64,000 nt of DNA from positions 30,500 to 94,499 of IMG/VR virus record IMGVR_UViG_3300025137_005870; one strand, 5' to 3'. Origin of the DNA: a virus. Shown here piece after piece: positions 1 through 64,000 of the stretch. Position numbers and translations under genes: made by a program. The notes below the pieces were generated by a model. That model did no database searches. It had not been told where the DNA came from and saw only the letters and a list, made by a program, of their open reading frames with translations. Every line of letters starts with the position of its first letter. The stretch's first letter is position 1.

Positions 1-1490
1 CCTGTTGATAACTTAATACCCATATTCCACACAGCATATAATCCCGGATCTTTCTCTAGCTTTTTGTATGTAATATTATTTGGGTATTTCTTTATGTATT
101 CTTCTATAACAGTCTCTTCGTTGCCCGGAGAATTTGCATTAATCAAAATAAGTTCACATTTATCTTCAAATATGGTTTGGTTTGTTATATCTTCTAGAAA
201 CAATTTTATAAAATCATCCCCATCATAAACTGAAGTTATAATAGAAATCTTAGGCAGGTCATCTATAGAGATTAGGTGTGCTGGATCGGGGCTGTGGATC
301 AGATTTGATAGATTCCTGTGTTGTTTGGACCATCCAAATTCTTTCTTAACCCATTTTTGCAAATATTTAGCTTTTTGTAACCATTTATCATAATTTTTTC
401 TAACTTGTCTAAGACGTATTTTGTAAGAACCCTCCGTAGGATAACACCATACAGTGTCTTTTTCTAAAACGCCGGGCCACACAGCACTTTCATGAATTGG
501 TCCCAGTGTGTAATCCACGTTAGCAAAATAAGGTTTTAATTTGTTTTTCTTAGATTTTGTTTGTGCTGGTGCATATAGAAAATCGGTCTGTCCGGACCAA
601 GCTGGAGCGATGATTGGTAGTCCACTGTATGCAGCTTCAAAAAGTGGTAACCCAAATCCTTCTCCGTGTGTTAGTGAAACTAGACATTTTACTTTTGGGT
701 GTTTATACAGCGAATGTATTTCTGATTCGGACATATCACCATGTAGGAGATAAACTTTGCATTTTCTTTCTTCAATCTCTGGTATTGATTGAGATACTAC
801 CTCTTCAATATATTCCCTATCTACAACAGAGTTATTTTTTAAACTAGTTTTTAAAATAAGTCCTACTTCTTGATCATGGTTCTCTTCAACAAACCATCTA
901 ATGAGGTTTGCCATATTTTTTCTCGGACCCCACTGTGAGATAGCCAAATAGTTAAAATCATGCTCAAGATTTAGAGAGATCTCAGCAGCCTCATGGTCTT
1001 TTACGGGATATCCAGCAATGTCAACTGGTGTCTCACATCGTAAATGTACAGGGGCACCTGTCTCACTATTGTGCCCTTGGTACTCAGTCATAACAAAACC
1101 ATTCTTTGCATGCTCAGAAATGGTGATAATCCTATCCATCTCATTACATTTTTGTAACCAAACAGATGAAACTTTATTTGTTTCAATGCCGGCTGTAACA
1201 CCAATATTAATTGAGGCAATTTTTTGCCATTCATTGGGTATGGTAACTTGAACAGATATATCATATGGTAAATTTTGTTGCAGGTGGCGTGCGCCGGCAA
1301 ATACTTTAGAATCAATCCATTCTCTTTCCTCATTATCAATAGCTAACCAACCTGTCTCTCCCCATCCAGTTGGTAAGATATGAATATCTAGTTCTGACTC
1401 CTGTAGCCGAAGGGCGCGCAGAACAAAGCGAGTGTGCTCGCCGTATCCTGATTGTGAAAGCGCCGGGCCTCTAACTAATACTTTTTTCAC
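1..1490 (-). CDS. Two-domain glycosyltransferase (GT4-like then GT2-like), partial
   Basis: The frame is open from a GTG start at 1490 to the window edge, giving at least 496 residues; the C-terminus is missing. The start is set by AGGAGG five bases upstream and by a GTGA overlap with the stop of the preceding gene. The N-terminal two thirds look like a family 4 glycosyltransferase: it begins MKKVLVRGPALSQSGYGEHT and has an 'HGEGFGLPLFEA' nucleotide-sugar site. After about residue 400 a new domain begins with KISIITSVYDGDDF, the usual opening of a GT2 (GT-A) transferase. The acceptor is unknown; modification of DNA, virion proteins or host surface glycans are all possible. It is paired with another GT4 gene. 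Confidence 0.8.
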   Translation of the reverse strand, partial: MKKVLVRGPALSQSGYGEHTRFVLRALRLQESELDIHILPTGWGETGWLAIDNEEREWIDSKVFAGARHLQQNLPYDISVQVTIPNEWQKIASINIGVTAGIETNKVSSVWLQKCNEMDRIITISEHAKNGFVMTEYQGHNSETGAPVHLRCETPVDIAGYPVKDHEAAEISLNLEHDFNYLAISQWGPRKNMANLIRWFVEENHDQEVGLILKTSLKNNSVVDREYIEEVVSQSIPEIEERKCKVYLLHGDMSESEIHSLYKHPKVKCLVSLTHGEGFGLPLFEAAYSGLPIIAPAWSGQTDFLYAPAQTKSKKNKLKPYFANVDYTLGPIHESAVWPGVLEKDTVWCYPTEGSYKIRLRQVRKNYDKWLQKAKYLQKWVKKEFGWSKQHRNLSNLIHSPDPAHLISIDDLPKISIITSVYDGDDFIKLFLEDITNQTIFEDKCELILINANSPGNEETVIEEYIKKYPNNITYKKLEKDPGLYAVWNMGIKLST

Positions 1491-2755
1491 GATACCTCCT
1501 TGAGTTCCCAAGACTTGTAACCTTTTCTGGTTTCCCAAGAACCTAATCTGTTTGTAATGTCATCAATAAGGTTTAACCACTTTTCTTGAAAACCTTTGTA
1601 ATCATAATTCATCCTTACATGCTGGATTCCTTTTTGCCCCATCGCTTCTCTCTCTTCTTTAGACATATTGTAGAAAGTTCTAAGAGAATCAATAAAATCT
1701 TTCTCACTTATTCTATCTTCATAAATGTATGGGACCGTCTGGGATCCAATCAGAGCCTTGGCTGATGGCTCAATCCCGATACCAAACCATTCATTACCAT
1801 CAGTTACTTGTTCTTGGAGGCCTCCTGTCATATTAACAATAATAGGTGTTCCACAGGACAGTGATTCAAGAGTGGCCAAACCAAAACCTTCGGCGTCCGA
1901 AATATTAATCGTGCAATCTGCCATATTATACATCATTGAAAGACCTTCTGCTGGCATTTTATTAGTAGATAATACTACGCGGCCGTCTGTTATATTCATA
2001 TCTTCGATCATCTGGCGGAGATCTTGTCCGTTGGGGTCTTTTGGATCTGTATGCATTATTAGACAAACATTTTCTGGGCCCACTTCTTCTGCAAATTTAT
2101 TAAACCAGTGTAAGAGAGTGCCTGAGTGCTTACGACGTGCATTTCTATTGTTCCAAAAAAATACTGTGCGGCCTGCATGATCTGGGAAAGTTTCTTTGAT
2201 AAAACTGTCTACCTGATCTTGTTCGATTTTATAAAATATTTTATCATTTACAGCATGAGGAATATAATGATTCTCCACTTCAGGGGCTACTTTATTTACT
2301 ATATCGTGGGTTACTTTTGAGATAGACGCTACCACATCTGTAGAACGATACCATTTAGCATTGAACTTAGGCGGCGGATAGTTGTCCCATACATGATAAT
2401 AAACCATCGGTATAAGAGGTCGTACTTCATTTTCAATCTGCCACAGCCAGCCATAAAATCTTGGATCTGTCATAAACCAAAGTACATCTGGTTTCTCAGT
2501 CCACAAAATCGATCGAATACTTTCCGCTGATCCATATCCATCTACTGGGTACACAACCCAATCTTTTTCGCCCCATCTCTCATCTGAAATGAACTGTGGT
2601 TCATAACTTGGATGTTTAATCGCGCCTCCAAAACAAATAAAACGATATTTACCAGTTAAAATTAGTGTTTCAATAAAATTTTTAGTTTGGGTACCAACAC
2701 CAGATGGTGCCATAGGGTGATCTGCTAGGACTAGGATTGTCTTTTTCTTATTCAT
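1487..2755 (-). CDS. GT4-family glycosyltransferase
   Basis: The 422-residue protein has GT-B architecture. A glycine-rich N-terminal loop follows the first strand (ILVLADHPMAPSGVGT, residues 7-22). The diagnostic EGFGLATLESLSCGTP (residues 289-304) carries the E-x7-E pair that binds the nucleotide-sugar donor in family 4 enzymes. It overlaps the next glycosyltransferase by four bases, so the two are probably co-translated and act on the same product. No membrane segment or signal peptide is visible, so it should be cytoplasmic. The sugar and acceptor cannot be told from sequence. Confidence 0.85.
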   Translation of the reverse strand: MNKKKTILVLADHPMAPSGVGTQTKNFIETLILTGKYRFICFGGAIKHPSYEPQFISDERWGEKDWVVYPVDGYGSAESIRSILWTEKPDVLWFMTDPRFYGWLWQIENEVRPLIPMVYYHVWDNYPPPKFNAKWYRSTDVVASISKVTHDIVNKVAPEVENHYIPHAVNDKIFYKIEQDQVDSFIKETFPDHAGRTVFFWNNRNARRKHSGTLLHWFNKFAEEVGPENVCLIMHTDPKDPNGQDLRQMIEDMNITDGRVVLSTNKMPAEGLSMMYNMADCTINISDAEGFGLATLESLSCGTPIIVNMTGGLQEQVTDGNEWFGIGIEPSAKALIGSQTVPYIYEDRISEKDFIDSLRTFYNMSKEEREAMGQKGIQHVRMNYDYKGFQEKWLNLIDDITNRLGSWETRKGYKSWELKEVS

Positions 2756-2762
2756 TTAAACC

Positions 2763-3527
2763 TCATCTGCAATGTTCTGTTTTATAGAAATCGCAGTATT
2801 TACAAGATAATCTATTCTTAATAGAAATCTTTCTCTTTATATTAATAACCGCTTTTTCGAGGAATGTCAAGGCATTTTTTACTTTTATTTGCCCGCTTGT
2901 AACTCGAAAAATCTCTGTGTTGTTCTTTTTGGCTGTTCTCTTGAGCAAACCAAAATGTGTCTCGATCTTGTCGATCGGGATGTTATGTTTCTTACCCCAG
3001 AAAACTTTGTATAGGGTTAACTGGTAGTTGATGATCTTATCAGCCTTCTTTCTGGCGTCCCAGCCCCACCCACAAGTCTTCCAGTCAAGGATATGATACT
3101 TACCATCCTTAGTCTTGACAACGAGGTCTATGAAGCCTTTAAACTTCAAATCGTGCCCTTCAATGTCTTCATAAAGCATTTCTTCTGTGGAGATAACCTC
3201 ACAGTCCTCAAAGTAGTTATCTAGTTCCTCACGAAACGACGAAACGATGGGCGCGTACTGGCCCATCATTTGCTCTCGTAGGGTCTTGTCGATCTCCACT
3301 TCTTTCTTTTCTAATGAAACGATTTCTTTTTCGAACTCTTCCAGAAAGTGTTTCTCTCTGTCTAGATCTTCATTTAGAAGCCCGTGTTCACAAACACTGT
3401 GGATCGCGGTCCCAAAAGCAGTGTGTAGGTTGCCTTTGAAGCCTGCGATTCTTTCAACGTATTGAAGTCGGTGTTTGTGTGGGCATTCGTTCCAAGTTTT
3501 TATCTCTGAATAAGAGACATGCGCCAT
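2763..3527 (-). CDS. PD-(D/E)XK nuclease with likely Fe-S cluster (Cas4/RecB type)
   Basis: The 254-residue protein begins with the YSEIKTWNECPHKHRLQYVE signature of the RecB/Cas4/AddB nuclease superfamily. Catalytic motifs are GFIDLV (D134) and DWKT (D148, K150), followed by a QLTLYK helix. Four cysteines (15, 242, 245, 253) have the C-...-CxxC-...-C spacing that holds a 4Fe-4S cluster in AddB and Cas4. It is probably a 5' or single-strand exonuclease used in phage recombination or host DNA degradation. The ATG directly follows the stop of the next upstream gene. Confidence 0.85.
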   Translation of the reverse strand: MAHVSYSEIKTWNECPHKHRLQYVERIAGFKGNLHTAFGTAIHSVCEHGLLNEDLDREKHFLEEFEKEIVSLEKKEVEIDKTLREQMMGQYAPIVSSFREELDNYFEDCEVISTEEMLYEDIEGHDLKFKGFIDLVVKTKDGKYHILDWKTCGWGWDARKKADKIINYQLTLYKVFWGKKHNIPIDKIETHFGLLKRTAKKNNTEIFRVTSGQIKVKNALTFLEKAVINIKRKISIKNRLSCKYCDFYKTEHCR

Positions 3528-3854
3528 TTATTCCTCAGTCGAGACCTTTTTAGCACGCCGTCGTTGCGTAGTCTTTGGTTTCTCTTCTTTTAATATAACC
3601 TGTTTTTTAGGTTTGTCAACTGATTTCTTTTCAAAAATCCAAGTCCCGGATAACAATGACAAATTCCAGTTTTTTAACGTTGGATTTTGTATGCAGTTAC
3701 CAAAAGATTTTTTGTGACTTTTTAAAATCTCAATTGCGTCTGCTAGGACAAATTTTCTTTTCCTGATGTTCTCTCGATCATTTTTTTCATATAATTCGAT
3801 ATAAACTTCAAAAGTGTCTTTATTTTCTCTAACTTCTGTATTTTTAATGCTCAT
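3528..3854 (-). CDS. Unknown 108-aa protein with basic tail
   Basis: I do not recognise this protein. The N-terminal 75 residues are mixed alpha/beta. The C-terminal 35 are rich in Lys and Arg (KPKTTQRRRAKK), suggesting nucleic-acid contact. It overlaps the upstream metallopeptidase-like gene by 11 bases and abuts the downstream nuclease, so it belongs to the same operon. Confidence 0.65.
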   Translation of the reverse strand: MSIKNTEVRENKDTFEVYIELYEKNDRENIRKRKFVLADAIEILKSHKKSFGNCIQNPTLKNWNLSLLSGTWIFEKKSVDKPKKQVILKEEKPKTTQRRRAKKVSTEE

Positions 3855-4536
3855 CTGTGATCACTCCTTCTATTTTAATAAATAGTTGCGGACTAACTCT
3901 CTTTAATATTTCTCTGTCACCTAAATAATAGTTTTCAACGCCAGAGGCCCAATATTCTCTCAAACTCGTTATTGAATAAGGGCTATAAAACAACCCATTA
4001 GTTAAAGTTCTTAATTTGGGGTAACCTATATCTTGATACAAAAACATATCAAAATCTAGATCATACTCTGTATTTGAGAAATCATGTAAGATTTCTGTGT
4101 CTTGTGCAAGTAGAAGATCTTTTAGGCGCCGTCTTTTACCAAGAAACTCAGTATGAAGAGATCCATCCGCATAAATGTAGTGCCCCTCTGCTACTTCTAG
4201 AGAGTGGGCCATTTCGTGCAAAATGTTTTCTAACAAATCTCTACTATTTATGATTTTATTACTAATATATATCGCGCCATCTTTGTACAATGCTTCTAAG
4301 TCTCTTATCTCTAAAAAATCAAAAGTACCAACAATTATAGTATCCACTTCTTCAAATAAATGAGGCGGTATATTTTGTTCTAAATAATTTATTGCATCTT
4401 GAGTATCAACATCACCAACAAATGGTTCCTGCACATATAATAGTTTCCCAAACAGACGATATTCTTTTCGTAAAACCTTTTGGTCCAGTAAAGATCTTTT
4501 TATTATATCTTCAATATTGAGTCTATTTTTATCCAT
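3844..4536 (-). CDS. Putative zinc metallopeptidase-like protein
   Basis: The 230-residue protein contains ENILHEMAHSLEVAEGHY near residue 105; HEMAH fits the HExxH zinc motif of gluzincin/metzincin-like peptidases. The third ligand is uncertain. There is no signal peptide. SprT-like or phage 'wss-type' peptidases have this size, but the overall fold is not clear to me. It overlaps the upstream gene by eight bases. Confidence 0.55.
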   Translation of the reverse strand: MDKNRLNIEDIIKRSLLDQKVLRKEYRLFGKLLYVQEPFVGDVDTQDAINYLEQNIPPHLFEEVDTIIVGTFDFLEIRDLEALYKDGAIYISNKIINSRDLLENILHEMAHSLEVAEGHYIYADGSLHTEFLGKRRRLKDLLLAQDTEILHDFSNTEYDLDFDMFLYQDIGYPKLRTLTNGLFYSPYSITSLREYWASGVENYYLGDREILKRVSPQLFIKIEGVITDEH

Positions 4537-4855
4537 TTTCTTCAGATTTGACCATTTCTTGGCCGGCTTCTAAATCTGCAAAAGCCTGACGATATCCTCT
4601 AATAAAGTTTTCTTCCGCTAAGGCCATTACAAACTCTGGAAATTCTTCCGCCATTAGATCTACTATCATTTCAACAGTAATATTGCCATCCCACTCATAT
4701 TCCTTGCCTGTATCTATCTTAAAACGAATCATTTCTTGTTCGAATTTCTGGCCAACATAATCAACAAGCCAAACCTTCATTGGAGAATCAGGGGTAACGT
4801 TTTTGAATATTTCACTTTCTTTAGCAATTTCACTTTCTCTATCAGCAACTTGCAT
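4529..4855 (-). CDS. Unknown acidic 108-aa protein
   Basis: A small acidic protein, mostly helical, with no recognised domain. It is the first gene behind a clear sigma70-type promoter (4877-4905) and begins the operon running down to the nuclease at 2763. The last eight bases overlap the start of the metallopeptidase-like gene. Confidence 0.65.
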   Translation of the reverse strand: MQVADRESEIAKESEIFKNVTPDSPMKVWLVDYVGQKFEQEMIRFKIDTGKEYEWDGNITVEMIVDLMAEEFPEFVMALAEENFIRGYRQAFADLEAGQEMVKSEENG

Positions 4856-4876
4856 AATAATCTCCTTTCATATTAT

Positions 4877-4905
4877 ATTATAACCACATTATGGTCTCAT
4901 GTCAA
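4877..4905 (-). promoter_or_regulatory. sigma70-type promoter
   Basis: On the minus strand TTGACA (4900-4905), 17 bp, then TATAAT (4877-4882): a full consensus match. The gene starting at 4855 begins 22 bp beyond the -10 box. Confidence 0.8.
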
Positions 4906-4913
4906 GGATAAAT

Positions 4914-6269
4914 TTATAAAACCTTTGCTGCCAACGTTGCAACCTTAGATCTTTCACCTTTTCTCAGTGTAATGTGGCCTGTAATTTCGTGCGCTTTCAT
5001 CTTTTCGACGGCGTGAGTCAAGCCAGAAGACATCTCATTAATGTAGATGTTATCTATCTGCTCTACGTCGCCCGTGAGGACGATCTTTGTCCCTTCCCCT
5101 ACTCGGGTTAGGATAGTCTTGATCTCGTGCGCTGTGAGGTTCTGAGCCTCATCTATGACGATGAATGCGTTGGCAATAGAACGACCACGGATATATGTGA
5201 GTGCTTCAATCTCAATCAGACCTCGTTGCATATAATCTTCAAGTGTCGTTTGATCATCACCTGTCAAAAACTTCAAGTTATCCTGAACTGGTGCTAGCCA
5301 AGGGGCCATTTTTTCTTCAAGAGAACCGGGCAAGAAGCCAATGTCTTTACCCATAGGCATAACTGGGCGGGATACAACCAGCTTTTTGTATGGAGTGCGA
5401 CAGTATGAATCGTCTTTTAACTTATCTTTGATGTTAAGATTTGAAACAACCTGCTCCAACCCAGCGGCGATCGCCATAAGGGTTTTACCCGAGCCGGCTT
5501 TGCCTACGAGGGATACCACCTCGATGCTGGGATCCATTAAAAGGTCCAGTGCAAAGGTTTGTTCCTTGTTTCGCGCTTTGACACCCCAAAGACCGTCTTT
5601 AAAGTTTAAAACTTCCTCTAATGGGCTCATATAATCAGAAAAACGGCATAAAGCAGTCTTTTTTTCGTTTGAACTGGACACCAGCATAACAAACTCATTG
5701 GGGCAGATACCCCTATGTTCCTCTGGATCTAGGTAAACCGGGTCATTTTGATAGAAGAAATCAACCTCTTGGTCGTCTACTAAGCAAGACCGGAAGCCAG
5801 TAAAGAGGTCAGATTCTTTCTTAATGACCTCATTTTCCCTATAATCCTCACTTAAAAGACCTATTGCATCGCAAATGACACGCATATTGATGTCTCGACT
5901 GACAACAATAGTTTTTCTGGCGCCGTTGTTCTGGTCTTCCCCAATAGCAGTTGAAATAATCTCGTGATCAGGCACAGATTTATCTAAATCGTTAGGTAAA
6001 GCGGTCAAATTATGGCTGACCACTCTAAGAATACCTTTTCCTTTGCCTAGTCGGACACCTTTTTGCAAGGATCCTTTTGCTCTCAATTCATCAAAGGACC
6101 GAATTATTTTTCTTGCATTAATACCAACACTGTCTTGTCGTTTTTTGTGTTTATCAATCTCTTCAAGAACTTTCAATGGTATTACAATGTCATTGTTAGC
6201 AAAATTATTTATACAGTCCGCATCCGTCAAACAAGCACTTGTATCAAGCACATAAGTTTTTTTTGCCAT
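4914..6269 (-). CDS. phoH: PIN-PhoH protein (PhoH-like ATPase/RNase)
   Basis: The 451-residue protein joins an N-terminal PIN ribonuclease-type domain (YVLDTSACLTD, acidic D9) to a C-terminal PhoH ATPase domain. The ATPase has Walker A GKAGSGKT (256-263) and Walker B VIDEAQN with DEAQ at 373-376. This is the PhoH2 arrangement, an ATP-driven RNA helicase/RNase in bacteria. PhoH proteins are common in marine phages and are often linked to phosphate stress, though their role in infection is not settled. Here a PiT-like phosphate permease is encoded about 17 kb away. Confidence 0.92.
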   Translation of the reverse strand: MAKKTYVLDTSACLTDADCINNFANNDIVIPLKVLEEIDKHKKRQDSVGINARKIIRSFDELRAKGSLQKGVRLGKGKGILRVVSHNLTALPNDLDKSVPDHEIISTAIGEDQNNGARKTIVVSRDINMRVICDAIGLLSEDYRENEVIKKESDLFTGFRSCLVDDQEVDFFYQNDPVYLDPEEHRGICPNEFVMLVSSSNEKKTALCRFSDYMSPLEEVLNFKDGLWGVKARNKEQTFALDLLMDPSIEVVSLVGKAGSGKTLMAIAAGLEQVVSNLNIKDKLKDDSYCRTPYKKLVVSRPVMPMGKDIGFLPGSLEEKMAPWLAPVQDNLKFLTGDDQTTLEDYMQRGLIEIEALTYIRGRSIANAFIVIDEAQNLTAHEIKTILTRVGEGTKIVLTGDVEQIDNIYINEMSSGLTHAVEKMKAHEITGHITLRKGERSKVATLAAKVL

Positions 6270-6320
6270 ATTGCTTTGCCTCTTTTAGAACCCTTATGGG
6301 GTCATTAGTAAGTAGTCTGA

Positions 6321-6355
6321 AACAAAAGAACCCGCCTCAATCGAGACGGGTTCTT
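6321..6355 (-). terminator. Rho-independent terminator
   Basis: AAGAACCCG (6326-6334) pairs with CGGGTTCTT (6347-6355), with three further inner pairs and an AATC loop. On the minus strand the stem is followed by TTTTGTTT, so it ends transcripts of the nucleotidyltransferase gene at 6439. Confidence 0.8.
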
Positions 6356-6438
6356 GGGATAAATTGAGACACCTATGAGTTACTAACCTTTCTCTCAGTT
6401 TTCACTACCCCGTGCCTCCCTGCGGGTTGGGGGGGACC

Positions 6439-6897
6439 TTAGTAGGCTACTTGGTTACGCCATTTTTCTAAATCTTTAGCTCTTTTTTTTTGTGTTGCGC
6501 TTATGACCATAGAGGAACTGCTTTGGATTTTACCGCCGCCAATGCCCCAGATCATTTCAATACCATTCTCCCTACAAAATCTAGCCTCTGGTGTGTTGAC
6601 ATTCTCTCTGTCGCCACCGTTAGCAAAAATGTCAGGCCTCAACTCATCCAAGGAGGCCACAACTGTTCTATCTTCATCTTTTGCCATTACGACGTGATCC
6701 ACAAAGTCGTAGGCACCAATAAGTTCGGCTCGCTCTTCCCAAGGCATAAAAACATAACCTTTCTTGCGAAGTAGCCAATCATCTGAATTCACAATAACAA
6801 GCAGCTTTCCGTGTTGTGCTGCGTCCTGCATCATACGGAGGTGTCCAACGTGGACAGGATCAAATCCTCCCGATACAGCGATTACTTTCTCACCCAT
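6439..6897 (-). CDS. Cytidylyltransferase-like nucleotidyltransferase
   Basis: The 152-residue protein starts MGEKVIAVSGGFDPVHVGHL; the GGFDPVHxGH motif is the HxGH site of the cytidylyltransferase superfamily (glycerol-3-phosphate cytidylyltransferase, RfaE C-domain). A later QSSSSMVIS segment matches the conserved S/T-rich region near the second signature. I chose the ATG at 6897 because AGAGGA precedes it and the core motif begins directly after. It overlaps the preceding membrane-protein gene by eight bases. The probable product is a nucleotide-activated sugar or alditol, perhaps feeding the glycosyltransferases at 1-2755. Confidence 0.8.
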   Translation of the reverse strand: MGEKVIAVSGGFDPVHVGHLRMMQDAAQHGKLLVIVNSDDWLLRKKGYVFMPWEERAELIGAYDFVDHVVMAKDEDRTVVASLDELRPDIFANGGDRENVNTPEARFCRENGIEMIWGIGGGKIQSSSSMVISATQKKRAKDLEKWRNQVAY

Positions 6898-7063
6898 AAA
6901 TCCTCTCTTGTAGACACTCTTGAATCTGTAACACTCTTCCCGCATCTGGTGAACCCAGTGCAGTCTCAAATATATAGTAACTAGTAATGGTCGCTACAAT
7001 AGCGCCGAAAACTACTCCCGTTGCAAATCCTATGTATCCTGCTCCTAACTTTTTAACATTCAT
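6890..7063 (-). CDS. Small membrane protein (57 aa)
   Basis: MNVKKLGAGYIGFATGVVFG opens one hydrophobic helix spanning about residues 8-30, followed by a short polar tail containing one Cys. The ATG at 7063 has GAGGGGG upstream and lies 28 bp from a consensus promoter. It overlaps the nucleotidyltransferase start, suggesting coupled translation. Function unknown. Confidence 0.6.
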   Translation of the reverse strand: MNVKKLGAGYIGFATGVVFGAIVATITSYYIFETALGSPDAGRVLQIQECLQERIYG

Positions 7064-7090
7064 AGCCGAAGTTCCCCCTCGACTATAACT

Positions 7091-7119
7091 AGTATAACAA
7101 ACCACCGTGTGCTTGTCAA
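7091..7119 (-). promoter_or_regulatory. sigma70-type promoter
   Basis: Minus-strand TTGACA (7114-7119), 17 bp, TATACT (7091-7096). It drives the membrane-protein/nucleotidyltransferase pair at 6439-7063. Confidence 0.75.
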
Positions 7120-7137
7120 ATAATTTTTATCAAAATG

Positions 7138-7452
7138 TTAGATTTTTTCTGCTTTGCAACCTTTTGGTAGGTAAGACTTAGGTTTTTTCTTGTATTCTTT
7201 AAGTGGTGGCTGCACCCATTTGGAGTACGGACAAAATATTTTATGATCGCTTTTATCTTGTAAGAACATCTCTAAACCAACAATGTCGTTTTTGAGGTCT
7301 TTAGAGGCCTTCTCACAATCCGTAGGCTTTTGAGGGGCCGGTTCCTCTTCCGTGTCAACAGAATGGCTCACAAACACATCAGAAGGCCCGTAAGAGGCAA
7401 CACTAGTTGGGGCGAGCAAAAGAAAAAATAAGATCGGTCCTCGAACCATCAT
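7138..7452 (-). CDS. Secreted small protein with signal peptide
   Basis: A 104-residue protein with a clear Sec signal (VRGPILFFLLLAPTSVAS). The mature part is charged and holds three Cys residues that could form disulphides. It overlaps the gene for a membrane coiled-coil protein upstream by four bases, an arrangement like the paired inner and outer spanins of tailed phages. No lipobox is present, so the spanin idea is only tentative. Confidence 0.6.
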   Translation of the reverse strand: MMVRGPILFFLLLAPTSVASYGPSDVFVSHSVDTEEEPAPQKPTDCEKASKDLKNDIVGLEMFLQDKSDHKIFCPYSKWVQPPLKEYKKKPKSYLPKGCKAEKI

Positions 7453-7721
7453 ATCTTAGACACCAGTGTTTCGATACGACCAAGAGTTTGTTTCATATAC
7501 TCAATATCTTTTTCAATTGAAATAATTGCCTTAGAGTTTGTGTCAGCCTCTGACAATTTCTTTTCTATTACAACCACCATGTTCTCAGCATCGCCAAGAT
7601 CATTTTGTAGTTGAGCAAGCGCAACATTTGTATTCCAAACCCAGCCAGCAAGTGGCATTATAATCACACCTAAGACAACTGTGAACACCTTCCACATCTT
7701 TTCGCCTAAGTTTACGGCCAT
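7449..7721 (-). CDS. Membrane-anchored coiled-coil protein
   Basis: The 90-residue protein has one transmembrane helix (WKVFTVVLGVIIMPLAGWVW, about residues 10-29) followed by a heptad-rich coiled coil to the end. Topology and size fit an inner-membrane spanin or a holin-associated protein, and it is coupled to the signal-peptide protein downstream. GGAGGG precedes the ATG. Confidence 0.6.
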   Translation of the reverse strand: MAVNLGEKMWKVFTVVLGVIIMPLAGWVWNTNVALAQLQNDLGDAENMVVVIEKKLSEADTNSKAIISIEKDIEYMKQTLGRIETLVSKI

Positions 7722-7744
7722 AATAAAGCCCTCCGTCTTCCATT

Positions 7745-7754
7745 AATAAGTAGT
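7745..7754 (-). promoter_or_regulatory. Late-promoter-like motif
   Basis: ACTACTTATT on the minus strand, 24 bp before the ATG at 7721. It is a one-base variant of the late motif seen throughout the window. Confidence 0.45.
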
Positions 7755-7981
7755 TAGCAAAGTTCTAAATTGTCTACTGTTTCCATACATCTGTATCGTT
7801 TTCCTTTTATTAAAAACTGCACTGCAATGTATCCCTCAATGACCAGAGGGCCACCGGGGAACTGTGTGAACTTTGGGTCTCCTATGGTGTACCAGCCATT
7901 TGATAAGACTGTTCCGCACCTTTTGGAGCCCTTGCATTTGACTCGCTGCCCTCGTTTAAAAGGACATTTCTTTTTTTTCAT
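7754..7981 (-). CDS. Small Cys-rich SH3/KOW-like protein
   Basis: The 75-residue protein resembles the 'VGDLV' family found in the accessory region. A basic opening (FKRGQRVKCKGSKRCGTVLS) is followed by a beta-rich segment YIAVQFLIKGKRYRC. Five cysteines (6, 16, 22, 65, 75) could bind zinc. It follows the virion-like gene at 7985 by three bases. Function unknown. Confidence 0.55.
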   Translation of the reverse strand: MKKKKCPFKRGQRVKCKGSKRCGTVLSNGWYTIGDPKFTQFPGGPLVIEGYIAVQFLIKGKRYRCMETVDNLELC

Positions 7982-7984
7982 TTA

Positions 7985-8857
7985 TTAGCTTGAAAATCCT
8001 GAGTTTGTCCCTGCAAATACATTGTCAGTCATAAAGCCAGATGTTGTAGTTCTTGATAAACCGCCGCCAGTATTAATTCTGTTGTTGTCAAGAGCATACT
8101 CAATGTGGAGTATTGGAGCGTTTGCGGTATCGTTTTTTATTTTGACGGACGAGATGCTGGAGGATCGCGGTCGTGTCATAAAGTTGCTCTTTTCCAAAGA
8201 TAATGGGTGGAGGCCAACCATACCATAAACTCCTTTATTACGCATTGTTATTTCTAACTGCTGTAACATTGGGGCGGATAACTTAAACTCGTATCTTCCG
8301 TCAGCAGGGCTTAGGCCGGAGGTCATTCGCTGGGGGTTAGTAAGAAATTGGGTTGCAATTTTGCCAGAGGGATCTGAGTCCCTAGGATCTTGTTTCTGAT
8401 TATGACCTAAAATATTTCTTATGTGCAGAGCGTTTGACGCTGGTTTGAAATCACCGTTTCTATCTATCTCAAACTCCACATTCGGAATACACCCAAAATA
8501 ATAGAGGGCAAGCTGAGGAGTATTGAAGCCATAAAAGTCAGCCGAGAATGTGGCACTAAGAACTCTTTTTACATTATTGACTGGTTTCTCTGCACGTCCA
8601 GATATGTCGGCGCGACCCGTATTATTCAACCGAAAATCAAAACCTATAAAAGGCAAAGATAAGGAAGCTTCTCGGTCTAGGGTGAGACTGAAAGCAGTAA
8701 AACTAGTTCCTGTACCAATGCCAGTGGGATTAACATCACCGGCACCATCCCATATAGCTCCGGCGTCCGCTTGTCTGCCCTCGCCGTATGCTGCACGGCG
8801 CATTACCTCTACTGAATAGGTTAGCCCGTCTGATTTAATGTTTTGTATTCTTGCCAT
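7985..8857 (-). CDS. Virion-like structural protein, unknown
   Basis: The 290-residue protein is low in Cys and rich in Ser, Gly, Asn and Thr, with beta-strand patterns like tail or tube proteins (starts MARIQNIKSDGLTYSVEVMR). I do not recognise the family. Expression appears late: a late promoter motif lies 19-28 bp before the ATG and is embedded in a 15-bp hairpin that also contains the AGGAGGG ribosome-binding site (see 8865-8906). Confidence 0.6.
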   Translation of the reverse strand: MARIQNIKSDGLTYSVEVMRRAAYGEGRQADAGAIWDGAGDVNPTGIGTGTSFTAFSLTLDREASLSLPFIGFDFRLNNTGRADISGRAEKPVNNVKRVLSATFSADFYGFNTPQLALYYFGCIPNVEFEIDRNGDFKPASNALHIRNILGHNQKQDPRDSDPSGKIATQFLTNPQRMTSGLSPADGRYEFKLSAPMLQQLEITMRNKGVYGMVGLHPLSLEKSNFMTRPRSSSISSVKIKNDTANAPILHIEYALDNNRINTGGGLSRTTTSGFMTDNVFAGTNSGFSS

Positions 8858-8864
8858 AAGAAAA

Positions 8865-8906
8865 CCCTCCTACGCTGTAAATAGTACCAAATACAACATA
8901 GGAGGG
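8865..8906 (-). promoter_or_regulatory. RBS-masking hairpin with late promoter in its loop
   Basis: Bases 8892-8906 pair with 8865-8879 in the minus-strand RNA: 15 contiguous pairs, two of them G-U, with a 12-nt loop. The 3' arm contains the AGGAGGG ribosome-binding site of the gene at 7985-8857. The late motif ACTATTTACA (8876-8885) sits in the loop and 3' arm, so a transcript starting there would lack the 5' arm and leave the site free. Longer transcripts reading through from the tmRNA would be masked. Confidence 0.7.
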
Positions 8907-8914
8907 CAAAAAAA

Positions 8915-9227
8915 TGGAGACGGTGGGAATTGAACCCACGTCCGAAATAATTTCCAATTCAAGTCATCCACAGGCTTGGGAGATTTTTCAAAATCAACAA
9001 AACTTTTCTGATCTTACTGTGACCAGAGACAGGTTCTTGTTTGATTTTTACAACTGATCTGTTGTTTTGATTAGATTGGATAGAAGGCTCTAATCAGCCT
9101 CCCGATTAAGCAGCTTGTGCTAAAACGAAATTGTTGTTATTGGCAACTAATTGTTTTTGATTTTTTAAGTCATCACGACTGCCTGCACTATCCTCTTTTA
9201 TCACTCCGTCGAATCCTGAACGTCCCC
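8915..9227 (-). ncRNA. ssrA: tmRNA (ssrA)
   Basis: The 5' end GGGGACG (9221-9227) pairs with CGTCTCC at the 3' end (8916-8922) to form the acceptor stem, with A at 8915 as discriminator; CCA is not encoded. The universal GGATTCGACGG follows the 5' strand, and the T-arm GTGGGTTCAATTCCCAC is intact. The tag frame (9144 to 9106) reads ANNNNFVLAQAA then TAA, preceded by TTAGTT as in bacterial tmRNAs. The RNA rescues stalled ribosomes and tags the nascent chain. A run of seven T follows the 3' end. ClpP is also encoded in this window. Confidence 0.93.
9106..9144 (-). other. tmRNA proteolysis-tag reading frame
   Basis: Twelve codons GCC...GCT followed by TAA encode ANNNNFVLAQAA. The Ala resume codon, the Asn-rich start and the hydrophobic Ala-Ala end match bacterial ssrA tags such as ANDENYALAA, but the LAQAA ending is unusual. 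Confidence 0.85.
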
Positions 9228-9234
9228 GTAATTC

Positions 9235-9372
9235 TTACAGCACTTGAAATGTTTGTTCAACGTATGTTGTTAGCGATGAAGCACCAATATAAAATACACT
9301 GATTAGTATTGTAAAAAACACACCGTATTCTATAGTCGTAGCTCCGCTCTCGTCCTTTGCGAACGTAAACAT
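9235..9372 (-). CDS. Flp-type (Tad) pilin
   Basis: The 45-residue protein reads MFTFAKDESGATTIEYGVFF and onward. The Flp prepilin signature is complete: a basic/acidic leader, Gly10 as cleavage point, then ATTIEY with the invariant Glu+5/Tyr+6, and a hydrophobic helix. In bacteria the TadV peptidase cleaves it and the Tad machine assembles it into adhesive pili. The start at 9372 has AAGGAGAG upstream and a late motif at 9411-9420. It lies eight bases before the tmRNA 5' end, so both may share a transcript. A TadE-like gene is at 60256. Confidence 0.8.
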   Translation of the reverse strand: MFTFAKDESGATTIEYGVFFTILISVFYIGASSLTTYVEQTFQVL

Positions 9373-9389
9373 AATGACTCTCCTTTTTT

Positions 9390-9408
9390 TACACCCCCCA
9401 TTGGGTGT
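9390..9408 (-). other. Leader hairpin before the pilin gene
   Basis: ACACCC pairs with GGGTGT around a short loop in the 5' leader, followed by seven A and then GGAGAG. It does not cover the ribosome-binding site, so it may simply stabilise the mRNA. Confidence 0.4.
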
Positions 9409-9410
9409 CA

Positions 9411-9420
9411 CTTAAATAGT
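9411..9420 (-). promoter_or_regulatory. Late-promoter-like motif
   Basis: ACTATTTAAG on the minus strand, 39 bp before the Flp pilin ATG and upstream of the tmRNA. Confidence 0.5.
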
Positions 9421-9424
9421 TCTA

Positions 9425-9778
9425 TCAATCCTCAAAGTATGAAACTGGTTTATATTTGTTTTTTAGTTTCTGAAATCTATCTTGCCTTAACCCTAGAAAC
9501 CTCATAGCCTCTACTTGTGTCCTCGTAGCAGAATAAGCATACTTTAATATAGCATCTCTTACTATCTCTGTCAAGTTATTCCATAAAGGAAATCCATAAA
9601 GCCTGCCGTTAACAGGTTTTGTAGATAATTCTAATTTCAGACCAATGACTTCTTCAAGGGAAAGATTGCCTAACATCGTCTCAAACTCATCATTTGATCT
9701 TTTTTCTTGACGTAGCTTCTTAGATAGGCTATAATATGTATTACGGCCTTTCCTTAGTTTCTTTCTTTTCCAAGACAT
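9425..9778 (-). CDS. Putative Fis-type DNA-binding regulator
   Basis: The 117-residue basic protein ends in ATRTQVEAMRFLGLRQDRF followed by a Lys-rich helix. This resembles the HTH_8 (Fis-type) helix-turn-helix at the C-terminus of bacterial enhancer-binding proteins. There is no ATPase or receiver domain, so it would act like a short Fis or phage-coded activator. An AT-only tract (9779-9825) lies directly upstream and may hold its promoter. Confidence 0.6.
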   Translation of the reverse strand: MSWKRKKLRKGRNTYYSLSKKLRQEKRSNDEFETMLGNLSLEEVIGLKLELSTKPVNGRLYGFPLWNNLTEIVRDAILKYAYSATRTQVEAMRFLGLRQDRFQKLKNKYKPVSYFED

Positions 9779-9827
9779 TATATATTAACTATATTATTAT
9801 ATTATATTATTATATATATTAAATTTA

Positions 9828-10646
9828 TTATAAATCAGTTATTTCTAAAGTTAAACCTTCTTCATTATCTAACTCTGGACCTATCTCTTGATCACCACCT
9901 GCTTTCTCTTTCTCATATTCAGGTGTTGTAGGTTCTGGTAGATTAGTTGTAAGAAACTCTTCGAAGTTATCTTTCCAAAGAAGAATGTTAGTTTTTAAAT
10001 AATCATGATAAAGTTCTCTATCCTCATCATTAGCCAGTTCACCAAAATCATTAACGATGGTTCCTTGGATTTGTTTAAACGTTCCAAGGGAAGCATTTCT
10101 TCCAGTAGCATCATTTTCAGAATCTTTTAAACCACGAGTCAACAATTCTTCGTCATCATCAATCTCAATAGCTTCCTCCTCTTCTTCCTCTTCAGGAGTA
10201 GGTAGAATGTCTACACCAAGATCTAAAGGCTCTTCTCTTTCATCGCCAACGTCAATCTCAATGTCTTCTTCTAACTCCATATCAGGAGCAGCTTCAGGAG
10301 CATCGATGTTAGTTTCAATGGGAGCTAAGAGGTTGTCAATACCGTTTACAAGGTGTGCAATGTAAGATTTTCTTTGCTCAGGATCAGTTGTTAGAGAAAG
10401 ATAAGCATCACGGATTTGAGGAATAATCTTTTTCAAAGTCTGACGTAGTTTGTTGATACCAGTCTTTTCGTGTGGAATCTGATCATTCACGGCAGTCTTT
10501 TCTTGTAGGAGCCGACTAACAACATCACGAAGAACTTGCTCTTCGTTTAGTTCTTTTTCCTCACGCTTGGTGTGGATCTTTGTGATAATCTTGCGGATGT
10601 TCTCGCGAAGAAGATCTTCCTCTATTAAATCGTTTCTGTTTTTCAT
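9828..10646 (-). CDS. Acidic virion core/scaffold-like protein
   Basis: The 272-residue protein has a helical charged N-terminus (MKNRNDLIEEDLLRENIRKI), then a strongly acidic stretch with EEEEEEE near residue 160, then a helical C-terminal region (DREL YHDYL, WKDNFEEFL). Proteins of this layout occur in T4-like marine phages among virion accessory genes. The N-terminus contains LIEE and LLQE, possible prohead-protease sites. A late motif is at 10665-10674. Confidence 0.55.
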   Translation of the reverse strand: MKNRNDLIEEDLLRENIRKIITKIHTKREEKELNEEQVLRDVVSRLLQEKTAVNDQIPHEKTGINKLRQTLKKIIPQIRDAYLSLTTDPEQRKSYIAHLVNGIDNLLAPIETNIDAPEAAPDMELEEDIEIDVGDEREEPLDLGVDILPTPEEEEEEEAIEIDDDEELLTRGLKDSENDATGRNASLGTFKQIQGTIVNDFGELANDEDRELYHDYLKTNILLWKDNFEEFLTTNLPEPTTPEYEKEKAGGDQEIGPELDNEEGLTLEITDL

Positions 10647-12808
10647 GATAAGGCTCCCTTACCTAATAAATAGTTTAAAACCTCTTCAACGGCCTCATCT
10701 TCTGGGTCCTCTTCTCGGATAATGGACCTCTTATTTTTATTGCCGACCGCATAACCCTCCACACTTCCACCAGCCATCGTTGAGATTTCATCAACTTTTT
10801 TATTTAGCATTCCTTTTGGTGGAGGAGAAACATCAACCGACTTAACCATTGGTCTTTTACTTATTCGGATCAATGCCCTCTTCATAGCATCATCACCAAC
10901 TTTATGGACGGTCATAACCTTTCCGCTGCTATAAGTTACATTTAGAGTATAAGTTGTGTCTTTAGCTTCGTCTATAGCTTCTGGTTCGCGCTGAACACCA
11001 AGTACATCCAGAACATCATCAGGATCAACACCTTGTGGAATAAATCTTTCTAAACCTGCGCCGTCGTCCAATGCTGCTCTAAAATCTCTTGCACTTAAAG
11101 CCTCTGGTGGGGCGACGAATGCACAAGATAGAGGATCGGAAATGGTGACGCCTTCTCTTGCATACTTTTCAAAGTTTGCCTTGAAACGATCTTCGTCCCC
11201 GCCTTTGGTACTACAACCGGGAATGACTGTATCACCGGGTTGAGCAAGCTCTGGCTTATCATCGCTGTTTTCTACAAACTGATAGGTTGCCGAGACGGGA
11301 GAGTTGACAGGAGAACGAACCACCGTAACCTTGTCTTCTAATCCAGCATCTCTAAGATAGATGTTCCAGATCTTTTTAGAAACATCAAAACTTATGTCTT
11401 TACCACTTGGAGTTTTTCTTGCGAGTGGGGAAATCATAACAACAACACGATCTGCTAAGTCAGCGTAGTGTTGAACCATTTGCATATGACCTTTATGTGG
11501 GGGCTTAAAAGCGCCCGGCACAACAGCAACGGTACGACCACCTTCTTGCTCATCTAACTTTTGGAGGGGAGGCACATTGCCACGGCCATATTTGAACAAA
11601 CCAAGGATCTGGTTAACAGGAGCAAAGTTTCCAGTAAACTTATAAGTCACATCGTCGTAATCAAAAACAAACCCTTCGGCAGCAGTTGAAACATTATCGA
11701 CATCCTTCAGTTTGCTCATCTGTTTCGTTAGGATCTCAATGGCCTCATTAGAATCGCTTCCCTCAATCGCTCTGATGGCCTTCTCAACCTCTGCACGCAA
11801 TCGGACAACCTCCGCATCGTTATCAAGAATGAACGCGCTGTAGACCCCTTTAAGCATCTCTACTGAGAAGTCGTGAACAATCTCTTCGATAGGTGCGATT
11901 GCTTGGAACTTTAGCAAGGAAGCATTTTGTACCATATTACGAACACCTGCAATCTTATCTTCGTCTTCTTTAGGGATAGTTGCCACAACATTACGGATGT
12001 TAGAACCTTTTTCCTTAAAGATGCGCTTCATCATAACAATCTTGGTTTCATCTGAAAGGCCCGGAACCTGAGCGTCAATCATTTCTGCGATACGAGACAC
12101 AAGATACTCGCCAACAGTTTGATTGTCGGAGATGCCGGCATCAGTTAAAGCAGAATCTAGACGATCATAAGCATCGTTTAAAGCTACATCATCACTCAAA
12201 GCCTCAAGATTTCTGATGGCGTTCATTTGTACCTTGAACTTGCCCTCTTCCCGCTCACCCTGAACCACATCAAGGGCGTCGGAAAGCTTCTGTGCGTTAT
12301 TTGTAACGTCTCTATCGGTTGCACTACCAGTCTCTCTGTTATACTCTCTGTGCCCAACTCTGTGAATGGTCAGTGTGGGTAGATCGTAGTTGATAAGATT
12401 GGCTGCGCGAGGATCTTGAACTTCTGCATTATAATAAATGTTGACATTGGGACCAAAGATTTCTACGCGTTCTTCTTGAGACATTTTATTAACAGCCTCT
12501 TCAAAGGCTGCAAATGCGTCGTTAAACGCATCTTCTAATGCTCCTCGTCCACCGAACTTTTGAGCAAGTGCGGCAGCATCCAAGCCACCATCTTTGATGT
12601 TTCCTTTATTACGAGCAGCACGGGCTGTGTTTGTATTAACATCAAAAGATAGTTGGAGGTTCTGACCATCCGTCTTTTCGGTACCTTCAATTTGACCGTC
12701 AGACGCCGCTGCCATAATCTCCTTCATCTTACGAAAGGTAAGATTCGGATTATCATAGAGGTGGTTCATATGTCCTGCGACACCACCCTCAAGAAGTAAG
12801 GAGGCCAT
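10643..12808 (-). CDS. RNA/DNA ligase-like domain fused to HxGH nucleotidyltransferase
   Basis: The 721-residue protein starts at ATG 12808, preceded by AAGGAGATC. Near residue 30 it has EGTEKTDGQN, ligase motif I with Lys as AMP acceptor and the KxDG core. Motif IV (EGFVFDYDDVTYKFTG) and motif V follow near residue 380. A second domain starts at about residue 430 with VVPGAFKPPHKGHMQMV, the GxFxPxHxGH site of nicotinamide-nucleotide adenylyltransferases. It may repair RNA ends or handle NAD-like caps. The N-terminus MASLLLEGG contains an LLE site like those of capsid-targeted proteins. It overlaps the end of the acidic protein upstream within the late operon. Confidence 0.75.
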   Translation of the reverse strand: MASLLLEGGVAGHMNHLYDNPNLTFRKMKEIMAAASDGQIEGTEKTDGQNLQLSFDVNTNTARAARNKGNIKDGGLDAAALAQKFGGRGALEDAFNDAFAAFEEAVNKMSQEERVEIFGPNVNIYYNAEVQDPRAANLINYDLPTLTIHRVGHREYNRETGSATDRDVTNNAQKLSDALDVVQGEREEGKFKVQMNAIRNLEALSDDVALNDAYDRLDSALTDAGISDNQTVGEYLVSRIAEMIDAQVPGLSDETKIVMMKRIFKEKGSNIRNVVATIPKEDEDKIAGVRNMVQNASLLKFQAIAPIEEIVHDFSVEMLKGVYSAFILDNDAEVVRLRAEVEKAIRAIEGSDSNEAIEILTKQMSKLKDVDNVSTAAEGFVFDYDDVTYKFTGNFAPVNQILGLFKYGRGNVPPLQKLDEQEGGRTVAVVPGAFKPPHKGHMQMVQHYADLADRVVVMISPLARKTPSGKDISFDVSKKIWNIYLRDAGLEDKVTVVRSPVNSPVSATYQFVENSDDKPELAQPGDTVIPGCSTKGGDEDRFKANFEKYAREGVTISDPLSCAFVAPPEALSARDFRAALDDGAGLERFIPQGVDPDDVLDVLGVQREPEAIDEAKDTTYTLNVTYSSGKVMTVHKVGDDAMKRALIRISKRPMVKSVDVSPPPKGMLNKKVDEISTMAGGSVEGYAVGNKNKRSIIREEDPEDEAVEEVLNYLLGKGALS
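10665..10674 (-). promoter_or_regulatory. Late-promoter-like motif
   Basis: ACTATTTATT on the minus strand, 19 bp before the ATG at 10646; it lies inside the 3' end of the ligase-fusion gene. Confidence 0.55.
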
Positions 12809-12818
12809 TTTGATCTCC

Positions 12819-13268
12819 TTAAAGAATTGCTTTTTTGATTGCTTTACGAACCGCTTCGCGGATTGTCTCTTCGTCAACCTTATCTTCTTTGGCATCTTCA
12901 GCAGCCTTCTTCATAGGCTCCTCTTTGTCACCATCTTTATCAAGGTCCAAGAAATCTGGCTTTGCACCTTCTTCCAACTCTTCTTCCATAGTGGGGCACC
13001 CACAGGGATTAGGCATACAAGCAGAACATCCACCGTGTCCTTCATCCATTACTTCATCTTCACGTCGTCCGCCACAGTGTGCTTCGTCCAACTCACCCTC
13101 TTCTAGGGCAGTAACTGCTGGTTTGGTCTCCGCAGCAGCCTCATCAGCCTCTGCTGCCTCTTCTTTCGCTGAATCATCGACCATATCACCCTCATTTAGG
13201 GCTTTATAACCAAAGTTTTCCATTAAACGGCCAAAAATAGCCTTATTTTTCCAATCATTGTGGTTCAT
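12819..13268 (-). CDS. Internal-start product: acidic Cys-cluster core-like protein
   Basis: Nested in frame in the metallopeptidase gene. The ATG at 13268 has CTGGAG eight bases upstream and a late motif at 13289-13298. The 149-residue product starts MNHNDWKNKAIFGRLMENFG and soon has KALNE, an LxE site like those of T4 internal proteins, then an Ala/Glu-rich acidic region and a C/G/H cluster that may bind metal. It would give a virion-targeted form without the peptidase. Confidence 0.5.
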   Translation of the reverse strand: MNHNDWKNKAIFGRLMENFGYKALNEGDMVDDSAKEEAAEADEAAAETKPAVTALEEGELDEAHCGGRREDEVMDEGHGGCSACMPNPCGCPTMEEELEEGAKPDFLDLDKDGDKEEPMKKAAEDAKEDKVDEETIREAVRKAIKKAIL

Positions 13269-13721
13269 TTTTATATCTCCAGTCCTGTAATAAATAGACT
13301 CTTTTAGTTGTTTTCGGTGTTTTTCCTCCCAATCACGGAAGGTCATGTTACCTTTTTCATAGGCTTCTCTTTCCATTTCCTGCATATGCTTGTCATATTG
13401 GAAGTAATCTTCTCCCATTTGGGGCTTTTTATCAAAATCACCACGACAATTCTGTGCGTGATGAACTAATTCGTGTGATAATGACCTTAAAACATCTTTT
13501 GGATGCCGATTATCAGTATAAATTGATATAGAATCGTTATTTGGGTCGTAAAAAGCAGTTTTTCCAAGTGTTTTTTGTGCATTTTCAAGATCTGAGACGA
13601 AATTTATTGCAACTGGGCGATCATACCCCATATTTTGACGAGCAAAGGGCAAAAAGCTCTTTAAAAACGGTTTTATTTGACCGTAATTAAGATCAGAGGT
13701 ATTGGAAATGGAATATTTCAT
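12819..13721 (-). CDS. HExxH metallopeptidase-like protein with acidic tail
   Basis: The 300-residue protein has LSHELVHHAQ near residue 80, a zinc-peptidase HExxH motif. Its N-terminal half is a small peptidase-like domain. The C-terminal half is acidic, with a Cys cluster (HGGCSACMPNPCGCP) and KPDFLDLDKDGD, a segment frequent in marine phage virion proteins. An internal promoter, ribosome-binding site and ATG at 13268 suggest the C-terminal half is also made alone. The two halves may once have been separate genes. Confidence 0.65.
   Translation of the reverse strand: MKYSISNTSDLNYGQIKPFLKSFLPFARQNMGYDRPVAINFVSDLENAQKTLGKTAFYDPNNDSISIYTDNRHPKDVLRSLSHELVHHAQNCRGDFDKKPQMGEDYFQYDKHMQEMEREAYEKGNMTFRDWEEKHRKQLKESIYYRTGDIKMNHNDWKNKAIFGRLMENFGYKALNEGDMVDDSAKEEAAEADEAAAETKPAVTALEEGELDEAHCGGRREDEVMDEGHGGCSACMPNPCGCPTMEEELEEGAKPDFLDLDKDGDKEEPMKKAAEDAKEDKVDEETIREAVRKAIKKAIL
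13289..13298 (-). promoter_or_regulatory. Internal late-promoter-like motif
   Basis: TCTATTTATT on the minus strand, 21 bp before the internal ATG at 13268 within the metallopeptidase gene. Confidence 0.5.
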
Positions 13722-13749
13722 AAAAAGCTGCCCTTATCGCACGAAATAA

Positions 13750-13992
13750 TTAGTTTTCTACTTTATTAACATCAGTTTTATGTATCTTTTTTAAATTTAA
13801 ACACAAGACATCAAATTTTTTGCCTTTTGAAAACTCAAAAACGGCCGCAAACACAACTTTACGACCGCCCATCTCTTTGTTATACAAGTTTTCAATAACA
13901 CCAGACCTTATTGTTCTATTATCCGTCCACATAACAAGGTCACCAACATTAAACTTGGATTTTTTACCAAAAGTTGTGCTCTCAACCTTCAT
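13750..13992 (-). CDS. VGDLV-family small protein
   Basis: The 80-residue protein has KFNVGDLVMWTDNRTIRSG near residue 14 and a beta-rich SH3/KOW-like body (KVVFAAVFEF). It is one of about twenty relatives in the window, here placed in the late region. Function unknown. It overlaps the preceding gene by 11 bases. Confidence 0.6.
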   Translation of the reverse strand: MKVESTTFGKKSKFNVGDLVMWTDNRTIRSGVIENLYNKEMGGRKVVFAAVFEFSKGKKFDVLCLNLKKIHKTDVNKVEN

Positions 13993-14281
13993 CTTTCCTC
14001 TTTAATCTTGCGTCAAGAACATCTTCGACATAAGAAATCTTAGCATAAAGGTCATCAAAGACTTTTTCTTTCATATTAACCAGATCTATTCTTTTTAATC
14101 CGTCATTTTGCCGAATTTCTTTGGCCATCTGATCCATATTTGCCAAAATAGCATTCACTTCTGTCGTAAAAACGTGAGTCTGATACCTGTTTAAAACTTG
14201 GCTGGGATTAAAATCGCTTGGAACCAAATCATTCATCTCTTGTAGGATTATTTCTTTGAGTTCTGACTTAGTAACTTTCAT
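13982..14281 (-). CDS. Small protein with capsid-targeting-like N-terminus
   Basis: The 99-residue helical protein begins MKVTKSELKEIILQEMNDL. The same K-I/V-T-K-x-x-LKEII-x-E start recurs at 43115, 46611 and 47624. I chose ATG 14281 because a late motif at 14311-14320 lies 29 bp upstream and would fall inside any longer form. ILQE is a possible prohead-protease site. Confidence 0.6.
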   Translation of the reverse strand: MKVTKSELKEIILQEMNDLVPSDFNPSQVLNRYQTHVFTTEVNAILANMDQMAKEIRQNDGLKRIDLVNMKEKVFDDLYAKISYVEDVLDARLKRKDEG

Positions 14282-14310
14282 TTTATGGACCTCAGACATA
14301 TTTCGTCTAT

Positions 14311-14320
14311 AATAAATAGT
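14311..14320 (-). promoter_or_regulatory. Late-promoter-like motif
   Basis: ACTATTTATT on the minus strand, 29 bp before the ATG at 14281. Confidence 0.55.
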
Positions 14321-14328
14321 CTGCTCGT

Positions 14329-15609
14329 CTATAAAGGGCACTCTCCAAGGTAGTCATACATTACTTGAAACATTTCATCACCAACTACAAGACTTCTATC
14401 TTCCAAGATAACGGAGTTTGAACCAATATCGTAATACCAGCCCTTCTTTAAAGGTATCCCATCAAGAAAAACCTCAACAGTTCCGGGCACAGCTACTTGT
14501 GTAAGAGGATATTGGGCGGCAATAATGTAGTTTGAGTTTGCAATCGTGTTAAGATTGTCTCCCCAAGGGCTACAAATGTCCAGATACATACCACCAGTAA
14601 GATTACTTTGGTCTATATATCTATCACCCATACCCATTCCACAGCCAAAACCAAGACTTACGACGGAATGAAAGAAAAATAGTTCTTCTTCTTTGATACT
14701 CAGGAAGAAATCGTAGTATTCTAGCTCGGTAAGCGGACTAAAATCGTCCTCATCGGACACAACCACAACAGAAAGGGCTGCATCTTCGCGAGGATGGATC
14801 ATTCCTCTGATGGGGTCTAGGGCTTGCTTGGCCATTTCCTGCCCCATCTCAAACGCACTACCACTGTTACCACGAGAGACAGCATCTGAGAACTCTTTAG
14901 CGGGGTCTGTGGTGTCAGGAGTGATAGGATCTGAGACTGGTGTGGGATCATCGGTCGTGATAACCGAGATTTCAAAATCAACGCCGGCAGTCATAAGATC
15001 ATCAATAAAGTTTTCGGCATTATCAGCCATACCAGTCTGCTCATCAATCATAGAACAGGAGTTGTCGATAACAAAAAGAATATCTGCTTTATTTATTTCT
15101 TCTTGCTCAAAAACATCAATCTTATTTCCAGTGGCTACACCAACGCCTTGATGTGTTATCATCTGTTCTCGTTTGCCGAGGGCATTAGAATAAATAAACA
15201 TACGCCCAGTGTCTGGAATAAGGTCTACTTCGTTATACTCAAAAGTTAAGACCAGTGTATCACCCGGCTCCAGATGGATAGGAAACTTATGGTTGCCTAC
15301 CAACTCTAGCTCTGGTGTGTGAGCATAGTCTAAGTTATCTATGATCAGCGGCTCTGTGCCGATACTGGTGATAACCACATCGTACTCATACTCACAATTT
15401 ACATCAACCTCACCAAAATCATAGTCATACGGCTCAATGTGTATCGCAGCGTATGTTTCTTCTGGCGGGGTTGGTATATCCATCTTGACCGGCGGTATGG
15501 TTTGCTGCTCTACTGCCGTGTCTCCGATCGGATCTATTATATTGTTGTTCTTAATGCCATACTCAGGTGAGCAGGCTAGCAAGAAAAGAAGTCCCCAAAA
15601 TCTCTTCAT
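14329..15609 (-). CDS. Surface lipoprotein with anchor-D-like repeat and vWA domain
   Basis: The 426-residue protein starts MKRFWGLLFLLACSPEYG; LLAC is a lipobox, so Cys13 should be lipidated. Residues 50-140 resemble the ASH/choice-of-anchor-D beta domain (YDFGEVDVNCEYEYDVVITS). A vWA domain follows, with the MIDAS motif DNSCS (DILFVIDNSCSM) near residue 185. Such proteins are common in Myxococcota and related marine bacteria but odd in a phage. A late promoter lies in an RBS-masking hairpin (15620-15638). It may alter the host surface late in infection. Confidence 0.8.
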   Translation of the reverse strand: MKRFWGLLFLLACSPEYGIKNNNIIDPIGDTAVEQQTIPPVKMDIPTPPEETYAAIHIEPYDYDFGEVDVNCEYEYDVVITSIGTEPLIIDNLDYAHTPELELVGNHKFPIHLEPGDTLVLTFEYNEVDLIPDTGRMFIYSNALGKREQMITHQGVGVATGNKIDVFEQEEINKADILFVIDNSCSMIDEQTGMADNAENFIDDLMTAGVDFEISVITTDDPTPVSDPITPDTTDPAKEFSDAVSRGNSGSAFEMGQEMAKQALDPIRGMIHPREDAALSVVVVSDEDDFSPLTELEYYDFFLSIKEEELFFFHSVVSLGFGCGMGMGDRYIDQSNLTGGMYLDICSPWGDNLNTIANSNYIIAAQYPLTQVAVPGTVEVFLDGIPLKKGWYYDIGSNSVILEDRSLVVGDEMFQVMYDYLGECPL

Positions 15610-15619
15610 TCATATTCAC

Positions 15620-15638
15620 CCCCTATAGTATATAGAGG
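15620..15638 (-). promoter_or_regulatory. RBS-masking hairpin with promoter-like loop
   Basis: CCTCTATA (15631-15638) pairs with TATAGGGG (15620-15627) in the minus-strand RNA, eight pairs with one G-U and a TAC loop. The 3' arm overlaps the GGGGG ribosome-binding site of the vWA lipoprotein gene. The loop and arms carry ATACTATAG, a variant of the late motif. Confidence 0.55.
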
Positions 15639-15671
15639 TAAATGCGCTAAAGAAGATAATCTATGAAGATT

Positions 15672-16688
15672 TTAGTCTTTTGAAGTGTTCGGGGGATTAA
15701 CAGTTGTGGAGATTGGCTTGCCATCATCGCTAAACTGGCGACCACGAAGAGAGAGAGGCCCTTTCATTCCAAGCAAGAAAGGAACTTGATCTACGAACAC
15801 ACCATCTTTTACAAATCTTGTTCTTTGGGCCGTAATATCTTCAAACGTGTTTAAAGTAAAGTCTTTTTCTATTCTTTCTTTGGTAGCCGGCTCATCTTTA
15901 ATAGCACCAACTGTGAGAGTAAGTTTTGGTATTACATTATTTACTCCTCTACTACTAAAAGTGGCGTTTGGTATGGCAATCTCATAAGAACTGGCGGCGC
16001 CGGCTGACGGAGAACCAGTGGATGGATCTACATTAAGGAGATCATAAGTATAATCTATAACACAAAAATAAAAATGATCACACGTTGCAATATCTAGTCT
16101 TGCTTGTCGATTTAAAGTAAACGTAACAATGTCTTCGGTGGTGCTGGTGCTGAACAACGATACATTTTTTAGATCACTGTAGGGCACATAAGACGAAGCC
16201 CAAGATGCACCAGAAGACCAGCCCGCGATTCCTGATTCTCCAAAGAAAGTCACATTACCAGCACCAGAGGAAAAACTAGTCGCCGCGCCTTTTCGTATGG
16301 GTGAAGTGGTACTCCCAACATCTCTTTGCCTTAACTTGTGCCCCTTTATGCCTACAAGAGTAAATTTATGGTCTGTAGCAAGGTTGACTGGGTTTGAGCC
16401 GATACCTGTTTTATTCGCCACCATAAGGGAAATTTCTGCACTTGCTGGTGGAATTGTGATACCACTAGTATCAAAACCAAGCCACATACGCTTGACGTTC
16501 CAAGCATTGCCGCGACTTGTATTGAACGAAACGCCCATTTCTATAAAATCATTACCAACACTTGGGCTTCTATTACTCAATGTATCGGCAGTTGTAGCAT
16601 CTCTTTCGGTAGTCCAGTTGGTGGTACCGCCAGAGTTGAGATCAAATCCATCACCCAAGTTTATAGTTATAATTTCTGCTCTACTCAT
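15672..16688 (-). CDS. Fibre-like virion protein
   Basis: The 338-residue beta-rich protein (MSRAEIITINLGDGFDLNSG) is rich in Ser, Thr and Gly and low in Cys, as in tail fibres or decoration proteins. Near the end it has GMKGPLSLRGRQFSDDGKP; the neighbour at 17328 ends with a matching NGPLTLRGR. A shared motif at both C-termini suggests a common attachment site. I do not recognise a catalytic domain. Confidence 0.55.
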   Translation of the reverse strand: MSRAEIITINLGDGFDLNSGGTTNWTTERDATTADTLSNRSPSVGNDFIEMGVSFNTSRGNAWNVKRMWLGFDTSGITIPPASAEISLMVANKTGIGSNPVNLATDHKFTLVGIKGHKLRQRDVGSTTSPIRKGAATSFSSGAGNVTFFGESGIAGWSSGASWASSYVPYSDLKNVSLFSTSTTEDIVTFTLNRQARLDIATCDHFYFCVIDYTYDLLNVDPSTGSPSAGAASSYEIAIPNATFSSRGVNNVIPKLTLTVGAIKDEPATKERIEKDFTLNTFEDITAQRTRFVKDGVFVDQVPFLLGMKGPLSLRGRQFSDDGKPISTTVNPPNTSKD

Positions 16689-17331
16689 TTCTTAACACCT
16701 TTGGAATATAGTAAAAGCCTTCATTATAATAATCATTCTCTGGTGGATCTATTTCTACTTTTTCAAATGTAATAGAAAAGTCCGGATGATTCATAAAGCC
16801 ACAAGAACTTCCTTCAAATCTTGCTGAGTTAAAATGACTTATACGGGTGCTTGATTTACAGTGAGGTTTTATCATTTCGGGTAGCTTGTTCCACTCTGAC
16901 CAAAATCCGTATGGATCAAAAAACACACCATCAAACTTTTTATGGGTTGTGCGAACTGTACCTTCCATCAAAGTCGGCAAAACTTTAATCCAGTCGCCCT
17001 CAATAATGGTGACGCCCTGCTTATCCGCTGCCCACTCTCGTGCTTTTGTGGCTATCTGCGGGTGAAGTTCAATAATGGTATGAGTCTTTGTCCCAGCATC
17101 TTGTATAAAACCTGCACTAATACCCATCCCAAAGCCTATCTCAAGAATGTCGCCGCCTCGCTCGCAAACAAAGTCAGCACTCTTTTTCATTATTTCAGTT
17201 TCCCATTCGTGCATAATAACCAGTTCTTGTTTTATTTCAGACCTAGTTTTTGCAAGGCCTTCGAACTTATCACCAATATAAGTTATTTTATCGGGGTAAA
17301 AATTAATATCTGTCTTTAAAAAGTCTTTCAC
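16681..17331 (-). CDS. GAMT/RMT2-like SAM methyltransferase
   Basis: The 216-residue protein has a Rossmann methyltransferase core. VIMHEWETEIMKKSADFVC is followed by DILEIGFGMGISAG (motif I), HTIIELHP (motif II), and FDGVFFDPYGF (motif IV region). This order and the MHEWE-E-M-K start match guanidinoacetate and RMT2-type arginine N-methyltransferases. The substrate is unknown. It sits between two fibre-like genes and overlaps one of them by eight bases, so virion-protein modification is possible. Confidence 0.75.
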   Translation of the reverse strand: MKDFLKTDINFYPDKITYIGDKFEGLAKTRSEIKQELVIMHEWETEIMKKSADFVCERGGDILEIGFGMGISAGFIQDAGTKTHTIIELHPQIATKAREWAADKQGVTIIEGDWIKVLPTLMEGTVRTTHKKFDGVFFDPYGFWSEWNKLPEMIKPHCKSSTRISHFNSARFEGSSCGFMNHPDFSITFEKVEIDPPENDYYNEGFYYIPKVLRNE

Positions 17332-19073
17332 TTTTTGCCTCCTCTTTTTCCGGCTGCGACGTTAAATGGTAAACTTGATCTAGCCCGACCTCGAAGGGTT
17401 AGGGGGCCGTTAACTGACATTCTAAATGGCGACTGTTCTGTTCTGCGGTCTCTTTGATCGCCTTTGTCGGCAGAATCAATGGTATCATCGGTTTGGACGA
17501 TGGGTTGGCCGACACCATTAGAACCACCATCAAACAGTTGATTAAAACCCGGCGCCGGAGCCCGAACAGGGCCTAATCTATAGATTATTACAGATGTACC
17601 ATCTTGTATATCAGCCGAAGTTGAGGTAACATTAAATGTTAGATAGTCGCCTTTCTTACAAGGAATAATTCCCATTAATAAGTTAGTTATTGGATCATAT
17701 GCGTTCTTTGCATAGAATAGTGATGTAAGACCATTGGTATTTATCGCACCTTGACCTGAGCCTCCGCTTGGTCCTCCTTCATCATTTTGTTGGACGAAGT
17801 GGGTTATTGAACTGTTATTAGTCACAGTATCAACTCCTAAATTAGACATAACAAAATAGTCTCCGTCTTCACTAATTGTGAATCTTCCGTCCGACTTTGT
17901 ATAGGTAATTCCTCTATTTCCTCCTATTGTCGCGTCAACAACACCTGCTGCTCCATCTGCGACTGCTTTATTGCTAGCATCGTTTGGATCTGTAAAAGAA
18001 AAGGAACTATAATTATCCTCATCAAAAATATTGGCATCCCCGGTGCCCAATGCACTAGAATCGCTACGAATAACTACATTAAGAAATGAATTTGGCAAAG
18101 AACCAGAGTTTGAGATATCAAACATAGAATAAGAAGTTCCCTTCTCAAAAGTAAACCCTGTTGAGTCACTGCTTACCATCCCACGCGTCGGCTGGGCTGG
18201 TAGATTTGCCGGGATCGCCTTCATTATTTGTTGTGTATGGCTCAGTGGAGTAACAGCAGCCGTGGCTCCCGCTAACATTAAATCCATAAAACCGTGAGCA
18301 GATGTGGAGTTATCTAATGTTAATCGGTTTTCAATGGCGGCAGTTGTTCCTGCTGTGTCAAACAACAAACTTTGCAGATTAATAAACATTCTTTCTCTAG
18401 AGGGCGTAAACTTTCCGCCGTCTGCATTGAATGTAACACCACTAACAGTTGTAGAAACAGCGCCAGCACTTCCATAGTTATCATCATCAAAAGTTTTTAA
18501 GTTGTTAGAGCTTGCTATCTCATCATAAGCTGTAGTAATCACTGCTGAAGCAAAATCACCAGATACCCTTAATAACAAAAGAGTGGTACCAGCCTTACAT
18601 CTTGCAGTTAAGGTAGATTGAGATTCATAGGATGTTGTTATGATATCTCCAGCGGCTAAAGTTGTGATTAGATGACACACACATTGCTCAGGGTCTTGAC
18701 CAGAATACAGTCTCATTGCATCGGAAGTAAAGATTGCGCTCCCATTCTTAAAAATTTTATAAATTATTGTCCCATTGGAAGAAGTAATATCTGTTAGGGG
18801 TGCAAAATAAATAAAATAATTTCCTGCGTCTTGTACTGTAACAGTTCCCGCACCAGCATCATAATCTATATCGGGTGTGGCAACGCCCACGATTGTATCG
18901 GTAACATTATCTTCATCAAAAGGGTTAATTTCGTTTGCACTTGTTGTGGAGACTGCCAATATCGGGTAGTGAAGACTAATATAAGATCCAAAATCTGTAC
19001 CGGTATCAGTTTTAAGCCAATCTCTTACCTCTGCGTTAGGTAATCTACCAAATGCTTTTTGAATAACAGCCAT
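17328..19073 (-). CDS. Large fibre-like virion protein
   Basis: The 581-residue protein has three repeated jelly-roll-like modules marked by DAGNYFIYFAPLT, FTPSRERMFINL and ISEDGDYFVMSNL, recalling C1q/TNF-type host-recognition heads. It starts MAVIQKAFGRLPNAEVRDWL and ends with NGPLTLRGR and a Gly/Lys tail (KRGGKK). The C-terminal motif is shared with the protein at 15672. A late motif at 19087-19096 precedes it. The modules suggest receptor binding. Confidence 0.6.
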   Translation of the reverse strand: MAVIQKAFGRLPNAEVRDWLKTDTGTDFGSYISLHYPILAVSTTSANEINPFDEDNVTDTIVGVATPDIDYDAGAGTVTVQDAGNYFIYFAPLTDITSSNGTIIYKIFKNGSAIFTSDAMRLYSGQDPEQCVCHLITTLAAGDIITTSYESQSTLTARCKAGTTLLLLRVSGDFASAVITTAYDEIASSNNLKTFDDDNYGSAGAVSTTVSGVTFNADGGKFTPSRERMFINLQSLLFDTAGTTAAIENRLTLDNSTSAHGFMDLMLAGATAAVTPLSHTQQIMKAIPANLPAQPTRGMVSSDSTGFTFEKGTSYSMFDISNSGSLPNSFLNVVIRSDSSALGTGDANIFDEDNYSSFSFTDPNDASNKAVADGAAGVVDATIGGNRGITYTKSDGRFTISEDGDYFVMSNLGVDTVTNNSSITHFVQQNDEGGPSGGSGQGAINTNGLTSLFYAKNAYDPITNLLMGIIPCKKGDYLTFNVTSTSADIQDGTSVIIYRLGPVRAPAPGFNQLFDGGSNGVGQPIVQTDDTIDSADKGDQRDRRTEQSPFRMSVNGPLTLRGRARSSLPFNVAAGKRGGKK

Positions 19074-19086
19074 CGTTTCCTCTCAC

Positions 19087-19096
19087 AATAAATAGT
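19087..19096 (-). promoter_or_regulatory. Late-promoter-like motif
   Basis: ACTATTTATT on the minus strand, 14 bp before the ATG at 19073. Confidence 0.5.
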
Positions 19097-19097
19097 T

Positions 19098-21608
19098 TTA
19101 CTTAAGAAACTTTCGCCAGTTGTCAAACACTCGTTGTTCAACAGACTTCTTGGATTCGCTAATCATTTTCTTTTTAACTTTTCGATGGGCTCTGGATTCA
19201 AACTGAACCTCTCGCTCGTTTGGTATGTTGATGTTCTTTTCAGTATCTTTCATCGGCTGAAAGGCTATGCCCTGTTTGGACATCTTTTTAAGAACATCAA
19301 CCACAAGTGCGTTCATATCATCCTCATCATCCCAGAACTCAATAAGGCTTTTAAAGATCTCAACCTGTATATCAGGTGATTCCTCTGAAATAAAATAAGA
19401 GATTTTAAAATCTATTGAAAGGGGGCTGTCGTTATAAAAATACTTTTCAATAGGAACATAGTATCGTTTATCACCCGGAATATCTTCTTGTTTAAAGATA
19501 GGATCATGCATCGCCATTCTCAGCCTGATCCAGAAATCTCTGGTTCGGATAAGCCTGTTGACTTCCTCTAAATCCAGACCCTCAAAGTCGGTAAGCATTC
19601 TGTAGCTTGCTGAGATTAAGTATTCTTCGCCTCGCATAGCATCATAGACATCACCTTCTGTCTCGGTGTCCCACTCGTAAGTATCAAAGTTTTTACTCTC
19701 TATATCTTGACCGAGTTCTAAGATCGCGCCGCCTTCCATCAAGCCTTCTCTTTTAAGGATTGGTTCAATAATCGCTGTTTGGAATCCTTCACCCCTATCA
19801 TCAATAGAATCTAAAGCCTCCAGCATTTCGCCAAACATATACGCGCTATGAATGTATGGTGAATCAACATTGGAAAGACCGTCTATGGTAACAGCAAGAA
19901 ATAAATTTAAACCATCATTGCCACCACCTTCACCAGCACCTCTAAAATTATTGCGATAAGCATCAGGGTTGATCCATTCAACTCCCATATCTTTCATTTC
20001 GTTAGCGATCGCCTCAGCAATTGGGCCTGACTCATTATATTTTGGGTATCTCGCCAACTCATTCGCCGGGAAGTGAAACTTCATACTTACTGATGGTGCT
20101 ACATAAAGACTTTCACCATCTTCTTCAACATCAGTATCTCCAATAACAAAATAGTTCATTGGATTGTCTCGTAGTAAAGTATTGACTTCTTCTTGGAAAG
20201 TAGCTAGTGCTGGGTTAACAAGATTGCTTACAACATCATTTTCTGTTTGTTCATTCTTCCTAATATCGCCAACATAGTAGTTTCGGTCATACGGTTTATT
20301 AAGCAGAGACATCAAAAGGCCAGTAATATTATTGTCCTCGTAGGATCCTCCAAACTTTACAAACTTTTCAAGATCAACAGGTTTGCTCCCCGCCTTACTT
20401 GTTGGGATGTTTGCGATTTGTTCTTTTTGTGTTTCTTGTGACCATTTCTTAATGGTAGCATAAAAGTCTGGAAACCTCAAACCTTTGACAGCACTTTCTG
20501 GCACGGCCAACTGTGTGCCACCGGCTCCCGAGCCACGGCCGGCCTCCCTTGCTTCGTCATAGTCCTCGTAGTAGCGCAGTTGTCGCAGACGGGTGCGCGC
20601 AAGAGGCTCTATCTCACCAGATGCAAAATAACGCTTATCATCTGAAAATAACTCATCATCCTGAAACCCCGGTAGATCTTCCACTTCATCAAGGTTATTG
20701 GTTCCAAATGCGTCCAACAAATCTTCCTTAGAAACTACATAAGCAACTGCTCCGTGACCTCTGGCCTCTGCGACAGCACACTTGAAAAAGGCCGAACCGG
20801 AGTCAGATTCCCGAGACCCGGGTGAGTGACAAGAGTTAATGTCGTCAAAGTCAGACATACGAAAGATATCAATAGGATCGCGAGTAATCACAACAGCATA
20901 TTTATCATCGTCAATGCTATTAAGATTTTGTTTAATGTAGCCAGCGTTGGTCTTCCAATACTCAGCCATAGCCTCTAATCTGCTGATGTTTCTCTTTAAA
21001 GTGCTAACCAAATCCCAGTTATTACCGAAAAAAGCATGAATCTGGCTTTCAAGCCGATAATAGTTTGCTGCTTCTTTCTCATCCAACCCTCGATTAATAT
21101 CCTTGCCTGTTATGTCTCTCGGTGAAACTGCTCTATCGCCCTGACGCCTATCAAGTTCTGGTTGGCTAAGGATTTTTCGCTCAAGGTCTTGAAGTTTTTT
21201 AGTGTCGTCTATAAGCTTGGCGAGGAATTTACCAACCTTCATTTGTATCTTTTTCTTCTTTGGGGGTTTGCGTTCATTGCGACCCAAGAAATCTATGGAT
21301 TTGCCGTCACGAAATTCAATCTCACCAGACAGGATGCCCAGATCCCAATCTACTTTATAGTTGGCATCTTCAAAGAACTTAACAAACTTACCGAGATCAG
21401 ATTCATAATCTTTCGTAATGAAAGGTATCAAGACGCGATTTTTTCCCTTGAAGATGTGATTAAAGGCCTTATCTTCCGGCCCTAACTCTCCAATGGCATC
21501 GGTGATGTTATCAAATTCTTCTTCAGTAACCTCACGGAGAAGCTTATCGTCAGTTGTTACAAACTTGCCCTCAGCAAGAAACTTACGCCAGTTGTTATGA
21601 AAACTCAT
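19098..21608 (-). CDS. Large capsid-targeted-like protein, paralogue of 48267-51032
   Basis: The 836-residue protein begins MSFHNNWRKFLAEGKF; NWRKFLAE is like T4 internal-protein targeting peptides, with LAE as possible protease site. It ends with a second copy, FDNWRKFLK. A central block, VVITRDPIDIFRMSDFDD, then NSCHSPG, a second Cys, and EARGHGAVAYVV, is also found in the 921-residue protein at 48267. The conserved Arg, Ser and Cys suggest an enzyme of unknown type. It may be packaged and injected with the DNA. Confidence 0.6.
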   Translation of the reverse strand: MSFHNNWRKFLAEGKFVTTDDKLLREVTEEEFDNITDAIGELGPEDKAFNHIFKGKNRVLIPFITKDYESDLGKFVKFFEDANYKVDWDLGILSGEIEFRDGKSIDFLGRNERKPPKKKKIQMKVGKFLAKLIDDTKKLQDLERKILSQPELDRRQGDRAVSPRDITGKDINRGLDEKEAANYYRLESQIHAFFGNNWDLVSTLKRNISRLEAMAEYWKTNAGYIKQNLNSIDDDKYAVVITRDPIDIFRMSDFDDINSCHSPGSRESDSGSAFFKCAVAEARGHGAVAYVVSKEDLLDAFGTNNLDEVEDLPGFQDDELFSDDKRYFASGEIEPLARTRLRQLRYYEDYDEAREAGRGSGAGGTQLAVPESAVKGLRFPDFYATIKKWSQETQKEQIANIPTSKAGSKPVDLEKFVKFGGSYEDNNITGLLMSLLNKPYDRNYYVGDIRKNEQTENDVVSNLVNPALATFQEEVNTLLRDNPMNYFVIGDTDVEEDGESLYVAPSVSMKFHFPANELARYPKYNESGPIAEAIANEMKDMGVEWINPDAYRNNFRGAGEGGGNDGLNLFLAVTIDGLSNVDSPYIHSAYMFGEMLEALDSIDDRGEGFQTAIIEPILKREGLMEGGAILELGQDIESKNFDTYEWDTETEGDVYDAMRGEEYLISASYRMLTDFEGLDLEEVNRLIRTRDFWIRLRMAMHDPIFKQEDIPGDKRYYVPIEKYFYNDSPLSIDFKISYFISEESPDIQVEIFKSLIEFWDDEDDMNALVVDVLKKMSKQGIAFQPMKDTEKNINIPNEREVQFESRAHRKVKKKMISESKKSVEQRVFDNWRKFLK

Positions 21609-21937
21609 TTGTATTTCTCCGCGAGCCCTTCAGATAATAATAACTCGTTTATATTTTCTTGTCCAATCAATATTGTCCCAAGGCACCGTCCATACTTGCC
21701 AACGCCGTGAGACTGAAGCACAAACACACCATCAGCAGCCTCTAGGAGGTCTGTGAGGCGAGCTTTGGTTGCGAAGCCTTGTGCTTTCTCATCCAAATCC
21801 CTTGTGCGTGTCTCAGGGGCATCTATGCCCAAAAGACGAATACGCTTGTGAACCCAAGTATCAAAGCCCAAATCAATCATAGCATCAACCGTATCACCAT
21901 CGACAACACGGTCGAGCGTTGCATTATACTCATACAT
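21605..21937 (-). CDS. Staphylococcal-nuclease-like thermonuclease
   Basis: The 110-residue protein matches the SNase OB-fold: RVVDGDTVDAMIDLGF, then RIRLLGIDAPET (Asp and Arg of the active site), and a GKYGRCLGTI segment with the second Arg. It is shorter than secreted SNase and has no signal peptide, so it would act inside the cell or virion. A TATTTAT motif lies only three bases before the ATG, too close for a normal leader. It overlaps the start of the large protein downstream. Confidence 0.85.
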   Translation of the reverse strand: MYEYNATLDRVVDGDTVDAMIDLGFDTWVHKRIRLLGIDAPETRTRDLDEKAQGFATKARLTDLLEAADGVFVLQSHGVGKYGRCLGTILIGQENINELLLSEGLAEKYK

Positions 21938-21959
21938 ACTATAAATAGTTTAAGAACTG

Positions 21960-22577
21960 CTAAATCTTTAAACTGATCTTAACATATGTTGCGTGATTTA
22001 GAATTAAAACGTCTTTAAAGTTCTGCTGAAGCAAATAAGACAAACCAAGCTTCAATGAATTTGTAGTTTTATGAGACATTCCCAAAGAATTTCTGTTCCT
22101 TGGAACGTCATCGTGGGTAAAAAACACCTCATCATTGATAAAAAAGAAGAATTTTTTAACCTTTAATCCAAATTCTAGCTTATTTCGGTATCTCATACTC
22201 GTATCGTAGATCTCATAGGTTCTCAACTCAACCCTAAACCGATTTGAGAGGGTTAGATTACCAAAAGAATCTTTGTAACCAACATTAAAATGGGGTCTGT
22301 GCTCCACAAACCACCCATCTCTTGTCTCAAAAACCTCACGAAAGTTGAGAGAAAAAGAAATATTGTCTAAACTGTTGTTATAAACGCCAAAATCCGAATG
22401 GCTATAATAGATTCCGTCTGAATCCCGCAGTCTAATCTCTTGTTCTGCTGCAAAGCTTAAGTGTTTGCCATGCAAAGGTGCGGCTACTTTGTTAGTATTC
22501 CAAGCCTCTGCCGTGTTTTCCACGGCAAAAGCATTGGTTGAGAACAAAATACCGAGGAGACAGAGTAGTTGTCTCAT
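21960..22577 (-). CDS. DUF2490-like outer-membrane beta-barrel protein
   Basis: The 205-residue protein has a signal peptide (RQLLCLLGILFSTNAFA) and alternating amphipathic beta-strands (FAAEQEIRLRDSDG, SHSDFGVYNN, RNKLEFGLKV). This resembles DUF2490 outer-membrane proteins. Its start overlaps the stop of the phosphate permease gene (ATGA type), so the two are co-expressed. A porin feeding the permease is one possibility, but no such role is shown. Confidence 0.6.
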   Translation of the reverse strand: MRQLLCLLGILFSTNAFAVENTAEAWNTNKVAAPLHGKHLSFAAEQEIRLRDSDGIYYSHSDFGVYNNSLDNISFSLNFREVFETRDGWFVEHRPHFNVGYKDSFGNLTLSNRFRVELRTYEIYDTSMRYRNKLEFGLKVKKFFFFINDEVFFTHDDVPRNRNSLGMSHKTTNSLKLGLSYLLQQNFKDVLILNHATYVKISLKI

Positions 22578-23521
22578 CCCGCTGCTACTACAGCAAAGAC
22601 TAACACCATACTAAGTCCTAATCCAACCATCATTCTCATAAAATCGCTGATAAGCATCGGGAAAACTTCCTTGATGCCATCTTTACTGGCGAATGAACGA
22701 TAAACTGCAAGCTCACGACCACATAATAGACCAACAAATACCCAAGTTGTGGACATTGGAAGGTTATTATATTCCTTAAAGAACCATAAAATGATTGCAT
22801 AAACAAAATCAATGATGGTTGCAGACCTTGAAAAGCGTGTTCCACTCTTGGAAGACACGATTTCTTGTATTTTTCCACCCTTTCGATAGAACAAATGAGC
22901 AAGTCCAGCCACTAGAATAAGCATAAACCCTGCAAACATCTCAAATGTAAGTCCATTTCCCCGTGGAAGATAGACAGCAACGTTAGCAATGTCGTGACTA
23001 AGCCACTGATGCCACAGAAAACCGGTTGCAAGCCACTGGCTAACCCGCCAAAACTTCTTATCTTTCTCTGCAACAGGCTTTTTCTCGTCTAAAATGTAGC
23101 TTAAACCTGTCCAAAGAGCATAAGCAACAATAGCAGCAAGGCCATAACCCACCGCAGACTTAACAATAATCTTTTCTAGAACAAATGTGCTTGAAAAAAC
23201 ACTAAGTGTCAGCAATGTTGTGCTGACAGGAACACCAAATCTGGTTAATCCTAACAATAGAATGGGTGCCAAGCCGTGATACCACTGAAAAGTCTCTGGT
23301 AGGGGTATGGAATCCAGCCTACCGTAAGCAATGTCACCTGATCCCCACGCCCATCCAAGTGTGAGAACCATAATAGAGGCCATATAAAGCCAAGGTTTCC
23401 ACCACGGCGTGTCTTTATTCGACGCAATAAACGTCCCGAGGGTTTGAGCACTATCATTTGCGATTACAGAATACGCTGCTAACACAAAACCCACTAACCC
23501 AATGGCTAATGAAATCGTCAT
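22574..23521 (-). CDS. PiT-family inorganic phosphate permease-like protein
   Basis: The 315-residue protein has about nine hydrophobic segments. Two PiT signatures are visible: ANDSAQTLGTF (near residue 21) with GVPVSTTLLT, and later SHDIANVAVYLPRG with LPMSTTWVFVG. The paired ND and P-x-S-T-T motifs are the inverted repeats of the PiT/PNaS fold. It probably takes up phosphate in the inner membrane, which would support phage DNA synthesis in low-phosphate water. Its ATG overlaps the outer-membrane gene downstream. Confidence 0.8.
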   Translation of the reverse strand: MTISLAIGLVGFVLAAYSVIANDSAQTLGTFIASNKDTPWWKPWLYMASIMVLTLGWAWGSGDIAYGRLDSIPLPETFQWYHGLAPILLLGLTRFGVPVSTTLLTLSVFSSTFVLEKIIVKSAVGYGLAAIVAYALWTGLSYILDEKKPVAEKDKKFWRVSQWLATGFLWHQWLSHDIANVAVYLPRGNGLTFEMFAGFMLILVAGLAHLFYRKGGKIQEIVSSKSGTRFSRSATIIDFVYAIILWFFKEYNNLPMSTTWVFVGLLCGRELAVYRSFASKDGIKEVFPMLISDFMRMMVGLGLSMVLVFAVVAAG

Positions 23522-23646
23522 CTTCTTTCTCCTTGTAAATTAGAGGCTGATTTCCTGTGATCGTCTCCGTTAGATCGTTCTAAATGCCTCTATACTTTAA
23601 ATACTTTCTTATGACACCAATAAATGTGACAGGTTTGTGACAGATT

Positions 23647-23952
23647 CTAAAGTTTGCTCTCCAATCTCATCTTAAGCATATTATTTTCACGCTTAACATA
23701 AGATAGTTCAACCTTCATAGCAGAGACCTCAGTCCTCAGAATGGTTACAGCCTTCATACAAACATCTTTTTCGGTCTCTAACTTGTCAACTCGGCTGATT
23801 AAATCATCACGATAAGCCAAACGCTCCATTTTTGCTTCTTTTCGTTGCTCTGCCCGAGATTTTAACACAGATTCATAGAACTTCCACCCTCCGGCGGACA
23901 ATAATCCAGTTATAAGGCAGGTAATAATGGCTGTGATCGTCGCACTATCCAT
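23647..23952 (-). CDS. Membrane-anchored coiled-coil protein
   Basis: The 101-residue protein has an N-terminal transmembrane helix (SATITAIITCLITGLLSAGG) and a long charged coiled coil. It overlaps the membrane protein upstream by eight bases. The shape fits phage spanin or lysis-regulation proteins, but the function is unknown. Confidence 0.6.
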   Translation of the reverse strand: MDSATITAIITCLITGLLSAGGWKFYESVLKSRAEQRKEAKMERLAYRDDLISRVDKLETEKDVCMKAVTILRTEVSAMKVELSYVKRENNMLKMRLESKL

Positions 23953-24367
23953 TAATTTTCCGATGAACGGCCTCTTTTTTCATTTTTGTGTAAATCCAAG
24001 TCCATAAAACAAAATAAATAAACGTAATCGTTAGATTTTTCACAATAACTAGTTCAAATTCAAGGTCTGGGGTCAGATAAAGGTCAGTTAAAAACCTAAC
24101 AGTTGAGAAAATGTGCAGCATAAGGTAGGTAAGCACAAACCTCGCACATACTTCCACCCGATTAAGGGAAGAAAGAATGCCGAGGCTAATAAAAAGATAA
24201 ACCCAATACAAATAATAGGTATCTGGCTGACCAACACTTTCCCAGAAAGCAAGATCAGTCCAGAGGACTTGATTATTAAAGAGATCTGAGATAGACCAGA
24301 ACAACAGCAGCGGTTGGTGATCGTGGTAGATCAAGATCTCTTTGTATTTGTGTATTAAGTGTTTCAC
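23945..24367 (-). CDS. Integral membrane protein (about four helices)
   Basis: The 140-residue protein starts at GTG 24367 and contains at least three or four hydrophobic helices (for example YLYWVYLFISLGILSS and LTITFIYFVLWTWIY). I do not recognise the family. It overlaps the coiled-coil membrane protein, and a late-like motif (ACTATTTAAT, 24373-24382) lies directly upstream. Confidence 0.6.
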   Translation of the reverse strand: MKHLIHKYKEILIYHDHQPLLLFWSISDLFNNQVLWTDLAFWESVGQPDTYYLYWVYLFISLGILSSLNRVEVCARFVLTYLMLHIFSTVRFLTDLYLTPDLEFELVIVKNLTITFIYFVLWTWIYTKMKKEAVHRKING

Positions 24368-24392
24368 CTCGCATTAAATAGTATGCAAAAGG

Positions 24393-24644
24393 TTAAACAT
24401 TTATTAGTATTAGGTCTTCCTCAAAATGTTCAGAACGCATAAGGTTTCCATCACGAAGGATAAACACTACTTCATACCGGTATTCTTCCACAGCCCCGGC
24501 CTGAGATTCAATAGAGTCAATGCTTACAATAAACCCCATATAGGAAGGATACATAGGAGCACCCTGCACACCAATGAAAGGTCTACGCTGAACCATTGAT
24601 CCGATCTTGGCCTTAGATAAAGAGAACGGCCAAGGATCATCCAT
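24393..24644 (-). CDS. VGDLV-like small protein
   Basis: The 83-residue protein starts MDDPWPFSLSKAKIGSMVQR; the ATG at 24644 follows GGGGG. The SH3-like pattern (IGSMV...GFIVSI...YEVVFILRDG) is that of the VGDLV family. It shares bases with the stop of the upstream membrane protein. Confidence 0.55.
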   Translation of the reverse strand: MDDPWPFSLSKAKIGSMVQRRPFIGVQGAPMYPSYMGFIVSIDSIESQAGAVEEYRYEVVFILRDGNLMRSEHFEEDLILINV

Positions 24645-24916
24645 CAATCCCCCTTCAAACGAAGCAAACGATCTTCCGCATATTTTTCTTTCATTGCGTT
24701 CAATCCTGAATCAATCTTGTCGAGAGCTTTCTCCAGCATTCGGGTATGCCCCGCAAGTGCATTCACAATATTCTCCTGATGGTAAGCCAAAACTTCTTTT
24801 GCAGCCTTTTCGTCTTCCTTTGCTTCTTTCCTTTGTTGATGATTCATCCAAAGAAGAGATGCCGTCCACAGACCCAGTGGTCCGTACTGTGCCAGACCGT
24901 CGATTATTGATTCCAT
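24644..24916 (-). CDS. Membrane-anchored helical protein
   Basis: The 90-residue protein has one hydrophobic segment (YGPLGLWTASLLWM) followed by charged helices. It resembles the other short membrane/coiled-coil proteins at 7449 and 23647. GGAGGG precedes the ATG, and an ACTACTTATA motif is 20 bp upstream. Confidence 0.6.
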   Translation of the reverse strand: MESIIDGLAQYGPLGLWTASLLWMNHQQRKEAKEDEKAAKEVLAYHQENIVNALAGHTRMLEKALDKIDSGLNAMKEKYAEDRLLRLKGD

Positions 24917-24935
24917 CCATGATACCCTCCAATGC

Positions 24936-24945
24936 TATAAGTAGT
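24936..24945 (-). promoter_or_regulatory. Late-promoter-like motif
   Basis: ACTACTTATA on the minus strand, 20 bp before the ATG at 24916. Confidence 0.45.
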
Positions 24946-25020
24946 AAACCACGGAGACTAAAAGTACATTTTTGTTTTTGTATATTTCATCTCTAGTTAC
25001 TGTATGAGGGGGTGTACGAG

Positions 25021-25260
25021 ATGAAGAATCCAAATTACTTTATGTATTGTACAACAAAGGGTCCAGTACCTAAGAAACTAAGATCTAATGAATGTGGTAT
25101 AGGAAGGACTAGTTTATCTCCCGGCATACACGACGCAGCTTGGGGAACAATGTATGTCGTTCCTTATGAGTATGTATGGAAAGGGAAGCATAGACACTTT
25201 GGTGAGATGGACGACCCGGAGTTGTTAAGTGAGATTATCCTAAGCTACTTCGGTCACTAA
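25021..25260 (+). CDS. Lone plus-strand small protein
   Basis: The 79-residue protein starts MKNPNYFMYCTTKGPVPKK. GAGGGGGT ends seven bases before the ATG. The sequence has balanced composition and no minus-strand gene competes until the last 21 bases, where it converges on the nuclease-like gene. It is the only plus-strand gene I accept in the window. Family unknown. Confidence 0.55.
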   Translation: MKNPNYFMYCTTKGPVPKKLRSNECGIGRTSLSPGIHDAAWGTMYVVPYEYVWKGKHRHFGEMDDPELLSEIILSYFGH

Positions 25261-25851
25261 AAGTCGGGATTTTTTTTCCGTATTTTTTTCAACAACCAAC
25301 CTTCGTAAGTCCGAAGCTAAATCGCCATCATCCAACCTAATACAGTTTCTCTCTATATAAGACCAAGAGATCTTAGGATCGTTCAATCCCATACCACGCT
25401 TACGAAAGGTATGGTCTAGCTTGTTAAGTTGAGTATCATCCATATGCTCTGAAAGGATGTTATAAGCTTTTTGCCAAGATTCCAACCCACCATAAGTCTT
25501 TGTGCCTTCATTAATCTTTCTACGTTGCTGATTAAACCATTCCCTTAGCGTATCCTTATCTCCAAGGTAATGTTCTATTAGAGAAGTCTTACCCTTATCA
25601 TCCTTTCTATAAAGAGAGAATACCCACCATACCTTTTCCCATTCATCAATCTTATCTAAAGTAACGTTACGCGCGGTGCTTACCTGCCGTCGTTTCTCTT
25701 CACTGGTTTTAAACTCAATGAAGTGCTCCTCTTCCCCATCTTCTAATATAGCATCGGGTATATACTTGTTAGATCTTCCCTGTAGTGGCGTAAGGTTAAA
25801 TAGCTCAACCTGCATATTCTCTCTTTCATCATCTTGAGTAGTGCGTACCAT
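25240..25851 (-). CDS. Putative PD-(D/E)XK nuclease
   Basis: The 203-residue protein carries YIPDAILEDGEEEHFIEFKT near residue 30-50: an Asp followed by E-x-K fits the PD-(D/E)XK core. STARNVTLDKIDEWEKVWWV follows, as in some type II restriction-like enzymes. The target is unknown and no methylase is adjacent. The ATG has AAGGGGGAGC upstream and a consensus promoter. Confidence 0.55.
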   Translation of the reverse strand: MVRTTQDDERENMQVELFNLTPLQGRSNKYIPDAILEDGEEEHFIEFKTSEEKRRQVSTARNVTLDKIDEWEKVWWVFSLYRKDDKGKTSLIEHYLGDKDTLREWFNQQRRKINEGTKTYGGLESWQKAYNILSEHMDDTQLNKLDHTFRKRGMGLNDPKISWSYIERNCIRLDDGDLASDLRRLVVEKNTEKKSRLLVTEVA

Positions 25852-25869
25852 AGCTCCCCCTTATACTAT

Positions 25870-25898
25870 AATATAACACGACAGGCCGTAAAAGTCAA
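25870..25898 (-). promoter_or_regulatory. sigma70-type promoter
   Basis: Minus-strand TTGACT (25893-25898), 17 bp, TATATT (25870-25875). It drives the nuclease-like gene starting at 25851. Confidence 0.75.
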
Positions 25899-25904
25899 GT
25901 TCAT

Positions 25905-26638
25905 ATTCTGGGATTTTTCTGTGTGGGGAGCGAATGTACTATGCCCGCGATGAGCGGGTCGCCCATATGGTACTTACAACCCGGTATATGGGGGGGAGGG
26001 GGAGGGGGGTACTAGCCGATAACGTAGGTTTAACCTTGTGGATTATTTTATTTAGTTCATTATGAAGCAGTCCCTTATAACCCTTATGCAACCTTAGCTA
26101 TCCTTTGCTATCCCTTTTCGTTTAATAAAAGTTATACACAACCTAATACAACCCTTAGAACCTTAGCTTCCCTTTAGCGATTTATGAACCATTCTCTATT
26201 GTCTGACTGGGGATAGTGCTGTTAGATCCTGCGTTACCGTGGGCTCTATTATCGTGAGTGCCTCATTCCTTCCCAGCCATAGATGTGGGCTGTAGGCTTA
26301 TGTAGGGTTGTGGATAACTTAGGGTTGCGTGAAAAAACGCGACGAGTGCGTGTGCCCTAAGTACAACCCCCTCCAACCATATACAACCAACCCCTACCCT
26401 TATACTACCCTTACCTTACCCTATATTAAACAACGTAGCATATTTTAGACAAAGAAAAAGGGCTTAGATAGGGAGCTTTACGCTACATCCTACCTAAACC
26501 CTACTTGGTCTAGTTCATACTTTAGTTTAGTTCTATACTACTTTATACATTACTGACTATTATGCGGTCAGGTTCTGTCCACCTTATCCCACTTTAAACC
26601 ATTCCTTTCCACTTTGTCTCACTAGTCCCCTAATGGAG
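25905..26638. other. Non-coding tract with DnaA-box-like sites
   Basis: About 730 bp with no convincing gene. It holds TGTGGATAA (26309-26317, exact DnaA-box complement), TTATACACA (26132-26140, identical to a weak E. coli oriC box) and TGTGGATTA (26037-26045, one mismatch). There is also a G-run block (25990-26009) and many CCTTA/ACCTTAG short repeats. It could be a replication origin, a packaging or a regulatory region. Confidence 0.45.
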
Positions 26639-26935
26639 TTAATCATCGTCTGGATACATTTGGATATATCCGCTTAGTATGTCATACCCTATACCAAGCA
26701 TTATATCTCTTTCTTCTACCCACTGAGGATTAACTCTTCTGTTCTTCTCTCCCCTAGTCCATTCTGGACCTTCAAGCCACCTTATAAGATACACGTCATT
26801 CCATGCTCCCTTATACTTTTTTACCTTTTGAACAATACCTTTTATTGGCTCTCGCATAATCCTGCTCTTATGCTGGATAAGCGTGCCTTTGATTATTATT
26901 CTATTGATGTTGCCTTTTAGTCTCGTACTACTCAT
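26639..26935 (-). CDS. VGDLV-like small protein
   Basis: A 98-residue basic protein with beta-rich segments (GIVQKVKKYKGAWNDVYLIRW). It begins the first cluster of SH3-like small genes (26639-27933). Function unknown. Confidence 0.55.
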   Translation of the reverse strand: MSSTRLKGNINRIIIKGTLIQHKSRIMREPIKGIVQKVKKYKGAWNDVYLIRWLEGPEWTRGEKNRRVNPQWVEERDIMLGIGYDILSGYIQMYPDDD

Positions 26936-26948
26936 ACCTTACCTCAAC

Positions 26949-27191
26949 CTAAAAGGGAACTGGATGAATCTGGGGGTTATAGCTTTCTAATATCCTATTG
27001 CCGAGATCCATTGCATAGCCTCTAGTGTTTCCATCTTTACACCATTCGTCTCCGAAAAACAGAATATGATACCAAGAGTCATCTACCTCTTCTTGTGTTA
27101 CCACTGAAAGAATAGATTTACCCTCGACTCTCATTATCATCCCTATCTTGTTTAGACGTCGGTCATAAACTAAATCACCTGCATTAAACAT
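26949..27191 (-). CDS. VGDLV-family small protein
   Basis: The 80-residue protein starts MFNAGDLVYDRRLNKIGMIM and has the usual beta body ending in WYHILFFGDEW. It overlaps the upstream relative by eight bases. Confidence 0.6.
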   Translation of the reverse strand: MFNAGDLVYDRRLNKIGMIMRVEGKSILSVVTQEEVDDSWYHILFFGDEWCKDGNTRGYAMDLGNRILESYNPQIHPVPF

Positions 27192-27459
27192 CGTGATAAT
27201 ACTTTGCGTTGGCTGCTATTCGTTTATCTCTCTTCGATGGAATATCTCTCTTCCATACTCCGTTCTCGGCTTTCACCTCATAAAGCTCACAATCAATTTC
27301 CTTGGTTTCCCTACCGTCTGACCATAGGACCGTAACATCCGAAGAAGTTAGGGTGCCGTCGTTAACGAGGGCCGTGATTGTTCCTACTTGATACTGGACT
27401 TTGGGGTCCGTCATCCAAGCACGACGCACTTGTGTGCCTATATAATACTCACCTAACAT
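27184..27459 (-). CDS. VGDLV-like small protein
   Basis: A 91-residue protein with YYIGTQVRRAWM and VTVLWSDGRETKEIDCELYE. The WSDG(R/K)xTKExDC segment is nearly repeated in the protein at 33907, which supports a common origin of the two clusters. Confidence 0.6.
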   Translation of the reverse strand: MLGEYYIGTQVRRAWMTDPKVQYQVGTITALVNDGTLTSSDVTVLWSDGRETKEIDCELYEVKAENGVWKRDIPSKRDKRIAANAKYYHDV

Positions 27460-27506
27460 TGTTTTATACCTCTTGTGAAAAAAAATCTGGCGCGAAAAAC
27501 CTAACC

Positions 27507-27707
27507 TTAAACCTGCCCTTCGACGCGCTTCACCTTATACATCGCCAAGGGGCCGCGCGCGACCGAGAGGTCTGGATGCCCCGGCCAAGATACCCATTGA
27601 ACGCTAACTTCGGAGCCGTCCTGTCCTAATACAATACCAAGAGTGTTATCATACTTAAAGTATCTAACCATCTCACCCTTTTTGTATTTCTCTGGTTTAA
27701 AGTCCAT
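27507..27707 (-). CDS. VGDLV-like small protein
   Basis: A 66-residue protein with KYKKGEMVRYFKYDNTLGIV and EVSVQWVSWPG, an SH3-like pattern. It overlaps the upstream relative by 11 bases. Confidence 0.6.
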   Translation of the reverse strand: MDFKPEKYKKGEMVRYFKYDNTLGIVLGQDGSEVSVQWVSWPGHPDLSVARGPLAMYKVKRVEGQV

Positions 27708-27933
27708 TACCCTTTACCTTCTCTAACGTGGGTGCAAACTGTGATTCAACGACTGGACCCTCATCCCCATAAGGGTGTTTGAACCACAATACTTTCCAAT
27801 AGCTTAACTTGTGTCTCTCTGCATAGTTTAACTCTAGCTGAGAACAATTGTTAATCAACTTTAACTCTTGAAGCAAGAAGCCTCTGAAGTCCAAAACGTC
27901 GCTTCTTCTTACTAAATCGCCGACCTTTAACAT
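27697..27933 (-). CDS. VGDLV-family small protein
   Basis: A 78-residue protein starting MLKVGDLVRRSDVLDFRGF with the WKVLWFKHPYG strand. It is the first gene of the 26639-27933 cluster. Confidence 0.65.
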   Translation of the reverse strand: MLKVGDLVRRSDVLDFRGFLLQELKLINNCSQLELNYAERHKLSYWKVLWFKHPYGDEGPVVESQFAPTLEKVKGNGL

Positions 27934-27937
27934 AGGG

Positions 27938-28051
27938 TCACCTTACCCAATCGTTGTCAAGCGCCCAATGGAATAACATAATGGGGCCTGACCAAAGCAC
28001 AAAGTTTAAGCCAGCACCCAAAGCAACACATTCAAACATATTTAAATCCAT
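27938..28051 (-). CDS. Micro membrane protein (37 aa)
   Basis: MDLNMFECVALGAGLNFVLW continues with a hydrophobic stretch and a charged tail; one transmembrane helix. AGGAG lies eight bases before the ATG at 28051. Similar micro membrane proteins occur at 30078 and 39608. Confidence 0.5.
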   Translation of the reverse strand: MDLNMFECVALGAGLNFVLWSGPIMLFHWALDNDWVR

Positions 28052-28062
28052 AATCATTTCTC

Positions 28063-29388
28063 CTAAGTTGTGATTTCAAGCACTTTTTCGTGAGTCTTGA
28101 AGTAAGGTTGCGTAGCACCATAGTTATCAGTCATCCACATACGACGACACTTGCTTGGGATAGGCTTTTCAGCGCACATATCCGTGAGCACAATGTGACC
28201 ATCAAACTTGTTATCATTGACATACTGCGAAGGGGCATTAAAGCAGGTTCCACCTGACATAACACGCTCCCACTTCTTCTTCTCACCCTTCTTCCAAGTA
28301 TATACTAGATCTTCATCAACACGAGTATCAAAGGGGACAACCACGAACTCGGCATACTTTGAAAGTTGCTCTAACTCTGCAAAGAACGCTTTGAGCATAG
28401 TATCTGATACACTACCAGATTGGTCAATAGAGATAGCAACGCGAGCAACACGCTCGGCTCGCTTGCCTGCGTGAATGTAGGGGAAACGCTTATTAATACG
28501 CTTCACAGTGGACCGACGATTAGCCTTCTGACTGGCTTTGACGAAGGAGCGCAAAACCTTTTTCCAATCTACCTTTGTAGCGATTGAATCAACGATTTGC
28601 TTACGCATACTAGCGGATACTGAACCCCAGCCCTTAGCACCAGCCTCTTGAACTGCGTCTTTGACCATTTGCTTTAGACGCTCTTCAGCGATTTGCTGGC
28701 TTGTAGCAGCATCTTCACCAGTGGCCTCACCCCAACCACTATGGTCATCGAGAGGGTCGGCGTCACCCATACCACCACCAGAACCAGAGCCTGAGCCGCC
28801 GCTATCGTCCTGCTCTTCGTCTTCTCCGCCTTCACCTTGACCTTGACCCTCACCGTCTTCACCGTCGCCAGAAGAGTCCTTAGAGCCCTCGCTATCGTCC
28901 TCGGATGCTTGCTCGTCATCTTGAAGAATCTTGTAATAAGCATCAGCCGAAAGACCAGTTTCAAGCTCGGTAAACGGTCCACGTCCGGGGATACAGCCGT
29001 TAGTAGGGATTTCATCGGCGATATGAGTGTTGATAGCTAGGTCCGTCGCGATATTCCACAACTTGCTCATACCTTCCTCGGGCATACGGGTAGTCACATG
29101 ACCATAAATCAAGTGATAGAACTCGTGCATCAAGATACCACGAACCCAACGATAAGGATTCTCTCGGTTCTCCTTGACTTCTCCACACTCCTCGATGATA
29201 CGCTCCATAAAATCAGGATTATAAAGCATCTCAAAGCGCCCGTCCTGTGTGATGTGAACACCAGCAGTGGGAACGGAGGTTGTAGCACGCTTATCGATGC
29301 GTCGCGAAAGAGCAGCAAAGAAGGGCTCATTCTGAAGGAGCCGGTGCGTGTGAGTATTAAGGTTGAAACTAGAATCTGAGACTGTCAT
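28063..29388 (-). CDS. DUF2201-like metallopeptidase/vWA protein
   Basis: The 441-residue protein starts at ATG 29388, after CGGGAG. The N-terminal part has MHEFYHLIYGH (HExxH) near residue 95. A long acidic Gly/Ser/Glu/Asp linker follows (residues 170-235). The C-terminal vWA-like domain has AISIDQSGSVSD (DxSGS MIDAS). It pairs with the MoxR ATPase at 30283; MoxR/vWA pairs act as chaperone-like complexes or metal-insertion factors. Promoter at 29431-29486. Confidence 0.8.
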   Translation of the reverse strand: MTVSDSSFNLNTHTHRLLQNEPFFAALSRRIDKRATTSVPTAGVHITQDGRFEMLYNPDFMERIIEECGEVKENRENPYRWVRGILMHEFYHLIYGHVTTRMPEEGMSKLWNIATDLAINTHIADEIPTNGCIPGRGPFTELETGLSADAYYKILQDDEQASEDDSEGSKDSSGDGEDGEGQGQGEGGEDEEQDDSGGSGSGSGGGMGDADPLDDHSGWGEATGEDAATSQQIAEERLKQMVKDAVQEAGAKGWGSVSASMRKQIVDSIATKVDWKKVLRSFVKASQKANRRSTVKRINKRFPYIHAGKRAERVARVAISIDQSGSVSDTMLKAFFAELEQLSKYAEFVVVPFDTRVDEDLVYTWKKGEKKKWERVMSGGTCFNAPSQYVNDNKFDGHIVLTDMCAEKPIPSKCRRMWMTDNYGATQPYFKTHEKVLEITT

Positions 29389-29403
29389 TGCGTACTCCCG
29401 TGC

Positions 29404-29416
29404 GGGGTTCATCCCC
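29404..29416 (-). other. 5'-UTR hairpin
   Basis: GGGG and CCCC around a five-base loop directly after the promoter leader. The MoxR transcript has an almost identical hairpin at 31392-31404. Confidence 0.4.
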
Positions 29417-29430
29417 GACCTTACATATAC

Positions 29431-29486
29431 ATTATACTACAATTTTGAGAGAAAGTAAAGGATTTTGATGTCAAGAGGATGTCAAG
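29431..29486 (-). promoter_or_regulatory. Accessory-region promoter with TTGACA doublet
   Basis: Minus strand: two CTTGAC copies 11 bp apart, 16 bp on to a -35 TTTACT (29454-29459), 17 bp, TATAAT (29431-29436), then GTATATGTAAGG. One of at least nine near-identical modules. Confidence 0.8.
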
Positions 29487-29495
29487 AGAGAAAAC

Positions 29496-29702
29496 CTAGA
29501 TTCCAACTTGCATATCAGGGCCTTCCATAAGTTCTTTTAGGTTGGCTAGTTCCTGCTCTCGCTGGGCGAGGCGCAAACGTAGGCGTTTGATTAATCCTGT
29601 TTTAAGCTCCTCTTCTAAGAAGATCTCACGCAAACCTCTTATGATAGCTTTAACCTCTTCTTTCGTAAGACTTACTGGAAACCTAGCATTAACCTCGGTC
29701 AT
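29496..29702 (-). CDS. Small helical protein (68 aa)
   Basis: Starts MTEVNARFPVSLTKEEVKAI at ATG 29702, with GGAG upstream and a 14-base overlap with the previous gene. It is an all-helical, charged protein of unknown function. Confidence 0.6.
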   Translation of the reverse strand: MTEVNARFPVSLTKEEVKAIIRGLREIFLEEELKTGLIKRLRLRLAQREQELANLKELMEGPDMQVGI

Positions 29703-30069
29703 GGCGATCTCCATCTGGATTATCGTATGGGTCCACATGAACCTCGGACGGGAACTGTAGCGCGTTGTCACGATTGGGAGGCTCGTCGAAAGTATCGGGT
29801 TGAAGGTCAATATCCGTCTCTGGATAATAATCATCAATACCCATCTCGTCTAGCTCCGTCCAAGCGGTGATAGTCTTATAATATGCCGCTCCAAGGCGGA
29901 TAATCTCGTCACTGAAGATATTGATGTATCTAGCAGGGTCAGAACCGATGTCCATTAACACAGGTACAAGCCCGTTTTCTGTGGCCATCTCACTGATAAG
30001 TGTGCTCTGAAACAAGATAGACAAGTCTTCAGCGGCGTTTTCAAGTTGTGATTTAATTTCGTTTGTCAT
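29689..30069 (-). CDS. Unknown acidic 126-aa protein
   Basis: Helical N-terminal half (MTNEIKSQLENAAEDLSILF) and an acidic, Pro/Asp-rich C-terminal half. I do not recognise it. It lies between a micro membrane protein and the helical gene at 29496. Confidence 0.6.
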   Translation of the reverse strand: MTNEIKSQLENAAEDLSILFQSTLISEMATENGLVPVLMDIGSDPARYINIFSDEIIRLGAAYYKTITAWTELDEMGIDDYYPETDIDLQPDTFDEPPNRDNALQFPSEVHVDPYDNPDGDRHDRG

Positions 30070-30077
30070 TTAATACC

Positions 30078-30167
30078 TCAGCTTACTGAAAAGATAGCTA
30101 GAAAGTGTGCAATAATAAGGGTGCTGATAAACAGCGAATCCCAATGTTGATCAATAGTGTTCCACAT
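30078..30167 (-). CDS. Micro membrane protein (29 aa)
   Basis: MWNTIDQHWDSLFISTLIIA then a hydrophobic tail. AAGGAG lies ten bases before the ATG. Too short for certainty, but the ribosome-binding site and composition support it. Confidence 0.4.
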   Translation of the reverse strand: MWNTIDQHWDSLFISTLIIAHFLAIFSVS

Positions 30168-30194
30168 AGTGTAGTTTCTCCTTGGTTAATAAAG

Positions 30195-30270
30195 TGGTGG
30201 GTTGTGTGGGATTCGAACCCACGACCATCGGATTAAAAGTCCGGTGCTCTACCAACTGAGCTAACAACCC
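30195..30270 (-). tRNA. tRNA-Lys (TTT)
   Basis: Full cloverleaf with GGGTTGT/ACAACCC acceptor stem, GTTCGAATC T-arm and CTTTTAA anticodon loop. CCA is encoded. Confidence 0.92.
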
Positions 30271-30282
30271 GAAAGTGTAGGT

Positions 30283-31356
30283 TTACCCTACGATCTCGAC
30301 GATGAAGTCAAGAACCTTCTGGCCATTCGATGCGGTTGCACCGTGCAGCGCGATAACATTGGAGTTATCTGCACTTGCGCCAATCGTTGCGAACAACTTC
30401 ATAGCAACTTCAGAAGGCAAAGTAACGAACCAGTCTGCGAGGTTCTGGATTTGCTCGATTGGAAGCGGACTACGGAGCACTTCACTTGCTTCCATCTTCT
30501 CAACGAGAGCAAGGTGGTCGTTGATACCGAAATCCTTGGTTGAAGCTACCTTACCGTGGACCAGAATGTCCTCGACGGTTACGATGCGCTCGTAGTTCTC
30601 AACAAAGTCACGGAACGAAACAGCAGCTTCGAAGCCGATAAAGGCGGCAGCGAGATTGTAGAGAGGAGCAAGGTTTTGCTTAGGCTCTACGAGAAGGTTA
30701 GCGTTGCCAACGGTATCGTTGAAACGAACCCAAGACCGGCGAGAAGGATAAACCTTGTTCGGCTCGTAACCACCAGCATCTGGCTTGTGCTCTAGGTGAG
30801 CGTGGTTCTGGTTAACAAAGTCCCAAACCATAGGGTCAACCTTGCCATTCGCCCAAGTCAACCAGTCGCTGACGGTAGGCTCTACATCAAACACGGTCCA
30901 ACGGTCAAGCTCGGCAGGGTCCATCTCACCAACTTGGTAGGAAGAAGCTCCACTATGCTCGCCACCGTTGACAGCAGCGAAGATGCGAGTCTGTGGGTGC
31001 AGATGCCAACCGTTCAACTTGCGAGAATCGGTAAGTTCAAAGATACCTTGACGAACCTCCATAGTCGCACGGTCAACCTCATCAAGGAAGAGCACCACAC
31101 CGTTGTCACAAGCCTCTTTGAGCCAATCGGGAGCGTTCCAGCGGGTAGACTCCCCATCGATGGAAGGAAGGCCCATAAGGTCGCCCTCGGTCATTTGAGA
31201 CGCGCGGCGTTCGACGACGGGAAGGTTGCGCTCGGCTGCAAACTGATAGACAACCTCGGATTTGCCGATGCCGTGACGCCCGCGAATAAGCACGGGGAAA
31301 CCTGCATCAATGACGTGAGCAACAACAGAGTTAAAAGTAGTGAAATCGATAGCCAT
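30283..31356 (-). CDS. MoxR-like AAA+ ATPase
   Basis: The 357-residue protein starts MAIDFTTFNSVVAHVIDAGF at ATG 31356, after TGGAGA. It has Walker A GRHGIGKS (26-33), Walker B VVLFLDEVDRA, and sensor-1 IFAAVNGGE. This is the MoxR branch of AAA+ ATPases. The partner is the vWA protein at 28063; both have the same promoter type and the same 5' hairpin. The function in the phage is unknown. Confidence 0.88.
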   Translation of the reverse strand: MAIDFTTFNSVVAHVIDAGFPVLIRGRHGIGKSEVVYQFAAERNLPVVERRASQMTEGDLMGLPSIDGESTRWNAPDWLKEACDNGVVLFLDEVDRATMEVRQGIFELTDSRKLNGWHLHPQTRIFAAVNGGEHSGASSYQVGEMDPAELDRWTVFDVEPTVSDWLTWANGKVDPMVWDFVNQNHAHLEHKPDAGGYEPNKVYPSRRSWVRFNDTVGNANLLVEPKQNLAPLYNLAAAFIGFEAAVSFRDFVENYERIVTVEDILVHGKVASTKDFGINDHLALVEKMEASEVLRSPLPIEQIQNLADWFVTLPSEVAMKLFATIGASADNSNVIALHGATASNGQKVLDFIVEIVG

Positions 31357-31391
31357 TGTGTGAATCTCCAGATTCAAGAGTTGAGTTCGGT

Positions 31392-31404
31392 GGGGACCAT
31401 CCCC
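31392..31404 (-). other. 5'-UTR hairpin
   Basis: GGGG and CCCC around a five-base loop in the MoxR leader; matches the one at 29404-29416. Confidence 0.4.
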
Positions 31405-31418
31405 GACCTTACATATAT

Positions 31419-31474
31419 ATTATACTAAAATTTGAGGCAAAAGTAAAGGGTTTTTGTGTCAAGAGGATGTCAAG
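31419..31474 (-). promoter_or_regulatory. Accessory-region promoter with TTGACA doublet
   Basis: Doublet at 31458-31463 and 31469-31474; -35 TTTACT (31442-31447), 17 bp, TATAAT (31419-31424). Drives the MoxR gene. Confidence 0.8.
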
Positions 31475-31497
31475 ACGAGAAAGGGAGGTTAAAGCTC

Positions 31498-32214
31498 CTA
31501 GATCGTCGTCTCAATAGTTGAAACATCTAGCTCGTCTCGAAGATCTCCGTGCCAGTCGCGGGGAATCTTGTGTCCACCCCACTCCTTATCGCGGAAAGTG
31601 TCCTTCAAACCTAGCTTACCGTCGTGATACTCGGGTGGCAGGATAGCGAAGATAGACGATTCGTCAGCTTTAACCTCAACTTTGTAGTTTTGGCCATAAT
31701 CTTTGCCGCGAATATCCATTGATAGAGCGAAATCGCTGCTCCAACGGTCCTTATTGGCGTTACCCAGCCGTTCCAGAGGTAGAACGTGGAATACGCGGGC
31801 ATCCTTTTTGTGCATACTGACCTTGGACCAATCCACGGACATCACGAGGTAAAGGGTCTTTGAACCTCCCCAATTCTCGGCAGAGAGCAAAGCGCCGGGT
31901 CCAAGCCCATTTTCAAGGACTGCCTTGAGGTAGTTAGAGCGATACTCTTTGTTGCGGATGCGGTAACGCTCCATCTGTGCCTTCATTTTGGAGCATCCAG
32001 CCCGAGAATGGCCAGCCTCTCCACAGTAGGAGCAAGAGCGGTTCTTGGCGGCTGTGGCTTTACGCTGCTTCTTCCTGTCGTATGCTTCGACGGTGCCGGT
32101 CATAATGCCTAGCTCGCGATACTCTTCGATTTTAGCCTTATACTCTGGACAACTAGACTTGTTGTGACCTGTGCCGTAGCAGTATGAACATCGGACTGTG
32201 CGCTTATAACTCAT
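31498..32214 (-). CDS. Protein with two CCHC zinc knuckles
   Basis: The 238-residue protein has CSYCYGTGHNKSSC (near residue 9) and CSYCGEAGHSRAGC (near residue 61), both C-x2-C-x4-H-x4-C. Such retroviral Gag-type knuckles bind single-stranded nucleic acid and are rare in phages. The C-terminal 140 residues form a beta-rich domain of unknown type. It has its own promoter at 32244. A role in RNA or ssDNA binding is likely. Confidence 0.8.
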   Translation of the reverse strand: MSYKRTVRCSYCYGTGHNKSSCPEYKAKIEEYRELGIMTGTVEAYDRKKQRKATAAKNRSCSYCGEAGHSRAGCSKMKAQMERYRIRNKEYRSNYLKAVLENGLGPGALLSAENWGGSKTLYLVMSVDWSKVSMHKKDARVFHVLPLERLGNANKDRWSSDFALSMDIRGKDYGQNYKVEVKADESSIFAILPPEYHDGKLGLKDTFRDKEWGGHKIPRDWHGDLRDELDVSTIETTI

Positions 32215-32243
32215 GTATGTATTCCTCTCCTGATTACATATAC

Positions 32244-32299
32244 ATTATACTAAATTTTGGGGCTGAAGTCAATCGATTAAATGTCAAAGAGATGTCAAG
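32244..32299 (-). promoter_or_regulatory. Accessory-region promoter with TTGACA doublet
   Basis: Doublet starting at 32283 and 32294; -35 TTGACT (32267-32272), 17 bp, TATAAT (32244-32249). Drives the zinc-knuckle gene. Confidence 0.8.
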
Positions 32300-32361
32300 A
32301 GCCATATTACAGCTAGAGCCAGCATATTCGAGAACAGAGCAAACGACCAATAAAACGTCAT
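32284..32361 (-). CDS. Possible micro membrane protein (25 aa)
   Basis: MTFYWSFALFSNMLALAVIW and five more residues, fully hydrophobic. AGAGGA lies eight bases upstream. It runs into the promoter of the next gene; doubtful. Confidence 0.3.
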   Translation of the reverse strand: MTFYWSFALFSNMLALAVIWLLTSL

Positions 32362-32406
32362 CAGGCCGTTCCTCTTCTTTCGGTGGTGCGTTAGCCTACT
32401 ATTCAT

Positions 32407-33225
32407 CTATCGCTTCCCCTTCTTAATCCATCGTTCTTCGACGTGAAGCGGCGATGTCTCCCCGAAGAAAAGCACAGAATAAACCTTACTTCCACGAGCA
32501 GGGCTGGTAACCGGCTTTGCTCCTACCTTTAGGACGGTTGCCAGTTTGCCCGTTCGGGTCTTGTTCTCTCCAAGAGCGGACCAAGTAACATAAAGAAGGT
32601 TAGATGGAGCGGTGGCCCGCAAAGATACCATAGAACCTACACTATAGCGAGGCTCTGCCAAGGTTGCGGCGATAACCTTGCCTGCAAACTTGTTTTCCAC
32701 CATCTTCTTATAAGCCCGCTCGGAAGGGATGAATGTGTTGTCCTCCAAAGCCTTGGTTGCAAGGTCTTTAAAGTAAGGAGGGTTAGCAAGGTAATACCGT
32801 GCTGCAATCTCCATCATCTCCCGCATCTCGGAAGTAAAGCTCGAAGCCCAACTTTCGCGCTGCTCCTGTGCTTTGTCGCTGTGTCGGTCTGCGACCTTCA
32901 CCAAAATCTCCTTTTGACGGGGAGAAAGCTCCTTACCGATAGCCATTTGATGTTTGATGCTGGTTACAAAGTTCACACCCCAAGGGTCTTGTGCAGCCTC
33001 TGCGCGAGAAATCAAGCTATCAAGGCGACTTTGCTTGTCTGCGTCGATTGCGGGAGCAGAAGCAAGTTGTTCTTGCATAATGTCCAAAGCCTGCCTTTGA
33101 CCTGCACTTAGGGTCTTTTTGTTGGTGAATTGCTCTTGAAGCGACTCGATGAAAGAGCGGCTTGAACCTTGCAAACGAGTGTCTGCGAGGATAGAGTCAA
33201 AGATTGGTTGGATACGTCTGGCCAT
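32407..33225 (-). CDS. Helical-repeat protein with C-terminal SH3-like domain
   Basis: The 272-residue protein has helical repeats: RSFIESLQEQFTNKKTLSAG and NFVTSIKHQMAIGKELSPRQ are similar units of about 55 residues. From about residue 190 (YSVGSMVSLRATAPS) it resembles the VGDLV small-protein family. This is the only large protein in the window with that domain fused on. Function unknown. Confidence 0.65.
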   Translation of the reverse strand: MARRIQPIFDSILADTRLQGSSRSFIESLQEQFTNKKTLSAGQRQALDIMQEQLASAPAIDADKQSRLDSLISRAEAAQDPWGVNFVTSIKHQMAIGKELSPRQKEILVKVADRHSDKAQEQRESWASSFTSEMREMMEIAARYYLANPPYFKDLATKALEDNTFIPSERAYKKMVENKFAGKVIAATLAEPRYSVGSMVSLRATAPSNLLYVTWSALGENKTRTGKLATVLKVGAKPVTSPARGSKVYSVLFFGETSPLHVEERWIKKGKR

Positions 33226-33250
33226 GTTGTTCTCTCCTGATTACATATAC

Positions 33251-33306
33251 ATTATACTAAATTTTGAGGCTAAAGTCAAGCCTTTGTTTGTCAAGTAGAT
33301 GTCAAG
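33251..33306 (-). promoter_or_regulatory. Accessory-region promoter with TTGACA doublet
   Basis: Doublet at 33290-33295 and 33301-33306; -35 TTGACT (33274-33279), 17 bp, TATAAT (33251-33256). Drives the gene at 32407. Confidence 0.8.
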
Positions 33307-33311
33307 ACTGA

Positions 33312-33557
33312 TTAACTAGGTTGTTCCACAAGAACTAGATCTCTCACGTCATACATCTGTTTCTTCCCTATCTTTGAGCCAGTGAGCCAAATCACTGATG
33401 CTTTCTTGATTATTCGTCCTTGTCCATAATCCATACTTCCAACCTGTGCTATCGCTGCCAGTGCTGACCTGTCGCCTTTGTAGCAAACTGTGTCTCCTCT
33501 CTCTATTTCCCGCTTATAACCGGGGTTATCTTCGTTCGACGGGTATGTATACCTCAT
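33312..33557 (-). CDS. VGDLV-like small protein
   Basis: An 81-residue protein with EIERGDTVCYKGDRSALAAI and SVIWLTGSKIGKK. Last gene of the tandem array that starts at 35166. Confidence 0.6.
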   Translation of the reverse strand: MRYTYPSNEDNPGYKREIERGDTVCYKGDRSALAAIAQVGSMDYGQGRIIKKASVIWLTGSKIGKKQMYDVRDLVLVEQPS

Positions 33558-33741
33558 TTATCATCTCCACATCTTCTTTGTATCTAAACCAAGGTTTGCC
33601 CATTGTTTTGAGCCACTGTATCCTCACAAATTCTTGATTCCATTGGTCTGCGCCCTCTTCCACTATGACGCCTACCCCCAGACCTTTTGCGTCACCCTCG
33701 GCAGCTTCGGGCTTTAACCTTACTAAATCACCGACTTTCAT
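33526..33741 (-). CDS. VGDLV-family small protein
   Basis: A 71-residue protein: MKVGDLVRLKPEAAEGDAKG then VRIQWLKTMGKPW. It overlaps both neighbours in the array. Confidence 0.7.
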   Translation of the reverse strand: MKVGDLVRLKPEAAEGDAKGLGVGVIVEEGADQWNQEFVRIQWLKTMGKPWFRYKEDVEMINEVYIPVERR

Positions 33742-33920
33742 TTTCCACTCACTGAAATAAGATTGCTTGTATACACGAGGTCGTAGCCTTCTGCCGATTG
33801 TGTTGGTTCCAAATACCTAATGCGGACCTCGCCTTTATATGAGGGAACATAGGTAACAATCGCTAGCTTACCCTTGCTTTTACAGTGTGGTGCTATTCTT
33901 ACTAAATCACCGACTTTCAT
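33738..33920 (-). CDS. VGDLV-family small protein
   Basis: A 60-residue protein: MKVGDLVRIAPHCKSKGKLA then VRIRYLEPTQ. It overlaps the upstream copy by 14 bases, where MKVGD of this gene is read in another frame as the upstream tail. Confidence 0.7.
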   Translation of the reverse strand: MKVGDLVRIAPHCKSKGKLAIVTYVPSYKGEVRIRYLEPTQSAEGYDLVYTSNLISVSGK

Positions 33921-34116
33921 TTAGGGCCTCCAGATAACAATCCCATTCCTTTGTGTGCTTGCCATCGGCCCATAGAACTTCGTAAATGCGTTTCTTAGGG
34001 TGAGGCTGCGCCTCTCTGTCACTTAACCCTACCACGATGCCGGACGCCGCATAGCGGCTCTCAGAGGTCTTAAACGCGGTTGGAGAACTAAACTTTACTA
34101 AATCACCGACTTTCAC
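33907..34116 (-). CDS. VGDLV-family small protein
   Basis: A 69-residue protein starting at GTG 34116 (MKVGDLVKFSSPTAF) with EVLWADGKHTKEWDC, close to the 27184 relative. It ends LNESR. Confidence 0.7.
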   Translation of the reverse strand: MKVGDLVKFSSPTAFKTSESRYAASGIVVGLSDREAQPHPKKRIYEVLWADGKHTKEWDCYLEALNESR

Positions 34117-34273
34117 TGATTACCTCAAAGTGGCTTTTGCCTGCGTTCATCTTGTAGCCTGTTTTTAGGCTCTGAACATAGATTGATGAGTCATCCTTGT
34201 GGGTGATAAGCACCATCCAAAGGTTGTTTTCACTGTCTTGGTTTTGTAGTCTCACCAAATCACCTTTCTTCAT
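34103..34273 (-). CDS. VGDLV-family small protein
   Basis: A 56-residue protein: MKKGDLVRLQNQDSENNLWM then YVQSLKTGYKM. It ends VISESR. Both ends overlap neighbours by 14 bases, as expected for the array. Confidence 0.7.
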   Translation of the reverse strand: MKKGDLVRLQNQDSENNLWMVLITHKDDSSIYVQSLKTGYKMNAGKSHFEVISESR

Positions 34274-34451
34274 TGATTACCTCTAAGTTTCCCGCCATTA
34301 CAATGTCTTCTTGTCTCAGTGGCCCAAACCATCGGACTTTCCAGTAGTTTGGACCGATAGGGCTGGCAAAGTGTGGTGATGGACCAAGAACAAAACCTTT
34401 TCTAACTCGCTTGAATCGTTCCTTCAAAGCTACAATATCACCGGCTTTCAT
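34260..34451 (-). CDS. VGDLV-family small protein
   Basis: A 63-residue protein: MKAGDIVALKERFKRVRKGF then WKVRWFGPLRQ. It ends LEVINEER. Confidence 0.7.
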   Translation of the reverse strand: MKAGDIVALKERFKRVRKGFVLGPSPHFASPIGPNYWKVRWFGPLRQEDIVMAGNLEVINEER

Positions 34452-34599
34452 TGATTACCTCCAACAAGTCTATGCTGCAAGCATCTGGTTCCCCAGTATC
34501 TACCCAGACAATCCGAGCACTGTGCTCGCCATCAAATCCAGTTATAATAGCCTTCCACGCGGATGTGCCCTTTCTTTGCACCAAATCACCGACTCCCAC
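34438..34599 (-). CDS. VGDLV-family small protein
   Basis: A 53-residue protein starting at GTG 34599: MGVGDLVQRKGTSAWKAIIT then ARIVWVDTGEP. It ends LEVINESR. The overlap pattern is the same. Confidence 0.65.
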   Translation of the reverse strand: MGVGDLVQRKGTSAWKAIITGFDGEHSARIVWVDTGEPDACSIDLLEVINESR

Positions 34600-34771
34600 T
34601 GATAACCTCCAAATAACGGGCTGAATGGTTCATTCTAACACCATCCATCCAAGTAACTTCTACTTCTTTGTTATCTCCGATTTCTTCGGGATCAACGCAG
34701 GTTACCAGCCCCACGTCTGCCACGCCTGTATCTGGCCATGATGCCGCTTTTACTAAATCACCGACTTCCAC
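34586..34771 (-). CDS. VGDLV-family small protein
   Basis: A 61-residue protein; GTG 34771 is preferred over an upstream ATG because it gives the standard 14-base overlap and the MEVGDLVKA start. It ends LEVISGSR. Confidence 0.65.
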   Translation of the reverse strand: MEVGDLVKAASWPDTGVADVGLVTCVDPEEIGDNKEVEVTWMDGVRMNHSARYLEVISGSR

Positions 34772-34946
34772 TGATAACCTCAAATCTGTTCTTTGAAAGT
34801 CGGCGTCTCTTGCCGCTTTTCAGGCTCTGAACCATAACGCGGGTCATACCTGTGTCGCTATGGACAACAATGAATAAATCGCCTTGATGCTTTCGCATCA
34901 TCCTCGTAGTTGCCTGCTTCAACCTCAACAAATCACCGGCCTTCAT
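34758..34946 (-). CDS. VGDLV-family small protein
   Basis: A 62-residue protein: MKAGDLLRLKQATTRMMRKH then RVMVQSLKSGKRR. It ends FEVISGSR. Confidence 0.7.
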   Translation of the reverse strand: MKAGDLLRLKQATTRMMRKHQGDLFIVVHSDTGMTRVMVQSLKSGKRRRLSKNRFEVISGSR

Positions 34947-35166
34947 TTACAACCTCCAACTCATCTACTGGAAGCCAACCAAGCCAGTCGCCGGATTGAG
35001 ATGTGAGCATAACCCAGTTAACACCTCGGTTTCCAGCGAACGATGCAGCCTGTGGTGCTCGCCCAACCGTGAAACCTTCATCGCCGCGTTCGCGGATACG
35101 GTTCTTTGTTCGCTGACTTGCGCCTTGTGCTGCTTTAAGTTTAACAACTTCACCAACCTTAAACAT
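34933..35166 (-). CDS. VGDLV-family small protein
   Basis: A 77-residue protein: MFKVGEVVKLKAAQGASQRT, longer central loop, ends LEVVNEGR. It is the first VGDLV gene of the second array and overlaps the leader gene at 35159 by eight bases. Confidence 0.7.
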   Translation of the reverse strand: MFKVGEVVKLKAAQGASQRTKNRIRERGDEGFTVGRAPQAASFAGNRGVNWVMLTSQSGDWLGWLPVDELEVVNEGR

Positions 35167-35341
35167 TGCTTTCCCCTTCTTCTGTGATAGTTACCTTTGG
35201 ACCGTGGTTTTCTGCCACGACCTGTGCGAACGTCTTTTCTCCAGATAGAACCGAGTGAATCGCGTCCTCGATTTCTTTCTGTGTCATATTCGTGATGTCA
35301 AGCTCATTGTGCATCTCGATGTCCAAGTTCTTCATCTTCAT
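35159..35341 (-). CDS. Array-leading small protein
   Basis: A 60-residue protein starting MKMKNLDIEMHNELDITNMT. It is not of the VGDLV type; mostly helical. It stands directly behind the promoter at 35369-35424 and is followed by the tandem array down to 33312. Confidence 0.55.
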   Translation of the reverse strand: MKMKNLDIEMHNELDITNMTQKEIEDAIHSVLSGEKTFAQVVAENHGPKVTITEEGESNV

Positions 35342-35368
35342 CTGTCTCTCCCTCAACCTTACATACAT

Positions 35369-35424
35369 ATTATACTAAATTTTGAGCCAGAAGTCAAGGC
35401 TTTTAATGTCAAGCAAATGTCAAG
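35369..35424 (-). promoter_or_regulatory. Accessory-region promoter with TTGACA doublet
   Basis: Doublet at 35408-35413 and 35419-35424; -35 TTGACT (35392-35397), 17 bp, TATAAT (35369-35374). Drives the whole VGDLV array. Confidence 0.82.
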
Positions 35425-35432
35425 ACTGATAA

Positions 35433-35849
35433 TCAAGGTCTGGGGCGGTCAATGGCTCGGCTGGTCATCTTACTAAGGTAGTTCTCGAAGTCACTATCCA
35501 TGCTCATGTCCCAATCGTCAGCTTCAAAGTCGTCTTCTTCGTAATCATCGTCATAAGCCTCTGTCGCGCTCTGTGAGGGCTCGGGTGGTTGTGGGGTTGC
35601 CATCACACTTACAGGCTCCTCGGGCTCCGCGTAAGGCTCAAAAAGAGCGCGTGAGGCAGCCCAATCAACAAGGTGATCCCCATCGGCTATCTCTTGGGGG
35701 CTAAATTGTTCTTGTGCTATCTTTTCAATTAGTTCGGGACTCGCTAGGACTGCGATAACCTTCCCGTGTTTAGTAACGCCAACGGCGTGTAGATCTTTGA
35801 TGATAGAGGTAAATTCACCCCGAAGTTTGCTAGCGGTAATCGTTTTCAT
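35433..35849 (-). CDS. Phd/YefM-like antitoxin-domain protein
   Basis: The 138-residue protein starts MKTITASKLRGEFTSIIKDL at ATG 35849, after GGAG. The N-terminal 50 residues fit the Phd/YefM antitoxin fold (AVGVTKHGKVIAVLASPE). The rest is Pro/Asp/Glu-rich. No Doc/RelE-like toxin is next to it. It may neutralise a host toxin or regulate transcription. Confidence 0.6.
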   Translation of the reverse strand: MKTITASKLRGEFTSIIKDLHAVGVTKHGKVIAVLASPELIEKIAQEQFSPQEIADGDHLVDWAASRALFEPYAEPEEPVSVMATPQPPEPSQSATEAYDDDYEEDDFEADDWDMSMDSDFENYLSKMTSRAIDRPRP

Positions 35850-35876
35850 TATTTTCTCCATTGTGTAGTTTTAAGG

Positions 35877-35962
35877 TGGTAGCTGAGGCGGGACTCGAAC
35901 CCGCAATCTCTATGAGCGCAAGATTTTAAGTCTTGTGTGTATACCAATTCCACCACTCAGCC
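35877..35962 (-). tRNA. tRNA-Leu (TAA)
   Basis: Class II tRNA with a long variable arm, TTAAAAT anticodon loop and GTTCGAGTC T-arm. CCA is encoded. Confidence 0.9.
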
Positions 35963-35967
35963 ATAGT

Positions 35968-36303
35968 TTAGTTTCCAAAAGCAATTTTGGTGTGTTTACA
36001 TTTGCCCCGATACTTATGCGCGGGACAGCTACAAGATAGTTTACCTGTCTCTGTGTGTTTGCGAACTGTGTAGGTATTCCCTTTAGAACCCTCAACCTTG
36101 ACCTCTTCATAGGATGGTGTTGGTCTTTTGTAGAGCAACCACTTAGGAAGGTCTTCTCTTGTAGCTTCAAGGGGGACTTCCACCCAAGTGTTGCCTGCGA
36201 TAGCCCAGCGTTTACCACTGGGCATCGTGCTAAGAACAGGATTTTGTTTTACTTCAAGAGGGAAGTTAATCCACGGGTATCGTTCGATAGGGTCTAGCGT
36301 CAA
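35968..36303 (-). CDS. SWIM zinc-finger protein
   Basis: The 111-residue protein ends with CSCPAHKYRGKCKHT, a CxCx(n)CxH SWIM motif that binds zinc and usually DNA or protein. The N-terminal part has no recognised domain. Confidence 0.65.
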   Translation of the reverse strand: MTLDPIERYPWINFPLEVKQNPVLSTMPSGKRWAIAGNTWVEVPLEATREDLPKWLLYKRPTPSYEEVKVEGSKGNTYTVRKHTETGKLSCSCPAHKYRGKCKHTKIAFGN

Positions 36304-36312
36304 TTCAATCTC

Positions 36313-36534
36313 CTAACTGCAACAAGCAGGGTGTGTCCAGTTCTCATACTGCCAATCGCTGATTTTATCGTCTTTGCAGAGATAATCCGTCCAGTTGTTC
36401 CAAGCCTCGGAACGCGCACACTCATCGATACGGCCATCCTTCTCGTGATGCTCTTGAATAATAGGTAGAACCTCATTTTCAAACTCCTCACAAGCCTCTT
36501 TCCAAGTCATTACGCTATCCAAATTCTTCGCCAT
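36313..36534 (-). CDS. Unknown 73-aa protein
   Basis: Starts MAKNLDSVMTWKEACEEFEN; acidic, helical, with three Cys near the end. ATG 36534 is preferred, close behind the promoter at 36562. Confidence 0.55.
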   Translation of the reverse strand: MAKNLDSVMTWKEACEEFENEVLPIIQEHHEKDGRIDECARSEAWNNWTDYLCKDDKISDWQYENWTHPACCS

Positions 36535-36561
36535 GTATGTCCTCCTCGACCTTACATACAT

Positions 36562-36617
36562 ATTATACTAAATTTTGAGCCAGAAGTCAACACCTTTAGT
36601 GTCAAGGAAATGTCAAG
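36562..36617 (-). promoter_or_regulatory. Accessory-region promoter with TTGACA doublet
   Basis: Doublet at 36601-36606 and 36612-36617; -35 TTGACT (36585-36590), 17 bp, TATAAT (36562-36567). Drives the gene at 36313 and the SWIM protein. Confidence 0.8.
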
Positions 36618-36981
36618 ACCCCATATCGTAGTTTATACCTGTCCAACTGAACGTAGAATTTGCTGTCTCTTCCCAAATGTAGCCCCTAACTGCGCTTTTC
36701 GTCTCTGTCTGGGGGCGCTTACCGGCGTTCATCAGGATAGCGCCGTCTTTACGGCGAACAAAACCAAAGATGCTCGGTCGCGGGGCTGTGCCAAGCCAAG
36801 CGTTTTTATCTTTTGGGGTCGCTGTAGCGATGATTTTCCAGTATTTAGGCCCCTTTTTGGTCGTAACTGTCCAGTTATCACCATAAGTGCGCGCGTTTTC
36901 GTGTTCTTCAAGGCATTGCTGGATAGAGCCGATGAAACGCTCTAAATACCATTCTAGTTCTTCTTGTGTGCGCTCTTCCAT
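36613..36981 (-). CDS. Unknown 122-aa protein
   Basis: Starts MEERTQEELEWYLERFIGSI; a helical start, then a beta-rich body (WTVTTKKGPKYWKIIATATP, IFGFVRRKDGAI). It overlaps none of its neighbours strongly. Function unknown. Confidence 0.55.
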   Translation of the reverse strand: MEERTQEELEWYLERFIGSIQQCLEEHENARTYGDNWTVTTKKGPKYWKIIATATPKDKNAWLGTAPRPSIFGFVRRKDGAILMNAGKRPQTETKSAVRGYIWEETANSTFSWTGINYDMGS

Positions 36982-36983
36982 TA

Positions 36984-37418
36984 TCACATTCCGTATGCGA
37001 TTGTTGGCTTAAAACCAATGATTTCTTCGATGTTATCAGCCACAAGCTCAATCTGATATGGACCACTATCAAAATGTTCCTCTGGCGAGTCAAGATACAG
37101 GTCCAACCACTCATTTAGGTTCTTGACTTTTGAAGATCCCGGTCCTGCTGCCTGACCCAAAGCCCAAGCGATAAGTGTATCTGCGCCTAGAACCTCAACA
37201 ATCTCTTCATTAGAATAACTGTCAATGTAATCTTCCCAATGATCACGGGCGTGTTGTCCAGCATCTTCCTCGCTTTTGAAGACGTAGATCTCTGTCCAGT
37301 TTCCTGATTCATCTTTTAGAGAGATGACGGCGTGGTCATCAAAACTCGTAACATCACTTTCACCGATGGTGAAAAACTTCTTCTTCATAATTTCTGAATC
37401 TAATTTAATAAATGACAT
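36984..37418 (-). CDS. Unknown acidic 144-aa protein
   Basis: Starts MSFIKLDSEIMKKKFFTIGE at ATG 37418, after GAGGAC. Acidic alpha/beta protein without recognised motif. Confidence 0.6.
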   Translation of the reverse strand: MSFIKLDSEIMKKKFFTIGESDVTSFDDHAVISLKDESGNWTEIYVFKSEEDAGQHARDHWEDYIDSYSNEEIVEVLGADTLIAWALGQAAGPGSSKVKNLNEWLDLYLDSPEEHFDSGPYQIELVADNIEEIIGFKPTIAYGM

Positions 37419-37508
37419 TTTGTCCTCTGGAGATAAAGTAGGTATGGGTTCCGGTTTCCGCATGTCTTTGGCGCGGGACCACCACCCTAGCCAACCTTCA
37501 ACTGGTTT

Positions 37509-37553
37509 GTCCCCCGTAAGGGGGAACAGCGTTCGTTGTTGGCGTTGAACGCT
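37509..37553 (-). terminator. Double hairpin, possible terminator
   Basis: Two stems on the minus strand: AGCGTTC/GAACGCT (37528-37553) and CCCCC/GGGGG (37511-37524). They follow the VGDLV-like gene at 37599. There is no strong T run. Confidence 0.4.
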
Positions 37554-37598
37554 AGTAATAATCCTTAGTTCTTTTTATAAGAACCCATACCCACTAAA

Positions 37599-37772
37599 TC
37601 AAACTTTTGTTTCTACTGTTTTCAGTTCTGCTTCTTGAGAAATCAGGGTTGAACCACGGTTATTACCCTTGATCCACATCACGCGCCAGCAGTTAGAAAC
37701 GGCTGGACGGTTGACGATGACGCCGACAGAACCTTTAGAATTGCGATTTTGAACATAACTACCAATGTGCAT
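37599..37772 (-). CDS. VGDLV-like small protein
   Basis: A 57-residue protein starting MHIGSYVQNRNSKGSVGVIV with WRVMWIKGNNRG. AAGAGGC precedes the ATG at 37772, and the promoter at 37816 is 44 bp upstream. Confidence 0.6.
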   Translation of the reverse strand: MHIGSYVQNRNSKGSVGVIVNRPAVSNCWRVMWIKGNNRGSTLISQEAELKTVETKV

Positions 37773-37815
37773 AGATGCCTCTTTGTTTGTGGGACGATGC
37801 CCGATTTGTATATAC

Positions 37816-37871
37816 ATTATACTAGATTTTGAGTCTGAAGTCAAGACTTTAAATGTCAAGGGAATGTCAAG
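37816..37871 (-). promoter_or_regulatory. Accessory-region promoter with TTGACA doublet
   Basis: Doublet at 37855-37860 and 37866-37871; -35 TTGACT (37839-37844), 17 bp, TATAAT (37816-37821). Drives the gene at 37599. Confidence 0.8.
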
Positions 37872-38874
37872 AGGCTTTTTTGCGCTTTGAAAGACGACTA
37901 TCGATGTGCTTACGAAGGTCGCCTTTCTGGATTCTCTTGTAAGACCCCTTTGAAACCGCAATAAAAGTATTTGGGTTATCCTTTTGGTGCTCCATAATCT
38001 CATGAACCAAACCAGCAGTCATTCGATATTGGTTCTTAAACTTACTCTTACAATCTTCTTGAATCTTTTTACCAAATCGTTCGGGTAACTTACTACCCAC
38101 AGCCTCAATAAAAAATTCTTCAAACTCAGAGCCACAGGCACCATTAGGGCGCAACGCGGGGTATGCCGAGAACAGAATACAGAGGCTCCTAAGCATTTCG
38201 CCAGAAATTGGCTTATCTTCTTTTCTAGGGTTCTTACACTTCATAACAAGTTCCTTAGCCTCACGAACCATATCTACTTCCTCGGATGCGTCCACAGCCG
38301 CCTTGAGACTGTTAAATTTCACCGGCACGCCACAGTCATCACCAACAAAACCACCGTCTTCATGGCTACAATACACATACATTCCAGAATTGTTTAGGAT
38401 GTTTGCATAATCTTGAACCTTTTCGTCGCCAGCATAAACACTGTGAACAAAAGTTTGCTCGGATGTAATGGCAGTCTTACAAGTTTTATTTGTTTGAACA
38501 AATAATCTGTGAATATCTGCCTTTGTATCTACATCAATAACTTGCATGGGCATTGTTTCAACATCCGGGTATGTCATTTTGAAAAGGTGCCTAGAGTGGT
38601 CGCCATCGAAAACAAACACCTTGCCAGTGTCAGCGCATCGGCCTGCGCGAGGCGGTTGCCACATATCACCGTCAAAGCCTCCACGAACCTTTAGGTTTTT
38701 TCGCAGATTCTTTATCTCTGTATCACGATTGATCAGAGAAGGTGTGTTAACTGACAAATCCTCTATTCTTGCGGCATATTCACTGGCTGTCTTTGGAGCA
38801 TGGTTTATAACTTTTGTGCTGATATCTCCATAGCTGTCTTGCGCGATACCTTTGTTTGTAATCAAATTACTCAT
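37867..38874 (-). CDS. ParB-like domain protein
   Basis: The 335-residue protein starts MSNLITNKGIAQDSYGDIST. VFVFDGDHSRHLFKM with PMQVIDVDTKADIHRLF resembles the ParB/sulfiredoxin-like nucleotide-binding domain (D-G-x-H-R motif). No ParA is nearby. It may be a ParB-fold CTPase, nuclease or regulator. Confidence 0.6.
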   Translation of the reverse strand: MSNLITNKGIAQDSYGDISTKVINHAPKTASEYAARIEDLSVNTPSLINRDTEIKNLRKNLKVRGGFDGDMWQPPRAGRCADTGKVFVFDGDHSRHLFKMTYPDVETMPMQVIDVDTKADIHRLFVQTNKTCKTAITSEQTFVHSVYAGDEKVQDYANILNNSGMYVYCSHEDGGFVGDDCGVPVKFNSLKAAVDASEEVDMVREAKELVMKCKNPRKEDKPISGEMLRSLCILFSAYPALRPNGACGSEFEEFFIEAVGSKLPERFGKKIQEDCKSKFKNQYRMTAGLVHEIMEHQKDNPNTFIAVSKGSYKRIQKGDLRKHIDSRLSKRKKAS

Positions 38875-38900
38875 TTCAATCTCTCTTCTCTGGGTTGTGT

Positions 38901-38921
38901 GGTTGAGGCTCTTCCTCAACC
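38901..38921 (-). other. 5'-UTR hairpin
   Basis: GGTTGAGG pairs with CCTCAACC (eight pairs, five-base loop) in the leader of the ParB-like gene. Confidence 0.5.
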
Positions 38922-38931
38922 TTACATACAT

Positions 38932-38987
38932 ATTATACTAAATTTTGAGTCTGAAGTCAAGACTTTTAATGTCAAGGAAATGTCAAG
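38932..38987 (-). promoter_or_regulatory. Accessory-region promoter with TTGACA doublet
   Basis: Doublet at 38971-38976 and 38982-38987; -35 TTGACT (38955-38960), 17 bp, TATAAT (38932-38937). Drives the ParB-like gene. Confidence 0.82.
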
Positions 38988-39498
38988 AGCGGTTATCAAA
39001 GTATGAAGCAACCATATCAGACGCTTGCTTGAACAAAATAATATTACCCTCGGTCATAACGTCCAGTAGTGCAGCCTTCTCTTTCATAAAAACCTTCGCA
39101 AAGTTAGGATCATCCTTGATAATGCTCTTGCCATTGCTGATGAGGTCTGCCAGTTTGACAGTCTTGGCATCGGGTGATGCTTCGGCTGTGTGTTGGCGAT
39201 CAAGCTCCTTTCTCAACGCTCGGTTACCATCTTCTGGCTTGCTTACGTCGGTCAAGTCGCTGACCAGTGCGGCCACACGAGGGCCGAACTCATCTTTGAT
39301 TTCCTTGATAGATACTGGAGTATCCTCTACCACGTCGTGCAACAACGCAGCAGCCTGCATCTCGGGATCATCGATAACCTGCTTTACAAGCTCCATAACC
39401 TCGATTGGGTGGACGATGTAAGGTTCACCAGTATACTTACGGACCTGACCTTTGTGGGCCTCCGTCGCGAACTCCAATGCTTTCTTTACTACCGTCAT
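38983..39498 (-). CDS. HD-domain alarmone hydrolase-like protein (SpoT/MESH1 type)
   Basis: The 171-residue protein matches the hydrolase half of SpoT/RelA: KYTGEPYIVHPIEV (H30), AALLHDVVEDT (H54, D55, E58, D59), followed by a helical region ending in DAKTVKLADL (Asp ligand). It lacks synthetase and regulatory domains, like MESH1 small alarmone hydrolases. The likely reaction is removal of pyrophosphate from (p)ppGpp, which would relieve host growth arrest; NADPH phosphatase activity is also known for MESH1. Confidence 0.8.
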   Translation of the reverse strand: MTVVKKALEFATEAHKGQVRKYTGEPYIVHPIEVMELVKQVIDDPEMQAAALLHDVVEDTPVSIKEIKDEFGPRVAALVSDLTDVSKPEDGNRALRKELDRQHTAEASPDAKTVKLADLISNGKSIIKDDPNFAKVFMKEKAALLDVMTEGNIILFKQASDMVASYFDNRS

Positions 39499-39519
39499 AT
39501 AATCCCCCAGTTTAAAAAA

Positions 39520-39596
39520 TGGTACGCCCTGTAGGATTCGAACCTACGACCCTCGGCTTAGAAGGCCGATGCTCTATCCAACTGAGCTAAGGGCGC
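39520..39596 (-). tRNA. tRNA-Arg (TCT)
   Basis: Complete cloverleaf with TTCTAAG anticodon loop, GTTCGAATC T-arm and encoded CCA. Reads AGA. Confidence 0.9.
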
Positions 39597-39607
39597 TCAT
39601 TGTTAGC

Positions 39608-39766
39608 TTAGAAGCCGTTAAGACGGAATACGAAGTTGATCACCCATTGGATCGCCCACGCACCGACACCTAAACAAAGGATCCAGTAAGCCACGCCAAG
39701 GCAGGCTCCAAGCGGGTTTTGGAGTGCTGAAGTGATTCCGGTTTTAACACTATCTACTATTTGCAT
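39608..39766 (-). CDS. Micro membrane protein (52 aa)
   Basis: MQIVDSVKTGITSALQNPLG then one long transmembrane helix with YWILCLGVGAWAIQWVI. It sits 46 bp behind a promoter, between two tRNA genes. Function unknown. Confidence 0.6.
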   Translation of the reverse strand: MQIVDSVKTGITSALQNPLGACLGVAYWILCLGVGAWAIQWVINFVFRLNGF

Positions 39767-39811
39767 TTTTACCTCGCTGGTTTAAGGGACTGCCGCCCCA
39801 TTTGTTTATAC

Positions 39812-39866
39812 ATTATACACCCAAACGCGGGCGAAGTCAACAAGTAAGATGTCACGAAATGTCACG
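39812..39866 (-). promoter_or_regulatory. Accessory-region promoter, variant doublet
   Basis: -35 TTGACT (39835-39840), 17 bp, TATAAT (39812-39817). The upstream doublet is GTGACAT-like and 10 bp apart instead of 11. Drives the micro membrane protein and possibly the Arg tRNA. Confidence 0.7.
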
Positions 39867-39890
39867 GAGAACATTATCCTAGTTAAAAAG

Positions 39891-39964
39891 TGGGCTCTCT
39901 CGGACTCGAACCGAGGACCATCCGGGTATGAGCCGGGTGCTCTGACCAACTGAGCTAAGAGCCC
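39891..39964 (-). tRNA. tRNA with CAT anticodon (Met, or Ile2)
   Basis: Complete cloverleaf with CTCATAC anticodon loop. The G1-C acceptor pair rules out an initiator. It may be elongator Met or Ile with lysidine. CCA is not encoded. Confidence 0.85.
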
Positions 39965-39977
39965 TTGAGAACTGAAG

Positions 39978-40050
39978 TAGGGCTGGGTGGATTTGAACCA
40001 CCGGCCAATCGCATATAAGGCGACTGCTCTAACCTCTGAGCTACAGCCCC
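39978..40050 (-). tRNA. tRNA-Ile (TAT)
   Basis: Complete cloverleaf with CTTATAT anticodon loop. UAU directly reads AUA, unusual in bacteria, which use modified CAU. CCA is not encoded. Confidence 0.85.
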
Positions 40051-40058
40051 ATAAAATG

Positions 40059-40132
40059 CGCCCCTTGCTGGATTCGAACCAACGACACGCGGATTAACAG
40101 TCCGCTGCTCTAACCAACTGAGCTAAAGGGGC
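40059..40132 (-). tRNA. tRNA-Asn (GTT)
   Basis: Complete cloverleaf with CTGTTAA anticodon loop, G discriminator as in bacterial tRNA-Asn, CCA not encoded. Confidence 0.9.
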
Positions 40133-40139
40133 TTAAAAA

Positions 40140-41141
40140 CTATCTTCCAATCATTAATATTTCACGGGCTTTGGTAGCCTCGTATTCACCGCCTTCATTC
40201 TTCTTTTTCCTGCCGACAGTGTATGTAACATCAAAATATACGAGCTTGTTTGTACCTTTTCTGGTGGTAAAGAAGTTATCGCCCAAGTCCCGATTTGATA
40301 AAAGGCAGTATGAACCTTTACTCTTGCTGTCTTCAAAGAATTTGATAACCGTTTCTTGGAAATCATCATCTTTCTTGGTGTTGTAGTCTGCGAACCCTCC
40401 TCGATAAGGCGGGTCCAAATAGACAAACGAATCATTACAGGCATGTTCTAAGGTTTCTTTAAAGTCTCCATCCAAAATGGTCGCGTTCTGTAGTGCGACG
40501 TTCCAAGATAACACGTTGTCCTTATCATAAATCGATTCTTTGTGCCTCATGAGGCCACATGGTGTGTTGAATAGGTCAGTGCCTGCCTTGGCTTGCCAAA
40601 CGCCGTTAAAGGCCGTTTTCATAAGGAAATAGAGGTATGCTGCTCTCTTGGTTGCGCTCCAGTTATGGAGATTCTCTTGGTACAAAGCACGAGTCTTAAA
40701 GAAGAAAGTTCTTCGCGAGGGACGGATTTGATATATCTTGTCCCAATCGTAAGTATTCCCTTTTAACTTGTATTTCTTTTCTAAATCTTTATCAGGCGCG
40801 CCGCCTTCAAGACCTAACCATTCTGTTTTCTTCTTGCCGTCAGTTACAGTAACTTGCTTGTAAGTCGGCGGGAGAAGTGCAATATACTGAGATTCTAGGT
40901 CGTCAAGAATGTCACAAAAATCTTGTAAGTCACCCTTGATAGCTCGATAAATCTCCATAATGTATGGATTTATATCATTAATCACAAATTTAGCACTTGG
41001 ATTTTTGGCGTATGCCCATGTAAATACGGCTCCACCACCAAAAAAGGGCTCGATGTATGTATCAAAACTCTCCGGTAGATGTTTAGCAAAAGTATCGAGC
41101 AACTTGGTTTTACCACCAGCCCACATAAACAATGGCTTCAT
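40140..41141 (-). CDS. Dam-family adenine-N6 methyltransferase
   Basis: The 333-residue protein has the Dam layout: MKPLFMWAGGKTKLL at the start, YIEPFFGGGAVF (29-40, SAM motif), FVINDINPYI, and DPPY (243-246). The target sequence is unknown; GATC is the family's common site. Its first base overlaps the stop of the EcoRI-like nuclease gene, so they form a restriction-modification-like pair. Confidence 0.9.
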   Translation of the reverse strand: MKPLFMWAGGKTKLLDTFAKHLPESFDTYIEPFFGGGAVFTWAYAKNPSAKFVINDINPYIMEIYRAIKGDLQDFCDILDDLESQYIALLPPTYKQVTVTDGKKKTEWLGLEGGAPDKDLEKKYKLKGNTYDWDKIYQIRPSRRTFFFKTRALYQENLHNWSATKRAAYLYFLMKTAFNGVWQAKAGTDLFNTPCGLMRHKESIYDKDNVLSWNVALQNATILDGDFKETLEHACNDSFVYLDPPYRGGFADYNTKKDDDFQETVIKFFEDSKSKGSYCLLSNRDLGDNFFTTRKGTNKLVYFDVTYTVGRKKKNEGGEYEATKAREILMIGR

Positions 41142-41626
41142 TAAATAATCTCCATGATCTGTTCAGCTACATCTTTGATGTTTGTAAAGTCTGGCTCTAT
41201 GATTGCATATGGAACACCATACAAATCAACTTTCAATTTATTCTGATAGTCTTCCCTCTGAAAAGTATCTCCCGAAAAGGCTAGGAAGATTGGATACTTT
41301 GGTGTGTTCGGGTGCATCTCTCTGACCGTCTTTACGACGCCCTCCGTGATCATCTTGTAAACCCTCTCATGGGCGTTACCACCGTTGTTCCCTGTTTTCT
41401 TTTCAATAAATACGAACCGGCTTGTTTCGTTGTTAGTAACTTTAGCATCAAGTATTATGCCTTTGCCATTGGGATAAATTTTCACCTTTGGAGGCTTTAG
41501 TTGGACGGTGTAATGGTCAGGTAGGCTTTTCGCCAGATGTCTGACGAACTCGTTTTCACCAGTGTCTCCTGTGACCCTTGCTCCCATCTGCCAGTTTCCG
41601 CGATTAGATAAATGATTTGCGCTCAT
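41141..41626 (-). CDS. EcoRI/MunI-like PD-(D/E)XK endonuclease
   Basis: The 161-residue protein has GDTGENEFV, ILD (D60), FVFIEKKTG (E75, K77) and GGNAHERVYK (82-91). EcoRI has the same order, with ECK then GNAIERSHKN; MunI is similar. This indicates a sequence-specific type II restriction nuclease. It is shorter than EcoRI (277) and MunI (202). Coupled to the Dam-like methylase, it probably attacks unmethylated DNA of host or competing phages. Confidence 0.75.
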   Translation of the reverse strand: MSANHLSNRGNWQMGARVTGDTGENEFVRHLAKSLPDHYTVQLKPPKVKIYPNGKGIILDAKVTNNETSRFVFIEKKTGNNGGNAHERVYKMITEGVVKTVREMHPNTPKYPIFLAFSGDTFQREDYQNKLKVDLYGVPYAIIEPDFTNIKDVAEQIMEII

Positions 41627-41627
41627 A

Positions 41628-41837
41628 CTACCTTCCTACCCATCGGGCATCGCCGACGGTCATAACGGGCTGGTAGGCCCCTTTATTAAATGATGGTGCT
41701 GAGCAACGGGAACGATGGTCGGCCACTCGATGGGCACGACGATCTCCACATTCCAAACACAGATGATAACCTAATTCTAGGCGACGAGCAGGATACTCTT
41801 CACCACACAATTTACATTCAGCCAATGCAACCCCCAC
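41628..41837 (-). CDS. Zinc-ribbon-like small protein
   Basis: A 69-residue protein with CKLCGEEYPARRLELGYHLC and LECGD; CxxC pairs suggest a zinc ribbon. The basic C-terminal half may bind DNA. Confidence 0.6.
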   Translation of the reverse strand: MGVALAECKLCGEEYPARRLELGYHLCLECGDRRAHRVADHRSRCSAPSFNKGAYQPVMTVGDARWVGR

Positions 41838-41848
41838 GCTACATATAC

Positions 41849-41877
41849 ATTATAGCACGTCCCCGTGCCGAAGTCAA
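41849..41877 (-). promoter_or_regulatory. sigma70-type promoter
   Basis: TTGACT (41872-41877), 17 bp, TATAAT (41849-41854). No upstream doublet. Drives the zinc-ribbon, nuclease and methylase genes. Confidence 0.75.
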
Positions 41878-41896
41878 GCAGAAAATATAAAAAACT

Positions 41897-42082
41897 TTAA
41901 GCGTCTGCTGGTTCTGAACCGAGCCACCAGAGAACAACGTGTTCAAAGCCTAGTTCTAAGTCTTTTTTAAGCATCGCATCGTCGATCACTTTCTTGATTT
42001 CTACTGCCTGCTTCATCTCTTCTTTCGTAATATCCAAGTCGCCAAGTTCCAAAACCATATCTTTCAAGCTCCGTTTGCTCAT
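41897..42082 (-). CDS. Small helical protein (61 aa)
   Basis: MSKRSLKDMVLELGDLDITK and further acidic helices. No known domain. Promoter at 42125. Confidence 0.55.
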   Translation of the reverse strand: MSKRSLKDMVLELGDLDITKEEMKQAVEIKKVIDDAMLKKDLELGFEHVVLWWLGSEPADA

Positions 42083-42124
42083 GTGAGTATCTTATTAAGG
42101 TGTGTAGCTCTCCCACACATATAT

Positions 42125-42153
42125 ATTATAACCGCTTGGGGGGTCTGTGTCAA
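42125..42153 (-). promoter_or_regulatory. sigma70-type promoter
   Basis: TTGACA (42148-42153), 17 bp, TATAAT (42125-42130); a perfect consensus. Confidence 0.8.
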
Positions 42154-42175
42154 GGGTCTTGACACATTTTTTACA

Positions 42176-43114
42176 TTATCGCACTGACATGAGTTCATCG
42201 TAGGCTTTGGCCTTTAGATCTGAAAGTCTCTTTAACTCCTCGCTCCTGCGAAGCACCTTGAAAGCTAGGTTTTCAACAGAAAACTGTCCTGCTCCCTCTA
42301 GCCCAGCCTTTCGCATATTCCGTATCTTTGTCTTCAATCGGTCGATTGCGTCCAATACTTTATCTTCTTCGCCGTCTTTCATCATTCGCTCAATATCATC
42401 GATGCGATCTGACATATCCTGTGCCTTCTTCTCTATATTTGCATAGTCGATACTGGCTGCTTCGGGCTTTGGTTCGGTCAACCACTCGTCATTCTCAACC
42501 GAGTAAACCCCAGTTGAAAGGTGGGGTTCGTTAGTATCTTGGAAATAGATTTCTACCTCGTAGTCATCCATATAAATGTCGTGAGTGTTGTTCCAGTTCG
42601 TTTGTAGATTTCTAAAAAACTGACTTACAAGCTCTTGATTGTCATCCACCTTAGTGAAGTCTAACAGGATGTGGAGGTCCACGTCCGAGAACTTTGACCA
42701 GTTGTAGTTAGCCAAAGAGCCGGTTAAAGTTATATCTTCAACATCTATATCAAATGGAAGATCAATAATAAAGTCTTTTACAATCTTTAAAAGTGCTTCT
42801 CTAACCTCGGGCTTTAACTTGTCGCCCTCCCAAACATTAGGTTCCAAGGTATCATTTACCTCGAAAGAACGGAGAGCGTCAGCACTGATCTTCTCCTGTA
42901 GTCCTTCAAACCTTAGCTTTGACGTACCGGCTCGTTGGACCTTCCCCGTAAACGGTGGTCCACTCTTCTTATTCTTAATACCGCCCATCGTTGAGTAAAT
43001 GTCATTTCTTCGGCGCTGGGCTTTGTATCGCTTTTGTGCTGCGGATTTAAATGGAGTTTGTTCCATCGCTTCCGTCAGGCGCTTGAAGTTCTTCCATTTA
43101 CTTGAAAAGGACAT
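42176..43114 (-). CDS. Pol-beta-type nucleotidyltransferase with targeting-like N-terminus
   Basis: The 312-residue protein starts MSFSSKWKNFKRLTEAMEQT; KWKNFKRLTE is similar to other capsid-targeting-like starts (LTE site). Residues 120-150 contain LTGSLANYNWSKFSDVDLHI, the GS...DxD motif of the nucleotidyltransferase superfamily. The C-terminal part is helical. It may modify a nucleic acid or protein after injection; AbiEii/MNT toxins share the motif. Confidence 0.7.
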   Translation of the reverse strand: MSFSSKWKNFKRLTEAMEQTPFKSAAQKRYKAQRRRNDIYSTMGGIKNKKSGPPFTGKVQRAGTSKLRFEGLQEKISADALRSFEVNDTLEPNVWEGDKLKPEVREALLKIVKDFIIDLPFDIDVEDITLTGSLANYNWSKFSDVDLHILLDFTKVDDNQELVSQFFRNLQTNWNNTHDIYMDDYEVEIYFQDTNEPHLSTGVYSVENDEWLTEPKPEAASIDYANIEKKAQDMSDRIDDIERMMKDGEEDKVLDAIDRLKTKIRNMRKAGLEGAGQFSVENLAFKVLRRSEELKRLSDLKAKAYDELMSVR

Positions 43115-43336
43115 TTAGTTCCCCATTTTATCAATAGCAGAGACTAAAGCCTTTGCATCGTTAAAGTCAATGTCATCCTCACCAATGCCTTCGGCTCTGG
43201 CTTCTTCCTGCCAGTATTCCAAGCAGCCTTCAGCGTTAGGATTGCGTCTGCAATATTCCTCTTGGAAGTTACCTTCTCGCAACTTCTGGATCTCTTCTTT
43301 GATGATTTCTTTCAATCTGTTCTTTGTAATTCTCAT
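43115..43336 (-). CDS. Small targeting-peptide-type protein
   Basis: A 73-residue protein starting MRITKNRLKEIIKEEIQKLR. The KEIIKEE start is shared with 46611 and 47624. A Cys pair occurs in the middle. Probably a virion-internal protein. Confidence 0.6.
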   Translation of the reverse strand: MRITKNRLKEIIKEEIQKLREGNFQEEYCRRNPNAEGCLEYWQEEARAEGIGEDDIDFNDAKALVSAIDKMGN

Positions 43337-43357
43337 TGTAAAAGCTCCTCTTTACAC

Positions 43358-43367
43358 AATAAATAGT
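43358..43367 (-). promoter_or_regulatory. Late-promoter-like motif
   Basis: ACTATTTATT on the minus strand, 21 bp before the ATG at 43336. Confidence 0.55.
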
Positions 43368-43703
43368 CTAAAACTCTTCTTGTCGTCCATCTGCCCAAGT
43401 AATAATCGTCTTGTTATCTGGGTGTGGACTGACGTGTACTTTCTTGAAATCACTTAGGCTTTCAAAGATCGCGATAGAACCCCTTGGAACCGGCGTTAGC
43501 CAGTGTAGTACCACCTGACCAGTTGCATACTGAACACCCTCAATCACAACTCCCGTGCCTGAGATCCCCGATTCGTCACCTTGGCGGCAAACTGTGAAAG
43601 TCTCAATACCGCGAGGGGCAAACTTTGTCGGTGGCTTCGGCTTTAGTTCCTCGGCATCAGTTGCAACTCTATCTTCTTCTGGCTGGTTTAGATTATCTTC
43701 CAT
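43368..43703 (-). CDS. Unknown beta-rich 111-aa protein
   Basis: The N-terminal 40 residues are acidic and Pro-rich; then GTGVVIEGVQYATGQVVLHW resembles the SH3-like VGDLV domain. It ends TWADGRQEEF. A distant member of that family is possible. Confidence 0.5.
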   Translation of the reverse strand: MEDNLNQPEEDRVATDAEELKPKPPTKFAPRGIETFTVCRQGDESGISGTGVVIEGVQYATGQVVLHWLTPVPRGSIAIFESLSDFKKVHVSPHPDNKTIITWADGRQEEF

Positions 43704-43714
43704 AGTTTAAATCC

Positions 43715-43930
43715 TTATGCGTCTCCGACAGGTTCCATCTTTGAGAGCATTTCTATAACTTGCTGCTCTTCCATTACTACTTTGGCTGCTTTGTCGGATT
43801 CGTGTATTTCATCTAACATAAACCAAAGCGATTCGTTCTCATCCTTATAAATCTCAATCTCTTTTAAAAGATGTTCGATTATAACAATAAGTTCTGCTTT
43901 GGTTTTGTTCTTCAAGGGTTGTTCTCCCAT
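43715..43930 (-). CDS. Small coiled-coil protein
   Basis: The 71-residue protein starts MGEQPLKNKTKAELIVIIEH and is a charged coiled coil. Promoter at 43940-43968. Confidence 0.55.
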   Translation of the reverse strand: MGEQPLKNKTKAELIVIIEHLLKEIEIYKDENESLWFMLDEIHESDKAAKVVMEEQQVIEMLSKMEPVGDA

Positions 43931-43939
43931 ACACTAAAT

Positions 43940-43968
43940 AGTATAACACGATGGTTTTCATTCGTCAA
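43940..43968 (-). promoter_or_regulatory. sigma70-type promoter
   Basis: TTGACG (43963-43968), 17 bp, TATACT (43940-43945). Confidence 0.65.
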
Positions 43969-44677
43969 GTGATTCGAGATTAAAATCTAATAGATCTGTC
44001 ATCAACTTCCAGATAGGCACGATGTGAACGACATCTTCTATCGCGGTTGGTGTTCCAATCACATCGGTGCCCACTCCCACAGCAGTTAGGACACCAATCA
44101 AGCGACCCCATTCATCAAAGACACCTGATCCTGATGCTCCGCGCCAAGCATAGGAGTGCATATAATAATTTCCCTCACGGTTAATCGCAGAGATATAACC
44201 TTTGATTGTATACATAGCATCATCGTTGGGGTAGCCCGAATAAAGTGTGTTCTGGCCTACTTTTATGCTAGCCGGTTTGATTGGTCTGAACTTAACCGGC
44301 TTTAGGCTTGAGTGATTAGAAGGTAGCAGGACTGCGAGATCATTGTGAGCATCGTAATAAACGACCTGTGCCATAGTGGACTCTCCTAACGATTCCACAC
44401 CAACCAGCCACGGAGGGCCGCTTATGACGTGTGCGGCTGTCACAACGATAGTGTGGCCCTTGTATTTAAATGCTGTGCCTGTGCCAATTGAAATGTTGTC
44501 ATCGGGCCCGATCGATAAAATACGCACCGTTGCGTTTCTTGACTTGGCTATTAAACTCGTTGTTGTCTTTACAACCTGCAATGTTGGCGCATCTTCTGTT
44601 GTGTTACAAACCTCGATTGAAGGCTGCGTACACGACAGCGCCAAGAAAGACATTATCCCCCACAATATGTATCTCAT
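43958..44677 (-). CDS. Trypsin-like serine protease lipoprotein
   Basis: The 239-residue protein has a lipoprotein signal (ILWGIMSFLALSCTQ; Cys16). The triad is visible as VVTAAHV (His), HNDLAVL (Asp) and GASGSGVFD (Ser), in trypsin/DegP order. There is no PDZ domain. It should act on the periplasmic or outer face of the envelope. Like the vWA lipoprotein it has a late promoter in an RBS-masking hairpin. Confidence 0.85.
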   Translation of the reverse strand: MRYILWGIMSFLALSCTQPSIEVCNTTEDAPTLQVVKTTTSLIAKSRNATVRILSIGPDDNISIGTGTAFKYKGHTIVVTAAHVISGPPWLVGVESLGESTMAQVVYYDAHNDLAVLLPSNHSSLKPVKFRPIKPASIKVGQNTLYSGYPNDDAMYTIKGYISAINREGNYYMHSYAWRGASGSGVFDEWGRLIGVLTAVGVGTDVIGTPTAIEDVVHIVPIWKLMTDLLDFNLESLDE

Positions 44678-44685
44678 AAAATTAC

Positions 44686-44707
44686 CCCCCTATAAGTATA
44701 TAGGAGG
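44686..44707 (-). promoter_or_regulatory. RBS-masking hairpin with late promoter in its loop
   Basis: CCTCCTATA (44699-44707) pairs with TATAGGGGG (44686-44694), nine pairs with one G-U, loop TACT. The 3' arm is the ribosome-binding site of the protease gene; the late-like TATACTTATA (44691-44700) spans the loop. Confidence 0.65.
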
Positions 44708-44762
44708 TTTTTGCTTAAAAGGTACTATGTATCAGGTTTTAGCGGGTTTTGAAATAGGAGTT

Positions 44763-45005
44763 CTACTTTTTAAGTGTCTTTTTAACAGCTTTGAGAAGTT
44801 GAGCTATTAACTCTTCAATTTCCTCTGTTGTCCCGCCTGAGCCAGCAAGAAGTTCATCTACGTCGGTAACAAATCCGTCTTCGAACATAGAGAACTTGTA
44901 TAAATCTTCTTTAGATAGTTTTGGCTCTGGGCGAGCGCGGTCGGGAGGAAACTGAAGAACATTCCCTTCTAATAACTTTCGCCAGTTTTCAATCAGTAGT
45001 TTCAT
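44763..45005 (-). CDS. Small capsid-targeted-like protein
   Basis: An 80-residue protein starting MKLLIENWRKLLEGNVLQFP. ENWRKLLE matches the NWRKF(L/I)xE start of several neighbours, with LLE as possible cleavage site. The remainder is acidic and helical. Confidence 0.6.
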   Translation of the reverse strand: MKLLIENWRKLLEGNVLQFPPDRARPEPKLSKEDLYKFSMFEDGFVTDVDELLAGSGGTTEEIEELIAQLLKAVKKTLKK

Positions 45006-45183
45006 TTCGTTTTACCAATGCGATGATGTCATCTAACTTAGATGATACACCTGTTTCAAAAAGAGGAGGGATAATAGAATGAATAAGGCACTTGGTCCCG
45101 GCTGTGAGCAGCAGAAAACTGATACCCATGGCGTGTTTCATGTGCTCGACATAAGTTTCGTTGTTCTCTTTAAGATGCTTCAT
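44989..45183 (-). CDS. DUF6356-like small membrane protein
   Basis: The 64-residue protein starts MKHLKENNETYVEHMKHAMG and has one membrane helix (ISFLLLTAGTKCLIHSIIPP). The pattern resembles DUF6356 proteins of marine bacteria and phages. It overlaps both neighbours. Confidence 0.55.
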   Translation of the reverse strand: MKHLKENNETYVEHMKHAMGISFLLLTAGTKCLIHSIIPPLFETGVSSKLDDIIALVKRNETTD

Positions 45184-45613
45184 TTTTACTTTGCCATTCA
45201 AAAGAGATTTTGTCTTCGTCGATAGGTCCGCCAGCAGCCCAAGTATAGCAGGATCGGGCTGAATGGCATTTGAAATGGTGCATCCAACAGTAGCCTAAAT
45301 AACCTTCTTCATCCTCAATAGGTTGTGAGGTAGGGCCGGGCATACATTCCTTCATACGCGGAGAAATGTCAAAAGCGGTGCAGTTAGAACATTTAGATTT
45401 CTTTGCAACCTCTGGCTTTGTATTCCAGTGTTCGGCTGCTCTAACCCAATACTCTTCATCAGCAAGGTTCAAGGGGCCATACTGGATGTGTTCTGCTTGA
45501 ATAGCGGCGTTACGGTTCTTTGTATTCAGTTCAAGGTCTTGAGTTGGCTTAGGGCAAACCATCTCTTTAACCTCGTTTATAAATCGTTTCCAGTTTTCAA
45601 GCAGTAGTTTCAT
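45170..45613 (-). CDS. Cys-rich capsid-targeted-like protein
   Basis: The 147-residue protein starts MKLLLENWKRFINEVKEMVC at ATG 45613. NWKRFINE is a targeting-like peptide (INE site). The body has several Cys (CSNCTAFD, CWMHHFKC), consistent with a metal site. The start overlaps nothing longer and is adjacent to the upstream stop. Confidence 0.65.
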   Translation of the reverse strand: MKLLLENWKRFINEVKEMVCPKPTQDLELNTKNRNAAIQAEHIQYGPLNLADEEYWVRAAEHWNTKPEVAKKSKCSNCTAFDISPRMKECMPGPTSQPIEDEEGYLGYCWMHHFKCHSARSCYTWAAGGPIDEDKISFEWQSKNEAS

Positions 45614-45614
45614 T

Positions 45615-46571
45615 TTACCAAGCCTTACACGACCAATAGCGGGCTTTCCACTTTGGTCCGGGGTTATCACAGTTATGTCGTGCTCTAAACGACTTTCTAC
45701 GGGCTGGAATGTTCTTCTTGATCTTCATATTTTTGTCGCCGAAGTTAACTTTCACAACATTGCCCTTCGCGTTCTTCACATAAACCTTAGACTTTTTGAC
45801 ATCGCCTCTCGTTGGTTTGTTAAGAGTAACCTTTCTTCCTTGATACTCTGCTTCTTCAAGTGTTTCGCCCTCGGCTAGATACTCATAATAAACATTCTCA
45901 AGTTCTTCGTTGATGATTTCCATCAGTCTTTGTCTGTCCATACCCAAGCCTTCGTTTTTCTTTGCTTTCTTACCCCAAGACTTGCCCTTACCCTTCTCTT
46001 TGCAAGCTCCGGGTGTAGGACGACAGGCTGGGTATTTGGATCGCTTCTCGCCCTTCTCACGGCCACAGGCTTTATAGCCTCCATCACCGTCTGGTGCGTT
46101 GCAGTCAACCCAACCGCCCTTCTTGCCTTTGGCTCCCTTGCGACCAAACCAATCACTAAGACTGGATTCCTTACTGGATTCCGTTCCTGCTTTCTTTTTC
46201 TTCTCGTCCATCACAGACTGAAGCTCTTGCATAACAATGTCTTTGATTTCGTTTTTATTCATTCTCTTAGTTTTCCTCTTGGAAGCCTCTTTTCTTTCCT
46301 TGGCATAATCAAAAGACTTTTTCAATCGCGCTTTGACCTTTGGGTCTTTTGCATTTTGGTAGGCGGCTCTTGCTCGCTGGTGAATCAAGTTAATGATTTG
46401 TGACTGTCGTTTGTGTGATTTGGATTTAAATGATGCTTTTGATAGTGTATCCTTGATGTCTTGGACAGTTTTAAACTTTACTGATACTGTGTCTTTCGGG
46501 TTTTCATCAGTATATAGTCTTCTGCTAGAGCCTTTTGGCTTTTTACCTGTTCCTTTCTTTGGGTCACTCAT
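45615..46571 (-). CDS. Basic multi-domain virion-internal-like protein
   Basis: The 318-residue, very basic protein has an N-terminal helical region, then MNKNEIKDIVMQELQSVMDE (about residue 104), a Gly/Lys/Cys-rich region (WVDCNAPDGDGGYKACGREK), then a second targeting-like repeat (MDRQRLMEIINEELENVYYE), and a C-terminus RHNCDNPGPKWKARYWSCKA. The internal repeats resemble cleavable tags, so the protein may be a precursor of several pieces. The Lys/Cys regions are common in marine phage proteins and may bind DNA. Confidence 0.6.
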   Translation of the reverse strand: MSDPKKGTGKKPKGSSRRLYTDENPKDTVSVKFKTVQDIKDTLSKASFKSKSHKRQSQIINLIHQRARAAYQNAKDPKVKARLKKSFDYAKERKEASKRKTKRMNKNEIKDIVMQELQSVMDEKKKKAGTESSKESSLSDWFGRKGAKGKKGGWVDCNAPDGDGGYKACGREKGEKRSKYPACRPTPGACKEKGKGKSWGKKAKKNEGLGMDRQRLMEIINEELENVYYEYLAEGETLEEAEYQGRKVTLNKPTRGDVKKSKVYVKNAKGNVVKVNFGDKNMKIKKNIPARRKSFRARHNCDNPGPKWKARYWSCKAW

Positions 46572-46610
46572 TCTTGTTTTCCTCCATTGTCTTCAACATT
46601 AGAGGTTCCA

Positions 46611-47627
46611 TTACTTTTTTTCGATGTCTACCTCGGCATCATCGTCAAGAATGTAATCACCATTCTTGTGCAAACCAACGTCAACCATATCATCTAAGAT
46701 AACTTTAACCTCAGCTTCATCAGCATCCACTGCCTTCACGATAGCATCCAGCCCAGCAGCACCACCCTCATCCTTCAATACTTTGCGGATTTGGGGTTCT
46801 ATGGCCTTCACATCCTCTTCTTTGAGGTCTTTCCAGATCTTACCTCTGCGACACTGGACGACAGCCCCAGAAGCGTAAGCAGAAGGCCACACATCATACT
46901 TGCTTTTTGCGATTCTGGTGCAGCGATCGTCTTTTTCAAGGATGACATTCATCATTTCTTCTCTTACCATCTTCTCAATGCTTTCATTAACTTCGTCAAA
47001 GTCGGCGGTAATTATATTAACAAAGCCGGGATACATCATACCGATAATACCTTCTTCTATCATCTCTTCAACAACCTGCATAGCAGTTTGTTCTGATGTA
47101 TCATACTCATCGGCGATGAATACCATTAAATCGTTTTTACCTATCTTTTGGGTTACTCGGCCCTGCGCAAGATCGGGAAACTTCTTAGCCAACATTCGCG
47201 CAACCTCTTCGGGATCTGGACGAAAGCCTGCTTGTTCCAAGTCGTCAAGGTCTGGGTTGATCCTGTCTTCTAAGGATTCTCCAAGCTCTTCCTCCATCAT
47301 GCTCTGGCGAAATGCTTCAGCTTCTTCCTCAGCAGCCAGATCCTCGGGCGACAAGGAAGCACGCCAACGGCGATCATAATCTTTTCGTTCTCTCTCTTCT
47401 TTCTCTCTCCTCTCCATGTCCCGCTGCGCCTGTGTTTTTTCCTTAGCGTCAATTGCTCGTTTGTGGATATCGACCGACGATGCCCCCGGACCCTTCTGCC
47501 GCTTCTTCTGCATCTTCCGCAGGAGATATAGCGGTAGGAAATTGGATTCTTCTAATTTATCTTCTGATAGAACAGCTTCAAGCTCTTCCTTGATGATTTC
47601 TTTAAGTTGTGACTTTGTGATTTTCAT
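46611..47627 (-). CDS. Capsid-targeted-like protein, multi-domain
   Basis: The 338-residue protein begins MKITKSQLKEIIKEELEAVL. Charged coiled coil follows (residues 35-110). Near residue 245 is RCTRIAKSKYDVWPSAYASG, a segment widespread in T4-like marine phages. The C-terminal end has a winged-helix-like region (VKVILDDMVDVGL). Probably packaged in the capsid. Confidence 0.65.
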   Translation of the reverse strand: MKITKSQLKEIIKEELEAVLSEDKLEESNFLPLYLLRKMQKKRQKGPGASSVDIHKRAIDAKEKTQAQRDMERREKEERERKDYDRRWRASLSPEDLAAEEEAEAFRQSMMEEELGESLEDRINPDLDDLEQAGFRPDPEEVARMLAKKFPDLAQGRVTQKIGKNDLMVFIADEYDTSEQTAMQVVEEMIEEGIIGMMYPGFVNIITADFDEVNESIEKMVREEMMNVILEKDDRCTRIAKSKYDVWPSAYASGAVVQCRRGKIWKDLKEEDVKAIEPQIRKVLKDEGGAAGLDAIVKAVDADEAEVKVILDDMVDVGLHKNGDYILDDDAEVDIEKK

Positions 47628-47851
47628 CTTTTACGCTCCACTGATAAGATTATATCGCCATCATCTGTAGTCCATTCAAAGATGTCAAGGTCTTGGCCGA
47701 TTCCATCGAGTTGGATCCTCAGCTTGCCGTCGCGGGATGCGTCCATCATAAGATCTTGCAACTGACCAACAGTAAACTGGTGTGCGCCTTCTTCCAAGGT
47801 TGAGAGTTCTTCTTTGATTATTTCTTTAAGTTGTGTTCTTGTGATTTTCAT
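47624..47851 (-). CDS. Small targeting-peptide-type protein
   Basis: A 75-residue protein starting MKITRTQLKEIIKEELSTLE, then a short alpha/beta domain (FTVGQLQDLMMDASRDGKLR). It overlaps both neighbours by four bases. Confidence 0.6.
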   Translation of the reverse strand: MKITRTQLKEIIKEELSTLEEGAHQFTVGQLQDLMMDASRDGKLRIQLDGIGQDLDIFEWTTDDGDIILSVERKR

Positions 47852-48270
47852 TTTATTGCTATCCTTCCAATGGCGAGACTGTATTTGTCTCCAATGTTAT
47901 AATTAGTTATGTTTTCTGGTTTAATCCATTCATAGTCGCTATGTTCTTGACTCAAGCTTATCTTTCCTTCCCAATCATAGGCAGCATAGAAAATTACTTT
48001 ATCGTCTGTATAAATCTTTGTTGCTTTGTCTAGGTCTAAACTTGTTTCTTCCCAGACTTCTCGGTCTAATGCATCGTCTAGTGCTTCGTCCTTTTCGACG
48101 TGGCCACCGGGCAAGTCCCATTCCCACGGTGATTCCTTACTGATAACTTTCTTTGAACGACGGAGGATCAATACTTTGTCATCGTCTCTGACCATTACAA
48201 CCTTGACGACCCTTTGCATGTCCTGACCCTCCATTAAGAATTTATTAAACCTCTCAATAAGTAGTCTCAT
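47848..48270 (-). CDS. Nudix hydrolase with targeting-like N-terminus
   Basis: The 140-residue protein begins MRLLIERFNKFLMEGQDMQR (LME site) and has a Nudix box, GGHVEKDEALDDALDREVWE then ETSL; the usual Gly of EExG is Thr. Nudix enzymes cleave nucleoside diphosphate derivatives such as ADP-ribose or RNA caps. If packaged, it would be injected with the DNA. Confidence 0.8.
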   Translation of the reverse strand: MRLLIERFNKFLMEGQDMQRVVKVVMVRDDDKVLILRRSKKVISKESPWEWDLPGGHVEKDEALDDALDREVWEETSLDLDKATKIYTDDKVIFYAAYDWEGKISLSQEHSDYEWIKPENITNYNIGDKYSLAIGRIAIK

Positions 48271-51032
48271 TTATCCAATCTTTTCAACGACCCACTTACA
48301 ATGTCAATAACACGGACGCCGGGAACCAGTTTGGATGAGTTGATTTCTGGCACTAAAACCTGTCTTACGAATGTTTCGGGGCGTGTTGAATCAGAGTCTG
48401 GGTGAAACTTAATCCTTGCCTCAATAACTTGTCTTGCTCGGCCTTGACTTAAATCATCGTGGCCAACAACGGTCACACCTTCAATAGCACGGATACGATT
48501 TAGTTTTTGTTCAATACCGCCACCAGTATCACGATCAACTTGGATCTTTAAGTTAACTTGGTACAGCCTTGTTTCAAATGCTTCTTGCTCCATAATCAAA
48601 GACTGGGCGATCTCACGGAGTTCTGATTTCTCTCTTGCGGCGGCTGCTCGTTGCACTGCGTCTGCTGACCGATCATAAAGCCGGTCTATTGCCCTCTCAG
48701 CCGCTTGGTATAAAACATCAATGTGTTTGTCGAGGTAATCCAAGAACGCTTCGGTGTGCTCAAAAACAGCACTCTCAATGGTTCGAGGAGACAGTTTAAA
48801 CCTGATGTTAAATCCTACTCTAAACTCCTCACCAGACGCACCTGCGATCTCCCTAGACGGAATAATCTGCGTAGCAAATCCAGTGTCGAATGAATAAGGC
48901 ATCAGCCTCCGCATATCCATCGGCTTTCGCTTAAATTCTGTGTCAAAGGGAAGGGGAACCTGCTGGTTTGCTGCCTTGAAGCCTTCGTTCGCAAGTTTCT
49001 TAAACTCCCTACGCAGTGAGGCCGAAAGGTTATCGGCATTAAGTTCCATACCTCGGGTGAATGTGGTATAAACATTTCTACCTTGTGAATCGCTTGCTGG
49101 TCGCGGTTCCAACTCATAGAACCCCGGTTTGGCCGGAACAAGCATTAGTTTTTCCCGTGGGATGTTTAACGCGATGTCGATGCCATCGCCGGGGTCGTTC
49201 TCGTCATACATCACGGCAAGGTTCTTAAACTCTTTCCCGGCTTTGAAATCGTCTCCATAATACTTCTCAACGGCTTTTTCAAACTTACCCGGTGGCAGAT
49301 ACTCTTCTGCGATCAAGGCGCGTCTAACGATGCCGTAGGCGCTATTGTAGTTAACATCAAAGTCTTGTTTAAACTCATCAACAGAGCTATCAAAATCATC
49401 AACGCCCGGTGTTCCAGTGCGTTCAACCCCAAAAGTGACATCAAGCATTACTCTAATCCTTGCGCCTTTGGTGCTGTCAGGGATGTCTGTTTCTTCGGCT
49501 CTGATGTTATAGTCGCTGTTGAAATAGATACCGTAGTCGTAAAGGGCTGTATGGATAAGTTCTTCAAACTCACGCTGTGCGCCGTAATCACTGGATTCCT
49601 CGGGGACCATAGTCCTGCCTTCTTTATCCTCCCAGTCATCGCCAAACTCAAAGCTAAACTCTACGCTGCCGCCACCTTGGACATAAAACGGCATTTCATC
49701 CCAGCCTTCTTCAACATCGCCATAGATGCTAACAAGCCCTTTGCCTTGCCCGGTGCGGTCTGTATTGGCAACGCGGACGATCTCTTCTACTCGCTCGGCG
49801 GCATTTTCCATTTCGCTTTCTACATCGCCGATAGCCTCGCCATAATAATCTTCGTGGTCGTAGGCTACTCTTTCGTAATCGTCAATCAAAGACTCGTAGA
49901 ATGGTGTATCTTCAAATAGCGCAAGAACAAGGTCACCTATCTGGCCACCTCCTTGCTCTTGGTCTGCGTATTCACCACCGACGCGGATCCATTCGCTAGG
50001 ACTCAAGAAACCTTCTTTAAAGTTACCTTCTTCGTCTGCCCACATATCTTTTTGTTTCTCGCGCATCCAACGGCGAACAGAAGGTAGAAAGTCGGGAACG
50101 GCGATACCATACACGCGGTCTTCAACCACGCCAAACTCTTCGTCGGTTTCCCTATTAAACATTTTATAAATACGGACTCGCGAGATAGGCTCGGGGCCTT
50201 CAAGGTCAATAGCATTGTCACCAAAGATTTCTTCGGCGTTCAACCTATTCTTTAAATCATACTCATCAACTTCTTGACCTCGCACAAGATAAGCAACCAT
50301 ACCGTGGCCACGCGACTCGTCAACAGCGCAGTTGAAATGCGAGGAACCTTCGGAGTGGCAAGAGCGAGTGGTGCTAAAGTCTGACATACGGGCAACATCG
50401 ATAGGATGCCGGGAAATAATAATGTGGTTTGGTGTTCTGGTGAGGCCGTCGAAGTCGTTAAGATACGGCTTCAAAAAGAACTTTCTAACATTCTCCATTT
50501 CGCGGAGGTCGTTTTGGTTTTCTTTCCACCACGCTTTATCTTCGTCGCTACCCATTCTTTGGATTAACTTACCCAAAGATACTTTCTTGGTGCTTGTTAC
50601 TTTCTCGCCTGCTCTTGGGCCTTTCGGGATAACCTTTTCTTCTTCCTTTTTCATTTCAAGGACAGGAAGAACCATCGGAACATCGTATTCTCTGCCGTCT
50701 TCGTCCCGGTTCTTTTGGATGACCGTCTTGGTTGTAAAGGCTGGCTCCCAACCTTGATCTACGAGACGCTTGAACAGTTCCGTGCCGCCTCGTTGGATTG
50801 TGTTGCCCATCGGGAACATAACACGCATTGGTCCTGACTTGCCCAAGCGATCAAAATTGGGCACATCTCTAAAGAGTTCCTTAAAAGAATACTTTGGGGT
50901 ATGTCGGTCTGGCGTGCCGTCTGCGATATACTTCCTGACTATCTTTCGGGCGTTCTTTGATAGTTCGGTAACTTGTTGTTCCTCTTCAAGCACGCTTTGC
51001 TTGAACCTAGAAACCATTGAGTGAAAGTCCAT
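48267..51032 (-). CDS. Large capsid-targeted-like protein, paralogue of 19098-21608
   Basis: The 921-residue protein begins MDFHSMVSRFKQSVLEEEQQ; SRFKQSVLE resembles a targeting peptide. The shared block reads ISRHPIDVARMSDF, then TRSCHSEGSSHFNC and ESRGHGMVAYLV. Its sister at 19098 has the same Arg, Ser, His and Cys pattern. Function unknown; the size and context suggest a packaged enzyme. A late motif at 51050 starts the 42-51 kb operon. Confidence 0.6.
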   Translation of the reverse strand: MDFHSMVSRFKQSVLEEEQQVTELSKNARKIVRKYIADGTPDRHTPKYSFKELFRDVPNFDRLGKSGPMRVMFPMGNTIQRGGTELFKRLVDQGWEPAFTTKTVIQKNRDEDGREYDVPMVLPVLEMKKEEEKVIPKGPRAGEKVTSTKKVSLGKLIQRMGSDEDKAWWKENQNDLREMENVRKFFLKPYLNDFDGLTRTPNHIIISRHPIDVARMSDFSTTRSCHSEGSSHFNCAVDESRGHGMVAYLVRGQEVDEYDLKNRLNAEEIFGDNAIDLEGPEPISRVRIYKMFNRETDEEFGVVEDRVYGIAVPDFLPSVRRWMREKQKDMWADEEGNFKEGFLSPSEWIRVGGEYADQEQGGGQIGDLVLALFEDTPFYESLIDDYERVAYDHEDYYGEAIGDVESEMENAAERVEEIVRVANTDRTGQGKGLVSIYGDVEEGWDEMPFYVQGGGSVEFSFEFGDDWEDKEGRTMVPEESSDYGAQREFEELIHTALYDYGIYFNSDYNIRAEETDIPDSTKGARIRVMLDVTFGVERTGTPGVDDFDSSVDEFKQDFDVNYNSAYGIVRRALIAEEYLPPGKFEKAVEKYYGDDFKAGKEFKNLAVMYDENDPGDGIDIALNIPREKLMLVPAKPGFYELEPRPASDSQGRNVYTTFTRGMELNADNLSASLRREFKKLANEGFKAANQQVPLPFDTEFKRKPMDMRRLMPYSFDTGFATQIIPSREIAGASGEEFRVGFNIRFKLSPRTIESAVFEHTEAFLDYLDKHIDVLYQAAERAIDRLYDRSADAVQRAAAAREKSELREIAQSLIMEQEAFETRLYQVNLKIQVDRDTGGGIEQKLNRIRAIEGVTVVGHDDLSQGRARQVIEARIKFHPDSDSTRPETFVRQVLVPEINSSKLVPGVRVIDIVSGSLKRLDK

Positions 51033-51049
51033 TTGTAGTTCTCCGTACT

Positions 51050-51059
51050 ATTAAATAGT
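51050..51059 (-). promoter_or_regulatory. Late-promoter-like motif
   Basis: ACTATTTAAT on the minus strand, 18 bp before the ATG at 51032. It probably starts the long operon of tagged proteins. Confidence 0.5.
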
Positions 51060-51065
51060 TTGCGA

Positions 51066-51099
51066 CAAAAAGAAAGACACCCCCGTTTGAGAGTGCCTT
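51066..51099 (-). terminator. Rho-independent terminator
   Basis: AAGGCAC (51093-51099) pairs with GTGTCTT (51074-51080), extended by inner pairs, then TTTCTTTTTG on the minus strand. It ends the operon of the cupin gene at 51121. Confidence 0.75.
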
Positions 51100-51120
51100 G
51101 GAAAAAAATGGCGCGAGACT

Positions 51121-51474
51121 TTATTCTTTAACTCTGTTATAATCGTCTTCGAGCCGAACCACGTCGTCTATCTCTGGGGTGCTGACCTCGATTAAAGTTA
51201 CATCCACGTTTGACGGGGCCTCGAACCGATGAACCACGCCGGGTGTAATCCTGTATGATTGTCCCATCCTGAGTTCAATGATCTCTTGCTTTTCTTTGTC
51301 GCCAACGTGAAGTAGGAGACGACCTCTGAGAACATAAACGGTTTCATCTTTCTGTTCGTGATACTGTAAAGAAAGTTTATGCCCTTGCTCTACAAAAAGT
51401 ATCTTTCCTAAATACTTTTCTGTAATCGCCCAGCGTTCTTCGTGACCCCAAGGCTTATCTACTATTGTATTCAC
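51121..51474 (-). CDS. Cupin, mannose-6-phosphate isomerase-like
   Basis: The 117-residue protein starts at GTG 51474, after GGAGG. KPWGHEERW, then LSLQYHEQKDETVYVLRGR and GVVHRFEAP form a cupin with metal-binding histidines, like the C-terminal domain of ManC. It may supply activated sugars or act as an isomerase. Confidence 0.75.
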   Translation of the reverse strand: MNTIVDKPWGHEERWAITEKYLGKILFVEQGHKLSLQYHEQKDETVYVLRGRLLLHVGDKEKQEIIELRMGQSYRITPGVVHRFEAPSNVDVTLIEVSTPEIDDVVRLEDDYNRVKE

Positions 51475-51475
51475 T

Positions 51476-51823
51476 CTACCTCCAAAGTTGTACCCCAAGG
51501 ATACAACACGCTAAAAAGAAACACGTTATTGTTTTCCAAGTAAAAGGTGTCTCGTTCATAAAATACCAAGTTAAAAGTGGGAACGGCACCCAAGAGGCGC
51601 AGAACGCCAAGAATCTGGGCATCCACAACTCTCCGCTTTCACCCGCTGCCATTACCCAACCAAACAAAAACATAAAGCCAGCGGGCAATCCAAATATTAA
51701 AACCGCAAGGTACTCCTTACCTTTCCACCAATCAAACACCATATGGCTATTTAACTGAAACCACGATAGTGTATGACCAGCCATAAAAAGTGCGATGGCT
51801 TTCCAATAAATTATATTCATCAT
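51476..51823 (-). CDS. Membrane protein (about four helices)
   Basis: The 115-residue protein starts MMNIIYWKAIALFMAGHTLS and has four hydrophobic helices. It is coupled to the cupin gene by a two-base gap. Family unknown. Confidence 0.6.
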   Translation of the reverse strand: MMNIIYWKAIALFMAGHTLSWFQLNSHMVFDWWKGKEYLAVLIFGLPAGFMFLFGWVMAAGESGELWMPRFLAFCASWVPFPLLTWYFMNETPFTWKTITCFFLACCILGVQLWR

Positions 51824-51836
51824 TTGTCCCCCCGGA

Positions 51837-52289
51837 CTAAGGTTTTCCAATGTCTGCCCCATAAGTAGTGGGGTCATTTGCCCACTTCACATATTCAAAC
51901 AAATGTTTCTTATAAAAGTTATGATACAATCTTCTGTCCAGCTTTACACCTAGTCGTATTGCTAGTTTCTCGCCTTCGTCCCACGCTGCAACTTCTTCAC
52001 GGAGAACATCAACTCTGCGTGAAATAGTTTTACTTTTATCTTGTTGGCCATAGGGATATAATGTTTCATATCTTTCTCTGGAACGAATGATAACATGGCC
52101 TGCTTCATGTAAAATAGTATAAAGTTGCAACCGTTTGCGCTGATTTGTGTTCACAGAGACGCAAGCGTGACCGTTTGGCTTCCAATAAGCATTAGCCTCA
52201 TCATCACCAAAGATCACGTCCACACCGTACTCTTCTATTAAATATATCTCAACAGCATCTATATCTTGCTGGAAGACTTGATCATCCAA
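51837..52289 (-). CDS. HEAGH metallopeptidase-like protein
   Basis: The 150-residue protein has LYTILHEAGHVIIRSRERYE around residue 60: HExxH with Gly spacing resembles the ImmA/IrrE peptidase family. The downstream Glu is provided by EEVAAWDEGE. ImmA-type peptidases cleave phage or host repressors. No repressor is nearby. Confidence 0.7.
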   Translation of the reverse strand: MDDQVFQQDIDAVEIYLIEEYGVDVIFGDDEANAYWKPNGHACVSVNTNQRKRLQLYTILHEAGHVIIRSRERYETLYPYGQQDKSKTISRRVDVLREEVAAWDEGEKLAIRLGVKLDRRLYHNFYKKHLFEYVKWANDPTTYGADIGKP

Positions 52290-52292
52290 AGT

Positions 52293-52589
52293 CTACCCCT
52301 TCAGAAGTTCTTTCTCGTAAAGTCCTAGTTTCTTGCCGACAAGGGCTGCTTCGCCAACGACGATAATGTCGATGCCGGTTTGTCCTCGGTCCATAAAAAC
52401 CTTGGTAAAAGACTGGCGCTCGTCCATGCCTTCTGGCAGTAAGCCTTCTTTCAACACGGTGTTCATGCGGGTATCAGGACGAATAGCAACAACATGCTTT
52501 GGGTTAATATAAATTTCTCTTAGTGTATACTTTGAAGTTCCACGCATAGCGGAAGATACTTCATTGAATACTTCAATTAGTTGTACCAT
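52293..52589 (-). CDS. FlbD-like small protein
   Basis: A 98-residue protein with REIYINPKHVVAIRPDT, which recalls the FlbD family (flagellar regulator). The rest is unlike FlbD, so the function is unknown. It is co-transcribed with GroEL. Confidence 0.5.
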   Translation of the reverse strand: MVQLIEVFNEVSSAMRGTSKYTLREIYINPKHVVAIRPDTRMNTVLKEGLLPEGMDERQSFTKVFMDRGQTGIDIIVVGEAALVGKKLGLYEKELLKG

Positions 52590-52926
52590 TTGTATCCTCC
52601 TGTGGTTGTAGCATACTCGTCATGTCTTGCAACCTTTCGCTCATATCATTCAGTTTTTCCAAGTCCATATCTTGCCGTATTGGTGGATTTATAGTAGAAA
52701 CATACCCACCAAGTATAGCCTGACAATCTGCTAACCTCTGATCTATTTGATACATAGACTGCCGCGTTGCGTCTATAATGCTAGCTGCTACCTCTACTTG
52801 GCCCTTATCCAGAAAAGTAGAGGTTGTGTTTAGTTCGTAGGTCCAATCCATAGAAGTAGGTAACAATCTCTTCGCTTCATTAAGCACGTTATTCAACTCT
52901 GTAACATACTGTACTTTAACTTCCAT
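52573..52926 (-). CDS. Small coiled-coil protein
   Basis: A 117-residue helical protein (MEVKVQYVTELNNVLNEAKR). It starts inside the last codons of groEL. No domain recognised. Confidence 0.55.
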   Translation of the reverse strand: MEVKVQYVTELNNVLNEAKRLLPTSMDWTYELNTTSTFLDKGQVEVAASIIDATRQSMYQIDQRLADCQAILGGYVSTINPPIRQDMDLEKLNDMSERLQDMTSMLQPQEDTNGTTN

Positions 52927-54469
52927 CTTCAGCCTCAATAATAGCGTGATCGGTAGTGATCAAAGTTCCTGCTGCTGATGCTGCGTTCTGTAAGGCTGTG
53001 ATTGTAACCTTAACTGGGTCAATAATGCCAGAACCAATCATGTTAGTCATCTTAGCAGCCTTGAAGTCCCAACCTCGGTCACCCTTTGCTCTCTGAACCA
53101 TGGCCAAGATTACATCAGGACTTTCACCAGCGTTCTTTGCCATCTGGCGTAGTGGTTCTGCGACTGCCTTATAGACAATCTTTCCATAGCCCTTTGTGTG
53201 TTTTCTACCACGGACAAGAGCAACGCCGCCACCCGGAACAATACCTTCCAACTGTGCTGCTCGCACTGCTTCAAGTGCATCTTCAATACGATGCTTCTTC
53301 TCAATCATCTCAATCTCTGTTGCAGCACCAACTTTAATAACTGCAACACCAGATGCAAGTCTTGTAATCCGTTCTTGGATACGCTCACACTCACGAAGAC
53401 TTTCAGTTTGTTCAAGTTCTACTTTAAGATTATCAATCTGGGTATCGACATCTTCATAGTTTCCTTTACCACCGACGATCGTGGTCCAGCCTTTTAGAAC
53501 ATCAATCTTCTTACAAGTTCCAAGATGTTCCAGCTTCACGTCTTTAAGTTTAAGACCTGCGGACTTAGTTGTGTATGCTGCTCCTGTAGAGAGACATAAG
53601 TCTTTAAGGATGTTCCTGCGCTCCTCACCATAACGAGGAGCCTTGATTGCTGCGATCTTCATAGTACCACGCATCATATTCATAATGAGTGCTGCGTGTG
53701 CTTGCCCTTCGATGTCAGAGGCGACGATAATCAACGGTCTCCCTTCTCTTGCGACTGTTTCAAGAACTGGTAGAATGTCTTCCACTTTATCAATCTTACA
53801 GTCTGCGACAAGAATAAGAGGATCTTCGTACACAACTGCTCCACGGCGTTCGTCATTGATAAACGCTGTCGCCGTATAACCAGAATCAAAACGAAAGCCC
53901 TCGGTCAGATCAAGACTTGTCTCTAGGGAACGGGCTTCCTCTACGGAGATAGAGCCGTCCTTGCCAACACAGTCAACTGCTTTTGCAACCAGCTTTCCAA
54001 TAGCTTCATCATTGTTCGCGGAGATGGTTGCAATATGTGCAATGTCTTCTTCGCTTTGGATAGGTCTGGCCATATCTTTTAGGTTCTGTACATACTCTTC
54101 AACGGTTGCGTCAATCTGTCGCTTCACGTCAATAGGTGATGCACCAGCCACAATGTGGCGCTGTGCGCCGTGCAGGATAGCTCTAGCGAGCACTGTAGCG
54201 GTTGTAGTACCATCACCAGCAACCGAGTTGGTCTGCCGTGAGGCTTGCTTAATGATCTGTGCTCCGACGTCCTCAAAGGGATCGTCAAGGTCCACAAACT
54301 CTGCGACTGTTACGCCGTCTTTTGTGATAATAGGTCGCTTTCCTGCTTGTTTAATGATTACATTACGCCCCCGGGGGCCAAGCGTTGAAGCAACGTTATC
54401 AGCAAGTTTATCAACACCAGCGATGATCTTCTGACTTAACGAAGACCCCGCGTCATAACTCTTAGACAA
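52916..54469 (-). CDS. groEL: GroEL-like group I chaperonin
   Basis: The 517-residue protein has VASTLGPRGRNVIIKQAGKR, VTVAEFVDLDDPFEDVGAQI, VAGDGTTTATVLAR (ATPase Asp) and VPGGGVALVRG, all group I signatures. It lacks the GGM tail and no groES gene is visible, so it may use the host GroES. A consensus promoter stands at 54494-54522. It probably folds phage capsid or tail proteins. Confidence 0.95.
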   Translation of the reverse strand: MSKSYDAGSSLSQKIIAGVDKLADNVASTLGPRGRNVIIKQAGKRPIITKDGVTVAEFVDLDDPFEDVGAQIIKQASRQTNSVAGDGTTTATVLARAILHGAQRHIVAGASPIDVKRQIDATVEEYVQNLKDMARPIQSEEDIAHIATISANNDEAIGKLVAKAVDCVGKDGSISVEEARSLETSLDLTEGFRFDSGYTATAFINDERRGAVVYEDPLILVADCKIDKVEDILPVLETVAREGRPLIIVASDIEGQAHAALIMNMMRGTMKIAAIKAPRYGEERRNILKDLCLSTGAAYTTKSAGLKLKDVKLEHLGTCKKIDVLKGWTTIVGGKGNYEDVDTQIDNLKVELEQTESLRECERIQERITRLASGVAVIKVGAATEIEMIEKKHRIEDALEAVRAAQLEGIVPGGGVALVRGRKHTKGYGKIVYKAVAEPLRQMAKNAGESPDVILAMVQRAKGDRGWDFKAAKMTNMIGSGIIDPVKVTITALQNAASAAGTLITTDHAIIEAEDGS

Positions 54470-54493
54470 TACACACCTCTCTGTTGTCTTTAT

Positions 54494-54522
54494 AATATAA
54501 CCACCCTACACTTGCTTGTCAA
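54494..54522 (-). promoter_or_regulatory. sigma70-type promoter
   Basis: TTGACA (54517-54522), 17 bp, TATATT (54494-54499). Drives groEL. Confidence 0.75.
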
Positions 54523-54535
54523 GCAGTTATTTGAT

Positions 54536-56218
54536 TTATTCTGTGTCCGCTAGGTCGGCTGTCTTGGTTTCAATGGTTTCAGCAGCACTAATCGCTGTTG
54601 TGGCTTTTGTATTATCTTGTAGACCACCAGCAAAGTAACCTTGGATGTTTGTAGTCAGAAGTTTAAGGTTTTCAAAAATCTCAAAGATGTTTTGATTTAA
54701 CATGGCACCAATCTTGTTAAGCACTTGCTGGACGTTGGAAGCTCCGATCTCCAACTGGCCGATGCCAACTTGGGACTGGCCGCTTGGGAACAAGTCTCCT
54801 GCTTGATCTCCTGCGAGTTTGGCAACATTAAGAACCATACCCTGTGCCAAGTTAAAGTGTCCGTTAGAAACGTAACCATAAGATATTTCCAACGCCTTAA
54901 TCTTAACATCGGGAGATGCATTATTGTAAAAAGCGCGTGAGCGTTCAACGAGTTCTTTCTCATCCAAATCATCGTAGAAATACATTTCGTTTAGAGTGGT
55001 CTGTCGTCTTTTGGATTGTTCATCACGCTTATAACGATTAAGCAACGCATTGCTAGATTGAGAAATAGCCTTATAAATAGCAGTTTGTTTAACTTCAGCA
55101 TTATTTAGGTCGCTATCTTTGAGCGCAGAGGCTCTTAGAGCCTGTATAACAGGGGCTACCTTCATACCATCCTTACCGCGTATTTTCTTGCCACCGAACA
55201 ACTCGTCGTTCTTAGCAAAATCCATTGATTGTTTCAGATCTTCAAGATTAATCGTCGCGAGTTCTTCATTGTCAGAAACGATACCAGATAAGATTTCAAA
55301 GAACTGGTTCTCCATTTCTTCTGCGCTGGGCATACTTGCGCCTTTCTCGGGCACTCCCTCAACGCTTTGGCCATTTGATTCAATGAAGATCTTTGGAAGA
55401 AGGATGTTTTTACGAGAATCCTTACTTGAGTTAGCGATGATGTTATAAACATTACTGAGGTTGAAGTTGAAACGATACCAGTTTAAGGTGCCTTCTTGTT
55501 CCCCTGCTTCACCGGAAAGATTCTTTGTAACAACGATGTATTGCATTGTGTTTTTAAATTCAGGTTTTCTTAAATCTCGGGACAAGTCAGTAAAAGAACC
55601 ACCAACTTCAAGACCACCCTCTCTATAAAGTTTCAAACTGATAGGTACGCCGTTCTCGTCGGTCAAGTCAGCAATCGTGCCTTCGCCGGTTGGAACCTGC
55701 TTACCGCCTAACAGAACACCCAAGAAAGATTCAAAAGAGAAGCCTGCGGAGGATGCGTTAAACTGGGTTAGGATCTGGGTTAATGTTTTAAAGAATACAA
55801 GATAAGATAAAGCCTTTCCAATGTTCTCTTTCATATTGCCTGTTTCCAGACTACGAATCATTTCGTCATCCATCTTATAAAAGTTAGATAGATCTGCGAT
55901 CTTAACAGTAAGATCGGCGCCGGGTGCAATACCAGATAAGAACTGGGCTAACTGGCTACGCTGTTCAGAAGGCACTTCCACGCCTTCTCTAGTTTCCATT
56001 GCGGACCAGCCGATCTCTGAGACAGGAATGTCAGGAATAGAGTTAAAAGTCAGGGTTTGAGTTCCCATTCTTTCGGTCAGTAAGTAATCATCTGGGGCTG
56101 GCATCTCTGCCAAAACTTCCCCAATAGACTCCATCAAAAGGTTCAAAGATAGTTTTTCTTCTTCGTTTCCTTTCTTATTAAAATGGTTCTCAATCAATAA
56201 ATCCCAGTTGGTGCTCAT
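54536..56218 (-). CDS. Large virion-like protein with targeting-like N-terminus
   Basis: The 560-residue protein starts MSTNWDLLIENHFNKKGNEE; NWDLLIE and LLME may act as targeting or cleavage sites. The body is alpha/beta without recognised domains. A late motif at 56239 marks it as late. Confidence 0.55.
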   Translation of the reverse strand: MSTNWDLLIENHFNKKGNEEEKLSLNLLMESIGEVLAEMPAPDDYLLTERMGTQTLTFNSIPDIPVSEIGWSAMETREGVEVPSEQRSQLAQFLSGIAPGADLTVKIADLSNFYKMDDEMIRSLETGNMKENIGKALSYLVFFKTLTQILTQFNASSAGFSFESFLGVLLGGKQVPTGEGTIADLTDENGVPISLKLYREGGLEVGGSFTDLSRDLRKPEFKNTMQYIVVTKNLSGEAGEQEGTLNWYRFNFNLSNVYNIIANSSKDSRKNILLPKIFIESNGQSVEGVPEKGASMPSAEEMENQFFEILSGIVSDNEELATINLEDLKQSMDFAKNDELFGGKKIRGKDGMKVAPVIQALRASALKDSDLNNAEVKQTAIYKAISQSSNALLNRYKRDEQSKRRQTTLNEMYFYDDLDEKELVERSRAFYNNASPDVKIKALEISYGYVSNGHFNLAQGMVLNVAKLAGDQAGDLFPSGQSQVGIGQLEIGASNVQQVLNKIGAMLNQNIFEIFENLKLLTTNIQGYFAGGLQDNTKATTAISAAETIETKTADLADTE

Positions 56219-56238
56219 TATAAAGGCTCCTATAATAC

Positions 56239-56248
56239 AATAAATAGT
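56239..56248 (-). promoter_or_regulatory. Late-promoter-like motif
   Basis: ACTATTTATT on the minus strand, 20 bp before the ATG at 56218. Confidence 0.6.
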
Positions 56249-56251
56249 ATT

Positions 56252-56800
56252 TTATGCAGGTAAAGTTAAGACGCCGACAGAAAAACCTTTAAGTCCTGCG
56301 TTGCCTTCCCAAGTTCCGACGTTGGTGCGGTATCCTTTTTTGATACTGCTTTGAATAATAGTTACTTTGCCTTCTTCATTTTCATCGGCATAAGCAAGGT
56401 AAGTATGACCATATGAACCATTCACAACTTCATCATCTTCCATAAGATCTTCATCGTTAAGACCCAACTTGCCCCATCTCTGGACAACGTGCCAATGACC
56501 GGGGGTTAGTGGGGGCGCGAAGTCTTCAACGTCTGCACAGTAAGCGATGGTTCCGCCTAGCTTTTCTTGAATCGCTATAAGTGCGCTCCACGGCTCAGTC
56601 CACTCATAAACGTTTGCTTGCTTCCACCATTCGGTGTCTTGGCCTGCGTAGCGAGAAACTGAGGTTTCCCTTACACCATCTGCTACATCGAGACACCACA
56701 TTGCACAAAGGGTGCAACAAGGTAGGTTTTCATTGTGAGCGATCTTGGTTAGTGGAGCGCGCGCGTCCAACACAATCCAACCTTTATCTTTTAAGTTCAT
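56252..56800 (-). CDS. Unknown 182-aa protein with Cys/His motifs
   Basis: Starts MNLKDKGWIVLDARAPLTKI; NLPCCTLCAMWCLDVADG has four clustered Cys, and GHWHVVQRW and SYGHTYLAYADE follow. The pattern of Cys then His recalls a papain-like or amidase fold, but I cannot assign it. Confidence 0.5.
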   Translation of the reverse strand: MNLKDKGWIVLDARAPLTKIAHNENLPCCTLCAMWCLDVADGVRETSVSRYAGQDTEWWKQANVYEWTEPWSALIAIQEKLGGTIAYCADVEDFAPPLTPGHWHVVQRWGKLGLNDEDLMEDDEVVNGSYGHTYLAYADENEEGKVTIIQSSIKKGYRTNVGTWEGNAGLKGFSVGVLTLPA

Positions 56801-56810
56801 ACTTAATCTC

Positions 56811-57482
56811 CTATACAATGATGTCAGCAAAGCCGTGTTTAACGGCTTCTTCTGCTGTTAAGTAAATATTAACTTTCTTTTTGAGGAGAGCGCGTAGTTT
56901 GCGTTCTGTAAGATTAGTTTCGTCACAAATAGCTTTGATGTAAGATTCTTGAATAGCCTTGACTTCTTTCATCTCGTTGTCCAATTGATGCATTGGGCCT
57001 ACTGAGCCTCCGATAACAGAGTGGATCATAACACGACAGTGCTTACCAATCCTACGTTTGCCTTTGGTTCCTGCGGCGAGGATGAGAGTACCGGCTGACA
57101 TAACTTTGCCTAGGCCGAATGTCTCAATCTCAACTTCCTCTTTGATGTATCGCATTGCGTCATAGATTGCGAACATGTCATCTGCATTGCCACCGTTTGT
57201 GGATACAACAATCTCAATCGGTTGAATAACCTCTTTTAGTTCTTCACACTTAGGGTCTTCTGGGTTGACCAGTTCTTGTGTTTTTGCTGAGTGTTTGAGA
57301 AACCAAAGGGCAGAAAGAATGTCTCTGCTTATCTCCTCGCTGATGTCACCGATAAGTGTCATAGTGCGTAGTTCTGGTTCTTGTGCGCCAGCCCCTAACA
57401 TCAAAATCTTAGAGAGTGCGTCGTCTGAACTTTCTTTTTCAGTCTCAGGCTTTTCTTCTTCTAGCTTCTTAACCCTACTCAT
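56811..57482 (-). CDS. clpP: ClpP-like protease
   Basis: The 223-residue protein follows the ClpP fold: STNGGNADDMFAIYDAM, GLGKVMSAGTLILAAG (catalytic Ser), RVMIHSVIGG (catalytic His), and YLTAEEAVKHGFADIIV. The third member of the triad, Asp before FLS/YLT in E. coli, appears replaced by Asn (VNIYLT). It may still work with a host Clp ATPase. With tmRNA it forms a phage-encoded route to degrade tagged proteins. Confidence 0.85.
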   Translation of the reverse strand: MSRVKKLEEEKPETEKESSDDALSKILMLGAGAQEPELRTMTLIGDISEEISRDILSALWFLKHSAKTQELVNPEDPKCEELKEVIQPIEIVVSTNGGNADDMFAIYDAMRYIKEEVEIETFGLGKVMSAGTLILAAGTKGKRRIGKHCRVMIHSVIGGSVGPMHQLDNEMKEVKAIQESYIKAICDETNLTERKLRALLKKKVNIYLTAEEAVKHGFADIIV

Positions 57483-57868
57483 TACTTTTGTCCTTTCTTA
57501 TAAATTTTATTTAACATACTCATACCTGTCTTCCAATCTACATAGCGTGCCATTTTACGATACTTCTCTGGATAGGCTGCGAGCAGGTTGCTTACTGCTG
57601 CATTTTTCCAAGCAGTAAAGTTATAATCGTCAACATTCTTTGTTAACTTTATGGTATGATCTGGAACTTCCATCTCTTCCATAACACGGTATTTAATACT
57701 TTGCATGTACGCAACCGATTCTGCTACGGTTGCTAACATTACAAGAGCGTTCTTTTCGGCTTCCCTAACATAAAGACCTGTCTGCCCTAACTCCATAAAA
57801 GAAGATAACACGCGATAGACTAACACGCCACTAAAAAAACCAATAAAAAATAATAACCAATCCATCAA
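57482..57868 (-). CDS. Membrane-anchored protein (128 aa)
   Basis: One N-terminal helix (DWLLFFIGFFSGVLVYRVL) then a helical cytoplasmic domain. The stop/start overlap with ClpP suggests co-expression. Possibly a substrate adaptor or anchor. Confidence 0.6.
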   Translation of the reverse strand: MMDWLLFFIGFFSGVLVYRVLSSFMELGQTGLYVREAEKNALVMLATVAESVAYMQSIKYRVMEEMEVPDHTIKLTKNVDDYNFTAWKNAAVSNLLAAYPEKYRKMARYVDWKTGMSMLNKIYKKGQK

Positions 57869-57872
57869 CGCC

Positions 57873-57912
57873 TCAAAATAAAGGCCACGGTAAGATAACT
57901 CACCGTGGCCTT
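57873..57912 (-). terminator. Rho-independent terminator
   Basis: AAGGCCACGGT pairs with ACCGTGGCCTT (57881-57912), then TTTATTTTG on the minus strand. It ends the 57934 gene. Confidence 0.85.
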
Positions 57913-57933
57913 CAATCTACTACAGTTTTAAAA

Positions 57934-58581
57934 TCACTTCTTGCTCGCGAGTCTTTCCATGATACGGCTAGTGATTGTCTCAGCCAGTTGATCGCGCTTC
58001 TTAGCAGCAGCGATTCTCTTGGTTACTCTGCGAACCGTTTCTTCAATCATTTCTTCTTCGTCGAGGACATCTTCTGCGGCATCATCTGCCATATCCATCT
58101 CGGCGTCGTCCATAGCCATTTCAGCGTCGTCCATTGGGGCGTCTGCCATGTCATCCATAGGAGGAGCGTCGTCAGCAGCGGTCACCTCAACACCAGTAAC
58201 TCTCGAAATGGTGTCGGCGAGTGCGTCAACGAGAGCCTCAACGGAAGCCTCGGAGGTATCTTCCATTTCTGCTTCGTCGTCCATGTCCATGTCCATATCA
58301 GCTTCTTCAGCGTCCATATCCATATCAGCTTCATCTTCAGCGTGCATATCTTCGGCGTGCATATCCTCTTCGTGAGCCGCTTCCATAGGAAGGCCTCGAC
58401 CTTCATCGTGTGCTGCCTCTTCCATCTTGTCTTCACGGCCTTCATCGTGACGGCCCTCATCAAGTTCCTCTTCTTCTTTGGCATACATCTCGTTAACAAA
58501 GCCACTGGCCAAGCCGCCGATGTTTGCGTATTTCATAAACTGTCGCACTGTGGCTTCGTTTAAAAGTGTTTTCTTGCTCAT
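57934..58581 (-). CDS. Acidic Met/Asp-repeat core-like protein
   Basis: The 215-residue protein begins MSKKTLLNEATVRQFMKYAN (LNE site) and has long Asp/Met/Glu/Ala repeats (DMDMDAEEADMDMDMDDEAE), with helical ends. Such acidic proteins with N-terminal tags form scaffolds or DNA-mimic internal proteins in T4-like phages. Base usage is biased by the repeats. A late motif is at 58612. Confidence 0.65.
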   Translation of the reverse strand: MSKKTLLNEATVRQFMKYANIGGLASGFVNEMYAKEEEELDEGRHDEGREDKMEEAAHDEGRGLPMEAAHEEDMHAEDMHAEDEADMDMDAEEADMDMDMDDEAEMEDTSEASVEALVDALADTISRVTGVEVTAADDAPPMDDMADAPMDDAEMAMDDAEMDMADDAAEDVLDEEEMIEETVRRVTKRIAAAKKRDQLAETITSRIMERLASKK

Positions 58582-58611
58582 AATAAAAAAATCTCCTGTA
58601 GTAGATTGTAT

Positions 58612-58621
58612 AATAAATAGT
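58612..58621 (-). promoter_or_regulatory. Late-promoter-like motif
   Basis: ACTATTTATT on the minus strand, 30 bp before the ATG at 58581. Confidence 0.55.
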
Positions 58622-58643
58622 AACTAACTTTTAGAAAAGCACC

Positions 58644-58985
58644 TTAAAGATCTGGGTTTTGCTTTTCAAGAATATCAAAAATGTTCTCTATCTCTTCATC
58701 ACCGAGAGCCAACTTGTTCGATTGCTCTTTTCCAGTATTAATTAGTTCTCTTTCTTCTTTTATACTCTTTTTGGTTCGGTTACCTATGTTTTTTGATGCT
58801 TTTAACTTATCAACATAAGATAATACGTCTCCATCCTGCATTAAATAGCCAGTTACAATGCCTCGAAAGAACTGGGCTTGGGATACCCCGTCGTGCTGCA
58901 AGCGAATCTTTAACTCTGCAAATCGTTTATCCGAGTCGTAGAATACAACCTTCTTGTTCATCGTACCGTACTTGGGCTCACTCAT
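58644..58985 (-). CDS. Unknown small helical protein
   Basis: The 113-residue protein starts [36 protein letters not shown] may be a ribbon-helix-helix segment. Its ATG overlaps the stop of the purine enzyme by one base (TAATG). Confidence 0.55.
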   Translation of the reverse strand: MSEPKYGTMNKKVVFYDSDKRFAELKIRLQHDGVSQAQFFRGIVTGYLMQDGDVLSYVDKLKASKNIGNRTKKSIKEERELINTGKEQSNKLALGDEEIENIFDILEKQNPDL

Positions 58986-59995
58986 TAGATTCTCTTAATG
59001 TGTGTGGAACTTTCTACCTGTCCCGATTGTGTTTGCTGCACAAAGGTCGCTCTGGACTGAAGCGATAAAACACTATCAGCACCAGAATAAGAGATGCCGC
59101 TTGTAATACCGGTTCGTAGTTCATCCAAAACATCTGCTACTGGTCCTTTAAGTGGCACTGTGTGCGACACACCTTCAATGGATGAAACTCTATTACGCCA
59201 GCTTCTTTGCGCTTCTTTGCTTGCCATACCTCGGTAGATCTTTTCTCTACCGTCTTTAGTATTAATAACTTGGCCCGGTGTCTCATCTGTTCCTGCCAGA
59301 AGCGAGCCTAACATTACAAAGTCTGCTCCTGCTGCTAGTGCTTTTACAATGTCACCACTGGTTCGGATGCCTCCGTCAGCGATAAGTGTTACATCTCTAT
59401 CTGACTCGGCACAATCCATAACCGACTGAAGGGTTGGCATGCCGTGGCCTGTCTGGATCCGTGTGGAGCAAATAGAGCCTCCACCAATGCCTACGCGGAT
59501 AGAGTCAGCACCCCAGTCTGCTAGGTCATTGAACGCTTCTAGTGTCGCGACGTTACCAGCCATGATGTGAACTTCGTCACCAAATGTGTTTTTCAATACT
59601 TGAAGTGTGTATCTTACCTTTGCGTGATGTCCGTGTGCTACATCAATACAAAGAAAATTAACTCCAGCCTCAACAAGTGCTTTGGCGCGTTGAACAGAAG
59701 TGTCACCTACTCCGATCGCGGCGCCAATTTGATGACCAGACATACGGACCTCTGCAACCATACTCGCCTGCTCCACAACCGTGTTGTAGCGATGAATAAC
59801 ACCGACGCCACCCTCTTTGTGCATAGCACAGGCCATCCTATCCTCCGTCACAGTATCCATTGGACTAGAGATAATAGGTAATCTGAGTGGATGCAATCCT
59901 TTTAACTTCTGCTGAATCTTAATGTCCTTGCGGGTAAAGATCTCTGAGTATTGAGGCACAAGCAGCACATCATCAAAACTAAGGGCTGTCTTCAT
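58985..59995 (-). CDS. IMP dehydrogenase / GMP reductase family enzyme
   Basis: The 336-residue protein begins [14 protein letters not shown] and has [25 protein letters not shown] with catalytic Cys176, [16 protein letters not shown], and [16 protein letters not shown]. It has no CBS domain. The C-terminal part ([20 protein letters not shown]) is closer to GMP reductase; the flap Arg-Tyr pair of IMPDH is not obvious. It converts IMP to XMP or GMP to IMP; I cannot decide which. It is one of three purine genes. Confidence 0.8.
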
Positions 59996-60263
59996 TACGT
60001 TCCTCTACTCTTTTCATGAAATCCTCTGTAATCTGGATTGCCTTGTCCCAGCACTCTGGACAGTAAAGATTGACTTTTTCTTCTTCCTGCCTTACCACGA
60101 CCTGCCAAGACATAACCATTTCTTTGTCTTTTTTATTAAATGGCTTTTGGCAGGTTAGGCACTCGTCCTCTAACTTACCAAACAGCATGATTTTTTCCTG
60201 CATCTCTCCGGTGCCATCTTTCTTGGATTGCTTTACAGCAGACCGTCTTTGTTCTCTATTCAT
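59979..60263 (-). CDS. Zinc-ribbon-like protein
   Basis: A 94-residue protein starting MNREQRRSAVKQSKKDGTGE at ATG 60263, after GGAGGAAG. CLTCQKPF and CPECW form a zinc ribbon. Function unknown. Confidence 0.6.
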   Translation of the reverse strand: MNREQRRSAVKQSKKDGTGEMQEKIMLFGKLEDECLTCQKPFNKKDKEMVMSWQVVVRQEEEKVNLYCPECWDKAIQITEDFMKRVEERNEDSP

Positions 60264-60699
60264 CTTCTTCCTCCAAGGGTCGAGTGATTGGTTGTGATGA
60301 TGTGGCTGTGATAAGGGTAGGTAGGCCGGGGACAAAGTTAGTTAGTGGGGGGTAATTCACTTCTACTTTGCAATCCATCCAAATAACATCTGATGCTGTT
60401 AAATCAGATTCTGAAATAACAATAAAGCAGTCTCCTGCCAAGCAATCAAATCTACTATTTCTGGATACAGTCTCGCTGATGTAATCAGCAGCGCGGGTGT
60501 AGGGATCGGTAAAGATATTAATACCTGTTGCCGCTCCACCTCTACACCCCGCTGTAAGAGCCGATGTAACCCTGCCTGTCTCTACTGAATACCAAAGAAG
60601 CTCAATGCCTCCAAAGATAAGAAGTAAGAAGATCGGCAAGATTAGCGCGAACTCTACAGCGTAACTGCCCCGTCTACCATAAGATGTCATCCTCATCAT
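60256..60699 (-). CDS. TadE-like pseudopilin
   Basis: The 147-residue protein begins MMRMTSYGRRGSYAVEFALI. GRRG/SYAVEF is the prepilin site of TadE/TadG with Glu+5, followed by a hydrophobic helix (LPIFLLLIFGGIELL). The exported part holds three Cys. In bacteria TadE is a minor pseudopilin of the Tad machine. It overlaps the dUTPase stop (ATGA). The Flp pilin at 9235 is the only other Tad component in the window. Confidence 0.85.
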   Translation of the reverse strand: MMRMTSYGRRGSYAVEFALILPIFLLLIFGGIELLWYSVETGRVTSALTAGCRGGAATGINIFTDPYTRAADYISETVSRNSRFDCLAGDCFIVISESDLTASDVIWMDCKVEVNYPPLTNFVPGLPTLITATSSQPITRPLEEEDE

Positions 60700-61154
60700 C
60701 GCCCTGTGCTACCAAGCGCGCCAGCCCCACGATCAGAAATAGTAATAGGAGCCCATTCATACAGGTTGTCATTCTTAGTCTCCAAGAACCTTACAGGCAC
60801 AACGGGGATTACTACTGCTTGTGCGATCTTGTCGCCGGAGCTAATCGATTGTGGTTTTGAACCGATGTTATGAAGATTCACGAAGACTTCTCCATTATAC
60901 CCAGAGTCAACCACACAGGCTCCAACCATAAGTTGCTTCTTGGCTGCATTTCCGCTACGGTTCATAATCTGAATCATGTAGCCGTGTGGGACACCAAATT
61001 TTAGACCTGTTGGCAAGATGGCGCTCTGGCCTGCTGCTAGGACTTGAGTCCCACCATTCACAGGGTTGAACCGAAGGTCTAGGCCAGCATCCGAGGGGTT
61101 AGCTCGGACTGGCTTATGCTCGCAATGCGGCAGCGAATGATATTCGAGGATCAA
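60696..61154 (-). CDS. dut: dUTPase
   Basis: The 152-residue protein has motif 1 NPSDAGLDLR, motif 2 NRSGNAAKK, motif 3 VDSGYNGEVFVNLHN and motif 5 DRGAGALGSTG. All five trimeric dUTPase motifs are recognisable. It removes dUTP and supplies dUMP. Confidence 0.93.
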   Translation of the reverse strand: MILEYHSLPHCEHKPVRANPSDAGLDLRFNPVNGGTQVLAAGQSAILPTGLKFGVPHGYMIQIMNRSGNAAKKQLMVGACVVDSGYNGEVFVNLHNIGSKPQSISSGDKIAQAVVIPVVPVRFLETKNDNLYEWAPITISDRGAGALGSTGR

Positions 61155-61432
61155 CTTCCACCTCGGGCGGCGTTGGACAGCGAATCAAACACAGACACAA
61201 ACTGGTCGATGTCTACATCGTTCTTCATCATCCGATAAGCCTTTACAGTCATTGAGATTTCGTCTCCTGTTAGCCAACCTTGGTCCTTGAAGTCTTTACG
61301 AAGCTCACGCTTCTGTTCAGCATAAGGCTCAATAGCATCTTCAATAGCCTTCAGGCTCTTGATATATTCAATCATCTTCTCCGTCTTTTCATCACGGACT
61401 TGTTCTACAATAGCGGTATCATTACCAAACAT
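61151..61432 (-). CDS. Small helical protein
   Basis: A 93-residue protein starting MFGNDTAIVEQVRDEKTEKM after GGAGG. It is all-helical and charged, between dUTPase and thioredoxin. Confidence 0.6.
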   Translation of the reverse strand: MFGNDTAIVEQVRDEKTEKMIEYIKSLKAIEDAIEPYAEQKRELRKDFKDQGWLTGDEISMTVKAYRMMKNDVDIDQFVSVFDSLSNAARGGS

Positions 61433-61450
61433 ACTAACCTCCACAGTTAT

Positions 61451-61723
61451 TTATTTTGTTAAGTTCTTGAGTTGTTGTAGGGATTGCACACCTGTTGTTC
61501 GTGCCTTGGCAATCCCATCTTCAAAGTAGATAAAGCAAGGGATCCCTCGCACATCATACTTTGTGGCGATCTCTCGTTCTTGGTCCACGTTAATCTTAAC
61601 AAGTGGAACATCTGAGATCTGTTGGAATGCATCTAGTGTGCCACCCTCTCGGCTCATCACCTTGCACGGGCCACACCAATCTGCATAAAAATCTACTAGC
61701 ACTTTTCCTTCAGCGGGAATCAT
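61451..61723 (-). CDS. trxA: Thioredoxin
   Basis: The 90-residue protein has KVLVDFYADWCGPCKVMSRE with WCGPC active site and RGIPCFIYFEDG with the cis-Pro. It reduces ribonucleotide reductase or other proteins. Confidence 0.9.
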   Translation of the reverse strand: MIPAEGKVLVDFYADWCGPCKVMSREGGTLDAFQQISDVPLVKINVDQEREIATKYDVRGIPCFIYFEDGIAKARTTGVQSLQQLKNLTK

Positions 61724-61746
61724 TCCTCTCTCCTCTTTACTTATAT

Positions 61747-61775
61747 AATATAACACCGATTGGTGCCAACGTCAA
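61747..61775 (-). promoter_or_regulatory. sigma70-type promoter
   Basis: TTGACG (61770-61775), 17 bp, TATATT (61747-61752). Drives the thioredoxin gene. Confidence 0.7.
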
Positions 61776-61790
61776 GCATAAAAATAAAAT

Positions 61791-62822
61791 TTATGCGACT
61801 GCTTTGTTTTTATTATAGGCTGTGCTGCTAAAACCGTGCGGTGAACCTGAGAAATAGATTTCCACGTTGGGCAGTTGGTCAACAATATAATCTTTAAAAT
61901 CTTTCTCTGATGTAAACGATACAGTAACATTGTCATTACGCAGGGTCCATTGACCAAGTTCTCTAAGGATGTCCATCTTGTTAATGACCAAAGACTGAAC
62001 GCCGTTAATATTTACTGCTCGCTTCAATCGGTTAATGTCCATCCAGTTGCATTGCCTTGGGCGTCCCGTAGTTGCACCATACTCTGAGCCTAGATCCCTA
62101 AGCGTAGAGAAAACTTCTTCTTTAGGTTCAAACTCTTTTGTCCCAACATAAGTCTCGTATGCCTTTGCGACACCCCAAACCCTGTCTAATGCTTGTGGTG
62201 GGATACCGTTTAGAAGTGCGCCTGCTGTAGTACAATGACTGGATGTAACATATGGGTAGTCTCCCCAATCAATGTCCAGTTCAAAACCTTGTGCTCCTTC
62301 AAACAGTGCGTGAATGTCTTGTTTGCGTTCGTGAAACTCTTCATAAAAGTCAATAGCGTAAGGATACAAAATGTCAAACTGTTGAACCCTGTATCCTTTG
62401 CGGTAATACTTATCGCGATAGGTTGGGCCATTGCCTGTTTTTGTTGTGCCAATCTCTTCATCTTTTAAATCTTCTTTGACGTGCGAATCCATAGTGATGT
62501 GCGCGTTATCTGCTATGTAAACAAGGCCATCTGTTTTTATGCCGTTGTTATTCAAGTATCGGATCTCTTGAAAAAACTTACTAATGTTTACCACACAGCC
62601 CGGACCAATAATAGACTTAATACCAAAGAACACACCTGCTGGAATGTAGTGGGTCACAAACTTCTTACCATTATGGTAGATAGTGTGGCCTGCATTACCA
62701 CCGCCGTTATAACGAACGCAGTGTGTATACTTTCCTGATTTGAGAAGGTGGTGGGTAATCTTACCTTTGCCTTCGTCTCCTGATTGTAACCCAACGATTA
62801 CATCTACTTTAAACTGACTCAT
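61791..62822 (-). CDS. purA: Adenylosuccinate synthetase (PurA; short archaeal/PurZ-like form)
   Basis: The 343-residue protein has GLQSGDEGKGKI (11-22) with the catalytic Asp16 retained, GNAGHT (42-47), GPTYRDKYYR, and TTGRPRQCNWMDI. It is about 90 residues shorter than bacterial PurA (near 430) and close in length to archaeal PurA and phage PurZ. PurZ, which makes the 2-aminoadenine precursor, usually lacks this Asp. So IMP is the more likely substrate, though the Trp-to-Ser change before GDEGKGK is unusual. Confidence 0.85.
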   Translation of the reverse strand: MSQFKVDVIVGLQSGDEGKGKITHHLLKSGKYTHCVRYNGGGNAGHTIYHNGKKFVTHYIPAGVFFGIKSIIGPGCVVNISKFFQEIRYLNNNGIKTDGLVYIADNAHITMDSHVKEDLKDEEIGTTKTGNGPTYRDKYYRKGYRVQQFDILYPYAIDFYEEFHERKQDIHALFEGAQGFELDIDWGDYPYVTSSHCTTAGALLNGIPPQALDRVWGVAKAYETYVGTKEFEPKEEVFSTLRDLGSEYGATTGRPRQCNWMDINRLKRAVNINGVQSLVINKMDILRELGQWTLRNDNVTVSFTSEKDFKDYIVDQLPNVEIYFSGSPHGFSSTAYNKNKAVA

Positions 62823-62829
62823 CTTATCC

Positions 62830-63762
62830 TCACGCTGCTTTGCGGTTTAGAAGTTCTCGCAGGGCAAAGACACCCAACTCTTTGTGTTTACACTCACACA
62901 TAACGTGTAGGGTGTGACCATAGAAGTTCGGAGCAGCCCAGTATGAATCTGAGTGTGCTTGTGGGCGAATCTTCGGGTCGTTGTGCTCTTCAGCACGGGA
63001 CTGTGAATAGTGAACGACGGGTGTGACACCATCCGGCCAAGTGCTCATCGCTAGTTCCAGTGCTTCCTGCTCGGTCTGTCCACCGGTGCAGAACTTGTAG
63101 TGGTGGTAGTCAAACACGATAGGAATGCCAATCTCTGAGTGGATGTAATCAAACAGATGTTTGGTTGACCACATAGAGCCTTTGTCATCGTTCTCGACGG
63201 TCACGCGCTTCTGGGTGTTGGCATCGAGGCGCTTGAAGTTCTCACACCAACGCTTGGCTGTGCCTTCGAAGTCACCGCCGTATGTGCCGCCAACATGGAT
63301 GTTGATCTTAGCCCACGGTGTAGCGGGTAGGCCCATCAGGTCAAACACCTCTGAGTGCGTGTTTAGTTCCTTAATGGTTTTCTCAACAACATCTGGTCGC
63401 GGTGAACCAAGGACATTGAACGGGCCGGGATGGGTTGTAATACGCATACCGTGTTGTTTGGCAAAGTCGCCGCACTTCTTGAGCACTACTTTGATTTCCT
63501 CATAATCTGGCATCTCTTCCAAGCGATACTCGGATGACCACGGAAAGATGTCCGAAGACAGACGAAAGAATGAGAAGCCGTTGGCTAAGTTCCATTCCAA
63601 GATCTTGTATAGATCTTTACTGTTGAGTAGACCCAGTTCAGAAGCGTAAGCAATACCCTTCTGCTTGAATGTCCTCTTAATCATATTTCTGTTAGTGGTG
63701 ATCCTCTTTGACTTGGGCAAGCCAGATAGAGACATATTGATGCAAGCGTAACCTAGATTCAT
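62830..63762 (-). CDS. uvsE: UV damage endonuclease (UvsE)
   Basis: The 310-residue protein starts MNLGYACINMSL, as in UVDE enzymes, and shows RLSSDIFPWSS, ITTHPGPFNVLG, NIHVGGTYGG, VTVENDD and FDYHHYKFC with the metal ligands. It nicks 5' to UV lesions. ATG 63762 is supported by the promoter at 63785. Confidence 0.92.
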   Translation of the reverse strand: MNLGYACINMSLSGLPKSKRITTNRNMIKRTFKQKGIAYASELGLLNSKDLYKILEWNLANGFSFFRLSSDIFPWSSEYRLEEMPDYEEIKVVLKKCGDFAKQHGMRITTHPGPFNVLGSPRPDVVEKTIKELNTHSEVFDLMGLPATPWAKINIHVGGTYGGDFEGTAKRWCENFKRLDANTQKRVTVENDDKGSMWSTKHLFDYIHSEIGIPIVFDYHHYKFCTGGQTEQEALELAMSTWPDGVTPVVHYSQSRAEEHNDPKIRPQAHSDSYWAAPNFYGHTLHVMCECKHKELGVFALRELLNRKAA

Positions 63763-63784
63763 TCTTTCCCCCTTTTGTATATTT

Positions 63785-63813
63785 ATTATAACACACTTCG
63801 GCGCACTATGCAA
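63785..63813 (-). promoter_or_regulatory. sigma70-type promoter
   Basis: TTGCAT (63808-63813), 17 bp, TATAAT (63785-63790), 22 bp before the uvsE ATG. Confidence 0.7.
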
Positions 63814-64000
63814 GCGCCTTCCACGTTTTATATGCTCTGCCTCGGGTAGAAAATCCCCATTCCATACTATAATTGGGACGAATCATGTAAGGTTTATTTA
63901 GCTGAATATTATCTCCGCCGTTGACATCGACACCCCAGCAACGGATGCGAAGGTTCGAAGAGTTGGAGTCTGTCGCTTCAACGATCAAATAATCTTTACC
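63806..64000 (-). CDS. Unknown protein, 5'-truncated by window
   Basis: At least 65 residues open at the right edge, containing NLRIRCWGVDVNGGDNIQLN and ending YKTWKALA. No family recognised. It may start at TTG near 63988 or beyond the window. Confidence 0.5.
   Translation of the reverse strand, partial: GKDYLIVEATDSNSSNLRIRCWGVDVNGGDNIQLNKPYMIRPNYSMEWGFSTRGRAYKTWKALA

Follow-up and report, generated by a model that had tools for sequence, protein, structure and literature searches.

A tandem array of small genes for SH3-like proteins in an uncultured phage clade, joined by fixed start/stop overlaps: a candidate integrase-free gene-cassette system

How does a virus come to carry a row of small genes that are joined, one after another, by the same 14-base overlap? 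The locus that raises this question lies in a 64,000-nucleotide stretch of IMG/VR virus record IMGVR_UViG_3300025137_005870, the whole of which we analysed and refer to as the window. The nine genes with an MKVGDLV start that the initial annotation placed at 33526-35166 are all present, on the minus strand (Table 1). In transcription order they overlap by 14, 14, 14, 14, 14, 14, 14 and then 4 nt, which agrees with the claim of a 14-base overlap at most junctions, and the two members described as shorter than 60 residues (34103-34273 and 34438-34599) encode 56 and 53 aa. For the gene at 34586 we take GTG 34771 rather than TTG 34783 as the start, because it is needed for the 14-nt overlap. At up to three mismatches the junction pattern occurs seven times in the window, against 0.02 copies expected, and these copies, with a start-to-start spacing of 148-196 nt, make up the main direct-repeat family of the array. 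A tenth, divergent member (33312-33557) overlaps its neighbour by 32 nt, counted from the first ATG; by reading, it resembles a 62-aa cassette of the array in L005. The operon begins at the promoter at 35397 and ends ahead of the next promoter copy, at 33279. Since an identical array is present in a second contig, L004, an assembly artefact is unlikely. We found no description of such arrays in the literature.

Table 1. Features of the array and of dispersed family members in the window
Feature	Coordinates	Strand	Remarks
Sigma70-like promoter of array operon (TTGACT, TATAAT)	35369..35397	-	near-consensus; repeat family D3
Operon lead gene, 60 aa, non-family, without database match	35159..35341	-	8-nt overlap with member 1
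Family member 1 (MFKVGEVV..., 77 aa)	34933..35166	-	profile E=1.5e-5; core-only score not above shuffles
Family member 2, 62 aa	34758..34946	-	profile E=2.3e-10
Family member 3, 61 aa, GTG start	34586..34771	-	profile E=3.9e-13
Family member 4, 53 aa, GTG start	34438..34599	-	profile E=1.5e-12
Family member 5, 63 aa	34260..34451	-	profile match; relative in L005 36% identical
Family member 6, 56 aa	34103..34273	-	profile match; predicted SH3-like barrel (AlphaFold2, pLDDT 91.7)
Family member 7, 69 aa, GTG start	33907..34116	-	profile E=1.8e-13
Family member 8, 60 aa, without xESR tail, precedes 4-nt junction	33738..33920	-	profile E=8e-8
Family member 9, 71 aa, 4-nt overlap with member 8	33526..33741	-	predicted SH3-like barrel (AlphaFold2, pLDDT 89.5)
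Divergent member 10, 81-aa ORF, SH3-like part ERGDTVCYKG...	33312..33557	-	profile E=0.09
Junction repeat (next gene's Shine-Dalgarno site, start codon and previous gene's stop)	34932..34956	-	
Junction repeat	34757..34781	-	
Junction repeat	34585..34609	-	
Junction repeat	34437..34461	-	
Junction repeat	34259..34283	-	
Junction repeat	34102..34126	-	
Junction repeat	33906..33930	-	
Dispersed member, second small cluster without 14-nt junction	26949..27191	-	profile E=0.0014
Dispersed member, second cluster	27184..27459	-	profile E<0.01
Dispersed member, second cluster	27507..27707	-	profile E<0.01
Dispersed member, second cluster	27697..27933	-	profile E=0.00015
Dispersed member, 57 aa, start corrected from 38003	37599..37772	-	profile E<0.01
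Open frame with dispersed member (stop-to-stop coordinates)	13750..14001	-	profile E=0.004

A typical junction, read 5' to 3' on the coding strand, consists of TTG GAG GTA ATC A followed directly by ATG AAA GTC GGT GAT TTG GTA, and the cassette head, RTGAARGTCGGTGAYTTRGT, encodes MKVGDLV. GAGG is at once the Shine-Dalgarno site of the next gene and part of the E-V codons of the previous one; ATG AAA GTC GGT GAT, read as M-K-V-G-D at the start of the next gene, gives in another frame the N-E-S-R-stop that closes the previous one; and the third frame of the head contains a TGA too (ATGA). Because there are stops in both other frames, a gene running into the head ends after an overlap of either 4 or 14 nt. 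The conserved tail of the family had been explained as a by-product of this conserved head. That explanation is sound for the N/S-E-S/G-R-stop portion: an xR ending is found in 91% of the relatives' members that have a 14-nt neighbour after them versus 16% of those that have none. It does not extend to the preceding L/F-E-V-I, which forms the fifth beta strand in the model and whose GAGGT codons provide the following gene with its Shine-Dalgarno site; 50% of family members without a following member still have a LEVI-like stretch. Selection on the tail is visible, though mild, in the valine codon of the head: GTT, which in an overlapping head would give the upstream protein a terminal Trp, is used in 1% of overlapping heads versus 15% of non-overlapping ones.

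The head also lies behind genes of other kinds. In sixty unrelated open frames the last 14 nt overlap a family head; 40 of these frames have homologues in other viruses, many of which lack the xESR tail, and some of the other 20 may be spurious. Two such proteins, from L138 (...ATDDEGKKNASR) and L019 (...ATDDEEK), are 95% identical, and the xESR-stop tail is present only where a cassette follows; zinc-finger-like proteins that precede heads end ...RKCRHIEETRNESR. Judged by these comparisons, the head gives an end to whatever gene precedes it.

What do the genes encode? The products had been likened to SH3/KOW folds, and structure prediction bears out the SH3-like part of that proposal for two members. 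AlphaFold2 models of 33526-33741 (from an alignment of 100 relatives; pLDDT 89.5) and 34103-34273 (60 relatives; pLDDT 91.7) are both five-stranded barrels with a short helix ahead of the last strand, and Foldseek matches the two to SH3-like folds with a probability of about 1.00 and E of 0.002-0.08. Their PDB neighbours are the KOW domains of Spt5 and NusG, Tudor domains, cyanobacterial PetP, ribosomal proteins and type II dihydrofolate reductase, and the best matches in the viral library are small phage proteins, mostly unnamed or uncharacterised. The models of these two members support placing the family among the SH3-like small beta barrels. The KOW profile (Pfam PF00467), on the other hand, did not recognise the family, its best E being 0.08, in one of 100 members. 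In the family's own profile the buried strands are conserved (VGDLV, GIVV, VxW, LEVI) and the loops are almost without information. Pfam and PHROGs scans of single members returned chance-level matches only; at the level of the family such matches were weak and scattered, several of the best being to SH3-like families, and searching PDB sequences with a profile yielded weak matches to SH3-like proteins, uL24 and NusG among them. MIB_HERC2 (PF06701) matched three of 100 members at E<=1 (best 7e-4), short of its curated cut-off, and none of six records, and phmmer with 34438-34599 yielded nothing useful.

The fold match, together with a by-eye resemblance of 34438-34599, suggested membership of DfrB, an idea that we rejected after profile and motif searches. 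That the family consists of type II dihydrofolate reductase (DfrB) enzymes, or of their non-catalytic ancestors, is hardly credible to us, even though one of the best fold matches is R67 DHFR (TM 0.65/0.80) and distant homologues have been published from a Pseudomonas and a Vibrio phage (PMC9835603): the DfrB profile (Pfam DHFR_2, PF06442) matched in none of 26 phage records, and the active-site motif VQIY, in the loose form [VIL]Q[ILV]Y, occurs in 3 of 1373 members, none of them DfrB-like around it.

The family had been put at about twenty copies in this DNA. Our profile search of the window supports 15 and allows up to 18, so that twenty is not reached. Those at E<0.01 are the nine array members and the genes at 27697, 27184, 37599, 26949, 27507 and 13750; the genes at 26639 (E 0.014), 33312 (0.09) and 24393 (0.22) are marginal, and two further proposed copies, 7754 (E 5.5) and the C-terminus of 32407 (E 8.5), find no support in this search. 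At 37599 the gene probably corresponds to the 57-aa ORF that starts at ATG 37772, the form shown by its relative in L005. When head and tail were removed, the core-only profile scored 8 of 15 distinct sequences above all 100 shuffles. The core-only scores of 34933-35166, 34103-34273 and 33312-33557 are not clearly above the 100 shuffles, and the homology of these three therefore rests on head and tail, to which the predicted fold may be added for 34103-34273.

An IMG/VR search with the junction pattern returned at least 120 stretches, and the loci examined among the matches listed comprise 2.4 Mb from about 149 virus groups, where a few loci of one contig may count as separate viruses. The loci among the matches listed contain at least 1373 distinct family proteins with a Shine-Dalgarno-like site, membership being defined by the motif at the head, which biases the counts towards typical members; in a control on 30 loci, 266 family proteins were found in real DNA versus 2 in shuffled DNA. 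Among the 728 neighbouring pairs in relatives, again from the matches listed, the overlap is 14 nt in 598 and 4 nt in 61. Each of 26 records, the one that contains the window and 25 others of 172-293 kb, holds 10-33 members. As in the window, arrays often have conserved genes in their vicinity: a relative of 32407-33225, a zinc-knuckle protein, a MoxR-type ATPase and a vWA/metallopeptidase-like protein. Their carriers form a phage clade known here from uncultured contigs alone: tblastn with a consensus-like sequence and with one real member retrieved no relative from the collection of isolated phages, and Microcystis phage Mel-JY01 and Flavobacterium phage immuto, the closest isolates when baseplate proteins are compared, are without a family match. 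In bacterial and archaeal genomes the exact junction pattern occurs in eight stretches, and because all eight belong to metagenome bins no host can be named. A search with the downstream neighbour of the array retrieved the same virus again and nothing else.

Related phages differ in their cassettes. We found 13 clean cassette gains or losses between them, with all junctions remaining at 14 nt, and cassettes that are 85-98% identical occur at different positions or in different arrays (e.g., L042 versus L062). Where the cassettes compared are orthologous (70-98% identity), orthology extends to the next cassette in 34 of 173 cases; with ordinary genes (>=110 aa) it extends to the next gene in 134 of 216. 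Phages can share cassette cores at 92-100% DNA identity although their nearby ATPase genes match at 72-76%. The initial annotation spoke of an expansion. Recent duplication, however, does not seem to be what built the arrays: paralogues inside one virus are rare, about 3.5% of cassettes having one at >=50% in their own virus, and cassettes are shared and shuffled between viruses, with a relative in another virus for ~57%. The cassettes form ~1000 clusters at 50% identity, with a Chao2 estimate of ~2900. Each virus seems to combine a selection of its own out of a very large common pool of SH3-fold genes, and whole genes seem to be swapped between viruses at the shared start/stop overlap.

Had the arrays instead grown within each lineage by unequal crossing-over and then diverged, the overlap would be a founder effect, and repeated duplication of the unit would leave just such a fixed junction. 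There are a few clear tandem duplicates (cassettes 12/13 of L009, 79%; cassettes 7/8 of L085, 87%), and related pairs within a virus number 47 against 27 under random dealing; some local duplication therefore occurs, and avoidance of duplicates within a virus, which we looked for, is absent. As the origin of the arrays we nevertheless find tandem duplication quite improbable, given how rarely a cassette has a paralogue within the same virus. Adjacent members resemble each other hardly more than distant ones do, near-identical cassettes occupy other positions in other viruses, and clustering of the cassettes suggests that the members of one array do not group together.

The limits of the exchanged segments can be located by aligning orthologous cassettes. 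On the 5′ side of 62 pairs with different upstream neighbours, upstream identity is at chance, values from -12 to about +5 are near the junction background, and from +6 identity is 0.91-0.97; on the 3′ side (51 pairs) identity stays high through the stop codon and reaches chance by about +20 of the next head. On both sides the identity of the cassettes thus drops within the ~20-bp head, which places the resolution of the exchanges there. The arrays thus combine a conserved short sequence at gene borders with breakpoints at that sequence, the two properties looked for in a boundary sequence.

It is our view that the locus is probably a tandem gene-cassette array, integrase-free, which recombines at its start/stop overlaps, a view we hold with moderate confidence. 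In this view each cassette is a single small gene that encodes an SH3-like barrel protein of ~50-80 residues, and its head unites the start site, the beginning of the first strand and stop codons in the other two frames. Homologous recombination from junction to junction, probably by the phage's own RecA-like recombinase, would add, remove or exchange whole cassettes; because all junctions carry nearly the same 20-35 bp, a swap would always leave a working overlap. A general recombinase of the RecA family is encoded in 9 of 10 records, i.e., in all nine relatives, and none was found in the fragmentary record of the window itself. Tyrosine integrases (PF00589), and with them an integron integrase, are absent from all 10 clade records. 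Turnover is read here from sequence comparison, and homologous recombination is its presumed cause. A 20-bp head is short for efficient homologous recombination, and this counts against the model.

Random exchange points followed by selection could yield a similar picture, if only joins at gene ends survived and the junction were kept for translational coupling. Illegitimate recombination of this kind is the usual account of phage mosaicism (PMC3029335), and boundary sequences are invoked in some cases only. Gene-end breakpoints could also be selected survivors, since only in-frame products work; the translational role of the junction (start, Shine-Dalgarno site, stop) is obvious; and single genes outside arrays retain a large part of the head, though with relaxed codons (Gly GGT 63% vs 100%). 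We consider this account unlikely all the same, because the breakpoints fall inside the shared 20 bp and because the valine codon GTC is used in 56% of heads that are not read by an upstream gene versus 20% in gene bodies. Such an excess in heads without dual coding would favour conservation of the head at the level of DNA, although recent descent from arrays could explain it too.

The cassette products appear to be maintained as proteins. Orthologous cassettes have dN/dS of 0.22-0.26, and we conclude from this that their products are real proteins under purifying selection; longer genes have 0.08-0.11, in two usable bins, the lowest-dS control bin being probably contaminated by spurious frames. 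By these estimates selection on the cassettes is relaxed relative to longer genes and yet clearly purifying. Of the suggested set of variable binders with fast-changing loops, the variable loops fit the profile, in which loops of near-zero information sit on a conserved core; fast change does not fit the purifying dN/dS: between close cassette orthologues no positive selection was detected and dN/dS gives no sign of an arms race. The diversity of the cassettes comes from the turnover of an old, deep pool.

From the sequences of the promoter and ribosome sites, we suspect that the cassettes form a co-transcribed, early-expressed repertoire. A putative early repertoire of binders fits the conserved core with its free loops, the strong host-type promoter and the largely non-redundant set in each virus. 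That these proteins bind varied host proteins or complexes may be so, at slightly less than an even chance, and as a candidate role, held with less confidence, they would serve as take-over or counter-defence factors whose varied host partners may be proteins or nucleic acids. The fuller proposal, in which the start/stop overlap is the recombination site and the arrays of the whole clade are assembled from an open pool of putative SH3-like binders, thousands in number and with different host targets, is offered tentatively. Alternatively, and compatibly with cassette exchange, the proteins might share a common action on nucleic acids or on the transcription/translation machinery, in the manner of KOW/NusG/Spt5 or ribosomal proteins, and tune host RNA polymerase or ribosomes. 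The closest folds do include the KOW domains of Spt5 and NusG and ribosomal proteins, and the weak sequence matches to uL24 and NusG lean the same way; but the E-values are ~0.01-0.05, small SH3-like barrels match each other whatever their function, and the profile has no conserved basic surface in its loops, so that we judge a common action of this sort somewhat unlikely.

Several known systems invite comparison. The SH3-like barrels of KOW (NusG/Spt5), Tudor, PetP/NdhS and DfrB have the same predicted architecture of five strands with a helix before the last, but none has a significant family-level sequence match with the array members, and in the literature searched we found no report of a tandem cassette organisation for any of them. 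The DfrB enzymes of trimethoprim resistance have this fold as well, and phage proteins are among their published distant homologues (PMC9835603). Nip of phage phi3T is a counter-defence protein with predicted SH3-like domains (PMC11984713); these domains are its likeness to the array family, and it differs in being 279 aa long and in having two SH3-like domains and an HU-like domain. The pool described here (~1000 clusters at 50% identity, with more predicted) is large and uncharacterised, and would be a place to look for take-over or counter-defence factors.

As arrangements of genes, integron cassette arrays are similar in being rows of interchangeable single-gene cassettes that draw on a large shared pool and in which each cassette differs from its neighbours. 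They are unlike the present arrays in that here the cassettes overlap, all belong to one fold family and are apparently exchanged by homology, with no tyrosine integrase in ten records. If our reading is correct, viruses can swap genes without an integrase, any cassette fitting behind any other. Short conserved boundary sequences have been proposed as a driver of phage mosaicism (cited in PMC3029335). In that model, as in ours, general recombination acts at short stretches of conserved DNA between genes and so exchanges whole genes from phage to phage. Such boundary sequences differ from the junctions of the array in two respects: (i) the array sequence lies inside overlapping coding regions and is itself stop, Shine-Dalgarno site, start and structural codons; and (ii) it is repeated many times per genome, in one protein family. 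The role of boundary sequences in phage mosaicism is disputed, and the array, on our reading, would provide a concrete place to test it.

Throughout the clade of phages that carry arrays of small SH3-like genes, two neighbours of the array are conserved: an AAA ATPase of the MoxR type and a protein whose matches are annotated as zincin-like protease/vWA fusions. Four or five more small SH3-like genes form another cluster (26639-27933), which lacks the 14-nt start/stop overlap that joins neighbouring array genes; possibly it is an older or degenerate array.

Nearly identical copies of one promoter box, TTGACTTnnGnCnCAAAATnTAGTATAAT, precede six transcription units around the array. Immediately upstream of the array operon lies a gene (35433-35861) whose product resembles Phd/YefM antitoxins at its N-terminus (E=2e-4, under the curated cut-off); we saw no toxin partner for it.

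Regarding the host, PBIO01000025.1, a junction-pattern match (L214) in a Halobacteriovorax bin, and the clade's IMG/VR contig 2788500220_000014 (L131) are both 101404 long; the bin therefore probably includes phage DNA, and PBIO01000025.1 is at most a weak hint to the clade's host.

The phage genome also holds a complete tmRNA gene (ARAGORN and Rfam; tag ANNNNFVLAQAA) and encodes a GroEL with ~45% identity to its best phage-collection matches.

Features of the window outside the array
Feature	Position	Strand	Remark
MoxR-type AAA ATPase and 'zincin-like protease fused to vWA' annotation match	28063-31377	-	
Second cluster	26639-27933	-	
Promoter box copies	32272, 33279, 35397, 36590, 37844, 38960	-	near-identical repeats
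Phd/YefM-like protein	35433-35861	-	
tmRNA	8915-9227	-	
GroEL	52916-54469	-	
HD-type protein	38983-39498	-	by reading; HKGQVRKYTGEPYIVHP
IMP dehydrogenase/GMP reductase-like	58985-59995	-	by reading
dUTPase-like	60696-61154	-	by reading
Adenylosuccinate synthetase-like	61791-62822	-	by reading; possibly PurZ-like

Judged by reading, the putative HD-type protein resembles small (p)ppGpp hydrolases, and the last three genes of the table are grouped closely (58985-62822), an arrangement that suggests a remodelled nucleotide metabolism or modified DNA.
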